Program-made: the position numbers and the translations under genes
In this document: piece by piece, positions 1-64,000 of the stretch
How the letters are laid out: every line of letters begins with the position of its first letter
Numbering within the stretch: position 1 is the first letter of the stretch
The notes under the pieces: generated by a model
What the model saw: the letters and a program-made list of their open reading frames with translations, nothing else
Databases searched by the model: none
Told to the model about the DNA's origin: nothing
Assembly (NCBI RefSeq): GCF_000219915.2
Contig: NC_017964.1
Location: 3,968,001-4,032,000, forward strand
Direction of reading: 5' to 3'
Length of the DNA stretch: 64,000 nt
Origin: Advenella kashmirensis WT001
Lineage (GTDB): Bacteria; Pseudomonadota; Gammaproteobacteria; Burkholderiales; Burkholderiaceae_B

Positions 1-708
1 CAGAAACTCAACGCTTCTGACCGTCACCCCCAGCCCGGCACGCACCGCTGCCTTAATTCCGACCAGCGAAGGGGCCAGGTAATTGATATGCCATTTTATC
101 TGTGTGCCCTCCAGCGCACTGAGCGCCAGACGACGAAAAATGCTGGGTTCATCGGCAAGGATCAGCGGCAACGGGGCCCGGCGGTTATACGGAAAATCTG
201 CGGCACATACCCATGCTGTGGGCGAAGTGCGCAACACAAACCCGTTCAAGGCCGGATCATCGCGAGTTGAAATCGTCAAATCAATATCGCCGGCCTCCAG
301 TGAAACCATGAGCGAAGGACTCCGATCAACCTGGATCTCCAGTTTTACCCTGGGCGCCTGCCGGGCAATATAGGTCAGCATGAGCGGCAAAATAGTGTCC
401 GCCACATCCAGCGTCGCCCCCAGGCGAATATGCCCTTCCATTTGCTGCTGACCAACGGTACGCAGCACCTCGTCATTGATCGCCAGCAACCGCCTGCCAT
501 ACTCGGCCAATTGCTTGCCCTGCATGGTCATCACCAGCCGTCTTCCTTTTTTCTGGAACAAGGGATATCCCATTTGCTGTTCCAGCTTTTGCATCTGCTG
601 GCTGATCGCCGACTGGGTTTTGAACAGAACCTGTGCCGCACCGGAGAATGTATTAGTTTTTTCGACAGTTACCAGCGTTCTGAGCAAGCCAAGATCCAGA
701 TTATTCAT
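1..708 (-). CDS. LysR-family transcriptional regulator (3' end outside window)
   Basis: Reading the minus strand from the ATG at 706-708 gives an uninterrupted frame of 236 codons to the window edge. The N-terminus is a typical LysR winged helix-turn-helix: an MNNLDLGLLRTLV start, then TNTFSGAAQVLFKTQSAISQ and the QMQKLEQQ helix. The beginning of the periplasmic-binding-like effector domain follows (GHIRLGATLDVADTILPLM). Family members are about 300 residues, so roughly a fifth is missing. It is divergent from the cysteine dioxygenase operon with a gap of about 140 bp, the classic arrangement for a LysR protein controlling its neighbour. Regulation of that operon is therefore inferred. The effector is unknown; a sulfur amino acid is a reasonable guess from context. 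Confidence 0.9.
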   Translation of the reverse strand, partial: MNNLDLGLLRTLVTVEKTNTFSGAAQVLFKTQSAISQQMQKLEQQMGYPLFQKKGRRLVMTMQGKQLAEYGRRLLAINDEVLRTVGQQQMEGHIRLGATLDVADTILPLMLTYIARQAPRVKLEIQVDRSPSLMVSLEAGDIDLTISTRDDPALNGFVLRTSPTAWVCAADFPYNRRAPLPLILADEPSIFRRLALSALEGTQIKWHINYLAPSLVGIKAAVRAGLGVTVRSVEFL

Positions 709-850
709 AGGGAATACCCTTAAAAACAAGCCCTTGAAAGAATACCGCTCATAGAGGACATATTAGCACTGCTTATATGATTTCAAAAATTTCTAATTAG
801 TAAAGACTGGTTGAACTATCTATACTTTGAAAAAATCACAGGAGAAATAA
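709..850. promoter_or_regulatory. Divergent intergenic region, LysR gene / sulfur operon
   Basis: About 140 bp separate the divergent LysR start (708) and the cupin gene (851). The stretch is AT-rich, unlike the flanking genes, and contains short dyads such as CTAATTAG near 795. The ribosome binding site CAGGAGAAATAA lies just before the ATG at 851. LysR regulators usually bind T-N11-A dyads in such regions. I could not fix one site or promoter pair with confidence. Confidence 0.4.
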
Positions 851-1441
851 ATGAACGCAAAGCAAGACAAGCAGGTTGCCATCCAGAAATTTATCAGTGT
901 CGCCAAAGACCTCGGCCAGGATCAACTGGACCGGGAAAAGCTCGCCAAAATACGCGATGCCCTGATTGAAATTGCGGCGCACAAAGCGTGGTGGGGACAG
1001 GACACGTACCCTGCGCCAACCGGCGAAGATCTGCAAGCGCGCTATCTGATTCATTCTGAGCCCGATGACAGCTATGCGCTTTATCTGAACGTCATGAAGC
1101 CAGGTAAAAAAATTGTTCCGCATAATCACACCACCTGGGCCTGTATTGCTGCGGTCGAGGGCGTGGAAAGCAACTATCTGTATGAACGCACCGACGATGG
1201 CAGCGTGCCGGGCCATGCCACAGTTGTACAAACGGGCATGCAGGCCGTGGAGCCTGGCCATGGCATTGCCCTGATGCCCGATGATATTCATGCCGTGCGT
1301 ATCGAAGACGATAATATCCGTCACCTGCATATGTATGGGCGAGCGCTGGAAACCCTGACCGAGCGCATGGCTTTCGACACCACCAACAACACCTGCAAGA
1401 TCATGGACGTGGGCGTCAAAACCCAGCGGAGCCAGGGCTGA
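851..1441 (+). CDS. Cysteine dioxygenase-family cupin
   Basis: This is a 196-residue thiol dioxygenase of the cupin superfamily, predicted to oxidise a small thiol, most simply L-cysteine to cysteine sulfinate, with non-haem Fe(II) in the cytoplasm. The 3-His iron site is visible as H91 and H93 (PHNHTTWAC) and H147. H160 and Y162 (HLHMY) match the catalytic His-Tyr pair of mammalian CDO. R64 falls where CDO has the carboxylate-binding Arg and 3-mercaptopropionate dioxygenases have Gln, so I favour cysteine over mercaptopropionate. C98 sits 64 residues before Y162, the spacing of the Cys-Tyr crosslink in rat CDO. The start follows a good AGGAGA site. The stop overlaps the next start (ATGA), so the two are translationally coupled. 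Confidence 0.85.
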
Positions 1442-2598
1442 TGTCAGCTGTCTCCAGAGCAACCCAACTGGCCTCGCTGGGGCGTCCAGAATCTGGATGG
1501 GCCAATACGCCCATTGTCAAAGGCAGCACCTATCTTTTCGACACCCTGGGCCAATGGCGCGCCGCGCGCGCACAACGCGAGACCGACAGGGTACTGTCCT
1601 ACGGCGCCCGCGGCAACGAAACGGTTTATGCGCTGGAAGATGCCATCACCGCAATTGAGGGCGGGTATCGCAGCAAGCTTTTTCCAACCGGCCTGGCCGC
1701 GATTGCCACCACCCTGTTTGCATGCCTGAAATCAGGAGACCATTTGCTGATTTCAGACGGCGTCTATGAGCCAATGCGCCTGCTGTGCGAAACGCAGCTG
1801 GCCAAGTTTGGGGTCACATACAGTGATTTTTCGCCGACTGATCCACATTGGGAGCGTCAGTTAAGGCCGACGACAAAAATGGTCTATGTTGAATCTCCGG
1901 GCTCGCTGCTTTATGACATGCTTGATTTACCGGCACTGTCACACGTGTGCAAACAACGCAATATTCTGCTTTGCGCAGACAACACATGGGGCTCGGGCAT
2001 TAACTACCAGCCACTCAATTTGGGTTGCGATATTTCGGTCGTGGCGGCTACCAAGTACCTCGGCGGCCATTCAGATGTGATGATGGGCTCGGTCACAGCC
2101 AGCAAGGCCTGCTTTGCCCAGATAGAACAGGCCAGCATCAATCTCGGACAGACTGTCTCGGCCGAAGATGCCTTCCTGGTGCTGCGCGGGCTTCGCACGC
2201 TGGAACTGCGGCTGCAACGTCATGCCAGCAGCGCCCTGCACCTTGCCCAGTGGTTGAGCACGCATCAGACTATACGCAACGTGTTTCACCCCGCCCTGCA
2301 AGGGGATGCAAACCATGCCCTGTGGCAGCGAGATGCCACCGGTTCCAATGGTCTGCTGACCATAGAATTTGATCCCGCACTGGCCACGGAAAAAATCGAA
2401 CAGGCGATAGACGGGTTGCAACTGTTTGGCATCGGCTCGTCATGGGGAGGCTATGAAAGCCTGGTCCTGCCCGTCGACCCGCAACGCACCAGACTGCGCG
2501 ATAGCAAACACGGCTACCTCCTGCGCCTGCACATCGGCCTGGAAGATCCTGCAGACCTCATGCGCGATCTTGACAGCATGCTCAACCACATCACATAA
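1441..2598 (+). CDS. metC: Cys/Met-metabolism PLP enzyme, cystathionine beta-lyase-like
   Basis: This 385-residue fold-type I PLP enzyme belongs to the cystathionine beta/gamma-lyase family. Visible elements are SYGARGNETVYALE near residue 53, the PLP-ring Asp (CADNTWGSG, D180) and the Schiff-base lysine K205 in SVVAATKYLGGHSD. The C-terminal GIGSSWGGYESLVLP motif is typical of beta-lyases. Members cleave C-S bonds of cystathionine or cystine, giving a thiol or persulfide, pyruvate and ammonia. The gene overlaps the upstream cupin gene by one base. With a cupin, a rhodanese and an amino-acid importer beside it, cystine or a related disulfide is a likely substrate, but this is inference. The symbol reflects family similarity only. 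Confidence 0.82.
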   Translation: MSAVSRATQLASLGRPESGWANTPIVKGSTYLFDTLGQWRAARAQRETDRVLSYGARGNETVYALEDAITAIEGGYRSKLFPTGLAAIATTLFACLKSGDHLLISDGVYEPMRLLCETQLAKFGVTYSDFSPTDPHWERQLRPTTKMVYVESPGSLLYDMLDLPALSHVCKQRNILLCADNTWGSGINYQPLNLGCDISVVAATKYLGGHSDVMMGSVTASKACFAQIEQASINLGQTVSAEDAFLVLRGLRTLELRLQRHASSALHLAQWLSTHQTIRNVFHPALQGDANHALWQRDATGSNGLLTIEFDPALATEKIEQAIDGLQLFGIGSSWGGYESLVLPVDPQRTRLRDSKHGYLLRLHIGLEDPADLMRDLDSMLNHIT

Positions 2599-2665
2599 GC
2601 GGGCACGAGTCCGTCGCAACACCAATACTTATAAACCCTTTTCGAGCAAGACACGAGAACTGACA

Positions 2666-4252
2666 ATGAAATATATCAACGCCCACGCGCTGAAAAAACA
2701 AATTCATGACGCCGAAGAAATCGCAGTCCTGGACATACGTGAGCATGGCCAATATGGAGAAAACCATCTTTTTTTTGCGGTCTCTCTACCTTATAGCGCA
2801 CTGGAGCTGGAAATCGCAAGGCTGGTTCCCAGAAAAAACACCCGGATTGTGATGTACGGTAATAAGCATGAAGAGGAGATTGTCAAACGCGCGCATCTTG
2901 CCGCGACCGCACTGGGCTACACCGATATCAGCATCCTGCAAGACGGCGTACAGGGATGGCAAGCCGCAGGTTACGCCACGTTCTCCGGTGTAAACCTGCC
3001 CAGCAAGACCTTTGGCGAACTGGCAGAACATGTTTACGACACACCAAGAATATCCGCACTGCAATTGCAGGCGCTGCTCGCGGATGACGGCAATAAAATC
3101 ATTGTGCTTGATGGCCGCCCTGTGCCCGAATACAGGAAAATGAATATCCCGGGGTCGGTATGCTGTCCGAACGGCGAACTGGCCCTGCGCGCCAGTGACC
3201 TTGCACCGGACCCTGAAACCACAATTGTCATCAATTGCGCAGGCCGCACACGCAGTATCGTGGGCGCACAAACCCTGATCAATTTAGGCATTCCCAACAA
3301 AGTATATGCGCTGGAGAACGGTACGCAGGGCTGGTACCTGGCCGATCTGCCGCTGGAGCATCAGTCTGACAGGCTATACCCACCATCCATACCGGACAAG
3401 AACCTGCCGATGTTGCAAAAGCGCTCGGCAGCAATTGCCACGCGCCATAACGTTCAGGCGGTTGATACCGCGCAGGTAGCGCAATGGCTGGCTCAATCAG
3501 ATCGCACAACATTCCTGTGCGATATCAGAACGCCCGAAGAGTTCAGGCAAGACAACCTTCCTGCCAACGTGCAACACACTCCGGGCGGTCAGCTTATCCA
3601 GGCGACCGACGAATATGTGGGCGTCAGAAAATCCCGACTGGTTCTCCTGGATTTTGACGGTGTGCGCGCCCCGGTCATTGCAAGCTGGCTCAGGCAACTG
3701 GGCTGGGAAGTGTATCTTCTGAAGCACCCGGAAAATCTGCAGATTACAGCTTCGGCTGCCGCGCACCGTCCGGCCCTGCGCAACACAACCGTGCTTGCCA
3801 ACGAACAGATCGCACCATTTGTCATCGCCCATCCTGCGGCACAGATCATCGATACCCGGCCCAGTATGCAATTTCGAAAACTGCGGTTAGCAGGCGCCAC
3901 CTGGGCCATCCGTCCAACGATAGCGGCGGTTGCGCCCAAGGACAAAGACAAAGCGATTCTGCTCATTGGTGAACGACAGGAAAAACTGCACATTCTTGCG
4001 GCCGATCTGGAGCGCGCAGGACACACCCGAATTTATTCTGCCTGCATGGATCATGAACAGATCATCCAAAGTGGTCTTGCAGTGAGCACGGACGAAACCG
4101 TACTGCCTGATGAACAATGTATTGATTTTTTGTTTTTTGTTCACGACCGTCATCAGGGAAACAAGGAAGCAGCAAGAAAATATCTCGAATGGGAAACCAA
4201 TCTCATATCGCAGATCGACGACCTGGAACGCCAGACGTTCTTATTTGACTAA
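2666..4252 (+). CDS. Multidomain rhodanese-like sulfurtransferase
   Basis: The protein has 528 residues made of about four rhodanese-like domains (roughly 1-105, 125-230, 265-352 and 378-465). Each shows a VLDIR/VLDGR/LCDIR/IIDTR strand and a GW or LG turn near its end. Only domain 2 keeps a catalytic Cys, C191 in the loop NCAGRTRS. The equivalent positions are Gly or Asp in the others (VMYGNKH, LLDFDGVR, LLIGERQ), so those domains are probably structural or binding modules. The start at 2666 is chosen because the residues encoded upstream are a shadow of the lyase gene and MKYINAHALKKQI begins the first domain. No signal peptide is seen, so it should be cytoplasmic. A role in handling persulfide sulfur from the neighbouring lyase is inferred. 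Confidence 0.85.
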   Translation: MKYINAHALKKQIHDAEEIAVLDIREHGQYGENHLFFAVSLPYSALELEIARLVPRKNTRIVMYGNKHEEEIVKRAHLAATALGYTDISILQDGVQGWQAAGYATFSGVNLPSKTFGELAEHVYDTPRISALQLQALLADDGNKIIVLDGRPVPEYRKMNIPGSVCCPNGELALRASDLAPDPETTIVINCAGRTRSIVGAQTLINLGIPNKVYALENGTQGWYLADLPLEHQSDRLYPPSIPDKNLPMLQKRSAAIATRHNVQAVDTAQVAQWLAQSDRTTFLCDIRTPEEFRQDNLPANVQHTPGGQLIQATDEYVGVRKSRLVLLDFDGVRAPVIASWLRQLGWEVYLLKHPENLQITASAAAHRPALRNTTVLANEQIAPFVIAHPAAQIIDTRPSMQFRKLRLAGATWAIRPTIAAVAPKDKDKAILLIGERQEKLHILAADLERAGHTRIYSACMDHEQIIQSGLAVSTDETVLPDEQCIDFLFFVHDRHQGNKEAARKYLEWETNLISQIDDLERQTFLFD

Positions 4253-4271
4253 AACACCACTGGAGCGAACG

Positions 4272-5153
4272 ATGAAGAGACAAAACCGCAGCACCCTGAC
4301 AAACCCTAAGTTCGGCAACAAGCATGCATGGCTGCTGATTGCCTTGCTGGCCTCAACCTGGAGCAGCAGCGCCTTTGCCAACCGCCTTGCCGATATCAAA
4401 AGCCGTGGCAGCTTGATTTGCGGAACACAAAATGCCAGTTCACCCTACGGCTATCAGGACCCGAAACAACGTAAGTATGTCGGATACGACGTCGATATCT
4501 GTCAGGCGCTTGCCAGTGAACTGGGCGTTAAGCTGCAGCATAAGCCGTTGTCCACCGAAGCCCGTATCCCTGAAGTAAAAATGGGACGTGTGGATATTGT
4601 GGCGGGCTCGGTGGCCTGGCTACCCAAACGCGCCGAAGAAGTGGATTTCAGCTTGCAGTATCTACAGGGAAATATCAAGGTACTGACCAAAAAAGACGCC
4701 GGCATCAAAACGCTGGCGGATCTGGCAGGAAAAAAAGTATGCGCCTCATCGGGATCCAGCTCGGCAGCCATTGCGCAAAAAGTCATACCGGGAGCAGATA
4801 TTCTCACTTATCAGAACATCTCTCAATGTTATCTGGGCTTGCAAAACGACAAAGTCCAGGCGATGACCGCGGGAGAATTGGTATTGCTGCGGTTTGCCAA
4901 TGACTCTCAGAAAACCGATACGCCAGCCGTGCTGCTGGATGAATCCACGGCCACAGAGCATATCGGCATCATTATGAACAAGGGCGAGCCCGAACTGAAA
5001 GCCGCAGTGGACAAAGCGCTGACCGCGATGGAAAAATCCGGCGAGCTGGACACCATATTCAATAAATGGCTCGGCAACGACTCCATCTACAAGCTGACGC
5101 GTTCGTTCAAAGTGGTGCCCGTTGCCCAATTGGATACCGGCACGAAAAAATAA
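4272..5153 (+). CDS. Polar amino-acid ABC transporter, periplasmic binding protein
   Basis: This 293-residue protein belongs to the SBP_bac_3 family. It has a signal peptide (hydrophobic LLIALLASTW, cleavage expected after A36 in SSAFA), then the family opening LADIKSRGSLICGTQNASSPYGYQ. YVGYDVDICQALASELG and the GRVDIVAGSVAWLPKRAEEVDFS block follow. It should capture an amino acid for the permeases and ATPase downstream. The start at 4272 follows TGGAGCGAACG and lies 20 bases after the rhodanese stop, so they are co-transcribed. Genomic context points to cystine or a related sulfur amino acid, but the ligand cannot be read from sequence. Confidence 0.9.
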   Translation: MKRQNRSTLTNPKFGNKHAWLLIALLASTWSSSAFANRLADIKSRGSLICGTQNASSPYGYQDPKQRKYVGYDVDICQALASELGVKLQHKPLSTEARIPEVKMGRVDIVAGSVAWLPKRAEEVDFSLQYLQGNIKVLTKKDAGIKTLADLAGKKVCASSGSSSAAIAQKVIPGADILTYQNISQCYLGLQNDKVQAMTAGELVLLRFANDSQKTDTPAVLLDESTATEHIGIIMNKGEPELKAAVDKALTAMEKSGELDTIFNKWLGNDSIYKLTRSFKVVPVAQLDTGTKK

Positions 5154-5252
5154 TATCAATCCTGTGATAGTGGCGCTACCGGTGCGTGGCGGTGTCCACG
5201 CAGGCAATACACCCACCAGGAGGATCCGGGAACAACCATTACCGGGCTTACC

Positions 5253-5948
5253 ATGAATTTTTCGCTTTCCCTGCTCTCTGATCCTGAAACCGTTGCACTA
5301 TTATTAACGGGCCTGTCAGTGACATTGCGTCTTTTTTTCGGGGCGCTTGTCTGCGGCTTTGTTGTTGCCTTGCTACTGACCGCCGCCAACCTGATCCCAT
5401 CGCGTATCGTGCGGGCCATTATCAGTCTGTACGTGGAATATCACAGGAATGTGCCCACTGTTGTGCAGATCATGGTGTGGTATTTCGGCATGCCCGAGGT
5501 TCTGCCCAAAGCGCTGAAGATTTGGATCAACCAGGGAAATTCAGAGTTCTCCTTTGCATTGATCGCTTTGTCCCTGAATGTCAGCGCCTATTATTACGAG
5601 GACATTCGGTCAGGGATCAAGGCCATCGCCGGTACCCAACTCGAAGCGGCCAGGGCGGTTGGATTGAGTTCAGTACAGGCGCTGCAGTGTGTCGTGCTGC
5701 CACAGGCGGTTCGTATCGCCGTGCCGCCCATCATCAACCGCTCCCTGATTCTGTTCAAGGACACAAGCCTGGCCATGGTCATCGGCGTGACCGAACTGAC
5801 ATATCAAGTCAAGCGCATTGAAAACATTACCTTCCAGACTTTCCAGATCTTCCTGATTTCGACAGTCCTTTACCTGGCTATTTCCTTGCTGATTGCTCTG
5901 CTTGGCGCGCAGATCGCCCGTCGCTACCCGGCAAACTTCAGAAGATAG
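5253..5948 (+). CDS. Amino-acid ABC transporter permease (HisM/GlnP family)
   Basis: This 231-residue inner-membrane permease has several hydrophobic segments. It carries the conserved EAA loop around residues 131-150 (GTQLEAARAVGLSSVQALQCVVLPQA is the region), where the ATPase docks. The N-terminus (LLLTGLSVTLRLFFGALVCG) is typical of the His/Glu/Gln permease family. It pairs with the next, frame-broken permease gene to form a heterodimeric channel. About 100 bases separate it from the binding-protein gene, with an AGGAGGAT-like site around 5219. Confidence 0.88.
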   Translation: MNFSLSLLSDPETVALLLTGLSVTLRLFFGALVCGFVVALLLTAANLIPSRIVRAIISLYVEYHRNVPTVVQIMVWYFGMPEVLPKALKIWINQGNSEFSFALIALSLNVSAYYYEDIRSGIKAIAGTQLEAARAVGLSSVQALQCVVLPQAVRIAVPPIINRSLILFKDTSLAMVIGVTELTYQVKRIENITFQTFQIFLISTVLYLAISLLIALLGAQIARRYPANFRR

Positions 5949-5960
5949 GAGCACGTTTAT

Positions 5961-6654
5961 ATGTATGATTTTATCAATACCTACGGCATGATGTTCCTGG
6001 TGGGATCCTGGCCGGGCGGCCCATTGGCGGCTTTGCCGGAACACTGATTCTGGCTGCGCTCAGCCTGTCTGCTGCATTTCCGATCGCGCTGCTGATCGGT
6101 ACCGGCAGAACCTGCGAAATCAAGCTTATTCGTGCCCTGTCCACCATCTGGGTCTACGTGTTCCGTTCCATTCCCCTGATCATGATCATCTTCTGGCATA
6201 TTTTCTGCTTCCCACCATCATGGAGACGGAGATCCCGCCGTTCTGGACTGCCGTGTCGGCCATTGTCATCTATGAATCGGCGTTCCTGGCCGAAATCATC
6301 CGCGGCGGATTGCAGGCGCTGCCTGCCGGCCAGGTAGAGGCCGCCAGAGCCATGGGACTTGGATATTTTCAAACCCTGTTTACCATCCAGATTCCGCAGG
6401 CGTTGACCAATATGATTCCATCCCTTTTGAATCAATTTGTCTCAACGATCAAGGCTACCTCTATCGTTTATATCATCGGCGTCAATGAGGCGGCTTTTTC
6501 AGCGCAGCAAATCAACAGTATTGAATTGACAGGGACGCTGCGCACCTATCTTGTATTGGCGCTGTTTTATTTTTTCATATGCGCGCTGCTTTCCAGACTG
6601 GCAAAGACCCTGGAAGCCCATCTGAATGCCAAACGCCTGGGCGCTGCCACCTGA
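5961..6654 (+). CDS. Second amino-acid ABC permease (two frame breaks)
   Basis: Three successive frames together encode a complete permease of about 231 residues. It starts MYDFINTYGMMFLVGSWPGG, continues after a frame change at the CCC run 6020-6022 with GGFAGTLILAALSLSAAFP and VYVFRSIPLIMIIFW, and changes frame again near 6197-6199 into LLPTIMETEIPPFWTAVSA. The EAA loop (GQVEAARAMGLGYFQTLFTI) is intact. Each break is repaired by restoring one base, and no domain is lost, so a sequencing error is the simplest explanation. The upstream permease stop is 12 bases away and the ATPase gene follows at 6676. Confidence 0.8.
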
Positions 6655-6675
6655 CCCATAATTACGGAGACAATC

Positions 6676-7401
6676 ATGATCAAATTTGAACACGTCAACA
6701 AATGGTATAAAAATTACCATGCTCTGCGCGATATCAATGGCCAAATCAATACCGGTGAAGTGGTGGTGGTTTGCGGACCATCCGGCTCCGGTAAATCAAC
6801 CATGATCCGCACGATCAACAAGCTGGAAGACATTGCCAGCGGTTCGATCAGCATCGAGGGCCAGTGCATCAACGACAAACACGTCAATATTAATCAGCTG
6901 CGCGCCAAGATCGGTTTTGTCTTTCAGCATTTCAATCTTTTCCCACACCTGTCGGTAAAGGACAATGTCGCCTTATCTCCGATTAAAGTCGCGGGGCAAT
7001 CCAGGCAGCAAGCCTATGAGATTGCCGAAGCATTGCTGGACAAAGTAGGCCTGTATGCCAAGAAAGATGAAATGCCGGCCAATCTTTCGGGCGGGCAACA
7101 GCAACGGGTGGCCATCGCCCGGGCGCTGGCGCAACAGCCGCCGGTTATTTTGTTTGACGAACCGACCAGTGCACTTGATCCTGAAATGGTCGGTGAAGTG
7201 TTAACCGTGATGAAAAAACTGGCTGCCGACGGCATGACAATGGTCTGCGTCACCCATGAGATGAATTTTGCCCGAGAGGTGGCCGATCGCATCTGGTTTA
7301 TGGATCAGGGGCAGCTTCTGGAGGACGCAACATCAAGCGCCTTCTTCTCCCAGGCCACGCACGAGCGTGCCCGCAAGTTCATGGCCGATATATTGCATTG
7401 A
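6676..7401 (+). CDS. Polar amino-acid ABC transporter ATP-binding protein (GlnQ/HisP type)
   Basis: This 241-residue ABC ATPase has every expected motif: Walker A GPSGSGKST (34-42), Q-loop FVFQHFNLFPHL, signature LSGGQ (137-141), Walker B VILFDE (157-162) with PTSALDPE, and the switch His in VCVTHEM. It energises the importer encoded just upstream and is the last gene of the operon. The start at 6676 follows TACGGAGACAATC. A short dyad, AACAAC-CCG-GTTGTT, near 7429-7443 could be a weak terminator. Confidence 0.93.
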   Translation: MIKFEHVNKWYKNYHALRDINGQINTGEVVVVCGPSGSGKSTMIRTINKLEDIASGSISIEGQCINDKHVNINQLRAKIGFVFQHFNLFPHLSVKDNVALSPIKVAGQSRQQAYEIAEALLDKVGLYAKKDEMPANLSGGQQQRVAIARALAQQPPVILFDEPTSALDPEMVGEVLTVMKKLAADGMTMVCVTHEMNFAREVADRIWFMDQGQLLEDATSSAFFSQATHERARKFMADILH

Positions 7402-7460
7402 GTTTTTAATAACAGTGTGAGCGCCCGTAACAACCCGGTTGTTTCTTAGGCAGACAAGTG

Positions 7461-8347
7461 TCACCCCTGGCGATTCAAGGATTGATAGGCCATCTGCGCC
7501 GCTTCGCGAAACGCCTGCACCAGCCTGATGCGCGCCGATTTGCGCGACCAGACCAGACCAAAGCGGCGCGGCGCACTCACCTCCGGCAATGGCAATTTGA
7601 TGATTTTCAGATCCCGTTTATACAGATTGGCTGAATCGGGAATGATGGCAACGCCCAGATTCTGATTGACCATCAGGGCAATGGATTCAATCGCGTTCAA
7701 CTCAAAGCGCTCAACCGGAACGATCGCCACGGCACGCAAATACCGTTCTATCAGCTTGCCGCTCCAGCTATTATGGTCATAGCGAATGAAGGGTTCTGAA
7801 CGCAGCAACTGTGTCGGTTTTTTCCCGTGATGCACTTCGGACGCAAGCAACACAAATGGCTCTTCGCGAAGCAAAAGCCATTCCTGGGTTTTGGGCAAGG
7901 CATAAGGTGCTCAATCGCAATGGCCGCGTCCAGGTTACCATTTTCAATGTCACGATAAAAATCCGGTGACACTCCGGGCTGCACGACTACATTGACTTCG
8001 GGATAACGTCGCACCAGCAGGCTAAGGATATCGGGCAGGATACTGTTGAGCACGCTATTGCCAGCGCCGATTCTGAGCTCACCGCGTATTTCATTTGAAT
8101 TGGCCAGCCCTGGCAATGCATCTATTTCATTGATGATCAGCATCAGTCTGTCGAGCAGACGCAGACCCGCTTCGGTCACATGCACGGTTTTACCGGCGCG
8201 CGCTACCAGTGTCACACCGATTTCTTTTTCCAGCGCCGCAATCTGCTGCGCTACCGTCCCGTGCGTAACATTCAGCTTTCTGGCAGCCTGGGCCATGGAG
8301 CCAAGCTGATGAACCAAAAGAAAAGTGCGAATAAAGTTTGTATTCAT
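7461..8347 (-). CDS. LysR-family transcriptional regulator (one frame break)
   Basis: The N-terminal part reads MNTNFIRTFLLVHQLGSMAQ, then AARKLNVTHGTVAQQIAALE, a LysR helix-turn-helix. The effector domain runs to GNLDAAIAIEHL. After a change of frame near 7899-7902 it continues as LPKTQEWLLLREEPFVLLAS to the end at VQAFREAAQMAYQSLNRQG. Restoring one base gives about 296 residues, the normal family length. The start is placed at the second of two adjacent ATGs; the first at 8350 is equally possible. It converges on the ABC operon and lies downstream of the copper genes, so its target is not obvious. Confidence 0.82.
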
Positions 8348-8419
8348 CATTGTTCCGCGCAACATGAGTCGGCGCATCATGGATTCGCGCATAACGGATT
8401 CGCGATCAGGGCACTTAAT

Positions 8420-8447
8420 CCCGGCAGGCTGCGTTGAGCCTGCCGGG
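8420..8447. terminator. Strong hairpin between copper genes and LysR gene
   Basis: An 11-bp perfect inverted repeat (CCCGGCAGGCT / AGCCTGCCGGG) with loop GCGTTG lies between the end of the DUF305 gene and the LysR start. There is no T-run on either side, so it may need Rho or be a processed 3' end rather than a classical intrinsic terminator. Confidence 0.55.
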
Positions 8448-8577
8448 TGCTGTGTCAGCTATTTAAGCACAGAATGAAGGCAAGGCGCCGGCAGCCTCAC
8501 AGACTATGCTCTGGGCAGCAAGTCCCGCGGACGCATGCCCTGCCAATACAGGACAAGGCAGGCAAAAGCCAGCGGCC

Positions 8578-8981
8578 TTATTTCTTTTGTTTCTCGTATT
8601 GCTCAATCCATTGATCAAACTGAGCGATTTCTTTTTTCTGAGCAGCAATGATCTCTTTGGCCATGGCCTGCAATTGCGGGTCTTTGCCTTTATCCAATTC
8701 CATTTGCGCATATCCACTGCTCCCTGATGATGGATCCGCATCATCACGGCAAAATCATAATCGGTATCGCCGGACGCTTTTACCGCGTCCATTTGCTGCT
8801 GCATGTTCATCATGGAAGCATGCATATCCTTGGGCGCATCGCCGGTGTTCATATGCGCATGTCCGCCAGCCTGGGCGTGGGCTGCCATCGGCATGGCAAA
8901 ACCACTTACCGCAAGTGCCGCGACAACCAGGCCGCGAGCGACGAATGTTCTGGCAAAACAGGGCAATGGATGTTGGTGCAT
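8578..8981 (-). CDS. DUF305-family (CopM-like) periplasmic protein (one frame break)
   Basis: This is a secreted small protein: a signal peptide (VVAALAVSGFAMPMAAHAQA), a His/Met-rich linker (GGHAHMNTGDAPKDMHASMM) and the DUF305 core DYDFAVMMRIHHQGAVDM. Near 8709 the frame changes and the domain continues AQMELDKGKDPQLQAMAKEI to QWIEQYEKQKK, stopping at 8578-8580. Restoring one C gives about 134 residues. The family is linked to copper binding in the periplasm, and the His/Met-rich linker fits metal binding. I prefer ATG 8981 over ATG 8987 because AAGGA directly abuts the latter but is 6 bases from the former. Confidence 0.78.
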
Positions 8982-9073
8982 GATCATTCCTTCAAAACAG
9001 TTAAAAAATAGATATTCAGCGTACTGGCTGCATTGCAAGTGTGGCGCATATGAACACGCCGGTTTTTAGCTGG

Positions 9074-9490
9074 CTAATCTCGGGAGAATGGCTTACCGGA
9101 AAAATCTACGGTGACCAGATTGCCATCCATGGGTCCCATGCCAGGGGAGTTCACGGGCATGCCTGGCGCAGCGACGCCGGGGATGGCGCGCTTGGCGACC
9201 AACTTATCAACCACCGTTGCCGGCACATGCCCTTCCACGATCTGGCCGGTACCATCGACCACGGCAGTATGGCAGGACGCCAATGCAGCAGGCACCTTGA
9301 GTTTTTGCTTGATGGCGGACATATCTGCGGTCTTAATCGCGTTTACGGTATAGCCGGAATCGCGCATGTGTTGTACCCAGCCAGTACAACAGCCACAATT
9401 TGGATCGTGATACACAGTGACCGACTTTTCCGAAGCGTAGGCCCCGGAAGCTGCGGTTAAAAGCGCCATTGAAACTATGAACGTTTTCAT
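9074..9490 (-). CDS. DUF411 family metal-binding protein
   Basis: This protein of about 138 residues has a signal peptide (MKTFIVSMALLTAASGAYA) and the DUF411 signature VYHDPNCGCCTGWVQHM, whose CxCC cluster is thought to bind copper. The conserved LASCHTAVVDG and VEGHVPA blocks follow. The start at 9490 is used because AGGG lies 7 bases upstream. It sits between DUF305 and HMA genes on the same strand, a common grouping in proteobacterial copper-resistance loci. No efflux ATPase or oxidase is next to it in this window. Confidence 0.85.
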   Translation of the reverse strand: MKTFIVSMALLTAASGAYASEKSVTVYHDPNCGCCTGWVQHMRDSGYTVNAIKTADMSAIKQKLKVPAALASCHTAVVDGTGQIVEGHVPATVVDKLVAKRAIPGVAAPGMPVNSPGMGPMDGNLVTVDFSGKPFSRD

Positions 9491-9565
9491 TAAAAAACCC
9501 TGCAAAAGAGAATGAATGTTTGTCTGCCCATGCCCCGATAAGTTCCCATTTCAATATAAAGCGAG

Positions 9566-9592
9566 AAAACGCGCTTGCAACGCGCGTTTTTT
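9566..9592. terminator. Bidirectional intrinsic terminator
   Basis: AAAACGCGC, a 7-base loop and GCGCGTTTT form a 9-bp stem followed by further Ts on the plus strand, with TTTT also on the minus strand. It lies directly downstream of the minus-strand HMA gene, whose transcription it should end before the DUF411 gene. Confidence 0.7.
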
Positions 9593-9620
9593 CAACTGCG
9601 TGGTGCCGCCGGCAAACCGC

Positions 9621-9818
9621 CTATGCCAACGGTTTGGCTGGATAGCCGGCATTTTCCAATGCCGCAATAAGCGCTTGCTGGGTACTTGTAGACTGGATGT
9701 CTACGCGGTGTTCGCCCACATTGGCGATGACGGTGGCATCCGAATCAACGGACTGGACTGCCGCTGTTACCCGGCGAACGCATCCGCCGCAGGTCATGGT
9801 GTCGATTTGAAATTGCAT
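9621..9818 (-). CDS. Heavy-metal-associated (HMA) domain copper chaperone
   Basis: A 65-residue single-domain protein carries MQFQIDTMTCGGCVRRVTAA, with the HMA metal-binding motif MTCGGC, and ends LIAALENAGYPAKPLA. This is the usual size of a CopZ/CopP-type cytosolic chaperone that passes Cu(I) to a P-type ATPase. The start at 9818 removes an N-terminal stretch with no similarity to the domain. It groups with DUF411 and DUF305 genes. Its partner ATPase is not in the window. Confidence 0.88.
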   Translation of the reverse strand: MQFQIDTMTCGGCVRRVTAAVQSVDSDATVIANVGEHRVDIQSTSTQQALIAALENAGYPAKPLA

Positions 9819-9909
9819 ATGCGTAAATTCCCTTTGTGATTGGTCATGGTCAAAGGATAAACATTGCCACAATGGGAAGGTCAAGCACTATTTCAGTTGT
9901 CATGGTCTG

Positions 9910-9928
9910 TGGTCGGACAGTCCAACCA
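9910..9928. promoter_or_regulatory. Candidate operator palindrome upstream of CitE-like gene
   Basis: TGGTcGGACaGTCCaACCA is a 19-bp near-perfect dyad in the 200-bp gap between the copper genes and the CitE-like operon. A second small dyad, TATCTT-TTT-AAGATA, lies at 9944-9958. GntR/FCD-type repressors often bind TGGT-ACCA dyads, but no such regulator is adjacent. Confidence 0.4.
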
Positions 9929-10021
9929 AAAAGACATAATTTATATCTTTTTAAGATAAAAATACAGGCGTTTTTTCTATCTTTCTTCACTTATTATCTG
10001 CGGATACAGAAGGAGGAGAAG

Positions 10022-10857
10022 ATGAAAAGCAAATTATTCGTGCCGGCATCACGACCGGAATTGTTCGAAAAAGCCTTAACAGCCAGGCCGATGGCATCTC
10101 CTTTGACCTGGAAGACGCCGTACTGGAACCGCACAAGGACCAGGCCCGGCAACAGTTGAACGATTTTTTGCAAGCACTGCAACCAGGGTCACAGAAAAAG
10201 ACCATCATCGTGCGCATCAACGACATGGGTACTGCCTGGTTCGACGAAGACCTGCTGGCATGCATGATTGATACGGTGGATATGATCAATATCCCGAAAA
10301 TCGAGTCGTCTGAACAGATGCAGGATTTTTTCCTGGCTTTCGACAAAGCCGCCAGTGCCCTGGACAAACCACCGGCAATCCTGGTCAACATTGAAACTGC
10401 CCTGGCCCTGGTTAACGCTGCAGACATTGCTGCGACAGACAAGCGCATTGCCGGCCTGCAGCTGGGCCTTGGCGATTTATTTGAGCCGTTGGGCATCCAT
10501 CGCTACGAACCGGCCACGGTCCATCATGTCATGGTGCAATTGCGATTAGCGGCGGGCAGCGCAGGCGTGTACGCCTATGACAGCGCCTATGCCAATATCG
10601 GCAACAGCGAAGGCTACCGACAGGAAGCGCTGCTGGCCAAAGCTGTCGGATTCCTGGGAAAAACCTGTATTCACCCGTCCCAGATTGCTATTGCAAATGA
10701 AGTATTTACGCCAACCCGGGAAGAAGTTGACTGGGCGCGAAAAATCGTCGAGTCCGCAGGCCAGGCCAGCCATGGCGCCTATGTTCTTGACGGCCAGATG
10801 ATCGATGTTCCATTTATCAACAAAGCAAAAATGATTCTGCGCCAGATCGGCGAATAA
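10022..10857 (+). CDS. HpcH/HpaI aldolase / citrate lyase beta-like protein (one frame break)
   Basis: The start MKSKLFVPASRPELFEKAL is typical of CitE-like CoA-ester lyases. One base is missing near 10078-10079; after repair it reads NSQADGISFDLEDAVLEPHK, then IIVRINDMGTAWFDEDL. The Mg/substrate segment IPKIESSEQMQDF and the VNIETALALVNAADI Glu follow, then LQLGLGDLF and GFLGKTCIHPSQI. About 278 residues. Family members cleave or hydrolyse acyl-CoA thioesters such as citryl-, malyl- or citramalyl-CoA. It leads an operon with a Bug receptor, CoA-transferase and cyclase, consistent with activating an organic acid to its CoA ester and cleaving it; the acid is unknown. Confidence 0.85.
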
Positions 10858-10880
10858 TCGACAATCCCCAGGAGACAAAA

Positions 10881-11888
10881 GTGAGAAAAAAAACCTTGAA
10901 TCATAGGCATATTATGAGTGCTGCCGGCGCCGCATTGCTCGGCGCCTTGATCGCACTGCCGACGGCCGCCGTTGCGGCCGGCCCGGACAGCTTTCCGGGC
11001 GATCGGCCCATCACACTTGTCGTGCCTTACCCACCCGGCGGCTCCAATGATACGTTCGCCCGTGCCGTGGGCATGAAGCTGGGCACACTGCTTAAGACGA
11101 CGGTTGTGATTGAAAACAAAGGCGGCGCCGGCGGCTCTATCGGCACCATGCAGGTGGCGCGCGCCAAGCCGGACGGCTATACGCTGGCGGCCGTATCCTC
11201 CAGCTTTACAACCAATGCTGCAATCCAGCCTTCACTGCCTTTTGATCCCATTGGCGATCTGCGCGGCGTGGGCCTGATGGCCGAAGGCCCCTTCATTCTT
11301 GCCGTACGCAAAACACTCGGGTTCACCAAGGTCAGCGAGCTGCTTGACTACGCCAGGGCCAATCCCGGCAAACTCAATTATTCTTCATCCGGGCCGGGCA
11401 GCAGCAACCAGTTTGCCACCGAAATGATGAACTCGCTGGCCAAAATACAGATGACACATGTGCCATTCAAAGGGATGGGCCCGGCCACCAATGCCTTGAT
11501 AGGCGATCAGGTGGATGTATTGATCGCCAGCGGCCCGTCGCTTTTACCCGCCGTTGGCACCGGCAAGGCCACTGCTCTGGGAGTAACCAGCAGCCAGAAA
11601 AGCCCGGTAGCGCCTGATCTGCCGACTATCGCAGCCGATGTCCCCAATTACAACTTCAAGATCTGGTGGGGCATTCTGGCGCCCAAAGGCACGCCCGATG
11701 CCATTGTCGCAAAACTGAATGACGCACTTAAACAGGTAACGTCCGACGAGGAGCTGAAAAAATTCTTCCTCAAGGAAGGTGCCGAAGCCACCTATATGAC
11801 GCCCGCCGATTTTGACAAGGAAATCAGCGACAACATCGCTCTTTGGAAAAAAGTCGCCAGGGACAGCGATATTCACGTACAGAAATAA
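10881..11888 (+). CDS. Bug/TctC-family periplasmic receptor
   Basis: The 335-residue tripartite-tricarboxylate receptor starts at GTG 10881, after AGGAGACAAAA. A signal peptide (LLGALIALPTAAVAAG) precedes ITLVVPYPPGGSNDTFARAV, with the Bug carboxylate-binding PPGGSND loop. VVIENKGGAGGSIGTMQVA, YSSSGPGSSNQFATEMM and the APKGTPDAIVAKLNDAL segment follow. Such proteins bind small carboxylates. No TctA/TctB membrane genes are nearby. It likely supplies the substrate handled by the surrounding CoA-transferase and lyase. Confidence 0.92.
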   Translation: MRKKTLNHRHIMSAAGAALLGALIALPTAAVAAGPDSFPGDRPITLVVPYPPGGSNDTFARAVGMKLGTLLKTTVVIENKGGAGGSIGTMQVARAKPDGYTLAAVSSSFTTNAAIQPSLPFDPIGDLRGVGLMAEGPFILAVRKTLGFTKVSELLDYARANPGKLNYSSSGPGSSNQFATEMMNSLAKIQMTHVPFKGMGPATNALIGDQVDVLIASGPSLLPAVGTGKATALGVTSSQKSPVAPDLPTIAADVPNYNFKIWWGILAPKGTPDAIVAKLNDALKQVTSDEELKKFFLKEGAEATYMTPADFDKEISDNIALWKKVARDSDIHVQK

Positions 11889-11903
11889 ACACGGATCAGC
11901 CTT

Positions 11904-13099
11904 ATGACATCAACAACTTCAGGAAACAATGCATTGCCCCTGGCCGGCATCCAGGTGCTGGATCTGAGCGCCTATATCGCCGGGCCTTACGGTTGCGCGC
12001 TGCTGTCCGACCTGGGCGCGCAGGTGATTAAAATTGAGCCACCCGAAGGTGATAATCTGCGCAAATATCCATCCACGCTGCAAGCCGAGAGCCGGGCATT
12101 TATCGGCGTAAACAGGGCAAGCGCGGGATCAGCCTGGATTTGAAAAGCGCCGAAGGCTATGAAATATTCCTGAAACTGTTGAGTGGGGCTGATGTGCTGG
12201 TGCATAATTTTCGCCCCACGGTGCCGCCGCGGCTGAAGATCGATTTTCCGACCTTATCACAACTGAATCCAAAGCTGGTCTACTGCGCCATGACCGGTTA
12301 TGGCTCGAGCGGTCCCATGGCCAACAATGCCGGATATGATCAGGTGCTGCAGGCCATGTCGGGTATTTGCGACTCGCAAGGCATGGGCAAGGCTGAGCCG
12401 GAAATTGTGTATGGCTCTGTTGTTGATTTCTACGCCAGTGCGATGATCGCCAATAGCGTTAATGCGGCGCTGTTCAAGCGGGAACGCACCGGCCAGGGTT
12501 CCTATGTGGAAGTCTCGCTACTGGCCAGCGCGCTGACCATGCAGTCTACGCGCCTGGTGTGGGCAGAAGGCGAGCCCAGGAACATTGAACGGGATATGCG
12601 CTCGGGCGGCATTACCGGCATTCATCCCACCAAGGACGGGTTTATTTACCTGTCGGCCAATACGCCGCACTTCTGGGAAGCGCTGTGCACCCTGCTGGGG
12701 CTGGCCTCACTGGCCACCGACGAACGCTACAACACAGTGCGCAAACGCGCCGAGAACGCCAGCGTTATCGTGCCCATTATCCGCCAGGCCTTACAGCAAC
12801 GCAGCGCCGCAGAATGGGAAGCGCATTTTGGCACCCGGGTGCCCTGCGCCATGGTTCGGCCGGTGCACGACATGTTCGAACACCCACAAGTGCAGGCCGA
12901 AGGCATGGTACGCGAATTTTCACACAGCAAAATCGGCAAATACAAGAGTATTACCGGCCTGATAAAAATGGACCACGCGGCCTGCGCCACGGATCGTGCG
13001 GCGCCCGACTTCGGAGAGCATACGAGCGAGCTGCTCACCGAATATGGATATTCCGAGCAGCAAATCGATCTATTCAGACAGCGCGGCATCGTGCGTTAA
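11904..13099 (+). CDS. CaiB/BaiF family (class III) CoA-transferase (one frame break)
   Basis: The protein opens LPLAGIQVLDLSAYIAGPYG, then LLSDLGAQVIKIEPPEGDNL, the class III CoA-transferase N-terminus. Near 12115-12117 one G is missing; after repair VNRGKRGISLDLKSAEGYE joins the halves. The rest is intact (VLVHNFRPTVPPRLKIDF, then YCAMTGYGSSGPMANNAGYD and the small domain). Repaired length is about 398 residues, normal for the family. It transfers CoA between an acyl-CoA donor and a free acid, so with the CitE-like lyase it could form the ester to be cleaved. Confidence 0.87.
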
Positions 13100-13110
13100 C
13101 AGGCAATCTC

Positions 13111-14127
13111 ATGACTACAACCACTCACTGGAAACAGCGCCCGCCTGGAGCAAACTGGGGAGACTTCGGCCCCGACGATCAACTGGGCCGCTTGAACTGG
13201 ATTGACGCCCAGGCGCGCGTGCGAGCCGCCCGCGAGATACAGACGGGACTCAGCTTTGCCCTGAGCCTGCCGCTGGATGTTCCCAGACAGCCGGTTCTGA
13301 ATCCACGCCGCGCCGGCCCTGTGATACGCCCGTCAATGAAAAATGGCGTGCCCATTTTCAACTTTCCATTGGGCAACGATACGCCCGGCGCCACCGATGT
13401 GGTAAGCGACGATGTGGTGACCATGTCACCGCAGTATTCAACACAATGGGATGCACTCGGGCATGTCTGCTCCTGTTTTGACGCACAGGGATCGGGGACG
13501 GCAGCGCCGGTTGGCTACAACGGCTTTCGTGTCGTTGGGCATCAACATGCGGCCAGTGACCATTTCAATGGCGCTGCCGCGCTGTCCATTGATCCCATGG
13601 CGCAGCACGGGATTCAGGGACGCGGCGTACTGATCGATTTGCGCCATCACTTTGGCGACGAAGCCCGGTTGGTCAGTTTTGCCGATATCGAAGCGGTCAT
13701 CAAGGCCGACCGTATTGTCCTGAACAAAGGCGACATCGTATGCTTTCATACTGGCCTGGCCGATATTGCGCTGAACCTGAGTGCCCAGGACGACCATGAG
13801 ATACTGAAAAACAGTTGCTGCGCGCTGGACGGCAACGATCCGAAATTGCTGGAGTGGATCACACAATCACAAGTGTCTGCACTTGCCGCCGATAACCATG
13901 CGGTGGAAAAGCGCAACTACACGCTGAAAAAAGACCAGGGACCGCTGCTACCGCTGCATGAGCATTGCCTGGTCAAACTGGGCATGCCTTTGGGCGAGCT
14001 GTGGCATCTATCGATTCTGGCCAAATGGTTGCGGGAGCACGAGCGCCATGCTTTCTTTCTGACTGCACCGCCCATATACTTACGCGGCATGGTCGGGGCA
14101 CCGGTCAACCCCGTAGCAACCGTATAG
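13111..14127 (+). CDS. Cyclase-family (PF04199-type) metal-dependent hydrolase
   Basis: This 338-residue protein has GANWGDFGPDDQLGRLNWI near the start and YSTQWDALGHVCSCFD, matching the metal-site segment of the putative cyclase/kynurenine formamidase family (usually HxGTHxDxPxH; here QWDALGHV). GRGVLIDLRHHFG and VLNKGDIVCFHTG follow. The start at 13111 is used because the residues encoded upstream are a shadow of the CoA-transferase gene. Long members of this family occur in aromatic and heterocycle degradation, opening lactam or ester bonds. The gene begins 11 bases after the CoA-transferase stop, so it is in the same operon. The substrate is unknown. Confidence 0.82.
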   Translation: MTTTTHWKQRPPGANWGDFGPDDQLGRLNWIDAQARVRAAREIQTGLSFALSLPLDVPRQPVLNPRRAGPVIRPSMKNGVPIFNFPLGNDTPGATDVVSDDVVTMSPQYSTQWDALGHVCSCFDAQGSGTAAPVGYNGFRVVGHQHAASDHFNGAAALSIDPMAQHGIQGRGVLIDLRHHFGDEARLVSFADIEAVIKADRIVLNKGDIVCFHTGLADIALNLSAQDDHEILKNSCCALDGNDPKLLEWITQSQVSALAADNHAVEKRNYTLKKDQGPLLPLHEHCLVKLGMPLGELWHLSILAKWLREHERHAFFLTAPPIYLRGMVGAPVNPVATV

Positions 14128-14190
14128 TCAAGTGCAGTCCCAGCATGACAACAACACAGTTACATAATCATAATTATCACGGAGGACATA

Positions 14191-15162
14191 ATGCATATGT
14201 CATTGAATAAAACCCTTATCGTTTTTGCCATGAGCTGTGGCGTGCTGACCAGCGGCTCAGCCTGGTCTGCAGACTATCCCAACAAGGCCATCCGCATGAT
14301 CGTGCCCTACTCTGCCGGCGGCGGTGCCGACAATGCTGCACGCATTATTGCCAAAACCCTGGGCGACACCTTGAAGCAACCCATTGTGATAGAGAACAAG
14401 CCGGGCGCCAGTGGCTCTATCGGCGCGACCCAAGTGGCGCGCGCGCCTGCCGATGGCTACACCCTGCTGTATGATGCATCCTCTTTTTCCATCAATCCGG
14501 TATTGCGCAAACTGCCGTATGACCCGCTGAAGGATTTTATTGCCGTCTCCAAGGTCGTGAGCTCGCCCTATCTGATGGTCGTGCCCACTAACTCTGCCTA
14601 TGACAGCGTCAAATCCTATGTTGATGCCGCCAAGGCCTCGCCCGGTAAACTGACGTTTGCCTCCTACGGCATTGGCAGCCCGGTCCACATTGTGGGCGAG
14701 TTGCTCAAGCAGGAAACCGGCATTGATATCGTGCACGTGCCCTACAAGGGCGGCGCGCCTGCCCTGGTCGATGTCATGGGTGGCGTCGTGGATACCTATT
14801 TTGCCAATGCAGCCTCGGCCATGTCATACATCCGTGGCGAGAAACTCAAAGCGCTGGCAACCACGGCAGCTAAACGAAGCAGCGATCTGCCTGATGTGGC
14901 GACCATGACAGAACAAGGCGTAAAAATGGATGTGAGCGAGTGGAATGGCATTTTCGCACCGGCCGGCACGCCCGAGCCGGTCATCAGCAAACTGTCCGAA
15001 GCCATCGGCACGGCGCTCAAAGACCCTGCAACCATCAGGCAATTGAACAATCTGGGCATGCAGGTAGAAGGCAGTTCACCCGAGGCATTCAAGTCGTTTA
15101 TTGCAAACGAATTGACACGCTGGGACGCCGTGGCCAAAAAGAACAACATCAGGCTCGATTAA
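14191..15162 (+). CDS. Bug/TctC-family periplasmic receptor
   Basis: This 323-residue receptor has the signal peptide VFAMSCGVLTSGSAWSA and then AIRMIVPYSAGGGADNAARI. The usual PPGG loop is SAGGGAD here. VVIENKPGASGSIGATQVAR, FASYGIGSPVHIVGELL and the FAPAGTPEPVISKLSEAI tail follow. The start lies 7 bases after GGAGG. It closes the operon that begins with the CitE-like gene, which therefore encodes two different Bug receptors and may take up two related acids. Confidence 0.92.
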   Translation: MHMSLNKTLIVFAMSCGVLTSGSAWSADYPNKAIRMIVPYSAGGGADNAARIIAKTLGDTLKQPIVIENKPGASGSIGATQVARAPADGYTLLYDASSFSINPVLRKLPYDPLKDFIAVSKVVSSPYLMVVPTNSAYDSVKSYVDAAKASPGKLTFASYGIGSPVHIVGELLKQETGIDIVHVPYKGGAPALVDVMGGVVDTYFANAASAMSYIRGEKLKALATTAAKRSSDLPDVATMTEQGVKMDVSEWNGIFAPAGTPEPVISKLSEAIGTALKDPATIRQLNNLGMQVEGSSPEAFKSFIANELTRWDAVAKKNNIRLD

Positions 15163-15223
15163 AGTTCGTTATGCGGCTGGCTGCGTCACGCCATTGGGCG
15201 CTTCCATGAGGATAGCAAAAACA

Positions 15224-15253
15224 CTGCCGGGATGATTCCGGCAGCGCTGCTTT
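15224..15253. terminator. Bidirectional terminator between convergent Bug genes
   Basis: CTGCCGG-GATGATT-CCGGCAG is a perfect 7-bp stem. It is followed on the plus strand by CGCTGCTTTT and flanked on the minus strand by GTTTTTGC. It lies between two convergent genes and can terminate both. Confidence 0.75.
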
Positions 15254-15317
15254 TACCTTGCGGTAATACCTGCTGCGACATTGCACTCCATTGAACATCC
15301 CGCCAAGCATCACCCAG

Positions 15318-16310
15318 TCAATTAATTTTGATATTCGCCTCTTTTGCCAACGTTTTCCAGGCAGGGATTTCCTTTTTCACCACCGCTTCCAGCGCTTGTG
15401 GCGTTCCACCCACCGCGACCGCGCTGGGCCAGGAAAGCCTGCTGTATGGTTTTATTGCCGGCGGCGTCTGCCAGCACTTTCTGAATTTTGTCGATGATTG
15501 GTCGCGGCGTGCCAGCCGGCGCGAACATGGCATACCAGGAATCCACATTGAAACCGTCAATGGTTTCGGCATCGATGGCACATCCGGCACCACTGGCGTG
15601 CGCTCTTTCGTGGAGACGGCAAGCGCCTTGAGCTTGCCATTGCGAATATATTGGGTCACTGCCGGCAGTGATACCCATAGCAACGGTATCTGCCCGCCCA
15701 GCACGTCCACTGTTGCCGGACCACCACCGCGATACGGCGCATGGGTCAATTGAACCTGCCCCAGTTTTTTGAATAATTCGCCTGCAATATGACTAGGCGA
15801 ACCAACCCCTGCGGAACCGTAGATTACCGGCTTGTCTGCAGCCTTGGCGTAGGCGATAAGCTCGGCAACCGTTGACGGTTTGAAAGAAGGGTGTGCCACC
15901 AGCACCTGAGGTGCGGAGGCCACCATGGACACAGGATCCAGGTCCTTCTCTGTGTCAAAGGGCAATTGCGCATAAATGGCAGGATTGATCGTATGCGACG
16001 ATAGCGTCAACAACAGCGTATAGCCATCGGGCGCCGCTTTGGCTACCTGTGCAGTACCGATAGTGCCGCCGGCGCCCCCCTTGTTTTCGATCACAACACT
16101 TTGCCCCAGCCCCTGGGTCAGCGGCTCCTGGAGAATGCGAGCCGCCACGTCGACACTGCCGCCGGCGGGGTAGGACACAATCAGCCGAATCGGTTTATTG
16201 GGGTAGTCCGGGTCCGCAGTAGCAGCAATGGCCGCCGACGTGCCGCTCAATGCGCAAAACGCACACATGGCGTTAAGCCACTGCGCAGTCAATTTTCTCA
16301 ATAGTGTCAT
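15318..16310 (-). CDS. Bug/TctC-family periplasmic receptor (two compensating frame breaks)
   Basis: The frame from 16310 to the stop is open. However, residues after VVPDVPSM are out of register until AVAVGGTPQALEAVVKKEIP. The adjacent frame supplies the missing Bug segment AETIDGFNVDSWYAMFAPAG, then TPRPIIDKIQKVLADAAG. One base is missing near 15570 and a net two near 15420-15424. The N-terminal part is standard: IRLIVSYPAGGSVDVAARIL and VVIENKGGAGGTIGTAQVAK. The intact start is ATG 16310, after GAGAG. About 330 residues when repaired. Confidence 0.85.
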   Translation of the reverse strand: MTLLRKLTAQWLNAMCAFCALSGTSAAIAATADPDYPNKPIRLIVSYPAGGSVDVAARILQEPLTQGLGQSVVIENKGGAGGTIGTAQVAKAAPDGYTLLLTLSSHTINPAIYAQLPFDTEKDLDPVSMVASAPQVLVAHPSFKPSTVAELIAYAKAADKPVIYGSAGVGSPSHIAGELFKKLGQVQLTHAPYRGGGPATVDVLGGQIPLLWVSLPAVTQYIRNGKLKALAVSTKERTPVVPDVPSMPKPLTVSMWIPGMPCSRRLARRDQSSTKFRKCWQTPPAIKPYSRLSWPSAVAVGGTPQALEAVVKKEIPAWKTLAKEANIKIN

Positions 16311-16482
16311 GGCAGTTTCTCTCAATTAGAATATGGTTTATACAGACAAACAGTGATTTAATAAAATAGCTTTTAGCTCTATTCTTATTGCTGCTGATTT
16401 TCGTGCACTGCTTTTCGCTCATTGGTTTTGGAATTCATATACCGCTTTGTACTGCCTTATGCATGCAGACGGTTTTTTATAC

Positions 16483-18150
16483 TTATGTAGCAACGTCTGC
16501 AGTTACTACCACGCCAGCGGCCACTGTCGCATGCTGCCGGCACAGCTTGCTCGCAAGGCGTGCCGCCTGCTCATTGGCCAGCCGGGCATTCACATCCATG
16601 GACACCGTCCAGAAATAGGTGCCGCAAGCCAGGCTACCCAGCACCGTCATGTCATGTGCAATAGTGCCATTCGCGCTGATCAGGCATCCCGTGTCAAAAT
16701 CGAGCTCAAAGCCGCCATACTCGCTGGCGCGCGCCTGGCCCGATTGCAGCAATTGCATGATCAGCGGATCCGACGACTGGCGTACATCCTGGGAAAATCC
16801 CGTTGCGTTGATCACGACATCACATGCGTGCTGTTGCAATGCGCCTGCGACATCACGATGATGCAACAGGAAACCGTGTCCATTCGCACGCGGTTCACAC
16901 ATCTGAAAACCACCATGAATATGCAACTGCCCTTTCTCGATCAGACTTTGCAATTGACGGGCATTTTGCACCGGAAACATGGCACGACGCGACATCCACT
17001 GCGAGCGCCAGCGCGATTGAAACTGCCGTCTGGCCGGCTGGTCCAGATAAAACCACAGTAAATCGATCACCTCATTAGCTGCCGCCAGCACCGCCTGCCA
17101 CGGGCGTGGTCCGCTGCACGCAGCCTCCAGATCATGATTGAGCAAACTCACCGCATCTGAACCGCCGCCGGCAATATCACGAATGTCAAAGCCGGGGTCA
17201 ACCGCCAGAATCTGCTTATGCAATTGCCCGACCACATCCTCCAGGCCCAGTCGTCCTCCGTTGGCAAGCGCCAATGCGTGCACGTCTGCCCGTGATAGTC
17301 GGTATGGCATAACGGTAGGGTGCACACTGCGTACCGCCGGCAACACGCCCTGCCGGGAAAAGCAATGAATCTGCCCTTCATGCCCGTGCGCCTTCAATGC
17401 AACAACGGCATCAATGGCGCTCAGATTGGTTCCCAGGATCGCCACGGTAGCGTTGGCGGCAACGGCTTGTGACAAGGCGCTGACCGGATAGGGACTATTC
17501 AAGAACCCTGCACACGGCACCAGCGCTTCGAACTTGTCGGACGCCAGGTTGCCATTACACAAGACCAGGTGATCAACAATATGGTTTGTACCGGCATGGT
17601 CTGTTAGTTGAATCGGCGTCTGTACCTTGGGCCACTGACCTTGTCCGTGACCGTCCTGACCTTGCTGTTGTCCTTGCTGTTGTCCTTGCTCCTGGCCAGC
17701 CGCATGGCGGGCGATCGCTACAACAGCGCTGCGCACCACCTGCACCTGCACACCAAGCGCTGCGGCCTGCGCAACGAGGCGATCGAAATGCTCATGAACA
17801 TATCGGCCAAACAGCGGACGAGGATAAAATGCCGCGGGATCAATATCGCGAATGCCATACGATTGCAAAAACGCCTCGGGCTGCGCCGCCAGCCACTGTA
17901 CAAAGTGAGCGCGGTGCTTGTCATACAGCGACATATTGCCCGCCGGCACATTGAGCAGATTGGTATTCAGATCATGCTGGTAGGCGGTGCCATGGCCGAT
18001 TTTTTCGGCTGGCTCAAACAGCGTAATGTGACAGCCAGGCACATTGCCTGCCCTATTTGCGCCACTTTCCAGATGCGCGATAAACTGCGCCAAAAATGAA
18101 ATGCCGACCGACCCGCCGCCAACGATGCCTAAGCGGCACATTGCATCCAT
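16483..18150 (-). CDS. FAD/NAD(P)-binding protein
   Basis: This 555-residue protein opens with the dinucleotide-binding fold CRLGIVGGGSVGISFLAQ (GxGxxG at about 10-16). TLFEPAEKIGHGTAYQ, LLNVPAGNMSLY and YPRPLFGRYVHEHFDRLV follow, as in the FAD/NAD(P)-binding family of PF13454 type. A second nucleotide-binding segment is VAILGTNLSAIDAVVALK. A Gln/Gly-rich low-complexity linker interrupts it around residue 170. The reaction is unknown; relatives include oxidoreductases and hydroxylases. It lies between two Bug genes on the same strand, divergent from the IclR operon, and could oxidise the imported acid. The start ATG at 18150 follows CGGAGTAATACC. Confidence 0.75.
   Translation of the reverse strand: MDAMCRLGIVGGGSVGISFLAQFIAHLESGANRAGNVPGCHITLFEPAEKIGHGTAYQHDLNTNLLNVPAGNMSLYDKHRAHFVQWLAAQPEAFLQSYGIRDIDPAAFYPRPLFGRYVHEHFDRLVAQAAALGVQVQVVRSAVVAIARHAAGQEQGQQQGQQQGQDGHGQGQWPKVQTPIQLTDHAGTNHIVDHLVLCNGNLASDKFEALVPCAGFLNSPYPVSALSQAVAANATVAILGTNLSAIDAVVALKAHGHEGQIHCFSRQGVLPAVRSVHPTVMPYRLSRADVHALALANGGRLGLEDVVGQLHKQILAVDPGFDIRDIAGGGSDAVSLLNHDLEAACSGPRPWQAVLAAANEVIDLLWFYLDQPARRQFQSRWRSQWMSRRAMFPVQNARQLQSLIEKGQLHIHGGFQMCEPRANGHGFLLHHRDVAGALQQHACDVVINATGFSQDVRQSSDPLIMQLLQSGQARASEYGGFELDFDTGCLISANGTIAHDMTVLGSLACGTYFWTVSMDVNARLANEQAARLASKLCRQHATVAAGVVVTADVAT
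17660..17690. repeat. 12-bp tandem repeat in coding sequence
   Basis: Two perfect copies and one partial copy of CCTTGCTGTTGT encode the repeated Gln-Gln-Gly-Gln linker of the minus-strand FAD/NAD(P)-binding protein. The unit is a multiple of three, so copy-number change would keep the frame. Confidence 0.85.
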
Positions 18151-18160
18151 GGTATTACTC

Positions 18161-18186
18161 CGATGTCATTCAACGATGTCATTCAA
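18161..18186. repeat. 13-bp perfect direct repeat at a gene junction
   Basis: CGATGTCATTCAA occurs twice in tandem across the stop codon of the minus-strand Bug gene (stop at 18179-18181), just before the FAD/NAD(P)-binding gene. It looks like a slippage duplication; no function is evident. Confidence 0.8.
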
Positions 18187-19144
18187 CTTTTGCGCGAGTG
18201 GCAACGTCGGACCATTTCTTTACTTCATCCAGCAGCAGTTGTTCCGTTTGCTGCGGAGTGGTGGCATAGGCTTTGGCGCCTGAAGCGATCAACTTGTCCT
18301 GTACTTCTTTTTGGGCAGCCACTGTCTGCATCGCCTCGGACATCTTCTGCACAATCTCCTTGGGGGTGCCGGCCGGCGCCAGCAAGCCGTAGTTGGTGGT
18401 CAACACATAATCCTTGACGTTGAGTTCTTTCAACGTGGGCACATCTGCAATGGTGGGAACACGATCAGCGGTCGTGACGGCAAGGAATTTGATTTTGCCG
18501 CTATTGATCTGCGGATAGAGCGTAGTCAGGGTATCGATCACCATATCAATCTGTCCGCCCAGCAGATCTGTGACTGCGGGACCGCTGCCCTTGTATGGCA
18601 CATGCAATAACTTGGTGCCAGTTGCCAGTTGAAATTTTTCAGCGGCCATATGCTGGGAAGACCCCACTCCGGCCGAGCCATAGGTTATCTTGCCCGGCGT
18701 TTGCTTTATCTTGTTCACCAGCTCGTCCAGCGTATTGACACCCAGGCCGTTGCTTACCGCAACTACGAGCGGGACAGCCGTGCCAAACGACACGCCTTCG
18801 AAGGCATCGGGAAATTTATAGGTCTTGGGCTTGGACGGTAATACCGAATTAATCGCATGGCTGCCGATAGCGCCAAAAAGCATCGTATAGCCATCGGGTG
18901 CGGCCCGGGAAACGGCTTCCGCGCCAATTTCTCCGCCCGCGCCGGCACGATTTTCCACCACCACCGTCGTACCCAGTAGCTTGGGCAGATATTGCGCATA
19001 CATCCGGGCCGAGAAATCTGTTGCGCCTCCTGGCGGATATGGCACGACCAGCGTGATGGGCTTGGCCGGCCAGTCTGCGGCAAGCGCCAGCGTACTGGAA
19101 AAGATCAGGCACAACGCCCCGCTTGTCTTCAAGAACCATTTCAT
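18179..19144 (-). CDS. Bug/TctC-family periplasmic receptor
   Basis: This 321-residue receptor has a signal peptide (LCLIFSSTLALA) and ITLVVPYPPGGATDFSARMY, the classic PPGGATD carboxylate loop. VVVENRAGAGGEIGAEAVSR, YGSAGVGSSQHMAAEKF and LLAPAGTPKEIVQKMSEAM follow. It is the first gene of a minus-strand unit with the FAD/NAD(P)-binding protein and is divergent from an IclR regulator 160 bp away. That regulator probably controls it along with the plus-strand CoA operon. Confidence 0.92.
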   Translation of the reverse strand: MKWFLKTSGALCLIFSSTLALAADWPAKPITLVVPYPPGGATDFSARMYAQYLPKLLGTTVVVENRAGAGGEIGAEAVSRAAPDGYTMLFGAIGSHAINSVLPSKPKTYKFPDAFEGVSFGTAVPLVVAVSNGLGVNTLDELVNKIKQTPGKITYGSAGVGSSQHMAAEKFQLATGTKLLHVPYKGSGPAVTDLLGGQIDMVIDTLTTLYPQINSGKIKFLAVTTADRVPTIADVPTLKELNVKDYVLTTNYGLLAPAGTPKEIVQKMSEAMQTVAAQKEVQDKLIASGAKAYATTPQQTEQLLLDEVKKWSDVATRAKVE

Positions 19145-19186
19145 TGTCTCGCTCCTTTTTATTAAATCCTAACATTCAGAATTTGA

Positions 19187-19214
19187 ATTCTATTTCTTGT
19201 ATAAAAAATAGAAT
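19187..19214. promoter_or_regulatory. Candidate IclR operator
   Basis: ATTCTATTT and AAATAGAAT form a perfect 9-bp inverted repeat with a 10-base spacer in the AT-rich gap between the divergent Bug gene and IclR gene. A second dyad, CGCAT...ATGCG, follows at 19215-19233. The position fits autoregulation and control of both operons, but no binding data are available. Confidence 0.5.
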
Positions 19215-19305
19215 CGCATATAATAAAAATGCGGTCAACGAATTAATGGTTCTAAGTTTAGATTGTTAAGAAATAGGATTTTTAGTTTCAATATTTGAGA
19301 TTTAT

Positions 19306-20076
19306 ATGGATAAAACCTTGCTGAAGGGTTTGCGGCTGTTTGAAATCATTTGCGCCCAGGAAGACCAGCCCAATACGATTGATGACCTTGCGGTTGCATC
19401 CGGCCTGACCAAAAGCAATACACACCGTACCCTGCAGACTTTGATTGCAGCTGGCTACGTGGAAAAAAGCAGTCATTCGGGTGGCTACAAGCCCACGTTG
19501 AAGGTGTTCGAACTGGCGGCACAACGGCTCGCCCGCCTTGATGTACGCAAGATCGCGACGCCGCTAATGCGCCGCGTTGCGCTGCAGACGCAGGAAACCG
19601 TACACCTGTCGGTACTGGACCAGCTTGATGTCATTTATATCGACAAAATCGACAGCCCCAATCCGGTGCGCGCCTATTCCATTATCGGCGGCCGTGCGCC
19701 CGCCTATGCTGTGGCAACCGGCAAGGCCATGCTGGCCTTCCAGAATGAGGAATATCTCAACCGTCATTCAGCCGATCTGATCCGGCATACCGAAAACACT
19801 ATCACTTCGCTGGTAGCGCTCAAAGACGAGTTGGCCAACATCACACGTATTGGTTACGCTATCAACAGAGGCGAGTGGCGCAGCAACGTCGGCGGGATCG
19901 CCGCGCCCATTTTTGACGGACACAACAAGGTCATTGCCGCCCTGGGCATCTCGGGGCCGCTAGAACGACTGACAATTGAAAACATGAAGCGCTGGTCGCC
20001 ACTGGTGCTGGACGCCGCCCGCGACATATCCCGTGAGTCGGGATATCGACGTGGTTATTTTGGTGAATCAAACTAA
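19306..20076 (+). CDS. IclR-family transcriptional regulator
   Basis: The protein has 256 residues. The winged helix is at the N-terminus (NTIDDLAVASGLTKSNTHRT, LQTLIAAGYVEKS) and the effector domain shows QETVHLSVLDQLDVIYIDKI, RAPAYAVATGKAMLAF and NVGGIAAPIFDGHNKVIAAL. IclR proteins usually govern aromatic or organic-acid catabolism. The gene heads the CoA-transferase/crotonase/ligase operon and is divergent from a Bug receptor gene, so both units are its likely targets. Confidence 0.93.
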   Translation: MDKTLLKGLRLFEIICAQEDQPNTIDDLAVASGLTKSNTHRTLQTLIAAGYVEKSSHSGGYKPTLKVFELAAQRLARLDVRKIATPLMRRVALQTQETVHLSVLDQLDVIYIDKIDSPNPVRAYSIIGGRAPAYAVATGKAMLAFQNEEYLNRHSADLIRHTENTITSLVALKDELANITRIGYAINRGEWRSNVGGIAAPIFDGHNKVIAALGISGPLERLTIENMKRWSPLVLDAARDISRESGYRRGYFGESN

Positions 20077-20103
20077 TTCAAACCATTCTGTGAGCAACTA
20101 AAC

Positions 20104-21265
20104 ATGAAGCAAGAAGCCACGCTGCAAGGCGTAAAAGTTATCGAAATCTGCAACGTCGCTGCGGGGCCCTTCTGCAGTATGCTGCTGGCCGATATGGGCG
20201 CAGACGTGATCAAGATTGAGCATCCGGAGGGGGCGACACGCTCAGAAGCTGGCCTCCCATTAGCGATGGCTACAGCGAGAATTTCGCTTCGCTGAACCGA
20301 AACAAAAAATCGGTCACGCTTAACCTGAAGGACCCCGCCGACGTGCAGGCTGCCCGCCAGCTCATGCGTGCGGCCGATATCGTGCTGGAGAACAATCGCC
20401 CGGGCGTCATGGACCGACTCGGCCTGGGCTATGCCGATATCAGGCAACTGAATCGGCAAATCGTGTACTGTTCCATTTCCGCCTACGGACAGAGTGGTCC
20501 GCGCAGCCAGGAAGGCGGGTTCGACCTGACCGTACAGGCCATGAGCGGGCTCATGAGCGTGACCGGCGAAACCGATGGACCGCCAGTCAAGTGCGGTGTG
20601 CCGGTGTGTGATTTTTCTGCCGGACTGTACGCTGCCTTTGCCATCGTGTCTGCCTTGCGCATGGCCGAGCGCAACGGGGAAGGCACCCATATTGATATTT
20701 CCATGCTGGGCGCAACACTGGGCATCGCAGCATTACAGACATCCGAGTATTTCGGCAGCGGCAACAATCCACGCAAGCTGGGCTCGGCACATCCGCGCAA
20801 CGCCCCCTATCAGGTCTTTCGCTGCAAGCAGGGATACTTCGGCATGGCCGCCGGCAACAACTCGCTGTGGAAATCGGTATGCCAGGTGGTGGGACGCCTG
20901 AATTGTTTGATGATGAAAGGTTCACCAGCACGTTGCTGCGCGCGCAGCACCAGCAGGCCCTGCTGGAAATCATGGAATCGATCTTTGCCTGCGAAGATGC
21001 GCAATACTGGCTTGAACAGTTCCGTGCGGCCGGCGTGCCCTGCGCGCCCATCAATCAATATTCGGATGTACTGGCCGATGAACAGGTAGCACATATGGAC
21101 TGGGTACAAAGCATTCCCCTGCCCAACGGGCTGACCGCCAAAACCTTTGCCTCGCCCATCCGCTTTGACGGACAAACCAGCCGGATCGCAGCGGGGCCGC
21201 CAGCGCTGGGCGAGCACAACGATGAAATTTTGTCGCCCATTGCAACTCAGGGAGAAAGCGCGTGA
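20104..21265 (+). CDS. CaiB/BaiF family CoA-transferase (two frame breaks)
   Basis: Three frames join into one class III CoA-transferase. The N-terminus is LQGVKVIEICNVAAGPFCSM, then LLADMGADVIKIEHPEGG. A missing G in the five-G run 20229-20233 shifts the frame before WPPISDGYSENFASLNRNKK. The middle (VLENNRPGVMDRLGLGYAD, then YCSISAYGQSGPRSQ) runs to NNSLWKSVCQVVG. A second missing base at the GGG run 20891-20893 precedes TPELFDDERFTSTLLRAQ. Repaired length is about 387 residues. It starts 27 bases after the IclR stop and overlaps the crotonase start. Confidence 0.85.
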
Positions 21266-21987
21266 GCGAACCATTGATTATTGAACGCAACGAACAGTGG
21301 TGGACTTTCACCCTGAACCGGCCCGAGAAAATGAATGCCCTGTCGCCGGCCCTGGTGCAGGCACTCACAGATGGCATACAACAAGCCCATCAGGAAAATA
21401 TTTCACTTCTGATCTTCAAAGGCAATGGCAAGAATTTTTGTGCGGGGTTTGACTTCACCGATCTGGAAACGGCAAGCGAGGGCGACCTGCTGCAACGTAT
21501 CGTGCAGATCGAAATCATGCTGGACCTGCTGGCTACCTCGCCTGCCATGACATTGGCCTTATGTCACGGACGCAATTTTGGCGCCGGCGCCGATATTATC
21601 GCCTCGTGCAAACGGCGCATTGCCGCCAACGGCACCACCTTCCGTTTTCCCGGCATCAAGTTCGGTCTGATTCTGGGTACGCGACGATTTCAGAATATCG
21701 TCGGCACCCAGAACGCACTGGATATCCTGTCCAGCACACGCACCTTCGACGCCAGCGAAGCCCTGGGTATGGGCTTCATGCAGGCATTACAGGACCAGGA
21801 CCAGTGGCCGCAGGTGATTGAACAGGCCCAGACCAACAACGCCATTTTGTCCGACATCACCCGCCGCAACCTATACAAGGTGCTGTACGCCAATGCGGAG
21901 TCGGACCAGAACCTGGCGGCTCTGGTGCGCTCAGCGGCAGCGCCTGGCCTAAAGGACCGGATCCGGGCCTACCTGAAACCCAATTAA
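21262..21987 (+). CDS. Enoyl-CoA hydratase/isomerase family (crotonase)
   Basis: The 241-residue protein starts at GTG 21262, overlapping the previous stop (GTGA). Crotonase features are FTLNRPEKMNALSPALV, the oxyanion-hole segment FKGNGKNFCAGFDFTDLE and the second loop HGRNFGAGADIIASCKRRIA. By eye, Asp in GAGAD takes the place of the first catalytic Glu of hydratases. FRFPGIKFGLILG has Gly where the second (PEI) Glu is expected. Canonical hydration is therefore doubtful; isomerase, hydrolase or C-C lyase chemistry is possible. It lies between CoA-transferase genes in one operon. Confidence 0.85.
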   Translation: MSEPLIIERNEQWWTFTLNRPEKMNALSPALVQALTDGIQQAHQENISLLIFKGNGKNFCAGFDFTDLETASEGDLLQRIVQIEIMLDLLATSPAMTLALCHGRNFGAGADIIASCKRRIAANGTTFRFPGIKFGLILGTRRFQNIVGTQNALDILSSTRTFDASEALGMGFMQALQDQDQWPQVIEQAQTNNAILSDITRRNLYKVLYANAESDQNLAALVRSAAAPGLKDRIRAYLKPN

Positions 21988-22003
21988 TAATCTGGAGACC
22001 ATC

Positions 22004-22834
22004 ATGACATCAGGATTTAACCAGGCTGATAAATGCGTATCGCTGCAGGACCTGGTCAGCCGCGTTCCCAATGGCGCTTCGCTGGCACTGGGCGGCAGCT
22101 TTCTGCATCGCGGCCCCTTTTCGTTTGTGCGTGAACTTATTCGACAAAACAAGCAGGACCTGGAGATTATCAAACAGTCTCCCGGCTATGACATTGATAT
22201 TCTGTGCCGCACCGGCACCGCCACCAAAGCGCGCGCCGGCATTGTGGCCATGGAAGGCAATTTCGGCTTGGCCCAGTATTATCGCAAGGCCGTCGAGCAG
22301 CAACGACTGGCGCTTGAAGAGCACGCCTGCGCAACATTGACGGCAGGGCTGCGCGCCGCCGCTTTCGGCATCCCGTTTCAACCCTGCGGTGGCATCGAAG
22401 GCAGCGAACTGGCCCAGTTGAACAACTGGGTAAAAATTGCCGACCCCTATGGTTCCGGCAAAGAGGTGTGGGTAATTCCGGCAATACAGCCCGATTACGC
22501 CGTAATACACGCCAATGAAGTGGACCGCAAGGGCAACGTGCGCGTGCTGGGCACCTATCACTGGGACCGTATCATGTCGCGTTCAGCCAAAAGCGTGCTG
22601 GTTGTTGCCGAGAAAATGGTGGAAGACACCGTCTTTACAGACAACCCGGAGACCACGCTTATTCCGTATTTCATGGTCGAAGCCTTCAGCATTGTGCCAA
22701 ACGGCGCCTGGCCGGGTTCATGCTGGCCTGATTACGAGATCGATTATCCGGCAGTGCAGGCCTATCTGGATCCGGACCAGGCCGCTTTCAACCAGCATCT
22801 GAATGCCGCCCCCGAATTACAGGAACACGCATAA
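22004..22834 (+). CDS. CoA-transferase subunit A (GctA/IpdA-like)
   Basis: A 276-residue class I CoA-transferase alpha-type subunit. LQDLVSRVPNGASLALGGSF and a nucleotide-fold core are followed by GTATKARAGIVAMEGNFGLA, GLRAAAFGIPFQPCGGIEGS and YAVIHANEVDRKGNVRVLG. It overlaps the beta subunit gene by one base (TAATG), so the two are made together. Homologues are glutaconate CoA-transferase and the steroid-ring hydrolase IpdAB. Which activity applies here cannot be settled from sequence. Confidence 0.85.
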   Translation: MTSGFNQADKCVSLQDLVSRVPNGASLALGGSFLHRGPFSFVRELIRQNKQDLEIIKQSPGYDIDILCRTGTATKARAGIVAMEGNFGLAQYYRKAVEQQRLALEEHACATLTAGLRAAAFGIPFQPCGGIEGSELAQLNNWVKIADPYGSGKEVWVIPAIQPDYAVIHANEVDRKGNVRVLGTYHWDRIMSRSAKSVLVVAEKMVEDTVFTDNPETTLIPYFMVEAFSIVPNGAWPGSCWPDYEIDYPAVQAYLDPDQAAFNQHLNAAPELQEHA

Positions 22835-23568
22835 TGCAAAACAACTGGTCACCCTTCTCCTACATCGTTACCAACCTCGCTCGCTTTATCCGTCCCAACG
22901 AAATCACCTTCAGCGGCGTTAACTCCACCATGCCCATGCTGGCCTGCCTGATGGCCAAAAAAGCCTATGAGTGGGATTTCATTTACATCAACGTGGCGGG
23001 CGGCGTGGACCCGACGCCTTCAATGATCCCCCTATCCAGCTCCGATCCGGTGCTGGCACAGCAATCGGCCTCCATCTTTGCCAATGAAGACTTCTATGAC
23101 TTGTGCACTCGCGGCAAAATGGACCTAACCTATCTTGGCGCCGCCCAGATCGATGGCGAAGGCAACGCCAATAACTCGGTCATCGGCGACTGGCATTCGC
23201 CCAAGGTGCGCTTACCCGGCGGCGGTGGCGGCGCCGTTATGCTGCCCACCGCAAGGCGCGCCTGCACCTGGCGTACCGAACATTCGACACGCACCTTTGT
23301 GGAAAAACTGGACTTTCGCACTTCATGGGGCGGCTTTCATGGCGTGGTCACACCCATTGCTGTCTTCATAAAAAAAGACGGACGACTGGCACTGCAGTCA
23401 TTTCATCCGGAATCATCCATCGACGAAGTCGTGAGCCGAACCGGATTTACTTTTGACCACGGCGGAGCCAAACCCACCGCTGCGCCCACAGACGCAGAGA
23501 TCGCGGCATTGCAGGCGCTGGACCCGGACGGACAATTCGAAAAAGACGCCGCTGTCGCGCTGCGCTAG
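22834..23568 (+). CDS. CoA-transferase subunit B (GctB/IpdB-like)
   Basis: A 244-residue partner of the preceding subunit. NEITFSGVNSTMPMLACLMA, DLTYLGAAQIDGEGNANNSV and the glycine-rich VRLPGGGGGAVMLPTARRA are conserved in the GctB/IpdB family. It completes a heteromeric enzyme that moves CoA to an acid or, if IpdB-like, hydrolyses a cyclic acyl-CoA. The neighbouring acyl-CoA ligase and CaiB/BaiF transferase give three different ways of making or exchanging a CoA ester in one operon. Confidence 0.85.
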   Translation: MQNNWSPFSYIVTNLARFIRPNEITFSGVNSTMPMLACLMAKKAYEWDFIYINVAGGVDPTPSMIPLSSSDPVLAQQSASIFANEDFYDLCTRGKMDLTYLGAAQIDGEGNANNSVIGDWHSPKVRLPGGGGGAVMLPTARRACTWRTEHSTRTFVEKLDFRTSWGGFHGVVTPIAVFIKKDGRLALQSFHPESSIDEVVSRTGFTFDHGGAKPTAAPTDAEIAALQALDPDGQFEKDAAVALR

Positions 23569-23578
23569 GAGATCACTG

Positions 23579-25072
23579 ATGGCGCTAACCGCAACCATTC
23601 TGAATGACTGGCAATCAATCTGGCGCAGCGCGTCGATTGAAAACCGCATTGCCCTGCAGGACGCCAGTACACGCATCCGCTACGGCCAACTATACACACT
23701 GGTATCGCAGCAGGCCGGACGCCTGCGGGCCGCCGGCCTGGGCGAACACATGCGCGTGGCCATCAATATGGAACGCGGACTGGACGCCGTGATAACGCTG
23801 CTGGCGGTGATGGTCGCGGGCGCCTGCCCCTGCCCGCTGGAACCTGGGTTGAGCTCAACAGAACGAGGGCAGCGCCTGCATAGCGGCGGGCTTACCTGGC
23901 TGCTCTCGGACGATCCCTTGCGTGATGCCACTACAGATGATATTCGCGTCATAAACCCGTTGACCCTGACCGATGCGCAACCGTACTGGCCAGGCAGCGT
24001 ACCGTCGTCGAGTCCCGCGCTCATGCTGTTTACATCGGGCAGTACCGGCAAACCCAAAGGCGTATTGGAAAGCCATCGCGGCGTACTGAACAACGCCCGT
24101 GGCGTGATCGCCATGACCGAACTGACGGCAGACGACATACTGCTACATGTGATGCCTATCTATCACACCAATGGCTTGAACAATCAGCTGTTTAGCCCGC
24201 TGGCAGTTGGCGCCTGCATTTATTTTGCGCCACGCTTTTCTGCCCAGACCATGCCGCAATTGATGGCAACCGTGGGCCCGACCATTATTACCGGTGTGCC
24301 CACCATGTATTCACGCATGCTGGCCCATCCTTTGCCTGCTGAGGCTATCCGAAACTTGCGGCTGGCCCGCTGCGGCTCTGCACCCATCACAACTGAATTA
24401 CACAAAAAAATAGAAAATTATCTTGGACAGCCGCTGGTCATCTCTTATGGCCTGTCCGAGGCCACCTGCACCTCTACCATGAACCCGCCGGCACTACGAA
24501 AAATCGGCTCTATCGGCAAGCCACTGAACAACCAGGACGTCTTCCTGCTGTCGGCAAATGGTGAACGCATTACTGCAGCCCATACCAATGGCGAGATCTG
24601 TATAGACGGCGATAGCCTGATGCTGGGTTATGTGGGCGTGTCTGCACCAGGCCAGCTGGATCCGCAGCTCGGGCCGCTGCGCACCGGCGACATAGGCTAC
24701 GCCGATGAGGACGGCTTTCTGTACATTACAGGCCGCATCAAGGATGTCATTATTCGTGGCGGAGAAAACATTTCACCATCGCAGATAGAGCACGTGATTG
24801 CCATGCATGCAGACGTCGCCAATTGCTGCGTGATCGGCCAGCCCGATGAAGACCTGGGCGAAGTGCCTGTAGCCTTTATCACGGCAAGAAACGGCGACAT
24901 CAACATCGAAGAGGTGCACGCCCTGCTTAAAACTCACCTGGCAAGGATCTATCAGCCCGCTGCAATTTTTGTGCTTGATGCCCTTCCTGAAAATGCGGTC
25001 GGCAAAGTCGACCGCAAGGCGCTTGCAAAACAGCTGGAACAACGAACACAGATAACAATCAGCACATCATGA
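23579..25072 (+). CDS. AMP-forming acyl-CoA synthetase
   Basis: A 497-residue adenylate-forming enzyme. Motifs: P-loop LMLFTSGSTGKPKGVLESHR, A5 YGLSEATC, A7 RTGDIGYADEDGFLYITGR, A8 KDVIIRGGENISPSQIE and the A10 lysine in NAVGKVDRKAL. It activates a carboxylic acid to acyl-CoA using ATP. The start at 23579 follows CTAGGAGATCACTG, 10 bases after the CoA-transferase stop; residues encoded upstream in the same frame belong to a shadow. It is the last clear gene of the IclR-led operon. Confidence 0.92.
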   Translation: MALTATILNDWQSIWRSASIENRIALQDASTRIRYGQLYTLVSQQAGRLRAAGLGEHMRVAINMERGLDAVITLLAVMVAGACPCPLEPGLSSTERGQRLHSGGLTWLLSDDPLRDATTDDIRVINPLTLTDAQPYWPGSVPSSSPALMLFTSGSTGKPKGVLESHRGVLNNARGVIAMTELTADDILLHVMPIYHTNGLNNQLFSPLAVGACIYFAPRFSAQTMPQLMATVGPTIITGVPTMYSRMLAHPLPAEAIRNLRLARCGSAPITTELHKKIENYLGQPLVISYGLSEATCTSTMNPPALRKIGSIGKPLNNQDVFLLSANGERITAAHTNGEICIDGDSLMLGYVGVSAPGQLDPQLGPLRTGDIGYADEDGFLYITGRIKDVIIRGGENISPSQIEHVIAMHADVANCCVIGQPDEDLGEVPVAFITARNGDINIEEVHALLKTHLARIYQPAAIFVLDALPENAVGKVDRKALAKQLEQRTQITISTS

Positions 25073-25278
25073 ACCCCTGCACGCGTCCGCGCGCAAACAA
25101 GCCTGCTGATAGGACATCCGAAGACAATAAGACTGTATTTAGCGTATTGCCAGCAGGACCGGGCCAACGACAGACGTTTATTCAAGACGCGTTGATTGTT
25201 TGTGACTTGTCATATATCACCCTGCACTCGACAGCGCAGCGCTTTAACCTGCGCTCGCAATTGCACGTATATCAGGAC

Positions 25279-25309
25279 AAAAAAATACCCTGGCTCTTCA
25301 GAGCCAGGG
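25279..25309 (-). terminator. Intrinsic terminator on the minus strand
   Basis: CCCTGGCTC-TTCA-GAGCCAGGG is a perfect 9-bp hairpin. On the minus strand it is followed by TATTTTTTT, an intrinsic-terminator layout. On the plus strand it lacks a T-run. The nearest minus-strand gene (GntR) ends about 510 bases upstream. Confidence 0.65.
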
Positions 25310-25818
25310 CGCAAAAGTACGATGGATAGGTGAATATCATTCGTACGGGCGTATTCTATATAAAACATAGCTTATTACTACCCTCTTGAAACACCTATTT
25401 CGTATTTTTTGTAAATAAAACAGTTCAAAAAATACAATTTGCATACTCCAGGTTATGTTTTGAAATGGGTGCTTACGAAACCGATGATTGTGCACTATTA
25501 GCGGGCGTGTCTTCTGCACAGCAAACCTTGCCACGCACTATTCAAATTCAATGGTTTTATTCACTGGTTCAACAAAAAGCTGCGTCAATCGCAGAAGCAT
25601 TGAATAAATTTCATTTGTCTTGGCAGTGAACGGTCCACGTGAGCACGGGCGCAAACGCAAGCTTGCGATTCAATATCCCACGGAGAGACAATACGGTCTT
25701 CGAGATGAGAGGTCAGACTACAGCGCCAACACAAGTCCTGTCAGTCTTTCGTGCAAGGAGACACGCGGCCTGAACCGAAAAATCGGAGCTGCGCCTTCGC
25801 AAACAACCGGCTGCCCTA
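25310..25818. other. Gene-poor intergenic stretch
   Basis: This stretch between the acyl-CoA ligase operon and the GntR gene is AT-rich in its first half. I see no convincing coding frame or RNA gene. Short open frames on both strands lack ribosome binding sites and any recognisable motif. It may include a long 3' untranslated region of the GntR transcript running to the hairpin at 25288-25309. Confidence 0.5.
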
Positions 25819-26550
25819 TCAGTCTTTGGCGATGTATTCGTATTTTGCGGTATTCACACGCGTCTGGCGCCACTCCACCGGGCGATCCTGATAGGTATAT
25901 GCGGTGCGGTCAATCAAGAGCAAGGGCGAGGCTTGCTCCACATTCAGCCAAGCTGCCACGGCACTGTCGGCCTGGCAAACGCTGAGCTTTTCGCGAGTAT
26001 CGACAATATTGATGCCGAAATTATTCTGATAAAAGTTATAGAGCGTGCTTGAACGCTCGTCCAGGCTTTGCTCAGTGAGTGTGGCAAAAAGTATTTCGGG
26101 CACCTGGATTTCATCGACCATCACCAGATCATTGTTCAGGCTCAGCAGATTAAAAAAATGAAACACGCTGGCATCTTTGGACAATTGCAGGCGCTCGCAG
26201 GCCTCGCGTGTCGCTTTCCTGCGACGAAATTTCAGCAAGCGCGTGGTGGGATATGACTTGAAACCATCGCGACGCTGGATTCGGAAAAACTTGAAGAAAT
26301 GCTGATCGCTCTCGTGCGTGGCAACGAAGGTGCCGCGCCCTTGATGACGAATCAGGATATGTTCACTGACCAGTTCATCAACCGCCTTGCGCAACGTACC
26401 AATAGATACACCAAATTTTTCGGCCAGCTGATTCTCTGGCGGAATGGCCTGGCCGCGAAGCCACTCGCCACGTGCGAGCGCCGCCAGCAGCGATTGCTTG
26501 ACTGCAAAGTAAAGGGGCGTGCCCGGCAAAAAGAAATCTTTGTTGTTCAT
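25819..26550 (-). CDS. GntR-family regulator with UTRA domain (probable suyR)
   Basis: A 243-residue HutC-type GntR regulator. The winged helix reads LYFAVKQSLLAALARGEWL, QAIPPENQLAEKFGVSIGTL, RKAVDELVSEHILIRHQGRG, and is followed by a UTRA ligand domain (FHFFNLLSLNNDLVMVDEIQ to PVEWRQTRVNTAKYEYIAKD). It is divergent from suyA, and a dyad overlaps the suyA promoter. It is therefore probably the repressor of the sulfolactate genes, released by sulfolactate or a related sulfonate. That role is inferred from position. Confidence 0.9.
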   Translation of the reverse strand: MNNKDFFLPGTPLYFAVKQSLLAALARGEWLRGQAIPPENQLAEKFGVSIGTLRKAVDELVSEHILIRHQGRGTFVATHESDQHFFKFFRIQRRDGFKSYPTTRLLKFRRRKATREACERLQLSKDASVFHFFNLLSLNNDLVMVDEIQVPEILFATLTEQSLDERSSTLYNFYQNNFGINIVDTREKLSVCQADSAVAAWLNVEQASPLLLIDRTAYTYQDRPVEWRQTRVNTAKYEYIAKD

Positions 26551-26659
26551 AGGTGGCAGATTTTAAATGACTTGCAGCAATGATGCCACGGCTTGCGCGC
26601 CCAACGCCAGCAGAATTCGCTTATGATGATTTTTCGCACAATTCATATAGATGATCTAG

Positions 26660-26688
26660 TTGACTTGTATGAATATTACAATTATTAT
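26660..26688 (+). promoter_or_regulatory. suyA promoter with overlapping GntR-type dyad
   Basis: TTGACT (26660-26665), a 17-base spacer and TATTAT (26683-26688) form a good sigma-70 promoter. Inside the spacer, TTGTAT-GAAT-ATTACAA (from 26665) is an imperfect dyad of the type bound by HutC-like GntR proteins. A repressor there would block RNA polymerase directly. The suyA start is 58 bases downstream of the -10. Confidence 0.6.
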
Positions 26689-26745
26689 GAATCAAATCTG
26701 CTATGCAATGAAACACATCCAAATTGTTAATCAAAGGAGAAAACG

Positions 26746-27027
26746 ATGATCCATGCCGTACTGCATGATTCAAAGGACACCGTTGCCGTTGCCGTCGTCG
26801 AAGGCATTACGGCCGGAATGGAACTGTCCTGCTGGAATATGGAAGAAGACAAAATCATTACTGTCAAAGCCACCCAGGACATCCCCATTGGCCACAAGGT
26901 AGCCCTGGTGGACATGAAAGATGGCGACACCGTCTTCAAATACAGTGTCGATATCGGAAAAGTGGTTGCGCCCATCAGCGCCGGCGACCACGCCCACGTG
27001 CACAACATCAAAACCAAGCGCTGGTAA
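26746..27027 (+). CDS. suyA: (2R)-sulfolactate sulfo-lyase subunit alpha
   Basis: A 93-residue SAF-domain protein, homologous to the small part of altronate dehydratase UxaA. It reads AVAVVEGITAGMELSCWNME, IPIGHKVALVDMKDGDTVFK, YSVDIGKVVAPISAGDHAHV and ends HNIKTKRW. Size and the HVHN-KTKRW ending match SuyA as I remember it. With SuyB it would cleave 3-sulfolactate to pyruvate and sulfite. AGGAGAAAACG precedes the start. The alternative is a sugar-acid dehydratase of the UxaA family, but the adjacent slcC-like dehydrogenase supports sulfolactate. Confidence 0.8.
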   Translation: MIHAVLHDSKDTVAVAVVEGITAGMELSCWNMEEDKIITVKATQDIPIGHKVALVDMKDGDTVFKYSVDIGKVVAPISAGDHAHVHNIKTKRW

Positions 27028-27087
27028 GCACTGCGAACGCACTGCCTCAACCGCTATCGACAGACATTCAGAGCAAGGATTTTCCTC

Positions 27088-28262
27088 ATGGCCATTATTG
27101 ATTCAAACACCACATTCCGCGGCTACAGAAGAGACAACGGACGCGTCGGCATTCGTAATCACGTTGTGATTCTGCCTGTAGACGATATTTCAAACGCCGC
27201 CGTTGAAGCGGTCGCCAACAACATCAAGGGCACTATCGGCATTCCCCACCCATACGGACGCCTGCAGTTTGGCGCCGACCTTGATTTGCACTTTCGCACA
27301 CTGATCGGCACGGGATGCAACCCCAACGTTGCCGCCGTCGTCGTGATCGGCATTGAAGAAGGCTGGACCAAGAAAGTGGTCGATGCCATCGCCCAGACCG
27401 GTAAACCAGTAGCGGGTTTTTCCATTGAACTGCACGGCGATCACGACACCATTATGCGCGCCTCCAAAAAAGCCAAGGAATTTGTGCATTACGCCACGGC
27501 ACTGGAGCGTGTAGAGTGCCCATTTCCGAGCTTTGGGTCTCCACCAAATGCGGTGAATCTGATACCACATCGGGCTGCGGCGCCAATCCGACCGTAGGCG
27601 ATGCCTTTGACAAACTGTACGCCACTGGCAATACACTTGTGTTTGGCGAGACATCCGAACTGACCGGCGGAGAACAAATCGTGGCCGCCCGCTGCGCCAA
27701 CGACAAAGTGCGCGAAGACTTCATGTTCATGTTCAATCGCTATCAGGACATGATCAATCGCTGGAAAACGTCTGATCTGTCCGAATCACAGCCGACCAAA
27801 GGCAATATTGCCGGCGGCCTGACCACGATTGAAGAAAAAGCGCTGGGTAATATCCAGAAAATCGGCAAAAAATGCATGGTTGATGGCGTGCTGGACAAGG
27901 CCGAAGCACCCACAGGCAAAGGTCTTTGGTTCATGGATTCGTCTTCGGCCGCCGCAGAAATGGTCACGCTTTGCGCGGCTTCTGGCTATGCCGTACACTT
28001 TTTCCCCACTGGACAGGGCAATGTGATCGGCAATCCAATCCTGCCTGTCATCAAAATTTGCGCTAACCCGCGTACAGTCAGAACCATGTCAGAGCACGTG
28101 GACGTGGATACGTCAGGCCTGCTGCAGCGTGAAATCAACCTGGACCAGGCAGGAGACAAACTGCTTGAATGCATGCTGGCAACCGCCAACGGTCGCTGGA
28201 CATCTGCCGAAGCACTGGGCCATCGCGAATTTGTTCTGACCCGTCTGTTCGAAAGTGCGTAA
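27088..28262 (+). CDS. suyB: (2R)-sulfolactate sulfo-lyase subunit beta (one frame break)
   Basis: A UxaA-family large subunit. [40 protein letters not shown] and [20 protein letters not shown] lead to ALERVEC. A missing C in the CCC run 27519-27521 shifts the frame before [20 protein letters not shown]. The rest is intact: [59 protein letters not shown] and [14 protein letters not shown]. Repaired length is about 391 residues, close to known SuyB. The conserved cysteines and the [14 protein letters not shown] block are family hallmarks. It is probably the catalytic subunit that releases sulfite. Confidence 0.82.
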
Positions 28263-28325
28263 ACCCTGGCGGCCGGTATAAAAAACCAGGCCGGCCGCCA
28301 CTCACAATCGTGGAGGAGACACCCC

Positions 28326-29324
28326 ATGAAACATCGTCACACCGCAACAAAACGCAGCATACTCAAATTCGGACTGTTGTCATTGTTCTGTGCAGGTACC
28401 ACGATTGTGGCCCCAGCGGCGCAGGCTGAGTTCAAGCCCAGTCAATATATTACCTACATTGTTCCTTTCGCTCCTGGCGGACTGACCGACGTGGCTGCCC
28501 GTATGGTCGCCAAGGGCGTAGGCGATAAAACCGGCTGGAATATCGTGGTCAACAACAAGGCCGGCGCCAATGGCAACCTGGGACCCGCGGAAGCGGCCCG
28601 CGCCAAACCGGATGGCAACACCTGGCTGGCCATTACCATGACTCATGCGGTCAATAAAACGCTGTTCGGACCCAAGGCCGGCTACGACATCGAAACAGAC
28701 TTTGTTCCCGTCGCAAAAATTGCCTCGTCCGCCATCATGGTTGTCGTGCCGCAGAACAGCCCCATCAAAACCCTGCAGGACCTGATCGACACCGCCAAGA
28801 AGAAAACGCTCAACGTCGGCAGCAGCGGTACCGGTACACCCCCGCATATTGCGGCTGCCCTGTTCCAGGAACTGACCAACACCAAAATGACACATGTGCC
28901 CTATAAAGGGGGTGCACCCTCCATGGTGGATCTGATCGGCGGACAAATAGACGTGGTGTTCTCCAACTATCCGGAATCGCTGTCCTATGTACAGCAAGGC
29001 AAGCTGCGGGCGCTGGCTATTACATCTGAAAAACGCGCCGCTGCCGTGCCGGACGTGCCCACGACGGCAGAAGCCGGTTTGCCCAAGCTTATGGTGGACA
29101 ACTTCACCGGCCTGATGGCGCCCAAAGGCGCCGATCCGGCCCTGATCAAGGAGATCAGCGACAAGGTAACGGCCGCTGTTGGAGAAAAGGCCATGGGTGA
29201 GCAACTGACCAAACTCGGATTCATCCCCGACCCCATGGGCTCTGACCAGTTCAAGACCTATCTGCATGAGCAGATCGAAAAACTGGCCAAAACCATCAAA
29301 GATGCCAATATCAAAGTCAACTGA
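28326..29324 (+). CDS. Bug/TctC-family periplasmic receptor, candidate sulfolactate binder
   Basis: A 332-residue receptor with signal sequence (GTTIVAPAAQAE), IVPFAPGGLTDVAARMVAK, WNIVVNNKAGANGNLGPAEA, VGSSGTGTPPHIAAALFQEL and HVPYKGGAPSMVDLIGGQID. It lies between suyB and the slcC-like gene, so uptake of sulfolactate or a similar sulfonated C3 acid is the natural guess. As with the other Bug genes here, no TctA/TctB partner is nearby; a shared transporter elsewhere would be needed. A GTGGAGGAG ribosome site lies just upstream. Confidence 0.88.
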   Translation: MKHRHTATKRSILKFGLLSLFCAGTTIVAPAAQAEFKPSQYITYIVPFAPGGLTDVAARMVAKGVGDKTGWNIVVNNKAGANGNLGPAEAARAKPDGNTWLAITMTHAVNKTLFGPKAGYDIETDFVPVAKIASSAIMVVVPQNSPIKTLQDLIDTAKKKTLNVGSSGTGTPPHIAAALFQELTNTKMTHVPYKGGAPSMVDLIGGQIDVVFSNYPESLSYVQQGKLRALAITSEKRAAAVPDVPTTAEAGLPKLMVDNFTGLMAPKGADPALIKEISDKVTAAVGEKAMGEQLTKLGFIPDPMGSDQFKTYLHEQIEKLAKTIKDANIKVN

Positions 29325-29350
29325 ATCACACCGGGAATCTGACATTTAAC

Positions 29351-30286
29351 ATGACCAACACAATTGTCATCTCTGAATTTATGGATGAACCGGCAGTAGA
29401 GCGCCTGCGCCAGATCGCACAGGTGGACTATCGGCCGGAACTTGTAGACAACCAGGAAGCATTGCTTCAAAGTCTGGCCAATGCCACTGCCCTGATCGTA
29501 CGCAATCGCACCCAGGTTAATGCCCAACTGCTGGCGCACGCCCCCAGGCTGCAGGTGGTGGGCCGCCTGGGCGTTGGCCTGGACAATATCGATATGGACC
29601 TGTGCGCAGACAAAGGCATCACCGTTTACCCGGCCGTAGGCGCCAATGCACAGGCAGTTGCCGAGTATGTGATTGCAACCACATTCGTGCTGCTGCGAGG
29701 CGCTTATCTGGCCAGTGCCCAGGTAACAGCCGGCAAATGGCCGCGCCCCCAACTCAGTAATGGTCTGGAGGTGGCAGGACGTACGCTCGGCCTGGTGGGC
29801 TTCGGCGGCATAGGCCAGCTTACCGCCAGGCTGGCAAGCGCACTGGGCATGAAGATCGCCGCATACGATCCCATGATCAACTCAGACAGCCCTATCTGGG
29901 CCGGCACCGGCGCAATGCAAATGTCATTGGACGAATTGTTGCAACACAGTGACGTTGTGAGCCTGCATACCCCGTTGACAAAGGAGACCCGCCATCTGAT
30001 CAATGCCAGCCGCATTGCCAGGATGAAAGCGCAAGCCGTTCTGATCAATACCTCACGCGGTGGGATTGTGGATGAGCAGGCATTGGTGGCGGCCCTGCAG
30101 GCCGGCAAACTGCTCGGCGCAGCGCTGGATGTCTTTGAGGATGAGCCGGTAAAGGCGAAAAACAGTCTGCCGGATATGCCAAACCTGATATTGACGCCAC
30201 ATATTGCCGGATTAACGCAAGAAGCCAATGAGCGGGTGTCGGGGGTGATTGCGGAGAAAGTGATGGGGTATTTAGAGGGGAAATGA
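29351..30286 (+). CDS. slcC: D-isomer-specific 2-hydroxyacid dehydrogenase, (S)-sulfolactate dehydrogenase-like
   Basis: A 311-residue NAD-dependent dehydrogenase. It shows VVISEFMDEPAVERL, RLGVGLDNIDMDLCADKGI, the Rossmann motif LGLVGFGGIGQLTARLASAL, INTSRGGIVDEQALVAAL (Arg), the Glu in DVFEDEPV and the catalytic His in LTPHIAGLTQEANERVSG. The MDEPAVERL opening and the location next to suyAB recall SlcC of sulfolactate degraders, which oxidises (S)-sulfolactate to sulfopyruvate. The companion (R)-sulfolactate dehydrogenase (ComC/SlcD) is not in the window. A phosphoglycerate-dehydrogenase-like role on another hydroxyacid remains possible. Confidence 0.75.
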   Translation: MTNTIVISEFMDEPAVERLRQIAQVDYRPELVDNQEALLQSLANATALIVRNRTQVNAQLLAHAPRLQVVGRLGVGLDNIDMDLCADKGITVYPAVGANAQAVAEYVIATTFVLLRGAYLASAQVTAGKWPRPQLSNGLEVAGRTLGLVGFGGIGQLTARLASALGMKIAAYDPMINSDSPIWAGTGAMQMSLDELLQHSDVVSLHTPLTKETRHLINASRIARMKAQAVLINTSRGGIVDEQALVAALQAGKLLGAALDVFEDEPVKAKNSLPDMPNLILTPHIAGLTQEANERVSGVIAEKVMGYLEGK

Positions 30287-30447
30287 CAGAAACAGTTGTA
30301 TTTTGGCCTATTCTGCAACCAGAAGGTTGGGCGCCTAATAGGCTAAAAAGCCACAAATCACAGCAAAAACACTAATGACTCAAATGCTGATCATGCCGCT
30401 ATAATGACAGAAATACTAAAAATACAATAAGTGATAAGGGAGACGGT

Positions 30448-30675
30448 ATGAAGATGTTTTCTATCTACTCAGGCCAGGAGCCGGAGGAACTCAATGCAGT
30501 ACATACAAATGTCCTTGTGTGCAATGCCTGTGCGGCTTCTGAAATGAGCGCGTTCGAAGATGCCGATGAAATGATCGAAGTTCCCTGCGATCCCAGTTAT
30601 GAAGATCGCTGCAAACTCTGCGGCAAGACGTTTGAGCAGGAAATAGAAGAGCACGCTGCAGTGCGAGTCCGCTGA
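30448..30675 (+). CDS. Small cysteine-rich protein of unknown function
   Basis: A 75-residue acidic protein with two CxxC-type pairs (VCNACAAS and RCKLCGKTFEQ) plus a Cys in VPCDPSYED, suggesting a zinc-ribbon-like fold. AAGGGAGACGGT precedes the ATG. I do not recognise the family. It sits alone between the sulfolactate operon and the capsule locus, and the 160 bases before it include a GCCTATT/AATAGGC dyad. Confidence 0.65.
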   Translation: MKMFSIYSGQEPEELNAVHTNVLVCNACAASEMSAFEDADEMIEVPCDPSYEDRCKLCGKTFEQEIEEHAAVRVR

Positions 30676-30749
30676 CGGCAGCGGCGCCCTCCGCTTATCT
30701 GGCGCATATTTCGGGGGGAGGCATGGCGGTCATCCTCGACGGTCTGCTC

Positions 30750-32771
30750 CTAGCGTTTGCCGCGAAGCCGGGCGATCAATCCTAACGCAGGGCGTATCGC
30801 CTTGCGCCATGGGGGCATTGCGCTTATCCCTGCGGCCTTCCAGTCCAGCAACTCATCCAGGGCGCTTTCCGGAGTGGTGTAGCGACCAGAGCGCCGGCTC
30901 ACGTAGCATGGATATAAAATAAGCACGCCGGCGACCAGTTCATCCAGGGACAGCGTACGATCACGCCGCGCAACGGGGTTCTTGTCGTCCGTCAGCCCCC
31001 AGCCAGCATAAAAAGGCTGCCCGAACGTGACCACCTTGCGGCCACGCAACAGTGCCTCAAAGCCGGCCAGCGAGGTCAATACATGCACTTCGTCAACCGA
31101 CGCAAACAGCTCGCCTATCGGATAATCCACCACAACTTCATTACACCAATCCAATGCCTGCTGCTCATTTTGTCCGGCGTCGCGCAGGCCAGCCACCACA
31201 TCCGGATGCGGTTTATAAACGACATAGGCATCCGGATTGGCATTGCGCACCGCCTTGAGCAGATCCATATTGCGTCGGACCGGAGACCCATATTTGATGG
31301 AAGCATCCGTTTCCACCTGCCCCGGCACCAGAATCACACGTGTGATCCCCGCAGGACGCTGCCAGCGTCCGGAACCGACGTTATATTTGGTCAGGTTCGC
31401 GGCCACAATCCGCTCACGAAGTGCCGCGGCACGCCCGCGCAGCGTATCGTCAAATACCGCCGTTCGCAAAATAGTTTCCAGATCCGAGGCACGGCTGGAA
31501 TCATAATAAATGCCGGTTCGGTCAATCACCCAGGATAAGGGCTGCACCAGATCGGCGCCCAGGCCCACCGAACGCAGGAAACCATCTTCCAGAAACACGC
31601 GTTGCCGGGCAAATTGCGTCACATCCGCAGGCCGGCCCCAGACCGCCAGGGTCCCCTCTCCGGGAAAATCGCTGGCTTTTTCCAGGAACCGAACCTCTGA
31701 GCCCTGGAAAAACCGCTGCACGATGGGCTTTTTCCAGCGGGAAAAGTTCGGTGCATAGACAGGCGAAGCAAAACGGTTACGCATGCGACGTTGCAACCCC
31801 ATCCACTCAATCAGTCTTTCTGGCTCGCAGCGTGTGCCAGTTTCCGGGTCCAGGTAGCGCGCGTAGCGAACCAGTGCTGCATGTACCAACTGCTCCAGCG
31901 AGGCCGGCTGACGGCGCACGGGCGCCGCCTGGGCATCCGTGGTCAGCCCGTATCCCGCATAAAACGGCATGCCAAATGTAAAGACAGGTTTGCCCCATAG
32001 CAGCGCTTCGAACCCGACCTGAGAAGTCACGGTATACACAGCTTGTGCCTGCTCTATAAGACGCACCGGATGGACATTATCAACCAGAATCCGAACGCGC
32101 GGGTTATTCTGCAGCTCAGCCAGATCAAAGTGCCCTTTCTTGTGGCCGGCAAATACATCCGGGTGAATCTTGATCAACACGTCGCAATCGGCATGTTGCC
32201 GCAACGCGCAATCGAGCATCACAGTAAAGTCTTCTGGCGAGGCCTGACCATAGCGCAGGGAGGCATCCCCAAACGTCTGGTCGGCCAGCAGCACGTATCG
32301 GGCGGGCAGCGAACCGGCAAATTCGGGCAAATGGTTGTATTTGGAAACGCGATTCTGGCGCCAGAGCGAGATGAGTGCCTGTGCCCGAGCGGTGGCAGCG
32401 GGATCCAGCGGTTGCGCGGCCAGATGTTCCAGCCAGGACGGGCTGCCGGCATCGTAATAAATCCCCTGGTGATCAAACACCACGGACAACGGCGGTTCGT
32501 CTACCCCCAGGCCAACGGAACGCAAAAAGCCGTCTTCCAGCAAACAGAACCGCCCGCCAGCAGAAGCGGCCAACCGGGCTGCTCGTAAACCGCTATTTTT
32601 GCGGCCCCAACCCAACCGCACTGCTTTGTTCGCCGTGCCAAGCCAGCTAATTTTCAGCGGTGCGTCCAGAAATGCAGGCAATGTGCGGTTGCGCCAAAGA
32701 CCGATATCCAATGGGCTGACAACATACGATGAAACCTGCGGATCAACCATCGCCTGCTGCCTGCCGGTCAT
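30750..32771 (-). CDS. kpsC: Capsule polysaccharide beta-Kdo transferase KpsC (LipB)
   Basis: A 673-residue protein with two homologous glycosyltransferase halves, as in KpsC. Half 1 has LLEDGFLRSVGLGVDEPPLS, IYYDAGSPSWLEHL and GFEALLWGKPVFTFGMPFYA. Half 2 repeats FLEDGFLRSVGLGADLVQPL, IYYDSSRASDLETIL and GFEALLRGRKVVTFGQPFYA. With KpsS it builds the poly-Kdo linker on phosphatidylglycerol that anchors and marks ABC-exported capsules. Its ATG overlaps the stop of the upstream CgeB-like gene (ATGA), indicating coupling. It closes this end of the capsule locus. Confidence 0.93.
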   Translation of the reverse strand: MTGRQQAMVDPQVSSYVVSPLDIGLWRNRTLPAFLDAPLKISWLGTANKAVRLGWGRKNSGLRAARLAASAGGRFCLLEDGFLRSVGLGVDEPPLSVVFDHQGIYYDAGSPSWLEHLAAQPLDPAATARAQALISLWRQNRVSKYNHLPEFAGSLPARYVLLADQTFGDASLRYGQASPEDFTVMLDCALRQHADCDVLIKIHPDVFAGHKKGHFDLAELQNNPRVRILVDNVHPVRLIEQAQAVYTVTSQVGFEALLWGKPVFTFGMPFYAGYGLTTDAQAAPVRRQPASLEQLVHAALVRYARYLDPETGTRCEPERLIEWMGLQRRMRNRFASPVYAPNFSRWKKPIVQRFFQGSEVRFLEKASDFPGEGTLAVWGRPADVTQFARQRVFLEDGFLRSVGLGADLVQPLSWVIDRTGIYYDSSRASDLETILRTAVFDDTLRGRAAALRERIVAANLTKYNVGSGRWQRPAGITRVILVPGQVETDASIKYGSPVRRNMDLLKAVRNANPDAYVVYKPHPDVVAGLRDAGQNEQQALDWCNEVVVDYPIGELFASVDEVHVLTSLAGFEALLRGRKVVTFGQPFYAGWGLTDDKNPVARRDRTLSLDELVAGVLILYPCYVSRRSGRYTTPESALDELLDWKAAGISAMPPWRKAIRPALGLIARLRGKR

Positions 32772-33832
32772 GCATTCAGTTCCAGCGTTTGCACCAACTG
32801 CTGCAAACGATCTTCCCAGGTGTGATTAGCCAGGACAAACTCTGCACCCGCACGGGCACGCGCCAGATCGTCGTCCGAAGGGCCATGCTTGAGTCGTTCG
32901 AATGTTGCCATCATTTCCTCCCGGGTGCTGACCACATGGCAAAAGTCGCTGAACATGCGTTCCATTGACAGACTCGGATTGGACACAATGACCGCGCCGC
33001 AAGCCAAAGCTTCTATAAGACGGCGCGAATACATACTTGGCGAATCTACAATCGTGTTGACATTCAGCGTTACCAGGTTGTCTTTATACACCATCGCGGT
33101 TGCCTCATGCTTAATGGCATGCCGCACCTGCACAGAAGGCAATGCCGGATAACGGTAATGAGCCGCCTTCCGATCGGAATTACGATCGTAAACAATCAAA
33201 CCCAGCCCGGAGTCTGAACAGGCCTGGAAAGCAGCATCCTGCCAATACCGGCGAACATCATGCATATGTTTGCTGTAACTGCCCACAAAATTGGCCGTAT
33301 GGTATTTAAAATCAAACCCGGTAAAACGATGAAAAAGCGGCTGCACCGGAAACGGGAGGGTGCCCACATGCACATTCTCTGCCACATGCTGCCGGTAGCG
33401 GGGAATGCAGGTTTCATCCACTGTAAAAATATAATCGAATAAACGGGCCGAATCGATAAACCGCTCAAAATGCACCCCGTCTTCCTTGTTCCAGAACACG
33501 GTCGGAATGCCCTGCTTTCTGGCATATTTCACCAGTTTTTTCAAAGACTTATTATTGCGATCCGGATGATCTGGATAAGCGGCAACCTGGAATTTCCAGG
33601 ACTCGTCAATTCCCTTCCAGGCCGATTCAACAAAAACCAGGTCGGGCTTCCAGAATTTGAGCAAATGCTTATAGTTCAGGGGCGACAGGTTTTTGACCCT
33701 GGCATTCTGGCTGATACAGACACGCGTGAATTCATCAGAGATCAGCGCGATTTTCAGGTGGGCAAAACGACCACCGGGGAGGATGGGCGTTCCTCCCAAA
33801 GGAGACTTCAGAGAGTTAAGAAAACTTATCAC
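32768..33832 (-). CDS. CgeB-family glycosyltransferase-like protein
   Basis: The 354-residue protein resembles CgeB-type glycosyltransferases. Key segments are ISDEFTRVCISQNARVKNL, WKPDLVFVESAWKGIDESWK, IPTVFWNKEDGVHFERF, DYIFTVDETCIPRYR and the C-terminal donor-site-like RRLIEALACGAVIVSNPSLS. The same series of motifs occurs in residues 83-395 of the 1144-residue protein at 51388-54822, so they are paralogues. It probably adds or modifies a capsule sugar. It is coupled to kpsC. Donor and acceptor are unknown. Confidence 0.75.
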   Translation of the reverse strand: MISFLNSLKSPLGGTPILPGGRFAHLKIALISDEFTRVCISQNARVKNLSPLNYKHLLKFWKPDLVFVESAWKGIDESWKFQVAAYPDHPDRNNKSLKKLVKYARKQGIPTVFWNKEDGVHFERFIDSARLFDYIFTVDETCIPRYRQHVAENVHVGTLPFPVQPLFHRFTGFDFKYHTANFVGSYSKHMHDVRRYWQDAAFQACSDSGLGLIVYDRNSDRKAAHYRYPALPSVQVRHAIKHEATAMVYKDNLVTLNVNTIVDSPSMYSRRLIEALACGAVIVSNPSLSMERMFSDFCHVVSTREEMMATFERLKHGPSDDDLARARAGAEFVLANHTWEDRLQQLVQTLELNA

Positions 33833-33876
33833 GAATTATTGTGTTTAAAAGGCCATGCTACTTATAAGGCGAAACA

Positions 33877-33887
33877 CACGCTCCGCC
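33877..33887 (-). promoter_or_regulatory. ops/JUMPstart-like element in the kpsC operon leader
   Basis: On the minus strand, 45-55 bases before the CgeB-like start, lies GGCGGAGCGTG, one base short of the ops consensus GGCGGTAGCGTG that recruits RfaH in enterobacterial capsule and LPS operons. The position in an untranslated leader is right. The missing T and the different bacterial class make this only a candidate. Confidence 0.3.
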
Positions 33888-33977
33888 TGTTATTATGCGT
33901 GTCATAATTGTAACGCTTATTCAGAGCGCAAAGACTCAATCAATGCAAAGCATTGCCTATAGCACAACACAAATAAC

Positions 33978-34011
33978 AAATGGGTAAGCAGATAAATCTG
34001 CTTACCCATTT
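33978..34011. terminator. Long perfect hairpin downstream of Hint gene
   Basis: AAATGGGTAAGCAGAT and ATCTGCTTACCCATTT form a perfect 16-bp inverted repeat around AA, with T-rich tails on both sides. It lies 70 bases beyond the stop of the minus-strand Hint gene and should terminate it before the CgeB-kpsC unit. Confidence 0.8.
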
Positions 34012-34081
34012 TTCTACTTACCCACAGCGGTCCTGATATTGATGACTCAAGCCCACATATCGGGTGACTAACTTACGTGCA

Positions 34082-35710
34082 TTACGCAGCTTTAACAGCT
34101 TTCTCTGATGCTGTCTCGAGCCAGTACGTGTACGTACGCAGCACGGTCAGTTCCAGTGTAGCTTTACCGGCTGACTGAATAACGCCAGCAGGAATTACTG
34201 CAGAGCCCGTTGTCCAGCGCATGGCAGTCCCTTTTACGTCCTGGGGCTGGTTCATGCCGCTGATACGGCTGTCCATCAGATCAATATCGTGACGGCCATT
34301 GCTGTCTGTGAAGGCAATAGCTGACAGGCCAACACCAACGCGACGGATGTCACGACGTGCCAGATGCGTTACGTCACGCACCAGTGAAGAGCGCGATACG
34401 ATACGCACGTCACCGGCGTTTTCTGGCAGTTCAAAGCGGTATACGCCTTCTTTGACGAACTCTGGTGTTGCCTGAATGATACGACCGTTCACTTCTACGC
34501 ACAGGGCTGCGTCTGTAGTGCGCTGGGCACCTGTCAGCAGCTCTGCACGAGCCAGCAACTGCTTGCGAATGGCTTCAACAACAGCGCCTTCACGTGCAAT
34601 AACGATGCCTTCGATGTTCGGACGGCCTTCTGATGGGCCAAAATCCGGATTCATGGCAACTTCATCTGCATTCTGGAACATAGAACGGTTACCCATATCT
34701 ACGTAAGACTCTGCAGGCACGCCTTCGGCCAGGATAATATCGAACTGCTCCAGCTCAACGTGGAAATACTCAAATGAGCGACGATCAAACTGCTGAACAA
34801 TTGTCTGGCCATTGACCAGCATCATTGCAGGAACCAGCGCGCCGTTGAACTCCAGGTGGTGACCAGGAGACACGACCAGATCAGCGTGAGGCACATTGTC
34901 TGCAATGGCGTCTTTTTTGATCAGGATAGGGAATGCGCGTACGGCATCCTTGGCAGGAATACGGTTTTTGTACAGTGTGCGATGACCCAGCCATTTGACT
35001 GTTGCAACGCCGCCAGAGGCAGTAATAACTTTGTCGCCGGCTACCAGAGATTCAACCGTTTTTTCGCCTTCAGGTGTAGCAATGTGCGTGCCTTTGAGGA
35101 AGCAAGCATATGTCATGGAACCACCATTGAAAACGACTTGAGTTGGATCCAGACCATCGGCATTGAAACGACCGACGGTAAGACCGTTTGCGTCACGGAA
35201 AATCAGATCACCATTGACGTATTCACCGCTGGTTGCTCCAACCACGTTAATCTGGTCACCAGCTGAAATATTAGTAAGGTTAGGGAAACCCGACAGATCC
35301 AACGTCAAACCGCCTGAGTCAAACGTAAAAGTTGACGTACCTGTGTCACCCATGTCTATATTGACCGTGTTTAGCGCGCCAAGATTGATAGCTGCGGGAG
35401 ACATCGTAAACGAAGAATTATCGCTCAAATTGTAGTTAAACGTGTTCCCAATGTTAACGCCAGCAAGACCGCCCATGACCACATCAACGTTTTCGCCGAT
35501 GTTTACATTTTGCGTAGTAACCAATCCAAGCGCTACAGTTTGATTCAGCGTCAAAGCACCAGGCAAATCATCAACGTTGGTAATATTCAGCGTCTTAGTA
35601 CCTATGGCACCAGCGCCTACGCTGACGTCCAGTACGGAATCGTTGGGATCCTGATTTTGATCATAATTTTGAGTGCTTGCACCCAAGAGTGTAAAGTCAA
35701 TAGTAGCCAT
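34082..35710 (-). CDS. Hint (hedgehog/intein) domain protein
   Basis: A 542-residue protein. Residues 1-200 are a Gly/Asn/Thr-rich beta-strand region (TLNITNVDDLPGALTLNQTV, GLTLDLSGFPNLTNISAGDQ) like secreted or surface proteins. A Hint_2-type domain begins at C203: CFLKGTHIATPEGEKTVESL, VAGDKVITASGG and VVSPGHHLEFNGALVPAMML. The remaining 200 residues include VRIVSRSSLVRDVTHLARRD. Cys after a Tyr-Ala junction and the GHHL His pair fit self-cleaving Hint chemistry, which could process or attach the N-terminal part. No signal peptide is evident; export may be by a non-classical route. AGGTGA lies 5 bases before the ATG. Its role in a capsule locus is unknown. Confidence 0.75.
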   Translation of the reverse strand: MATIDFTLLGASTQNYDQNQDPNDSVLDVSVGAGAIGTKTLNITNVDDLPGALTLNQTVALGLVTTQNVNIGENVDVVMGGLAGVNIGNTFNYNLSDNSSFTMSPAAINLGALNTVNIDMGDTGTSTFTFDSGGLTLDLSGFPNLTNISAGDQINVVGATSGEYVNGDLIFRDANGLTVGRFNADGLDPTQVVFNGGSMTYACFLKGTHIATPEGEKTVESLVAGDKVITASGGVATVKWLGHRTLYKNRIPAKDAVRAFPILIKKDAIADNVPHADLVVSPGHHLEFNGALVPAMMLVNGQTIVQQFDRRSFEYFHVELEQFDIILAEGVPAESYVDMGNRSMFQNADEVAMNPDFGPSEGRPNIEGIVIAREGAVVEAIRKQLLARAELLTGAQRTTDAALCVEVNGRIIQATPEFVKEGVYRFELPENAGDVRIVSRSSLVRDVTHLARRDIRRVGVGLSAIAFTDSNGRHDIDLMDSRISGMNQPQDVKGTAMRWTTGSAVIPAGVIQSAGKATLELTVLRTYTYWLETASEKAVKAA

Positions 35711-36140
35711 TATTCACCTATCCATAAAAGTTGAATTTATTAATTTTGGTTGCATGAATTGCAACTCGAAGCACATCAACTAGCTATACAGATATATCTC
35801 GACACAACTACCTGAAAAATAGACGTTTATACGTACGAATTTTCAATATGTCGATAAAACCGGAAACATTTCATGGGTAGACTCCCATTCATTTGAAATA
35901 TTTCGTATGTGATTATTACATGGGAAATCTGATGAAACAAGTTTGCATAGTCCTGAATGATTGCTTATCGCGACAATTATCTCTGTTTAGCTCTATTTTT
36001 AGGGTAAACACCTAGAAAAAATGTCATTGTATATTCAGGAATATGACATTCTAGAGTTGATGCGGCATTCAAGACGGGTAGATCCGAAAAAAATATGTTC
36101 AAACGTATTCAACTGCAAGTTAACGCAACTCACCCTTCCC
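35711..36140. other. AT-rich intergenic region
   Basis: This contains the likely promoter of the minus-strand Hint gene and the 3' end region of manC. A small dyad, ATGGG-TAGACT-CCCAT, sits at 35873-35888. No coding frame with a plausible start was found. Confidence 0.5.
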
Positions 36141-37559
36141 TTACACTTCGTCACCCACTCGACCATAGTCGTCGTCAAATCGAATAATATCGTCCTCTTC
36201 TAAATATTCTCCTGATTGGACCTCAATGACTTCCAGGGGGCAATCTCCGATATTTGCCAGGCGATGGCGTACACCCACCGGAATATAGAGGCTCTCGTTC
36301 GCATTTAACACCTGCACCGCATCATCCTTGGTAATTTGTGCCGTGCCCACGACAACAACCCAATGCTCTGAACGATGCTGATGCATCTGCATACTGAGCG
36401 AGGCCCCTGGCTTGACCACGATTTTTTTTACGATAAATTTCGGGCCCTTCGTAATAAGCTCATATGTTCCCCATGGACGGTACACCTTACGGTGGTTCGT
36501 TGCCTCGGCATGTCCGCATTTTTTTAAATCCGCAACAATCTGCTTTATGTCCTGGGCTCTGTTCCGATGCGCAACCAGTAAAGCATCGACCGTGTCTACA
36601 ACGATGAGATCATCCAGACCAAGCGTTGCCACAAGTCGCGATTCTGACAACGTCAACATGTTTGTGCAGTCTTTGGAAATAACTTCACCAATGTTTACGT
36701 TACCATTGGCATCCGGATGCGAGGTTTCCCACAATGAATCCCAGGAACCGATATCACTCCATCCGGCATCAATATCCAGCACCACAGCTTTTGCCGTTTT
36801 TTCCATGACCGCGTAATCGACAGATATAGCGGGAATTTTTTCAAATAATTCGCGATTCAGTCTTATAAAATCCAGATCTACGCTGGACTGCTTAAGCGCC
36901 TCATAACAAAATACCAGAATATCCGGGCGGTATTTCCTTAACTCCGCTAGATAGGCACTGGCCTTGAACAGAAACATCCCGCTATTCCAGACATATCCGC
37001 CGCTATTTACATAGTCCTGAGCAACCGAAAAACTGGGCTTTTCGACAAACCGCTCTACCGGCTGAATACCGTCGCCAAGTCGGCGCTTGATATAACCATA
37101 ACCCGTTTCCGGATGGGTGGGCTTGACTCCAAACGTAACAAGTTCGCCCTCCTCTGCAGCGTCGGCTGCGAGCTTTACGGCTGCAATAAGCTGGTCTGTT
37201 GAAGCGATCACATGATCGGAAGGCAGAACCAGCAAAAGCGGGTCCAGACCCATTTCAAACGCCCGTAGCGCAGCCACTGCGACGGCCGGCGCCGTATTAC
37301 GACCGCAGGGCTCCAATAACAAGGCCGATGGCGTTACGTTTACCTGGCGCAGGTGTTCTGAGACGATAAAACGATGTTCTTCGCTGGCAACCACGATTGG
37401 CGGTCGATCAGCAAGCTCGGCAATACGCAGCCAGGTTTGTTGCAACAATGAATGTTCACCCGCCAGGGTCAAGAACTGTTTAGGATACGCTTCCCGGGAC
37501 AGTGGCCATAATCTCGTGCCAACCCCGCCTGCCAATATCACTGGTATTATTAGACTCAT
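36141..37559 (-). CDS. manC: Mannose-1-phosphate guanylyltransferase / mannose-6-phosphate isomerase
   Basis: A 472-residue bifunctional type II enzyme that makes GDP-mannose. The N-terminal pyrophosphorylase signature is VILAGGVGTRLWPLSREAYP, with RFVEKPSFS, YVWNSGMFLFKAS and DAGWSDIGSWDSLWE. The C-terminal cupin isomerase half shows RPWGTYELITKGPKFIVKKI and MQMHQHRSEHWVVVVGTAQI. The start at 37559 follows TGGAAAAAATA; a GTG seven codons earlier is possible. It implies mannose or a derivative in a surface glycan. manB (phosphomannomutase) is not in the window. Confidence 0.93.
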   Translation of the reverse strand: MSLIIPVILAGGVGTRLWPLSREAYPKQFLTLAGEHSLLQQTWLRIAELADRPPIVVASEEHRFIVSEHLRQVNVTPSALLLEPCGRNTAPAVAVAALRAFEMGLDPLLLVLPSDHVIASTDQLIAAVKLAADAAEEGELVTFGVKPTHPETGYGYIKRRLGDGIQPVERFVEKPSFSVAQDYVNSGGYVWNSGMFLFKASAYLAELRKYRPDILVFCYEALKQSSVDLDFIRLNRELFEKIPAISVDYAVMEKTAKAVVLDIDAGWSDIGSWDSLWETSHPDANGNVNIGEVISKDCTNMLTLSESRLVATLGLDDLIVVDTVDALLVAHRNRAQDIKQIVADLKKCGHAEATNHRKVYRPWGTYELITKGPKFIVKKIVVKPGASLSMQMHQHRSEHWVVVVGTAQITKDDAVQVLNANESLYIPVGVRHRLANIGDCPLEVIEVQSGEYLEEDDIIRFDDDYGRVGDEV

Positions 37560-37802
37560 TATTTTTTCCAGATCGATCACTATTGCAGCTGACGAAAATG
37601 CCGTCCGCTATCAAGTTCCTTCAGCCGCAGGCTAACCCCGACAGTATAACGAACAACTGATGTACACAAGACACACCGCAACCATTTCTCCACATGTGCT
37701 GCGATTCCTGCATCAATCACAGCGCCGTATCAAAAATATCCTACACTAAATTTGCCTGAGGTTCTCTGTACAACTCCCACGCGAAAACCAGTGGAGAATG
37801 CA

Positions 37803-39656
37803 TCAATATCCATACTTTTTTCTACAGGCACTTTGTGCGTATGCGTAGGCGACCCGACACATGTCTGCAATTTTTGTATTCTGTGCGTCCGCATCATCAT
37901 CAGCTGCCGTTGCATAGCCATCATCCGGCCAAACAAACATTTTTTCAGCAGCAATGCCTATGTCGGCCAGGCTGCTTCGTTGCGCCTCGGAAGTAACGAT
38001 GATGGCATCTGCATCGAGCATGCACTGATGATCTCTCTTCGTCCTGGCCTGGCTCAATGAATGAGTCGGAGCAGAGAAACTCGTTGCATTCACTCCAGCA
38101 TCGAGCTTCTGGTACACCAGCGGGATCCGCATTGCGCTTGCTATTGCCAATCCGACTAAAGCCAAATCGTAGCCACGCTCGCCCTCTTGAACATGTATCA
38201 GTTCAGCACCCTCATTCGCAAAAATATCGGCAGCCAATACCGCCGCAAAATTAAGCTGGGCAGTCACGGGAATCGGCTGAAGTTGCTCTACAGACAGGCA
38301 ATTAAGGTAATAGCACGCGATATTCTCATGAACGCGTCGCTCCCAAGGGAGCCCTTGCTCTCCTTTCTCAGGATACCCTAATGGCAAAACGACAAAAGGC
38401 CAGTTTCCGTCCAGCGTCTTCTGAATGCTTACCAGATCCCAGCCCAGATCTGATGTCGTGTCGTTGTTTTCAATATCTATATATCTCAGAAGATGACCAA
38501 CTTTCGGTTGAAATTCGTCCTTTTTCCGTGTTTCTGGACCCCGCTCGATACGCGAGACACAAGGTCGCCACGAAGGCATGGTCTCTTTTACCAATGCCAA
38601 GGCGTTTCGTGCCTTCATACACAAGCTTGCGTCTTGAAACCGGTTCAGAATATTGTTGGCGGTGGCCGTTATTTTTTTTATGTTTCCGCGCGCCAAATAA
38701 TACTCAAGAGTGGCGTCAAATACAGCAAAATCATCAGGTCTCTTTTCCGCTAATTTTGCGAAAGAAAGTTGTCCCAAATCGTCGGGTAATTTAGCAGCCT
38801 GTACGATCAGTGCCCCTGAGTCTGCGGCGAGACGCGATTCAATCAAAGTCTCAAATGCAAAGATTCGCTGCGACACCCGTACGGAATAAATTTCGTCATC
38901 ATTGGCAAGCGTCACCACCGCGCTAACGGCTGCGCCCGGAGGAACTAATTGAATGAGTGCAATCAATCTTTCATAATCTTGGTATTCACATTTTTGAGCG
39001 ACCGGCGTCACAACCAGGACATCCTTCCCTGCCGCATCGACCATTCCCACTATTGAGCTCGATACTACACTGTTGACCTCCAATGGATTAGCATCGCGCC
39101 CGAGAAACCTGATTTCGATCCGAATACCATCCTGCTTCAGTGCCTTTTTCCTTAACACGTCAAAAGAGAATAAGCTCCGCCAGAAGGGCAGGACTTCATA
39201 CGTCTCCGACCTGGATTCTTTTGCACTCAAATTCCAACTGATCTCATCTGTCGGTATGCGGCGGATGTCCAAGCATTCGATAGCACCTACAACTTTTATT
39301 TCTGGTGACGTTTTCCAGGGATACAGTCTGATTTCGAGCGAACGAGCCCCATCAGGTGCAACGATCACTTCCTTAATCCAGGGTGTGGCTTCGTTATCTC
39401 GCTTTGAAGCTACATAAACGTAACTGCCATAAACCGCTGACTTTGAAACGCCTTCATAAGTTTGCTCAATAAGCGCACCCTGACCGTCGAAAAAGCGGAT
39501 CGTACAGACCAGTGCACGCTCATTGACAGCTTCATCGGCATCGATAGCTATCGCACGTATCTTTAACAGATCGCCTTCGCCCACGGGGAAGGTCTCTGAT
39601 CTAATAAATGCGGGCTGGTCCTTACTTGCATCTAACAACGGTTGGCTATCAGACAT
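37803..39656 (-). CDS. Glycosyltransferase-like protein lacking a donor domain
   Basis: A 617-residue protein from MSDSQPLLDASKDQPAFIR. Residues 10-120 look like a beta-sandwich (RSETFPVGEGDLLKIRAIAI). Its C-terminal part has a GT4-style acceptor-side fold (LIHVQEGERGYDLALVGLAI, ASAMRIPLVYQKLD, DADAIIVTSEAQRSSLADIG). It ends without the C-terminal E-x7-E donor half of GT4 enzymes, so it may be truncated, partnered or non-catalytic. Its start overlaps the stop of the glycosyltransferase upstream by 8 bases (ATGTCTGA). The first 12 codons upstream in the same frame are excluded for that reason. Confidence 0.6.
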   Translation of the reverse strand: MSDSQPLLDASKDQPAFIRSETFPVGEGDLLKIRAIAIDADEAVNERALVCTIRFFDGQGALIEQTYEGVSKSAVYGSYVYVASKRDNEATPWIKEVIVAPDGARSLEIRLYPWKTSPEIKVVGAIECLDIRRIPTDEISWNLSAKESRSETYEVLPFWRSLFSFDVLRKKALKQDGIRIEIRFLGRDANPLEVNSVVSSSIVGMVDAAGKDVLVVTPVAQKCEYQDYERLIALIQLVPPGAAVSAVVTLANDDEIYSVRVSQRIFAFETLIESRLAADSGALIVQAAKLPDDLGQLSFAKLAEKRPDDFAVFDATLEYYLARGNIKKITATANNILNRFQDASLCMKARNALALVKETMPSWRPCVSRIERGPETRKKDEFQPKVGHLLRYIDIENNDTTSDLGWDLVSIQKTLDGNWPFVVLPLGYPEKGEQGLPWERRVHENIACYYLNCLSVEQLQPIPVTAQLNFAAVLAADIFANEGAELIHVQEGERGYDLALVGLAIASAMRIPLVYQKLDAGVNATSFSAPTHSLSQARTKRDHQCMLDADAIIVTSEAQRSSLADIGIAAEKMFVWPDDGYATAADDDADAQNTKIADMCRVAYAYAQSACRKKYGY

Positions 39657-40833
39657 ATTGGCCCGCCTGTTCCACATCAGTCTTAGAAGCAAACAATCGC
39701 TGCGTTACAGTCTCAAAAAAAAGGCTGGAAATTCGATTCGGCCGGTAAGTTTCCAAGATTTTTTCAAAAACACTGTCATCGATACGGTAGGTCAGCGACC
39801 GGTCCAATGCATCAAGCAAATTGTCTCCATCGCCTCCTGAATATAGCAAATGGCTATCATCAGCAAAAGTCTGAGCGACCCCGGCGACGTTGGGTGCAAC
39901 CAGAGGTTTTTTGAAAGTTGCTGCCAGCAAGGATACGCCAGAATTGAGCGTCTTTACGTACGGAGCAACCAATACATCAGCGGCGTTGAAAAGAGTCTGT
40001 ATCTCTTTTTCCTGCATTGCACTCTGAATGAGACGGATCTCGGGCTCGTATGCAATCGCATCCAGTATTTGACCGACATACTGTTTGTCCACGGGATTGC
40101 CAGCAACGACTAAACGAAAACGCCGCAACGGATAACGCTGCTTTAACGACCGAAATGCATCGACCAGTTGCAGCACTCCTTTGTATGGCTGCAGAGCACC
40201 AAACTGAACGAACGCGAATTCGTCTGGTTCCAATCCTAAGTCCAGGCGGGCTGCCGCCTTGTCGCCCACATTGGCATACCAACCTTCATAAGAGGGATGG
40301 GGAACGAAAAAAATCTTATCATCCGGCACAGCGTAATACTTACGTGCTTCCTCTACAGACTGTTCTGAAAGAATATGTATCGCATCGGAGTTTTCTACCA
40401 GCACCCGGCGCAAGGCTATTTCCGCTTCAGGAAAATGAGTGTTATGAGGCAAAACATTATGGAGCGTCCAAAGAATCTTGTGACCTCCGCGCCGCCAACG
40501 GAGCATCTCCTGCTCGAATGCTACCACGCGCTCTTGCGTTTCAACTTGAGTCTCACTACCCGCGAGTACAGATGCCAGCCAATGCAAGTGAATTACGGAA
40601 CGTCCCTTCCAGTTTATGCTGGCCAGATCGGTAAACTGTACCGTTGGCACAACTGCGTAGCCCGCTTGGGAGGCGCGGCAGTACAACAGACGCTGAAAAG
40701 GATTGATCTGAGCCAGCGGGGCAAAAGTCAGGACATAAGGGAGGCCAGGTGAGGATTTCGCCTGTTCGCAAACCGCATTAATAAATAGCTCGGCAGGGCT
40801 CTGCACTCTGCTTACAAGATCCTGAACCCTCAT
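39649..40833 (-). CDS. Glycosyltransferase (GT1/GT4-like)
   Basis: A 394-residue GT-B enzyme. SVIHLHWLASVLAGSETQVE and ILWTLHNVLPHNTHFPEAEI form the N-terminal half. IHILSEQSVEEARKYY, VQFGALQPYKGVLQLVDAFR, RLVVAGNPVDKQYVGQIL and LFNAADVLVAPYVKTLNSG-type donor-binding features form the C-terminal half. It should transfer a sugar during capsule repeat assembly in the cytoplasm. It overlaps the next gene by 8 bases. Confidence 0.82.
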   Translation of the reverse strand: MRVQDLVSRVQSPAELFINAVCEQAKSSPGLPYVLTFAPLAQINPFQRLLYCRASQAGYAVVPTVQFTDLASINWKGRSVIHLHWLASVLAGSETQVETQERVVAFEQEMLRWRRGGHKILWTLHNVLPHNTHFPEAEIALRRVLVENSDAIHILSEQSVEEARKYYAVPDDKIFFVPHPSYEGWYANVGDKAAARLDLGLEPDEFAFVQFGALQPYKGVLQLVDAFRSLKQRYPLRRFRLVVAGNPVDKQYVGQILDAIAYEPEIRLIQSAMQEKEIQTLFNAADVLVAPYVKTLNSGVSLLAATFKKPLVAPNVAGVAQTFADDSHLLYSGGDGDNLLDALDRSLTYRIDDSVFEKILETYRPNRISSLFFETVTQRLFASKTDVEQAGQYV

Positions 40834-41007
40834 ACAGCAGAATCCGATGCATTATTGAAAAACACCATACAGCCAGCCAGTCCCCGTCTAATAGTTGTAT
40901 CCGCTAGTATTATTGACTATAACAAATTACTAAAACTCTCTTATATCTTACGAGTTATAAGTTTATTTGTCTATATGTAATACCCCCCTTTTTTCCACCG
41001 TGCGGGC

Positions 41008-42975
41008 TCATTTCGGGTGGCTGGGACGGCTGGGTCCTTCGCTCGAGTCAACTACGGTTGCAAAGACCTGTCTATTATTAAACTCTGCGAGTTGCTGATT
41101 CAAAGCTTCCAAGGCAGCTCTTTTCTCCTGGATTTGCTCCGCCGCCTGATCACTATCCAAGTCTTTCAATAACGGAGTGCGTTCCGAATATATTTTCTCA
41201 ATATCGCTACGGTATTCAATCAACTTATCCAGCTTCTCCTGATTTGCCTGCAGCGGCGCCAGATTTTCCATTTTCTTCTGGATTAACGTATGTAATTGTT
41301 GCTCATTGTCTCGTTGTTGTTGTTCCTGAAGTGCTCGTAGGCCCTGGATATACGCCTCGAACTCAGACTTCAGCGTCTCAATTTCTTTAGCGTGCTCGAT
41401 ACGTTGTTGCTCCTGTTCCGCCGTTTGCTTTTCCAGCATTGCCAGTTGTGATGCTCGTGATTGCAATTGCGATGTCAACTCTTTATTCTGCTGATCATGA
41501 GCAGCCAACAAGCTTGCCCGCTTTTCCAGCTCGGCATGCAACTCTTGTTGTTTTTTCTGCGCTTCACCTACCTCTACCCTCAGGCGTAGCAACTCGGCCG
41601 TATCTCCATCCTTTTCCTTAATCACAACAAGCAGTTTGTCTTTCTCTGTCTGCAACAGCTGCTGTTTTTTCTGTGCTCAACTCGGCCGCATCCTCATCCT
41701 TTTCCTTGATCACAGCAAGCAGTTTGCCTTTCTCTGCCTGCAATTGAGCCACCTCAGACTGAGTGTTCTCCAGAATAAAGGACATCTCCTCTCTTTTCTT
41801 TTTACTGTCTTCCAGAGCCGACTTCAACGCCTGTTGACCATCCAGTAACGCCTTTTGGCTGCGATTCTCTGCCCCCAGGCGCTCCACTTCGGCAGTCAAC
41901 CTCTCCCGCAACTCAATATCGGCACTGCCTGCGTGACTTCGTTGTGACAGCTGCTGCGCCTGGAATTCTTTTTCGCTTCGCTCCCGGGCGATCTCATCTC
42001 TCAGACGCTCAATCAGTTGATCGGCACTGGCTTCTTTGCGCTTTGCCTGATCCAGCTCCGTTTGCAAACGAATAATATCCGTCTGATCCGCAGCCGCAGT
42101 ATTTACTTGCAATTGTTCTTGCAAGCGCTCGTTCTCCGATTTCAAACTGCTACTTAACTGACAAATCTCTCGATACTTCATTTGGCAATCAACTAAGTCT
42201 TTTTTTATCCTTTGGTTGGCTGCCAGCAGATCATACTCGTGTTCTACGCGGTTCAACGCTGATAATGCCATGTGGTCGTCATCGTTCAATTTCGTTTTAT
42301 GGATAAACAAGTGAGTAGGCGTGGCGTTGAAAGTATTGCGATAGCAATACCCTAAAGTATTCAAATAAGAAGATATTTCTATGAAACTTTCCTTTGTCTG
42401 CGATTCTACGTAGAGCATTGGCAGATTGCTTTCGATGACTTTTTTTCCACCTTTCAAAACTTCCAGTTCCATTCCCTCAACGTCAATCTTGATTGCAGAA
42501 ACTGGAGCAGAAATGCCGAAAGAGTCGAGCGTTCTGACCTTGATCCGGCCGGTCCCTGTTCGCAATGACTGACCGCCTAGATTTTCCGGAATGGCATGGT
42601 CAAATTCTGCAAAGCCGGGCTTTGCGCCCAAAGCAAAAGCGTAAACAGTTACTTTTTCCTCCAAACCAGCTTCACTAGCCGTAATATCCATGGCGTGGGC
42701 CAATTCGTCATTCGCCTCAAAGGCAATCACCTGGCACCCCATAACCTGAGCAAGATAAAACGTGTGGTTCCCAATATTGGCCCCACATCCACTACTGTGC
42801 ATTCGGCAGCTAACCGTGACTTCATATCGGTCAGCATAGACAATTCGTACGGGACTCCCTTGGTCGCCAGGTTTTTCTGTATGTAGTCCCGGTCCGGAGA
42901 GGTCAAATAGATTGGGTAATCCACACCTTCTGCCGTTATAGTTGCAAAACGCGGTTCATCGGTAGGTTGGTTCAC
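41008..42975 (-). CDS. FkbM-family methyltransferase fused to a long coiled coil (frame breaks)
   Basis: Residues about 55-215 are an FkbM SAM-dependent methyltransferase: VVDVGANIGNHTFYLAQVMG, VIAFEANDELAHAMDI, RTLDSFGISAPVSAIKIDVE and GMELEVLKGGKKVIESNLPM. From about residue 235 the protein is almost all heptad-rich coiled coil to its end (about 656 residues). The frame breaks at the CCCC run 42781-42784 (one base) and in the A6 run at 41665-41670 (net +1 or -2). The sequence coheres on both sides. A methyltransferase plus coiled-coil ruler is the architecture of WbdD, which caps and measures O9a chains, so a chain-terminating role is inferred. The start is GTG 42975. Confidence 0.8.
41591..41744. 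repeat. Tandem duplication within the coiled-coil coding region
   Basis: Two copies of about 65 bases (41591-41657 and 41679-41744), roughly 90 percent identical by eye, encode EKDKLLVVIKEKDGDTAEL and EKGKLLAVIKEKDEDAAEL. The spacing is near 30 residues after allowing for the frame break. Coiled-coil length here appears to have grown by duplication. Confidence 0.75.
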
Positions 42976-43739
42976 GGTCGAAATTCTCTGGCAAAGTTAA
43001 TGAAGTTGATGCCGCCGCATGACGCGACACTGTATTGGGAAAGAGCAGTATATGCAATGAACATTATAATTTTACGAAAGAATCTATGTTAGTCTCAAAA
43101 TGTAAAAGATTCGACCGTGTTATCTTAATAGTAAGCGTTCAATAAGGCGGATTATCTGAGCCTAACGGCTTGAGTTGGTAAGCACTCAGTAAAATCAATC
43201 TACCCAATATCCGATCTCGCACGCACCACGCCCGTTGGGGGCGTGGGCAGCGCACTGAGGTCTTTTAAGTGGACCATAGCGCTCACATCATTTCTCTTGG
43301 TTGCTGACTGATTCAAGCTTACTACGGTAGAGTTGCGGGCTACCTATCCATGCTAGTACCGACACGTCTCCAGCAGAGGCAGATTCCTTTTCATACGCTT
43401 CCGATGGCGCACGGTTTGTCAATGGCTTAGAGAACTTATCGGGAACATTACTCGATCAAGTGAGCCCCAAGGTTTCTTACGCCTCGACTGCATGGATCAT
43501 AAATTGCACAACAGTCTCCTCGTGCATTCTCTCCAAGCCCCAATTGCGAGAATTAACGTCAATACAGCATTCCCGCAAGATGCATTTCGATGGGAAATTT
43601 CGCAAAAAATAGCGAAAAAATCGTTATAGCAAGATTGTGTAGAATTGGACAAAGCCCAAATCGGAAAATCAATATGAAACATAAATATGATAAAATCAAT
43701 CATTATGTTAATAAATATTACTAATGTAAGTGGCGACAT
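42976..43739. other. Long non-coding stretch in the capsule island
   Basis: About 760 bases upstream of the FkbM gene and the YfbU gene show no convincing gene in any frame. A GC-rich hairpin CCACGCCC-GTTGG-GGGCGTGG lies at 43226-43246 without a T-run. The composition is patchy, which suggests decayed DNA from past rearrangements, though I recognise no transposase fragment. Confidence 0.5.
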
Positions 43740-44268
43740 ATGGAATCCAACACCGAAAAAATTATTCTTTCAATGGTGTGTCAAATCCGCAACCATGTAA
43801 AAGTCCTCTGGACGAGCTTGATTTAGATTTCATAGAGGACGCCATCAGGTATCGTCAATCTTGGGCGTTAGCATGGAAATATGGTCCTAGTTTAGGCCTA
43901 ACTAGGGAAAAGAGTCGCCGAAAGTTGCAGAAGACGCGGACATTTTGACCATGTGGCGCAATATCGAAGAAGCTTGCAGTAACCTGTCTGATCATGAAAT
44001 AAATGAATTGGTTGCCGGAATCCCAGAGCAGAGAAGTATCACCTTCCAAGGGTTTGATGCGGGGGAAGAACCTGAGTTCCTTTTCATCGCGTTATTCATG
44101 ATCGAGAAATTAGAGCTTTTCAGAGAATTCGACTATCGTGACATCAATTCGCGAACACCAACAATAGATGATTATCGAGCGATGCATAAAGCCTTCGATA
44201 CAATATCGAGTCAACGAAAAAGAAGTCACTTGACCCTGAAAGAAGTGACTGGGATATTGAATGCTTAG
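43740..44268 (+). CDS. YfbU-family protein (two frame breaks)
   Basis: Three frames join to a YfbU-like protein of about 176 residues. MESNTEKIILSMVCQIRNHV runs to the A4 run at 43799-43802. SPLDELDLDFIEDAIRYRQS and WALAWKYGPS continue to GGG at 43905-43907. SPKVAEDADILTMWRNIEEA, SITFQGFDAGEEPEFLF, FDYRDINSRTPTIDDYRAMH and LTLKEVTGILNA finish it. The FxGFD and terminal IINA/ILNA motifs are typical of YfbU (PF03887-type) proteins, whose function is poorly known. It is on the opposite strand to its capsule neighbours and is probably a passenger. Confidence 0.7.
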
Positions 44269-44647
44269 AAAAATTAGCTATCTCAGAAACCAAAAATAGC
44301 TCTGCGAGATCATCCTGCATGTAAAAATTTTACATTTCAATCTTCGAGCTTGATGGCAAACCGATTTACTTCGGCGCTACCTACGTAAACATTCAGAAAA
44401 CACGCGCAAATACGACCGTGTTAGCGGCCGTTAACTTTTTGTCCGCAATTTAAAGAGTCAAGCGATGTGGCAGCAAGTAAGTGCAGAAGCTTCACAATCG
44501 CTGCTTGCGTAATGGCTCTGCATTTTATTTTCAATACACAAAACTAATGCGATGGCGACAACCAAGGTCTGATGTACGATGGTAGTCGCTTCGCTTATAT
44601 CAAGGTTGCTTTGCCTGACTTACAACTGATCAACTCAATTCACTTAG
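44269..44647. other. Intergenic region with a possible gene remnant
   Basis: A plus-strand open stretch at 44325-44453, opened by a stop and lacking a start codon, encodes FELDGKPIYFGATYVNIQK and TRANTTVLAAVNFLSAI, which reads like real protein. It may be a fragment of a lost capsule gene. The rest of the region has no clear features. Confidence 0.3.
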
Positions 44648-46183
44648 TTACGATCGAGAAAAATGGATGCTGGTCTCTAACTCCCAAGAACTCACTTCCC
44701 CAGCGTCCACTACAATGACCTGGCTATTTTCCTTATGATTGAATTTTCTGGATACGAAACTCTCCCAAATTCTACTACCACTGCCGCTATATGTGCGAAT
44801 TTGAAATGGGCGATCTGACTTTATAGCCATTATCATGGATCGGCCAGATTTAGACACAACCCTCAGTAATTTATCACTCAAGATTTCAATTTTTTTATCT
44901 AAGGGAATATGCCAAAGGCAAGCAGCGAGGTGGCAATCCGGTGCAAGTGACTTAAATGTATCTACAACTTTTACTCGAGTACCTGCAGAATGAACCTCTC
45001 GTTTCATGTACACGTTTTTATACACATCAAGCTCAGCATGATAAACTTTTTCGCCAGCGTCTTCATTGGCTACAATTTCTGTTAAGTTCCACTTCCTCTC
45101 TAGTTTCTTCCAAGTGTCGCTAAGCTCGGCCTTTCTGAGTTGCATAACGTTATGAGCTGCACGACTACGCATATATTTGCGAATAGGGTCGGTCTTATTA
45201 TAGTTATACATTCCAGAATCAATTAACCAGTCCTCGTTTCCGAACATCAGCACCAAGCTTCCATCATCCTCCTGCCGATGGTACGAGCTAACACTCCCAG
45301 CCTTAAATATAAGATGGAGTCCAAACCTATAGTTCCGCGCTTCAGGCCAAAAATTTCTGATAACGACCCAACCCGCGTCCTTAAAGCACATTGCACGTTT
45401 GGGAAACGGCTTACCCCGCACACCAGCGCTTAAAGAATATTGAAGATATTCGTAGGCTTCCGTACGACCGAACATTTGACGAAAACCATCTGTTATTGGC
45501 AATTCTTCTGTATCTCCCAATATGGGTAATTTTCCATCGGGCCGTAGTATGTTGGCCAAGAAAATTAGCGCTCGGCTAGCTATATCTGTAAACTTGTTCC
45601 TCAAACTGTCCCCCAAGACCTCCGCAGGGTACTTGCCAAGTATCTTGATAAAAATTTTGAACACGAAGACGTGGTACGCCGGGCTGTTCTCGACATGAAC
45701 GCCATCCTCACCAAAAGAATAGGTCAATTCATCTTCCAGTCGTTGGTTAGCCGTCTTGAGCCATTGATCTGCATTCAATGCGTATCCTAACAGCAGCAGC
45801 ACCCGTACTTGCTCTAGACCATGATTCGTATGCCGTGAATAAAACCCATCATCTGCTAATTGAGTTCCGTGGCTGTTTAGAAATTCATTCCAAAAATCCC
45901 ACTTCGGGACAATGTGCTCCTTGAACCATTCGGGAAATTCGTTGTGTGCAAACGCAAGGAACATCAATACTTGTTCCAATCGCAGCGCCGTACCTTGATC
46001 GTGCCACACAAACTCGTGGTCCTTATTTTCTTTCTTTGCATAAGCAAACCAAGATTCAATGACGCATGCAATTTTGTTTAGATAAAGCTCGGCATTTTCT
46101 TTAGTTATAGCAGCGATTATATAGCTTATAAACGAGAGCCAATGCAAGCGCCATTTCCATGTCCGATTTGTGAATGGATCCAT
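44648..46183 (-). CDS. Heparinase II/III-like lyase, second module
   Basis: A 511-residue alginate-lyase/heparinase-fold module. The N-terminal alpha-toroid starts MDPFTNRTWKWRLHWLSFI, with FVWHDQGTALRLEQVLMFLA and HTNHGLEQVRVLLLLGYAL. ENSPAYHVFVFKIF carries the Tyr/His expected in the active site. The beta-sandwich has SYHRQEDDGSLVLMFGNEDW, LIDSGMYNY and RAAHNVMQLRKAELSD. It would cleave uronic-acid-containing glycans by beta-elimination. The ATG at 46183 lacks a good ribosome site. Restoring one base in the AAAATTT run at 46194-46200 joins it in frame to the preceding module (FKQVK-IFDWNMDPF), so it may be the C-terminal half of one large protein. Confidence 0.75.
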   Translation of the reverse strand: MDPFTNRTWKWRLHWLSFISYIIAAITKENAELYLNKIACVIESWFAYAKKENKDHEFVWHDQGTALRLEQVLMFLAFAHNEFPEWFKEHIVPKWDFWNEFLNSHGTQLADDGFYSRHTNHGLEQVRVLLLLGYALNADQWLKTANQRLEDELTYSFGEDGVHVENSPAYHVFVFKIFIKILGKYPAEVLGDSLRNKFTDIASRALIFLANILRPDGKLPILGDTEELPITDGFRQMFGRTEAYEYLQYSLSAGVRGKPFPKRAMCFKDAGWVVIRNFWPEARNYRFGLHLIFKAGSVSSYHRQEDDGSLVLMFGNEDWLIDSGMYNYNKTDPIRKYMRSRAAHNVMQLRKAELSDTWKKLERKWNLTEIVANEDAGEKVYHAELDVYKNVYMKREVHSAGTRVKVVDTFKSLAPDCHLAACLWHIPLDKKIEILSDKLLRVVSKSGRSMIMAIKSDRPFQIRTYSGSGSRIWESFVSRKFNHKENSQVIVVDAGEVSSWELETSIHFSRS

Positions 46184-48085
46184 ATTCCAATCGAAAATTT
46201 GACTTGCTTAAATGTACCAAGACATAAGCCCCCTTCTTTAACAAACGCATTACCTCGGACCTTAAAATTTTCATTCCGCTGCAGCTGACCAATTTCATCG
46301 CTTAATATGTTTAATAATTTAGGACACATTGTGCCAGGAGAAATCAGCAAAACATCATCTTTAGTTGTCGTTACATTCACATCTGATCCGATAATATGGT
46401 TTGCTTTGGGTGGTTCTGCAAAGAGCGCGCCGAAAGTTAATTTTTCAATATTCTGTCCTACTCTATAAAAGCACATCGCATTTTTTTCGCTATCGAGAAT
46501 AGATTCTCCCAATGGGTATTTTTTATCTGGCTCCCGAACTATCCAACCGTGAGTTACATCAGCGGATATTGGCCTGAAGGCAACCCGAGCCGGCTCCGAG
46601 CGATCCTTAGAAACAACGACCAGCCGCTTGAATAATTTAGGTGATTCATCATGAGCCATGATTCCATCGTTCACAAGCGACCAACTTGTTTCTTGGGGCA
46701 ATCGACAAAACATAAATGGGATATTGTCTTGCCCTTTAAACATTAGAAACGATGGGGCAACCTCGCTAACTTCTATATCGGGTGCCAAGCAAAACCTCTG
46801 CTCCAAAGCCCAATCTTTTTCTAAAAGCGAACTTTCTAAGACGCTATCTTCAACCTCAAAAAAGCAATCATTTCTTATTGTGATTACCCGCTGTAATTGG
46901 CCCTTTATACCCTTTAATACAAAGGTATAACAGATCCTATCACTGAATTCTTGTACGCTTGCAGCGCTTTCAGCAGAGGCAACGAAAGACGCTACAGTGC
47001 CTGATTCGTCAATAAGTGCGGCAGTATTGTGTTGCTTGTCGGATTTATAGATTACATTAGCTTTGACTGCAGAATAGCCAGGATCAATGAGTACTCGTCT
47101 ATTTTTTATAGAATAAGTGAATGACCCATCGTCGTCTTGTTTATGTACCGTTGAATGTCGACCAATCGTCAAAGAAAAGTGATAGCAATCGTTTTTATCA
47201 AAATAAAACCCTGCTTGTGGAATAAAAAGTCTTAATACCTGATTATGTCTTATCAAGGATAAGATTCGCTTTTGCTCTTCGTTCAAAAGACTTTCCAGTT
47301 TTAAGCGATGGCGCTCCGGAAACTCATAGGACGACTCACCCAAGGCGAGATAGCAGCCATCAGACTCCTTACTGGCTTCCATTAAAACCAAAGTTCTAAA
47401 GGCAATTTGCTGTTCAAATAATTCTAAACTTTGCTCGTCAATTAGAGAGGGGTGGTCATCAATAATTCGCTGGCAAACAATGGCGTTATACCATTGATAA
47501 CTGATCGAATGCTCTTTGGTAAAACCCGCATTATCAAATATTCCCAATATTTGCTTTCGGAAGCGGTCTGCTCCTTTTTTATAAAGCGCTAAATCTCTAT
47601 CAAATTCAGGCACTTGTAAAGATAGATCCATGAGCGCCTGATCAACCATTAAACCATGATTGCTATTTTCAATATAAATACCATCAGAGGCAAGTCGGGC
47701 AGCATGACGCCGGATTGCTCGTTGCATGTAAAGATTTTGTTCCTTACTCAGTTTCAGAACACCGCCTTTCCTGCTCGCCATAATTCGATTAATGACCGCA
47801 TACGTAATATCGTAGTGTGGTCTCCTAAACCCTCCCAATATGGCTTTGAATAATCGTTAGAGTAAGCTAGAAATTCCGATAGAATTTTCCCGCTAGCGAA
47901 CGTGATTTAGCGTCAATGTTTTTATTTAGCAAATACGACGATAGCCATCGCAGCGACAGAAAGTCATGTCGCCAGTATCTATTCTTATATGGATTTTGTT
48001 GCCAAAAAATCGGAAAACTCAACTTTACAGGTTTAAATTGAACAAAACGATAATAAAAATTATCCCCTTTATACTCTAGTCCCAT
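46126..48085 (-). CDS. Heparinase II/III-like lyase, first module (two frame breaks)
   Basis: It starts at ATG 48085 (MGLEYKGDNFYYRFVQFKPV), overlapping the acetyltransferase gene by 17 bases. The frame breaks at TTTT 47885-47888 and near 47756. Across them the protein reads NPYKNRYWRHDFLSLRWLS, KPYWEGLGDHTTILRMRSLI, SKEQNLYMQRAIRRHAARLA and NSNHGLMVDQALMDLSL. GFTKEHSISYQWYNAIVCQR and STVHKQDDDGSFTYSIKNRR then mark the toroid and beta-sandwich of a heparinase-like lyase. No stop intervenes before the second module; the 46126 end lies in a frame that overlaps it by 58 bases. A lyase inside a capsule locus could trim or turn over the polymer. Confidence 0.72.
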
Positions 48086-48692
48086 TATCCGATTCCCGTA
48101 TCATTTTAGAAAACAAGTCACGCAGCTGTTTTGAATTCAAATCTTTCAGATGAGTCCAAAAAGATTTATATTTTAAACAGTTGTCAGGAGTAATCTGCCC
48201 AACTTTTGTTGCAGGTTGACCAGCGTAGATAGAAAATGGAGCGACATCCGTCGTAACCACAGCGTTCGCTCCTATCACCGAATACTTGCCTACCACTAAC
48301 CCACCCAAGACCCGCGCTCCTGCAGCTATATAAACTCCCTCTTCTATCGATGGTGCGAAAAATCTTGTACCATTCGCATCAACCCGAACTTTTCCTGGGG
48401 AACCGCCGATTGTCACGTTTTGCCCTATGGCAACGTTATCCCCTATAATTGCGTCTTTGTGCACGACAACGCCGATACCGCCATAAGCGAATTTAACATT
48501 TAGACCTAGCTTACATTCGGGGTAAACAACCGAATTGTGAAGCAAATAAATTAAATTCTCGTATTTTTTTGAAGTGATAATTTCTTGGTTTTTTACATAT
48601 GGTTGCGCCATTTTCCATAAGTAATATATCGACGGGATTGCCTCTCCCTTGTCGCCAAATACCTCAGACCAGTGTTTGCTCAATCTATCCAT
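48069..48692 (-). CDS. Hexapeptide-repeat serine O-acetyltransferase-like enzyme
   Basis: About 207 residues from MDRLSKHWSEVFGDKGEAIP. The left-handed beta-helix reads VVHKDAIIGDNVAIGQNVTI, GGSPGKVRVDANG, FFAPSIEEGVYIAAGARVLG and GLVVGKYSVIGANAVVTTDV, ending PFSIYAGQPATKVG as in SAT/WbbJ-type O-acetyltransferases. It probably acetylates capsule sugars with acetyl-CoA. The ATG 48692 is preferred (AGGA 5-6 bases upstream) over a GTG at 48728. It overlaps the lyase gene by 17 bases. Confidence 0.85.
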   Translation of the reverse strand: MDRLSKHWSEVFGDKGEAIPSIYYLWKMAQPYVKNQEIITSKKYENLIYLLHNSVVYPECKLGLNVKFAYGGIGVVVHKDAIIGDNVAIGQNVTIGGSPGKVRVDANGTRFFAPSIEEGVYIAAGARVLGGLVVGKYSVIGANAVVTTDVAPFSIYAGQPATKVGQITPDNCLKYKSFWTHLKDLNSKQLRDLFSKMIRESDNGTRV

Positions 48693-48976
48693 CAATATCC
48701 TGAAGTCGTCATGCACTCTACAGTGCACTATTGTTTACGGAATTTAACTAGCGATTATAACGGATTGAGATTATTATTTAGTGGCATTCGCTGAGTGCAC
48801 CAAAGCCAAAGATTGGTTGTTAATTTCAAACAGCATATATTGAGAATTTATGTAGAAACCATTTATCGGTATGGTTTGCTAAGGTAGGCTACAATTTGTG
48901 CTAACAAACTACCGATTTAACATGAAGCCAACTCATTGCAGTAAATGGCCAGTTTAAATGACTACAAGGGCAATCG

Positions 48977-49846
48977 ATGAACGAAGGGAAAATATTTCAA
49001 TCCATTAAAGACGGCGTCGCACATATAAATAACGGCTTCTTCTACGTCGCTCGACAAGGAGTGCTTTTCCCGATTTGGGTTTGTATTCAAAACCCATCGA
49101 ATAGTTCGTTAACAACATTTTTCCCTGGAAGTACTAGACGCGACAAACCGCTTCCTATTTTTCAGCGCAATAGCTACTCAAGCTCTTTGGAATGCGACGT
49201 AATTTGCACGGCCGATCCAACTCTAAATTTCTCTAGTGATATAACTATGGCATGGTTCGCGGGTGATCGCTCGATGCATTACGCAGACCTCATTGGCCAA
49301 ATATTGAACGAATATATATCGTCCAAACAATATAAGACAGTGCTTTTCTATGGTACTTCTGCTGGCGGCATCCCCGTGCTTCACGCGGCCAACCGCATTA
49401 CTCATGAGAACGTTGTTGCTTGTATTGGCAATGCACAATTGAATATCTTCAACTATTATCCCAATCACTTCAAAAAACTCCGTGACGTAGCATTCGTCAA
49501 GATGGACCCAAAACTATTTCAAGAGAAATACCCTCAACGAATTAACGTAGTAGGCATGTCGTTCTCCTTTAATTTAGTATGCCTGCAAAACACCGTCGAC
49601 GTTCATCATTACGACAATCATTTTCATCCGTTTAAAAAGCAATATAATTCAAATAATGCAAATTCTCTTTTTATCGAATATGAGCATCAGGAGTCTGGCC
49701 ATCAACCTTTACCTAGGGCAAATGAGATTGCCCTCATACAAGCCTTAAGTAGCGGGCGGGAAGTGGATCTTGCTGGAATTCCTAATGGGCGTCTATCCGA
49801 TAACTCAACCAACGCAAGTAATCTACAACACGTCGCGACTGAGTAA
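48977..49846 (+). CDS. Alpha/beta-hydrolase-like protein of the capsule locus
   Basis: A 289-residue protein. LFYGTSAGGIPVLHAANRI is a nucleophile elbow (G-x-S-x-G-G), WFAGDRSMHYADLIGQILNE precedes it, and a late His-rich part (VDVHHYDNHFHPF; EYEHQESGHQPLP) could supply the catalytic His. No signal peptide, so a cytoplasmic esterase or acyltransferase acting on glycan precursors is possible. I do not recognise a named family. AAGGGCAATCG precedes the ATG. It is transcribed against the surrounding capsule genes. Confidence 0.65.
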   Translation: MNEGKIFQSIKDGVAHINNGFFYVARQGVLFPIWVCIQNPSNSSLTTFFPGSTRRDKPLPIFQRNSYSSSLECDVICTADPTLNFSSDITMAWFAGDRSMHYADLIGQILNEYISSKQYKTVLFYGTSAGGIPVLHAANRITHENVVACIGNAQLNIFNYYPNHFKKLRDVAFVKMDPKLFQEKYPQRINVVGMSFSFNLVCLQNTVDVHHYDNHFHPFKKQYNSNNANSLFIEYEHQESGHQPLPRANEIALIQALSSGREVDLAGIPNGRLSDNSTNASNLQHVATE

Positions 49847-49938
49847 AGGCCGAACCGTAAATTCTCCTAGATTGTACATTCGTTTCCACGGAAGCTAGTG
49901 CATCAGTACCATATTCACGATCACCCTCGGATAACTCA

Positions 49939-50748
49939 GTGGTTTTCTCTTTAAATACCAATTACAACTCTACGCTCAGAGGTTACGAAGGCACAGTCAT
50001 TGAAAATAATCGGACAATGCCTTTCCTGTTTTGCCCGTCTAGCAATCCCGAACGAACGAGATGTTTAGTAATTCTGCACGGACATGGAGCAAACCAAAAC
50101 TTTGCAAATTTCAGAGCAGATGATTGGTCGATCATTATTCCATTGGACCGACATGGCACCGACGGATTGGGGTCGTGGTGGTTTGGTGAATACAAAGATC
50201 CATTCACATATCGCATGCTGCAACTTATAATCCAAAACTTAAAGAGTATTTATAAGTTACCAGCCATCTATATTTGGGGCTCGTCAATGGGCGGCTACGG
50301 TGCCATTTTACACGGCCTAGCCTGCAAAGCACACGCCGTATATGCACATATTCCTCAAACAAAGCTTGCGGGAACACATTACACTGATGGCCGGAACAAG
50401 AGATTTTTTTCTCCATTGGTGAGTAAGCGGAAATGGGCCTTCAGCACTAACTCAGTATTCACAGAACCGCACGTAGACTTATGCAAATATCTGGCAAAAT
50501 TCAGACCACATAAATCCCCAGTATTTTTTCTCACACAAAATACCTTTGACTATCCTTTCTATGTCAGAGAGCACTTACTTCCGTTTGTCGCACGATGCGA
50601 TGAATTAGGATTCGCATATTCAGTAACAATGCCTTTGATCAAAGGCCATAAATTATTTTTAAATATAGCTCAGGCCGTCGCACAGAATTTCGACAAGGAA
50701 CATAAGAAAATTAGGCAATGGAGAATTCAGGGATCAATTGATACTTAA
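49939..50748 (+). CDS. Alpha/beta hydrolase
   Basis: A 269-residue protein with clear hydrolase features: RCLVILHGHGANQNFANFRA (oxyanion-hole HG), the elbow YIWGSSMGGYGAILHGLACK (Ser in GSSMGG) and MPLIKGHKLFLNIAQAVAQN with the late His. The nearest start is GTG 49939 without a good ribosome site; no ATG occurs between it and the upstream in-frame stop, so the true N-terminus is uncertain. It follows another hydrolase-like gene by 92 bases. Deacetylation or de-esterification of the capsule is a possible job. Confidence 0.72.
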   Translation: MVFSLNTNYNSTLRGYEGTVIENNRTMPFLFCPSSNPERTRCLVILHGHGANQNFANFRADDWSIIIPLDRHGTDGLGSWWFGEYKDPFTYRMLQLIIQNLKSIYKLPAIYIWGSSMGGYGAILHGLACKAHAVYAHIPQTKLAGTHYTDGRNKRFFSPLVSKRKWAFSTNSVFTEPHVDLCKYLAKFRPHKSPVFFLTQNTFDYPFYVREHLLPFVARCDELGFAYSVTMPLIKGHKLFLNIAQAVAQNFDKEHKKIRQWRIQGSIDT

Positions 50749-50842
50749 ATGGCGAAGATAATCAATCTACCACTCTTAAAGTATCGAACTACGACATAGG
50801 TGTAAGTTGCGGCGCCAGAAAAATACTGCATAAATGATGAAG

Positions 50843-51355
50843 CTATGTTTCCTCCGGTTGAACACCGATCGGCAACCTGGGCGACTCCTCGCTATCTTTA
50901 TACACAATTGCTATCCAATACCAGTATTTAGTCCCATTTCTAGCATGTTCAACTGAGTTCAATCCTCGTTTAGGTTTTTTTATTTTTAGAAATTTTTCTG
51001 CGGCTACTGCGTTATTCGAATTTCGATAATAAATACGGATCTCTAGAATAGAGTCGAGTTTTGAAATATAAAACTGGATCTCTGAACTTCCAATGCTATC
51101 GTTTACTCTACATTTTGACAGGTCTATCGTTGATTGAACACTTTGGTCAGCGCCTCCTCTATTGTCTTCTTCGATTAGGTTTCCAGAATTTACTCCGCTC
51201 TCAGTTGCAGTCAAATCTCTGAGTGGAGGAGAGTTCGCTGATGGGTACTTCGCGCCGCCCATATCTGAGGCATGCCAAATTCGTTGGGCAATGACTACCA
51301 ATACCGTAACATACACGAGAAATATTATCGAAATAATAAGAGTTAAATTTTGCAA
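50843..51355 (-). CDS. Small single-pass membrane protein of unknown function
   Basis: 170 residues. One N-terminal transmembrane segment (LTLIISIIFLVYVTVLVVIA) is followed by a polar Ser/Asn-rich linker. A C-terminal beta-rich domain follows (SEIQFYISKLDSILEIRIYY, TKYWYWIAIVYKDSEESPRL). I recognise no family. It starts 32 bases after the stop of the 1144-residue glycosyltransferase gene and is the last gene of the kpsE-led strand, so it may help localise capsule enzymes at the membrane. Confidence 0.65.
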   Translation of the reverse strand: MQNLTLIISIIFLVYVTVLVVIAQRIWHASDMGGAKYPSANSPPLRDLTATESGVNSGNLIEEDNRGGADQSVQSTIDLSKCRVNDSIGSSEIQFYISKLDSILEIRIYYRNSNNAVAAEKFLKIKKPKRGLNSVEHARNGTKYWYWIAIVYKDSEESPRLPIGVQPEET

Positions 51356-51387
51356 TCAATACCCCAAAACTGATGCACTTGTTACTA

Positions 51388-54300
51388 TTAGGAGACGAAT
51401 AAACAAATTTCCTTGCCTATAGTGTTTTCAAAGTTGCTACGATTATTTACGTGTGAGCTTGCAGTAGCAGACAGCGAAAGGAACTTATCTGGATTGCGGT
51501 AAAGATCTTCTACGGCGTCCGCTATTTTAATAGGGTCTTCCGGAGGAACAATCAGGCAATTCGTGTCGTCTACAAATTCCGGGATAGCAGCAACATTTGT
51601 TGTAATAGGGACGAGACCAGATGACATTGCTTCATCCCTTGACACTCCCTGAGTATCCATTCGCGTTGGAACCAGAAAAATTCCGTTTTGGCTATGAAAA
51701 CCGGCAATTTCTCTATGCGTCAGAAACCTCTTTATCAACTGCACGTTTGTAAACTCCCGCAATGGCTTGACTGTATTGTCAAAAAGTTCGCCATCACCTA
51801 CAAGGGTGAATTTCAATTGTTCAAAAAACGGCCGCTTAGATAATTCTAAGATAGCAGCGACGGTTAAATCATTTGCATAGACTAGCTTTGCGTAAGGTCG
51901 GATGGACAATAGCTGAAGACGACTTTCTGGATTCTTAGCCGAATAAGTGAAAATACTAGGATCAATAAAATTACTTATCACTGAGTAAAACTGATTAGGT
52001 ATCTGAATGCCTAAATCGTCCTGAGTAGTGTCCGCCAACCATTGCGATACAAATACGAAGTGCAAGTTAGGATGCTTAAGAGAAAAAATATCTCTCCAAA
52101 ACTTAGTACGGTTATCAGAGAGTTTTTTCTGCCGCTTAATCTCGTTAGGCGCCATATTCTTAAATTCAAAAGCTCGATGTTTCCAATGCTGGATTTCCGA
52201 CCCATGAATCCACACGATTATCTTTGCAGCATCCAGATACGGTCTTAATGCTTCCCACATTTTCTCGTCTAAAATATGCACCATTACTGTCTTGAATTGG
52301 CCCGTAGACAGGGTTGATTTCAATAAGTTGTGGTCTCCGGACGCAACATCAATACCCTCGAACTCACGATAACAATTGACATCGTCATTTGTTAGTCGAT
52401 ACATATCGGAAAACGCCGCGTTATTCTTATACGCACGAACCCTAGAATGAAGAAAACCATATTTATAAAGATCATGATAATCGGGATACTGTTTGCTCAC
52501 AATTAGTCGATTACTTTTTCCTATCACAGCAAATGGACGCTCACCTTTTGAGCCACAAACCAGTTTTTCGAGCGAAATTTGACCGCTTGCCTGAATTTTC
52601 AAACCAAATCGAACGTACACGCAGTTCTCTGGGATCGCGAGGGCATGAGTATCACCAGCTTTATTTATGGAATGAGCAATTTTTTTCTCGTTTTCATCTT
52701 GGAATTCAAACACCGTAGAAACTGACAAGCTCCCAGAACAATGCAATTTGAATTCGCTATTGAGAACCAAATTTAACTCATCTCTTCTAAAGTTCCTATT
52801 GGTGTAGACATACGCGTGCTTATTCTCGGGTAATTTGGATACAATTTTAAATTTATCTTTGGCAAGCGAAAATTGAATTGTACTAGAGGCCGGTTTTGGT
52901 ATGAACTCAAAAAGCTGTTGAGCAGTTAGGCCTAATTCTTTTTGAGGCGCCGTACTGCCAAACTCCATCTCGTCCATAGGCTGTAACCCCTCAGCAATCG
53001 AAATCAACTGATTTGAGTAAGATACACCTTTATCCTCCACTGATAAATCACCTACCCAAAAAAGCAATTTTTTTACATCAGCAGCTGCACCATTTTTACA
53101 ATAATGAAATTCGTCAGTTGCCACCATGTCTCCATTGGCATAGACTAGATTACTTGGATCATCATATATATCATTTACAAGCGTATTTGTTAATGCACTT
53201 CGCCGAACGATAGAAGCTCGAGCACATAGTGTCGTAGCTGGTTTATATTGTTGCCCGTCGCCTTCCAATACGATTTGGTCGCCATGGAACGAGTAGTGAG
53301 CACCCTTGCCGATTATGTTTACATGTGTATATTTGACAGCCAATGCCAAATCTGACAAGTACTGCTCGCCGTAGTAATCCTTCGAATCAAAAACAGCAAC
53401 AAATGCAGCAAACTCCATCTCATTCAAAAATGAAACAAATTCATTTTTATTTTCAAAAAAATGATAATTCTCTCCTTCAAACCGAGTTAATGTACCGATC
53501 GAAGAAAGTATCAATAGTTGTTTATTGTCGTAGCATTGTTCATTAAAACATTTTCGAGCTGCATTGTAGTCTTCAACAGAATTCACTTTGGCAACGACGA
53601 ATATTTTCGGTCTGGTCACGGAATAGGTTTTATCCGATAACTTTGCGACAATATAGGCTAAACGATGAGAATATGTATGCTCCGAAAATACCTTCCTTAA
53701 CCCAAGCAGTCTGAATTTTTTAAAACTAAGTTCGTCATTGCAAAACGCCTCCAGTTGCGAACGCAACTGTGCTGAACTATCAGAAGAAACGACTAAATCA
53801 CCAAATAGCAATCGGACACCCCGCGAAAAATTAGATACCACTACGGTATTGGATGCCAACAGTTCAAATACTCGCCTAGCGAACATAGTCTGTGATTGTT
53901 TAATGGTGTTCATATTGATACCGTAGCGGTATCCTTTATAAGCTTTATCAATTTCAGAAAATGGCAATTTTCCTAGGATAAAACGTTTGTATTTCTCGGG
54001 AAACGTGTAATGGGGATGAGGGTTATCAAAATTTCGGTCGAATATCTCCACATCTCTAAATCTCTCCACGGTATCAATGAGTGATGCAAAATCACGCTGG
54101 CGTTCCGGATAACGTAAATAATACGACCCTGCAAAATTGAAGGCGTCCTTCCGCTCGTATATTTCAATCGGATTATGGGTCTTCGGTTGTGCTGCGAATG
54201 GCAGAAGATACACGCGACTATGTCCAAGCTTTTTCTTGTACTTAGGAATACAATCAATATCAGTGGTAAATACAAAATCCACCATGCTAGCCAATGGAAT

Positions 54301-54822
54301 AAATGTCCCGAAATGCACGGGATCTTCTTTATTCCAAAACATAGTTGCAATTTCATTCTTCTTACACCACGCAATAGCCCCCTGAATTTCCTCTTTTGCA
54401 TTGCTAATTTTTGTTTTCCAAAGTCCGTCGAGTCCTTGCCATGCAGATTCGATGAACAGCAGGTCCGGCTTAAATTCCTCAAGTTGAATTTCCCAATTAT
54501 CGGGATTGAGTTGCAAAATTTCAGCTTCGGGTGCATAAGAATGGTACGTAAATTCGTCCATCACAGCAGCAATTTTTAGCTTTACGGGCGCCTGTTGCGT
54601 ATCGAGCAGATCACCAGTTTCGCGCAGGAGAAGTTGCGGGCTAAGTGCTTTCGTGACACTAGCCGATTTATTCATATCGCGGCTATCCGCCAACAGAGAT
54701 TTTTTTTCTCTTCGAATTTTGGCATCACGGTATATCCGAACGAGAGCCCCTGGCAAATTGATGAAGCCTCTGAATGATTTTGTTGCTTGCAATATTGCAA
54801 ATCCTGTTCTATATGAAATCAT
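51388..54822 (-). CDS. Giant multi-domain glycosyltransferase (CgeB-like + GT4)
   Basis: 1144 residues with at least four regions. At 83-395 is a CgeB-like domain (FKPDLLFIESAWQGLDGLWK, TMFWNKEDPVHFGTF, DFVFTTDIDCIPKYK, FARRVFELLASNTVVVSNFS). At 405-600 is an alpha/beta region resembling the start of a GT2 fold (PKIFVVAKVNSVEDYNAARK, YGEQYLSDLALAVKYTHVN). At about 650-770 is a beta-sandwich. At about 790-1144 is a GT4 domain (IIVWIHGSEIQHWKHRAFEF, FVSQWLADTTQDDLGI, FTLVGDGELFDNTV, DTQGVSRDEAMSSGLVPITT). It probably adds two or more sugars of the repeat unit. Its start overlaps the stop of the coiled-coil gene by 14 bases. Confidence 0.8.
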   Translation of the reverse strand: MISYRTGFAILQATKSFRGFINLPGALVRIYRDAKIRREKKSLLADSRDMNKSASVTKALSPQLLLRETGDLLDTQQAPVKLKIAAVMDEFTYHSYAPEAEILQLNPDNWEIQLEEFKPDLLFIESAWQGLDGLWKTKISNAKEEIQGAIAWCKKNEIATMFWNKEDPVHFGTFIPLASMVDFVFTTDIDCIPKYKKKLGHSRVYLLPFAAQPKTHNPIEIYERKDAFNFAGSYYLRYPERQRDFASLIDTVERFRDVEIFDRNFDNPHPHYTFPEKYKRFILGKLPFSEIDKAYKGYRYGINMNTIKQSQTMFARRVFELLASNTVVVSNFSRGVRLLFGDLVVSSDSSAQLRSQLEAFCNDELSFKKFRLLGLRKVFSEHTYSHRLAYIVAKLSDKTYSVTRPKIFVVAKVNSVEDYNAARKCFNEQCYDNKQLLILSSIGTLTRFEGENYHFFENKNEFVSFLNEMEFAAFVAVFDSKDYYGEQYLSDLALAVKYTHVNIIGKGAHYSFHGDQIVLEGDGQQYKPATTLCARASIVRRSALTNTLVNDIYDDPSNLVYANGDMVATDEFHYCKNGAAADVKKLLFWVGDLSVEDKGVSYSNQLISIAEGLQPMDEMEFGSTAPQKELGLTAQQLFEFIPKPASSTIQFSLAKDKFKIVSKLPENKHAYVYTNRNFRRDELNLVLNSEFKLHCSGSLSVSTVFEFQDENEKKIAHSINKAGDTHALAIPENCVYVRFGLKIQASGQISLEKLVCGSKGERPFAVIGKSNRLIVSKQYPDYHDLYKYGFLHSRVRAYKNNAAFSDMYRLTNDDVNCYREFEGIDVASGDHNLLKSTLSTGQFKTVMVHILDEKMWEALRPYLDAAKIIVWIHGSEIQHWKHRAFEFKNMAPNEIKRQKKLSDNRTKFWRDIFSLKHPNLHFVFVSQWLADTTQDDLGIQIPNQFYSVISNFIDPSIFTYSAKNPESRLQLLSIRPYAKLVYANDLTVAAILELSKRPFFEQLKFTLVGDGELFDNTVKPLREFTNVQLIKRFLTHREIAGFHSQNGIFLVPTRMDTQGVSRDEAMSSGLVPITTNVAAIPEFVDDTNCLIVPPEDPIKIADAVEDLYRNPDKFLSLSATASSHVNNRSNFENTIGKEICLFVS

Positions 54823-55876
54823 TCCATAAACACGCTCTTTTTTCGCGTGTTACTTTTTGCTCAAGCTCAGCGATAACTGTCTTATACTTTTTTTCCCTAG
54901 CCAGCAGCCCAGCAATATTTGTTTGAAGCTTTGAGAATTTTTCCTCCAAACTATTGAACTCCACTTGTTGCTGTAGTCTACGCGCTCGTTCATCATGCAA
55001 CTCTGCATTTAGATTCGATAAAGAATTTTTTTGACTACTAAATTGACTAATCAATTCAGTTTTCTCTACTTGGATTAAATGCAACTCTTCTTTCGCAACT
55101 CTAAGCTCATCAAACAGTGCTGCTTTTTCACTAATTAACTTGGAAGCAGAATTTTTCGCAAACAACGATTTCTCATGTTCGTAATCAGAATCTTTGCGCT
55201 TCAGCGTTAGTCGCAGGTTATCAATCTCTTGCTCAAGCGATTTAATAAGTAGAGTGCTATTTTTCTTTTCCTGACCAATCGTCAATTTCGCAGAATCATA
55301 TTGTTCCTGCAATTTAGTCGCGGTAGCTCGGTATGCATTGAGACGCTGCTCCGCGAGCTGATAATCAGACACGACACGCTCATTTTTAAGCTGCAACTCG
55401 TCACGCTGCTTTATTAAATCTCGGGTTTCCTGTTCGTATGCATTGTACGCAACCCGCAGAGAGCGAAGGTCTTCCTCCAGTGAAGCTCTAAAACGAAGAC
55501 TTTCCTCAAGTTCATGCTGCTTCTCAGCTAACATACTTTCAAGCTTATTGATATTTTCTTTTAGAAACCCTATTTGCTTAGCAGTATTTTCGAATTCAGA
55601 CTCTATCTCCCGCGCTAGTGAAGTTATTTCTTCGTCTTTCGAGAGGAAATTTGCTTGCATTGAGTCCATGAGTTGTTGATTGCTTTTCAAAACAGACTCA
55701 AGTAGAGAAATAACTTTTCTCTGCTCCGAGATAATGGAATTCAACGAATCAGCTTTCTCAATCCACAAATTTTCCTCAAACTTATGAATTTGGATGGTCC
55801 TATTTAATTCATTTTCCAACTTAATGATAGCTAGATCTTTATTATTAATGTTTGTGGTGATGTCGGACATGCTCAT
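54809..55876 (-). CDS. Coiled-coil protein
   Basis: 355 residues, nearly all predicted coiled coil: regular heptads from residue 13 on (DLAIIKLENELNRTIQIHKF, LESVLKSNQQLMDSMQANF, LEQEIDNLRLTLKRKDSDYE). There is no signal peptide, membrane segment or enzyme motif. It overlaps the 1144-residue glycosyltransferase gene by 14 bases, so the two are coupled and probably form a complex. It could act as scaffold or length gauge, like the coiled-coil part of the FkbM fusion elsewhere in the locus. Nothing more can be said from sequence. Confidence 0.75.
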   Translation of the reverse strand: MSMSDITTNINNKDLAIIKLENELNRTIQIHKFEENLWIEKADSLNSIISEQRKVISLLESVLKSNQQLMDSMQANFLSKDEEITSLAREIESEFENTAKQIGFLKENINKLESMLAEKQHELEESLRFRASLEEDLRSLRVAYNAYEQETRDLIKQRDELQLKNERVVSDYQLAEQRLNAYRATATKLQEQYDSAKLTIGQEKKNSTLLIKSLEQEIDNLRLTLKRKDSDYEHEKSLFAKNSASKLISEKAALFDELRVAKEELHLIQVEKTELISQFSSQKNSLSNLNAELHDERARRLQQQVEFNSLEEKFSKLQTNIAGLLAREKKYKTVIAELEQKVTREKRACLWNDFI

Positions 55877-56080
55877 TTTCTATCTATCCTTAATTCTTCA
55901 AGTCGAATTCTATGCACTTCACTCGCACACAATTTCTGATATCGAATCTTTCCTCAGCAATAGCTACTATTTGTAGTTATTACGCCCTAGTGTTCGCTAT
56001 TTTATGATTACGCGACTTATGTATCTATTAACCGCAAATGGAGCCAAAATCAAAAAATAATTTTGGCTCGTTCAACTTAA

Positions 56081-57353
56081 CTACCAAATACCTTTTGTGT
56101 CGCAAAGGACCTGATCTGCTCGAATTACCGGGCTAATCGTCTTAAACTGTTTATGATCAACGAGAACCACCAAGATATCCGCCTGTTCAAGAGAGTCCTC
56201 GAGTGTGGACAGCTCAAACTGCGAATCAGCGAGCTGAGTAGGCAAGATATGAATATTAGGCTCGACTGCCGTTACTTGCCCTGGGTATTTCTTTGCTAAA
56301 GCAGTTGTAATCGCAAGAGCGGGGCTTTCACGTAAATCATCAATGTCCGGCTTAAAAGCCAACCCAAGACAACTGATCTTTATCTGGTCTTCGAGCTTTC
56401 CCTGATCTACTAACGTTTTAACGGCCTCTATTACCTTATTCTGAACCCATTTCGGCTTATGATCATTAATCTCTCGCGCGGTCCTTACAATTCGGGCTTC
56501 ATTCGGTGTTTTATTAACAATGAACCAAGGATCTACGGCAATACAATGTCCGCCGACGCCGCAACCTGGTTGAAGAATATTCACTCGAGGATGATGATTC
56601 GCAAGCTTGATCAGCTCCCACACATTGATATTCAATTTGTCGCAAATTATTGATAGCTCATTGGCAAAAGCTATATTCACATCACGAAAAGAGTTCTCGG
56701 TTAATTTACTCATCTCTGCTGTGCGCGCATCAGTAACAAGCAATTCGCCCTCGACAAAAATACGATATACGTCTATCGCTTTTTGCGAACAAAGGCTTGT
56801 TAAACCACCAATAATTCGATCATTTTGAACCAGCTCTCGAACAACATGTCCTGGCAATACGCGCTCAGGACAATAAGCCACATGTATGTCCATATCCTTG
56901 CAATCTACGCCAGTCGGAAACTTCAAGTCTGGACGAGCAGCGGCAAGTACCTCGACCATTGTTTCCGTAGTTCCTACTGGTGATGTTGACTCTAGAATTA
57001 CAATATCGCCTTTCTTTAGAACCGGGGCTATCGACTTAGCTGCGGATAAAACATAAGAAAGATCTGGTTCGTAATTTTCCTTAAACGGAGTAGGGACGGC
57101 GATTAGAAAAGCATCGGCAGGCTCTGGCTTGTTGGTCGCCTGAGGAAGCCTCTGTAACCGCAGCATTCACAATCATGTCCAATTCAGGTTCAACGATATG
57201 AATTTTCCCCTGATTAATCGTATCAATAGCGTGTTGACTAATATCTACACCGACAACTTTTGTTTTTCGAGATGCAAACATTGCTGCGGCAGGAAGTCCA
57301 ATGTAGCCAAGTCCGACCACTGAAACTGTCATTGTATTTTGTTCGTTCATCAT
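56081..57353 (-). CDS. wecC: UDP-N-acetyl-D-mannosamine dehydrogenase (frame breaks)
   Basis: The enzyme oxidises UDP-ManNAc to UDP-ManNAcA using NAD. The N-terminus is VSVVGLGYIGLPAAAMFASR, KVVGVDISQHAIDTINQGKI. Two G residues appear to be missing near 57138-57140 and 57149-57150; with them the junction reads AAVTEGFLRATNKPEPADAF, which fits WecC. LIAVPTPFKENYEPDLSYVL, LESTSPVGTTETMVEVL and QPGCGVGGHCIAVDPWFIVN (with the catalytic Cys) follow. About 425 residues, normal length. The start follows AGGTGATTTA. It is paired with wecB 31 bases away. Confidence 0.88.
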
Positions 57354-57383
57354 TAAATCACCTATTTTTTCTGTTCATTCGCA

Positions 57384-58511
57384 TTAAGCGGCAGCATGTT
57401 TCCGAATTGCCGAGACAATCCGCTCGCACGCTTTTCCATCGCCATATGGATTATGTGCGATACTCATTTGTATATATGCCGCCTCATCGGTCAAAAGCCG
57501 CGATACTTCTGCTCCAATCCTATTAATATCCGTTCCCACCAAACGCACGGTACCTGCAGCCACAGCCTCCGGTCGTTCCGTTGTATCTCGCATTACCAAC
57601 ACGGGTTTACCTAGCGAAGGAGCTTCTTCCTGTATACCGCCAGAATCCGTAAGGATAATATATGAACGGGTCATCAGGTAAACAAACGGCAAATAATCCA
57701 AAGGCTCTATTAAATGGACATTCGAAACGTTATCAAGTATGCGCGCAACAGGTTCACGCACTTGAGGATTGAGATGCACCGGATATACAAAATCCACATC
57801 AGGAAAATTCTGTGCTAGCGATCTAATTGCAGTACATATACGCTCAAATCCATCACCGAAATTTTCACGTCGATGACCTGTTATAAGTACTAACTTACAC
57901 CCATCGCGTATAAATCCAAATTGCTCATTCAAAGATCGTGCCAATTGACTATCTATTTCCAATTTGGCCTTCACCCACAAAAGTGCATCAATCACAGTAT
58001 TGCCTGTGACAGTTATCGTATTTTCTACAATGGATTCTTTTAAAAGATTATTTTTTGACTGGTCGGTCGGTGCAAAATGCAATCTTGCCAGCGCACCAGT
58101 TAACTTGCGATTAGCTTCCTCTGGCCAAGGCGAATAAATATCTCCCGTTCGTAAGCCCGCCTCTACATGTCCAACTGGGATTTGGTGATAATACGCAGCC
58201 AGGGCAGTTGCAAAGGTTGTAGATGTATCACCGTGAACGAGAACCAAATCGGGCTTCTCTTTAGACAGAACGTTTTCTATCCGTCCTAAAATTTCGGTCG
58301 TGATGCCTGACAAAGTCTGCCCTGGCTTCATAATATTGAGATCATAATGTGGTTTGATCTCGAATAACTCGAGCACTTGATCCAACATTTGTCGATGTTG
58401 TGCTGTCACACACACGCTACTTTGAATATCCGGCTGTTGATCCAACAGCTTGACCAAAGGCGCCATCTTGATCGCCTCAGGACGAGTCCCAAAAACTGTT
58501 AATACTTTCAT
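57384..58511 (-). CDS. wecB: UDP-N-acetylglucosamine 2-epimerase (non-hydrolysing)
   Basis: A 375-residue epimerase converting UDP-GlcNAc to UDP-ManNAc. [99 protein letters not shown] and [20 protein letters not shown] are all family hallmarks, and the length matches E. coli WecB. With wecC it supplies UDP-ManNAcA, so ManNAcA is a likely capsule component. Confidence 0.95.
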
Positions 58512-58601
58512 TTATTCCTCATACTCAACGCCCCATATAACGAACTCGTTGATGGCAACTGTAATATTATAAATAATTTAAATGTCTTGATTTTGACAGA
58601 C

Positions 58602-59261
58602 TCAGCTTTCGCTTTCATATCGCTTGATACCCGACTCTATGTCGTTATATGCATATACTTTTCCATCGTCGACAACTAAGACGTAATCACACATAGCACG
58701 GACTTGAGACATTGAGTGCGTTACAAGTATGACCTTAGACTTACTAATCCGATCTTTGAATGCTTGAGTAGCCTTGTTTCTGAAGTGCGCATCACCGGTA
58801 GACATCGCCTCATCAATCAAATAATAATCAAAATCAAATGCAAGACTTAGACCGAATGCAACACGAGATCTCATGCCAGAGGAAAAAGTTTTAACCGGGC
58901 GGTCAAAATAACGGCCAATTTCGGCGAATTCTTCAACGAATTTGACAATCTGCCGCATACGTTCCCCTTCTGCGCCATACACGCGGGCAACAAATTTCAC
59001 GTTTTCTCTGGCCGAAAGCGTGCCCTGAAAGCCGCCAGACAATCCAACCGGCCAAGAAATCGAACCACTTACTTTGATGTGCCCTCTATCGGGCACATCC
59101 AATCCGCCAATTAGACGTAATAACGTCGACTTACCAGCTCCGTTTCGTCCTATTAATGCGACATTACGCTCCGGTGGAACCAAGACTGATAGGTCGCGAA
59201 ATATATATTCTCTACCAGTAGTAGTCTGATACGATTTTGTGATATTACGAATTTCAATCAT
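58602..59261 (-). CDS. kpsT: Capsule ABC exporter ATP-binding protein
   Basis: A 219-residue ATPase. Walker A IGRNGAGKST ends at residue 46, the signature is TFSSGMRSRVAFGLSLAF (SSGM 127-130) and Walker B is YYLIDEAMSTGD with the switch His in VILVTHSMSQVRAM. SISWPVGLSGGFQGTLSARE is characteristic of KpsT/CtrD. It drives export of the finished chain through KpsM. Its ATG overlaps the kpsM stop (ATGA). The length matches KpsT without the carbohydrate-binding extension seen in Wzt. Confidence 0.95.
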   Translation of the reverse strand: MIEIRNITKSYQTTTGREYIFRDLSVLVPPERNVALIGRNGAGKSTLLRLIGGLDVPDRGHIKVSGSISWPVGLSGGFQGTLSARENVKFVARVYGAEGERMRQIVKFVEEFAEIGRYFDRPVKTFSSGMRSRVAFGLSLAFDFDYYLIDEAMSTGDAHFRNKATQAFKDRISKSKVILVTHSMSQVRAMCDYVLVVDDGKVYAYNDIESGIKRYESES

Positions 59262-60049
59262 ATTGCTATCAATTTGAAACGTCGCAATCGATATAGACCC
59301 ATTGCCAGGAGCAATGTGAATATTGCGGCTCTCATCGGATACATAATATTGACGCCTGTATGGAGCGGATAGTAATCAAACATCGCGAATCTCAATTCGT
59401 CAATTATGTGTAAATATGGATTCCATAACAGCCAATCCATTACTTCAGCAGGAAACACCCAAATCGGAAATATCACGCCAGAAAGTAAATATAGAGGAAA
59501 AAATAGCATTCGAATAATCACTTTGCTTTCAGCGAATAATTCACCAATTATGCAAAAAATCAATCCCAATGAAAACGAAAACATTACTCCGACAAAAATG
59601 ACTACTATCCAACGTAGCGGATCACGAATAGAGACATCGTAACCAAAACAAAATCCCAAAATAAACATGAAGATAACAAATACGCATGCGTATAAAGCAG
59701 TCTCCATTATGGCTCTGGCTAAAACGGTATCGATAGGTTTAATTTGCTTGTAGCTAAATAAGGCTCGATTGGCATTCACCGCTTCCATGCCTTTCAACGC
59801 AATATTTCTTAGCAAAAAGAAAGGCACCATGCCGGACATGAAAAACACGGGCATTTCTATACCACTAGCTAAATGCACATCACGAAATGAGAAAATCGCC
59901 ATTATCAGCCCGATCTGCATTACAGGCTCGAAAAACATCCAGAATGCACCGAACCGCCGTGCACTGAACATACTGCGCATTTCCCTCAATATCAGTGCAA
60001 ATAGTACAGATTTGACGATTTTGATGGGAGGACGATTTTGAAACGTCAT
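59258..60049 (-). CDS. kpsM: Capsule ABC exporter permease
   Basis: A 263-residue ABC-2 membrane protein of the KpsM/CtrC family. LILREMRSMFSARRFGAFWM is the amphipathic N-terminal motif, and about six hydrophobic segments follow (VFFMSGMVPFFLLRNIAL, FVIFMFILGFCFGYDVSI, IFVGVMFSFSLGLIFCIIGE, FFPLYLLSGVIFPIWVFPAE). It forms the inner-membrane channel with KpsT and couples to KpsE and KpsD for passage through the envelope. Confidence 0.94.
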   Translation of the reverse strand: MTFQNRPPIKIVKSVLFALILREMRSMFSARRFGAFWMFFEPVMQIGLIMAIFSFRDVHLASGIEMPVFFMSGMVPFFLLRNIALKGMEAVNANRALFSYKQIKPIDTVLARAIMETALYACVFVIFMFILGFCFGYDVSIRDPLRWIVVIFVGVMFSFSLGLIFCIIGELFAESKVIIRMLFFPLYLLSGVIFPIWVFPAEVMDWLLWNPYLHIIDELRFAMFDYYPLHTGVNIMYPMRAAIFTLLLAMGLYRLRRFKLIAI

Positions 60050-60062
60050 TTGAGACTCTCAA

Positions 60063-61181
60063 TCACAATCTATTAATCGTCCGACCCAACACGATCGTCT
60101 GAACGATTGGAGATATTATTTTGTTCCACTCATAAACTGGTGCATTCGTTACATAAACCGCATCTTCAGGATGCACCTGGAAAGCCCTTGCCAAAAATAT
60201 TGACTCTGGTTTCCGCATGTCCAATCTAAACACTTCCGCAGCAGGCTCTCCTGCCTTAGGCTCCGGATTTACTCTAAATACAAACACGCCTTGTGGGTCT
60301 GCTTTGGTCTCATCCAACCCTCCGACCGACCCTAGCACCTCCAATAGACTGGGGTTACGCGCAGGCAAATCCTTAAGACCGGGATCTTTAACCGAGCCCA
60401 TCGCAACAAAACGTTGACGAGCACGTTCTACAATGATCTCAGAACGTGGTGCCACCTGCTTGTTTCCGCCCTCCAATACATCCTCGTAATTAACTGTGTA
60501 AGCCTGTTTGCCATTTCGAACGACCACATTAATGAGGTGTGGCTCCATCAGTGGGCCGCCCGCCATGTTAATGGCGTCCAAAATTGTCAACGGTCCCTGC
60601 AAACTTGAGAAGCGACCTGGTGCCTTAACTGCTCCAGCGACAAGTACGGAGCCAGACAAATCGCCCACTAGTTCACTATGGACTTGCGGATCAGTAGCAA
60701 CCGACCCTTTTAGTTCTTTTCTAATTGCCTTATCCACTTGAGCTAACGTATTGCCCCGCACATTCACGGTACCGGCATATGGGAGTGTGATTGTTCCTTC
60801 GCTTGACACACGAACGTTGTCGAAAACTGTACCGCCCGAAGCAAGTGGGGCAAAGACACCACCCTCCGCCGAGTCTGAAATCATGATTTTCATGACATCG
60901 CCTGGAATCAGCTTTATGGTGGTAGATCCCGTTTTGGATACTTTGGCGGAAGGAGGCATTGGAGCCTTGCGAGAATACTCGTTGACATTGAGCGGGCTGA
61001 GGTCGATTACCTTGTATGGTAAATCAGTTTCAGGCCCACCACCGTCGCGAATAGCGCTGCTATACGGGCCTGTTCCCGACAATATTGACCCACATCCAGA
61101 CAACATAGCGGTAAAAAAAAGCACGCTCATCATTCGAAAACAGCGAACACGGGAAAACCTTTGCTGGGTGTATGGATACAT
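60063..61181 (-). CDS. kpsD: Capsule polysaccharide export lipoprotein (KpsD/Wza/CtrA-like)
   Basis: A 372-residue outer-membrane export protein. It has a lipoprotein signal (MMSVLFFTAMLSGC), a Poly_export (PES) domain (LIPGDVMKIMISDSAEGGVF, RVSSEGTITLPYAGTVNVRG) and SLBB-type repeats (VLVAGAVKAPGRFSSLQGPL, TILDAINMAGGPLMEPHL, FVAMGSVKDPGLKDLPARN). A late beta part (DAVYVTNAPVYEWNKIISPI) precedes the C-terminus. It is smaller than E. coli KpsD and closer to Wza/CtrA in build. It forms the exit pore with KpsE as the periplasmic bridge. Confidence 0.92.
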   Translation of the reverse strand: MYPYTQQRFSRVRCFRMMSVLFFTAMLSGCGSILSGTGPYSSAIRDGGGPETDLPYKVIDLSPLNVNEYSRKAPMPPSAKVSKTGSTTIKLIPGDVMKIMISDSAEGGVFAPLASGGTVFDNVRVSSEGTITLPYAGTVNVRGNTLAQVDKAIRKELKGSVATDPQVHSELVGDLSGSVLVAGAVKAPGRFSSLQGPLTILDAINMAGGPLMEPHLINVVVRNGKQAYTVNYEDVLEGGNKQVAPRSEIIVERARQRFVAMGSVKDPGLKDLPARNPSLLEVLGSVGGLDETKADPQGVFVFRVNPEPKAGEPAAEVFRLDMRKPESIFLARAFQVHPEDAVYVTNAPVYEWNKIISPIVQTIVLGRTINRL

Positions 61182-61237
61182 TATGATTCACCAAGATTAA
61201 ACAATTGCAGTCTATTAACAACGGTACACATTTGATG

Positions 61238-62347
61238 TCAGTCCTTGTGATCTTCGATTGTTGCCATAACAAAACGTACTATTCCATATAAGGCTAGAAG
61301 GGCGATGAGCACAGCTAAGAGGTTATACAGGCGATCCGGATAAATCGCTCGATCAGGCATATTGGGGCTGGTAATTACGGCAAGACTACGGAATTTCTTG
61401 TTCATTTCAATGCGGGTATTTTCTAACGATGCAAGACTAATTTTGTAGGCCTCTTCAGCAATTTTTGCTCGAATCGACAAATCGCGAAAAGTAGCTGCTA
61501 CTGTGTTTAATTGATGGCTTCCTTCTCTTGAAATCAATCGCTTGTTTTCTGCAGCTAACTGCTGAGCCATTGCTTCAATCCTACGCCGCTGCTGTTGTAC
61601 TTGAGGAGCGGTTGCACTTAATGAAGATTGCAGTGCTGTAAGTTTTGCCTTCTCAGTCGCCAATTCTGCCTCCATCGCCGCAATCATCTGTGAGCGTGAA
61701 GCAATTGTCGCCTCAGCATCAACAAGATTGTTTTTAGCTTGAAAGGCCAACATTTCATCACGCCGCAATTCGTAATTAGTACGTGCAGTTTGCAACTCCC
61801 GTTCAACAAAAGCCAGTTGATCTCTTGTTAATTTATGCGACAATTCATTAACAAAATGCTCGCTTTCCTTTAAGATCACACCAAGGATTTTTTCTGAGAA
61901 ATCCGGGTCAAATGCCTCGACTTGCACATTTAATAAACCGGTTTCGGTGTCAAAGTGCACCTGCACAACTTTACGAAAATACGATAGGGCATCTTCCTGA
62001 CGGGCATCTTTATCTAACCAATAAAATGGATCTGTATAAATTGACGCGTAATGTTCCATCCAATTCACTTCTTTTTTGAGAACATTTAACATGTCATTTG
62101 AAACGATATACTCCCTCAAAAATAACGTCTCTTCTCTGGATGTCGGATTTGTAGCTCCCAATAATAATGCCAAGCCGGGAGCATTACTGATCGCGGAGTT
62201 TGCATTATCTGTTTGTCGCACAGCAACTTGAGCAGTACTGACATACCTATTGGTCGCAAATACGGTGTAATAAATAATTGCCACCACAAAAGGGATGAGA
62301 ACAATGCCAATAAATAAAAACCGGTTTTTAGGAGATGAATTTGACAT
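61238..62347 (-). CDS. kpsE: Capsule export inner-membrane adaptor (KpsE/CtrB, PCP family)
   Basis: A 369-residue polysaccharide co-polymerase-type protein. N-terminal membrane helix FLFIGIVLIPFVVAIIYYTV, periplasmic domain (TNRYVSTAQVAVRQTDNANS, FLREYIVSNDMLNVLKKEV), a long helical hairpin (about 175-300) and C-terminal helix LLAVLIALLALYGIVRFVM. FRSLAVITSPNMPDRAIYPD before the last helix is the conserved PCP proline-rich motif. It starts the long minus-strand capsule operon; kpsS is divergent. Confidence 0.94.
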   Translation of the reverse strand: MSNSSPKNRFLFIGIVLIPFVVAIIYYTVFATNRYVSTAQVAVRQTDNANSAISNAPGLALLLGATNPTSREETLFLREYIVSNDMLNVLKKEVNWMEHYASIYTDPFYWLDKDARQEDALSYFRKVVQVHFDTETGLLNVQVEAFDPDFSEKILGVILKESEHFVNELSHKLTRDQLAFVERELQTARTNYELRRDEMLAFQAKNNLVDAEATIASRSQMIAAMEAELATEKAKLTALQSSLSATAPQVQQQRRRIEAMAQQLAAENKRLISREGSHQLNTVAATFRDLSIRAKIAEEAYKISLASLENTRIEMNKKFRSLAVITSPNMPDRAIYPDRLYNLLAVLIALLALYGIVRFVMATIEDHKD

Positions 62348-62533
62348 CGACAGGTCGCAGATAGGTTTAATCGTGGATGGATTGTAGAATGAAAATCAGA
62401 TGTCAGTCCCAAATTTGGATATGAACAACGGTTTTTTAGTTAAAGTGATGTTTATTTATCACACCTAAGTAACTGATTATTAATTGTAATTTCTCAATAC
62501 TTGAAATATAGTTTCATGATTGTTACGCCGTGA

Positions 62534-62590
62534 TACAATATTTGTTGATCATAATTGCAGTATCCTAGCGGCTATTCCCCGCTTTTTTTT
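62534..62590 (+). promoter_or_regulatory. kpsS leader: candidate -10 and terminator-like stem
   Basis: A TACAAT -10-like hexamer (62534-62539) is followed by AGCGG-CTATTCC-CCGCT and eight Ts (62567-62590), an intrinsic-terminator layout with a short 5-bp stem. It lies about 45 bases before the kpsS start. No strong -35 was found at 17 bases. The arrangement could make kpsS expression depend on antitermination. Confidence 0.45.
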
Positions 62591-62633
62591 GCGGATAAAA
62601 TTATATTTCACATGAAAGGACGCCTAAACAATT

Positions 62634-63910
62634 GTGATAATTGAAGGAATCGAAGCGTTCAGCGGCAAGAACATTTTGCTATTGCAAGGACCGGTGGGTC
62701 CTTTTTTTCGTCGCTTTGCAACTGACCTTCGGCGCCAGGGTGCAACCGTGCACGCTATCAATTTCAACGGCGGCGATTGGCTCTTCAATGGTAAGGATGC
62801 GATCAATTTTCGCAGCCATCCCCGGGAGTGGCGCAGTTTTTTTGAGAATCTGCTGAACGATCTGGATATTGACATCGTCTTCCTGTTTGGCGATTGCCGC
62901 CCCATTCACGTTGTTGCCCACCAAATCGCAACCCAGTACGGCGTACAGATCGGTGTTTTTGAAGAAGGCTACGTGCGGCCAAATTTCATCACACTTGAAA
63001 AAAACGGCGTGAATAACCATTCAAGCGCGGCCCGGGAAGCACAATTTTATTTCAGCCAGAAGGCCATTCCAACACCCAGGGAAAAACAGGTGGGCTATGC
63101 CTTCCCCCAAATGATGACGTGGGCGTTCCTGTATTACGTCTGTAGTTTGCTGCTCAAGCCCTTCTTCTGGCACTATCGCCATCATCGGCGCTTGCATATC
63201 ATAGAAGGGTATATCTGGACCCGCAGTTTCCTGCGCAAGGCCTATTACCGTATCACAGAGCGGAATATGCAGAAGAAGCTGACCACGACGCTCTCCAAAC
63301 AGTATTTCCTGCTGCCGCTACAGGTCTATAACGATGCCCAGATTCATACCCATTCTGACTTTGCAACGGTAGAAACCTTTATCCGTCATGTGGTTACGTC
63401 GTTTTCCAAGCATGCGCCTTTGGGCACCCACCTGGTGATCAAACACCACCCCATGGACCGCGGTTATAACGATTATTCCAACTGGCTGCAGCAACTGGAG
63501 TTTCTGTACGATTTGTCCGGTCGCGTCCATTACATTCATGATCAGCATTTGCCTTCCTTACTGGATCACGCCATTGGTACTGTCGTGGTAAATAGTACCG
63601 TGGGTCTGTCCGCCTTGTTACACGGCTCTCCACTTAAGGTTTGCGGCCGTGCCATGTATGACTTCAAGGGACTTACTTACCAGGGACCCTGGATGAGTTT
63701 TGGCGTGAGGCACAGGACGAGAAAGTGGACAGCAAGCTTTTTGACTCATTCCGTAACTATCTGATTGCGACCACGCAAATCAATGGTAATTTCTACAAGC
63801 GCATCAAAGGTGAGAAAGCCGCCACTGGCCTGTCCTGGGTCGCGCTGAAAAACGACGCAGATTCAATCCAACCGAACAAGTTTCGAACCGACAGCCACAT
63901 CCACGGCTGA
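62634..63910 (+). CDS. kpsS: Capsule polysaccharide Kdo transferase KpsS (one frame break)
   Basis: About 425 residues after repair. KNILLLQGPVGPFFRRFATD, INFNGGDWLFNGKDAINF, DIVFLFGDCRPIHVVAHQIA, VFEEGYVRPNFITLEKNGVN, HLVIKHHPMDRGYNDYSNW and TVVVNSTVGLSALLHGSPLK are hallmarks of KpsS. A missing base in the CCC run 63687-63689 shifts the frame after GLTYQGP; the correct tail is LDEFWREAQDEKVDSKLFDS to HIHG. KpsS adds the first Kdo to lyso-phosphatidylglycerol and KpsC extends it. The start is GTG 62634; a better start is not seen. It is divergent from kpsE. Confidence 0.88.
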
Positions 63911-63930
63911 ATCCACGTACCCACCGTACT

Positions 63931-64000
63931 ATGACAACTGCAAACCTCCCTCACTTTCTCGCCCAGAAAATCGGGCTGGACAGGCGGGGAGTAGTTTACG
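63931..64000 (+). CDS. Start of a further gene (cut by window end)
   Basis: ATG 63931 opens a frame of 23 codons (MTTANLPHFLAQKIGLDRRG...) that runs off the window, 20 bases after the kpsS stop. There is no clear ribosome site. The short distance suggests co-transcription with kpsS. Too little is present to name it. Confidence 0.35.
   Translation, partial: MTTANLPHFLAQKIGLDRRGVVY

What the first reader, a model, noticed from the sequence alone, without database searches (positions are those of the whole stretch)
41008..42975. FkbM methyltransferase fused to a long coiled coil: a possible capsule chain-length ruler
In E. coli O9a, WbdD uses a methyltransferase/kinase domain plus a coiled coil to cap chains at a set length before ABC export. 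Here an ABC-exported capsule locus has a different methyltransferase family (FkbM) joined to about 400 residues of coiled coil, enlarged by an internal duplication. It may be an independently evolved ruler that stops growth by methylating the non-reducing end.
Basis: partly seen in the sequence, partly recalled or inferred. Interest (0 to 1): 0.75.

Follow-up and report, generated by a model that had tools for sequence, protein, structure and literature searches.

The report
Possible capsule chain-length ruler protein
A soil bacterium's capsule gene cluster holds a methyl-adding enzyme joined to a very long rod-like tail, built like proteins known in other bacteria to stop a growing sugar chain at a set length, but made from a different enzyme family and broken in this genome copy.

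Summary
Relatives carry it as one open gene (608-740 aa), so methyltransferase and coil belong together. The genome is Advenella (Tetrathiobacter) kashmirensis WT001 by exact contig sizes. It is frameshift-rich, and metabolic genes outside the capsule locus are broken too. An intact relative folds as an FkbM methyltransferase followed directly by about 420 helical residues, with no kinase between. Both ends are conserved; the coil middle is diverged and 134-262 residues long. In 14 of 33 relatives examined, the same methyltransferase and a coil are fused to the locus's own polymerase family, 190-576 residues apart. In four related capsule loci a different methyltransferase sits on the same coil-polymerase. 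This is the layout of known coiled-coil chain terminators (WbdD, K. pneumoniae O7). I call it a new variant of a known kind, in a KpsMT capsule system, where a review calls length control open (PMC12220298). Capping of the chain end and control of length are inferred, not shown.

The parts
42727..42975 (-). First open piece: start of the FkbM-coil gene (N-terminal end of the methyltransferase)
   Evidence: ORF; 68% identical to the start of the G007 protein
41618..42802 (-). Second open piece: rest of the FkbM methyltransferase domain and first half of the coil
   Evidence: ORF; PF05050; 69% identical to G007
41008..41655 (-). Third open piece: second half of the coil, conserved C block ending ERTPLL, and tail
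   Evidence: ORF; last 103 residues 92% identical to P0002
41530..41743 (-). Duplicated block inside the coil
   Evidence: Direct repeats D1 (66 nt, 89%) and D2 (34 nt, 76%)
51388..54822 (-). Likely polymerase: DUF3880/Glyco_trans_1_2 and Glyco_trans_1_4 regions
   Evidence: Pfam; same family fused to FkbM-coil in relatives
54809..55876 (-). Coil of 355 aa, N-terminal part of the polymerase protein in relatives
   Evidence: Heptad signal 0/200 shuffles; in one ORF with the polymerase in G003 (1553 aa) and with its first ~900 residues in G007 (1266-1275 aa)
58602..60049 (-). ABC transporter KpsT (219 aa, no C-terminal carbohydrate-binding part) and KpsM
   Evidence: Pfam
60063..62347 (-). KpsD-like and KpsE-like export proteins
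   Evidence: Pfam Poly_export/SLBB and Wzz
62634..63764 (+). KpsS-like Capsule_synth gene (frame broken near its end)
   Evidence: Pfam; frames
30750..32771 (-). KpsC-like Capsule_synth gene
   Evidence: Pfam, three stretches

Best explanation
The gene encodes a chain-capping methyltransferase held at the far end of a long coiled-coil spacer, working like the known coiled-coil terminators of ABC-exported glycans. The FkbM domain is proposed to O-methylate the non-reducing end of the capsule chain. The coil keeps it tens of nanometres from the polymerase (51388-54822, itself with a coil at 54809-55876), so that only chains long enough to reach it are capped. The conserved C block (ending ERTPLL) is proposed to dock on the polymerase or the membrane. 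KpsMT then exports the chain on its Kdo lipid. Shown here: FkbM domain and predicted fold, coil-like helices, one gene in relatives, capsule locus, fusion to the same polymerase family in relatives, exchange of the methyltransferase module. Inferred: methylation of the chain end, docking, control of length, polymerase activity. In this strain the gene is broken as sequenced.
For: One open gene in relatives. AlphaFold2 of relative P0003: methyltransferase at residues 10-228, then helices 236-292, 298-437, 443-550, 556-620, 622-648 and 659-683. Conserved ends and a diverged middle of variable length: methyltransferase 62-83%, C block 51-88%, middle 24-38% with 134-262 residues, in ten pairs among five relatives. 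Same polymerase family in one protein with FkbM and a coil in 14 of 33 relatives examined, 190-576 residues between. Different methyltransferase (Methyltransf_11) on the same coil-polymerase in four Kps loci (Pfam run on two of the four). In-frame tandem repeats in the coils of some relatives, e.g. 147 bp in L013 and 84 bp in L022. In K. pneumoniae and E. coli the coil is described as a marker of terminators (PMC11231755, passages).
Against: No activity, product or chain-length data. G001 and G009, same genus, have the polymerase but no FkbM match, and G001's stretch shows no coil-rich protein among 21 long ORFs, 3 of them scanned with Pfam. Some polymerases of this family have neither coil nor methyltransferase attached. 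KpsT lacks the carbohydrate-binding part that couples capping to export in E. coli O9a (role from general knowledge). The coil length is not conserved among orthologues, as expected of a fixed spacer (349-477 residues; PMC5082667, passage). Heptad signal not significant in P0002 (57/200). The gene is broken here.
Confidence: 0.55

Rival explanations
1. The FkbM enzyme decorates internal sugars of every repeat. The coil only tethers it to the polymerase complex, so that it methylates the chain as it grows and sets no length.
For: Fusion to the polymerase fits co-synthetic decoration equally well; FkbM enzymes are a broad family not limited to chain ends (general knowledge).
Against: A coil of hundreds of residues between the two active sites is not needed for decorating each repeat. 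In the described systems the coil goes with termination (PMC11231755, passages).
Confidence: 0.2
2. The coil is a scaffold that oligomerises and gathers the assembly enzymes at the membrane; the methyltransferase has some capsule role, but the coil does not measure length.
For: Coil length is not conserved among orthologues (349-477 residues). In G086 and G139 an FkbM enzyme and a coil protein are separate neighbouring genes, so the enzyme need not sit on the coil.
Against: In the fused proteins the methyltransferase lies at one end of the coil and the polymerase at the other, the arrangement described for rulers.
Confidence: 0.15
3. In this strain the locus is decaying and the gene is a dead remnant without present function (this concerns the strain, and can be true together with any of the above).
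For: Two frame changes here and further breaks in the locus: the sugar dehydrogenase, the KpsS-like gene and the coil/polymerase boundary. The genome paper counts 578 frame-shifted genes and argues that they are real (PMC3669393, passages).
Against: The same kind of break hits otherwise 90-98% conserved metabolic genes (CoA-transferase near 12110-12128, altronate-type dehydratase near 27519-27534). The assembly rests on Ion PGM reads at 37x, a method known for indel errors in base runs (general knowledge). The last 103 residues of the gene are 92% identical to an intact relative. The second frame change lies at a repeat, not a base run, and is less easily an error.
Confidence: 0.3

Closest known systems
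WbdD of E. coli O9a/O8 and K. pneumoniae O3/O5 (PMC3482155, PMC11231755, PMC5082667; passages)
   Same: N-terminal methyltransferase, extended coil, conserved C-terminal end, ABC-exported glycan; the O8 form is described as a simple methyltransferase without kinase
   Different: FkbM-family methyltransferase; no kinase; KpsC/KpsS capsule locus with a KpsT lacking the extra C-terminal part; longer coil (about 52-71 nm if fully helical, my arithmetic, against about 20 nm stated for WbdD)
ORF6 of K. pneumoniae O7 (PMC11231755, passages)
   Same: Methyltransferase, coil and polymerase modules in one protein; orthologues with or without the C-terminal glycosyltransferases, as seen here
   Different: O7 has a kinase domain, a carbohydrate-binding domain and GT2 modules; here FkbM alone and DUF3880/GT4-type modules
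WsaE of Geobacillus stearothermophilus (PMC2943079, passages)
   Same: N-terminal methyltransferase fused to two glycosyltransferase domains; methyl cap on the chain end
   Different: S-layer glycan; [quoted passage not shown] not compared by sequence here
FkbM family methyltransferase, 2py6 of Methylobacillus flagellatus
   Different: 2py6 is a 409-aa chain matched only over the methyltransferase domain; its function in a glycan is not known to me

Membership tests
FkbM family methyltransferase | PF05050 / TIGR01444 domain above the curated cut-off | tested here: met
   63.1 bits against 22.7; 73.7 against 37.7
FkbM family methyltransferase | Class I methyltransferase fold | tested here: met
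Coiled-coil chain terminators of ABC-exported glycans | Catalytic domain at one end of an extended coil | tested here: met
   Relatives; window pieces:
Coiled-coil chain terminators of ABC-exported glycans | Polymerase at, or recruited to, the other end of the coil | tested here: inconclusive
   Fused in 14 of 33 relatives, but separate in the window; docking not tested
Coiled-coil chain terminators of ABC-exported glycans | Locus with an ABC transporter | tested here: met
   KpsM and KpsT
Coiled-coil chain terminators of ABC-exported glycans | Cap added to the non-reducing end | not testable with these tools
   No product known
Coiled-coil chain terminators of ABC-exported glycans | Coil length sets chain length | not testable with these tools
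   Needs strains and capsule sizing
WbdD (E. coli O9a type) | Kinase domain between methyltransferase and coil | tested here: not met
   Model of relative P0003 goes from the last strand at 228 into helix at 236; note that O8 WbdD also lacks it
WbdD (E. coli O9a type) | Sequence relation of the methyltransferase to WbdD | tested here: inconclusive
   No WbdD named in the PDB hits at E <= 0.01 or <= 1; absence from a list does not exclude it
WbdD (E. coli O9a type) | ATPase with a C-terminal carbohydrate-binding part that reads the cap | tested here: not met
   KpsT is 219 aa with the ABC domain at 22-153 and no further domain
ABC-exported (KpsMT) capsule locus | KpsC, KpsS, KpsM, KpsT, KpsD and KpsE present | tested here: met
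   Pfam domains; conserved in G007

The most novel reading that the evidence does not exclude
Some KpsMT capsule systems carry an exchangeable cap-and-ruler cassette: a methyltransferase (FkbM or Methyltransf_11) on a coil whose length changes by tandem duplication, working in cis or in trans with one conserved polymerase. This would be the missing chain-length factor of these ABC-exported capsules, with coil length as the evolvable setting.
Probability: 0.35. Interest if true: 0.7.

Novelty: new variant of a known kind. Interest (0 to 1): 0.5.

Why it matters
A 2025 review says it is open whether ABC-exported capsules have uncontrolled length or an unidentified length factor (PMC12220298, passages). 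If this protein caps and measures the chain, it is a candidate factor for some of them. Relatives carry the same polymerase family with coils of very different length and with two methyltransferase families, so natural variants would make the ruler idea directly testable outside O antigens.

Tried and rejected
Rejected: methyltransferase and coil as separate genes (single open genes in relatives). Rejected: a chance duplication (66 nt at 89%). No Rfam match in the window at gathering scores or at E <= 0.5 in 40800-44700; no tRNA. A search for other proteins with the C block (P0003 residues 596-690) found only P0003 itself and missed the known relatives P0004-P0006, so it is uninformative. The tree's count of label changes (11) is not used: labels were set by text patterns and are wrong for at least L015, L019, L021, L027 and L048; only the placement of rows is used, from a quick search with one kind of support. 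WbdD is not named in the PDB sequence hits or fold rows; this is no evidence of absence. A 12-kb stretch of the second contig found no match in the plasmid collection, which may leave the own genome out. Repeat units in relatives' coils are 21, 84 and 147 bp (heptad multiples: L011, L022, L013) but also 69, 75 and 129 bp (L026, L056, L037); TRF found nothing in 17 of 25 regions, the window's included; L026 and L056 also have smaller units. The Foldseek search of the model could not be run.

Papers: passages only were seen of PMC11231755, PMC3482155, PMC2943079, PMC12220298, PMC5082667 and PMC3669393; all others only as search listings. Searches for an FkbM-coil terminator or a coil ruler in a KpsMT capsule (titles, starts of abstracts and term counts looked at) showed none that I recognised in this open-licence library, which lacks most subscription papers.

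Full report
What is there. On the minus strand between 42975 and 41008 lie three open pieces in two alternating frames. The middle one carries an FkbM methyltransferase domain (PF05050, E 4.7e-17), and the rest is coil-like by composition. Relatives carry the same protein as one open gene: P0002 (608 aa), G007 in the same genus (740 aa) and P0003-P0006 (660-690 aa); P0002 and P0004 begin late as listed, and P0007 stops early. The last 103 residues of the window's third piece are 92% identical to P0002. The three pieces are therefore parts of one gene. The internal duplication is real, and the second frame change lies at it.

Which genome. The assembly holds contigs of 4,365,995 and 57,884 bases, exactly the chromosome and plasmid sizes given for Tetrathiobacter (Advenella) kashmirensis WT001 in PMC3669393 (passages). 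That paper reports 578 genes with potential frameshifts and argues that sequencing errors are very unlikely. The reads were Ion PGM at 37x, with SOLiD data for scaffolding. In the window, frame breaks between well-conserved halves also occur in a CoA-transferase (near 12110-12128) and a sugar-acid dehydratase (near 27519-27534), outside the capsule genes. I think sequencing error is at least as likely as decay for the first break and cannot decide for the second. That G007 is A. mimigardefordensis is my recollection of its size only.

Neighbourhood. The gene lies in a KpsMT-type capsule locus: genes with the domains of KpsC, KpsS, KpsM, KpsT, KpsD and KpsE, a GDP-mannose gene, a UDP-GlcNAc 2-epimerase and a nucleotide-sugar dehydrogenase, two heparinase-like proteins and several glycosyltransferases. 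A second long coil (54809-55876) and a 1144-aa protein with two glycosyltransferase regions (51388-54822) lie in one open frame in G003 (1553 aa); in G007 the coil and the first 900 residues or so are one frame, and the rest is a second frame in that assembly. I take this protein as the likely polymerase; that is inference.

The strongest new evidence is modular. Of 33 relatives examined, chosen from the hits match both FkbM and this same polymerase family in one protein, with 190-576 residues between the two. Besides G003 of the window's genus, they come from Gammaproteobacteria, Alphaproteobacteria, Campylobacterota and Actinobacteria by record title. P0008, P0024, L018, L021 and L022 are cut at an end; L012 matches only the first part of the polymerase, at 34%; L020 and L021 are from one MAG. 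FkbM is also found ahead of quite different glycosyltransferases: GT2 in L026, L030 and L041, GT4 in L017 and L066, GT25 and another GT2 type in L037; the part behind the methyltransferase is clearly coil-like (P+G 3-4%) in L037, L041 and L066 and less clearly (6-9%) in L017, L026 and L030. Conversely, among 268 genomes of the family, 24 carry the polymerase at E <= 1e-60. In four of these (G091, G094, G096, G154) its N-terminus is a long coil with a Methyltransf_11-like domain instead of FkbM (Pfam run on G096 and G154; the other two by their close likeness), in loci with an ABC-2 membrane gene and Capsule_synth genes within about 15 kb. The window's polymerase falls with these four, G007 and one of G003's two polymerases (7 rows, support 91; within 15 rows, 97; quick method). 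G003 has both an FkbM-coil-polymerase and a coil-polymerase; its FkbM-coil keeps a form of the C block about 50 residues before the polymerase part. That is why I propose that the free C block is the docking site. In Aliarcobacter (L048) FkbM-coil and the polymerase lie in one Kps locus, with a run of N inside the coil, so fusion there is likely but not read.

Counter-evidence. G001 and G009, same genus, have the polymerase but no FkbM match at E <= 1e-10, and G001's stretch shows no coil-rich protein among 21 long ORFs, 3 of which were scanned with Pfam. Several polymerases of this family have neither coil nor methyltransferase attached. In G086 and G139 an FkbM enzyme with a different front part and a separate coil protein (633 and 741 aa) are neighbours in ABC-transporter loci that look Kps-like by my reading, so the functions can be unfused. 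Of 23 genomes searched (a 24th was not held), by my reading an ABC-2 membrane gene lies within 25 kb of a polymerase match on the same contig in 15, and a Capsule_synth gene within 50 kb in 11; several misses are on short contigs. Heptad periodicity is significant in G007 and in the second coil but not in P0002. Orthologous coils differ in length, which a strict spacer would not be expected to do.

Comparison with what is known. Proteins with a terminator and a coil are described for K. pneumoniae O3, O4, O5, O7 and O12; a ruler role is said to be established for E. coli O9 (identical to K. pneumoniae O3) and O12, and the strategy is called widespread (PMC11231755, passages). O8 WbdD is described as a simple methyltransferase (PMC3482155, passages). 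WsaE is a further parallel (PMC2943079, passages). What differs here is the FkbM family, the KpsC/KpsS capsule setting and the longer coil. The library has no paper that holds the words FkbM, coiled-coil, polysaccharide and glycosyltransferase together. A review calls chain-length control in ABC-exported capsules open (PMC12220298, passages). I file this as a new variant of a known kind; its function remains inferred.

Noticed in passing
window 12110-12128, 27519-27534, 57142-57153, 63662-63701, 54809-54822: Frame breaks between well-conserved parts of single genes (CoA-transferase, altronate-type dehydratase, nucleotide-sugar dehydrogenase, KpsS-like, coil/polymerase), by comparison with G007.
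   Followed up: partly
L163, L164 (G139, G086): ABC-transporter loci with a separate coil protein (741 and 633 aa), a neighbouring FkbM enzyme with a different front part, and, a few kb on, a polymerase without coil: an unfused version of the same set.
   Followed up: partly
L015, L019, L020: The FkbM-coil-polymerase fusion occurs in Gram-positive Actinobacteria by record title (Paenarthrobacter, Cellulomonas, Agrococcus), with no Capsule_synth match in those genomes.
   Followed up: no
L013 5012-5367, L022 10721-10926: Nearly perfect in-frame tandem repeats inside the coil: 147 bp x 2.4 (97%) and 84 bp x 2.5 (98%), 49 and 28 residues, both heptad multiples.
   Followed up: partly
L048 about 11241-11371: Aliarcobacter Kps locus with FkbM-coil and polymerase; a run of N lies inside the repetitive coil where two long frames overlap.
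   Followed up: no
window 34082-35710: Hint-domain protein of 542 aa inside the capsule locus; conserved in G007 (79-83%).
   Followed up: no
window 44648-47838: Two neighbouring heparinase II/III-like proteins in the capsule locus; similar domains in the loci of G091 and G154.
   Followed up: no
L102, L103 (G003): Two polymerase-type proteins in one capsule locus, one with FkbM-coil and one with coil only.
   Followed up: partly
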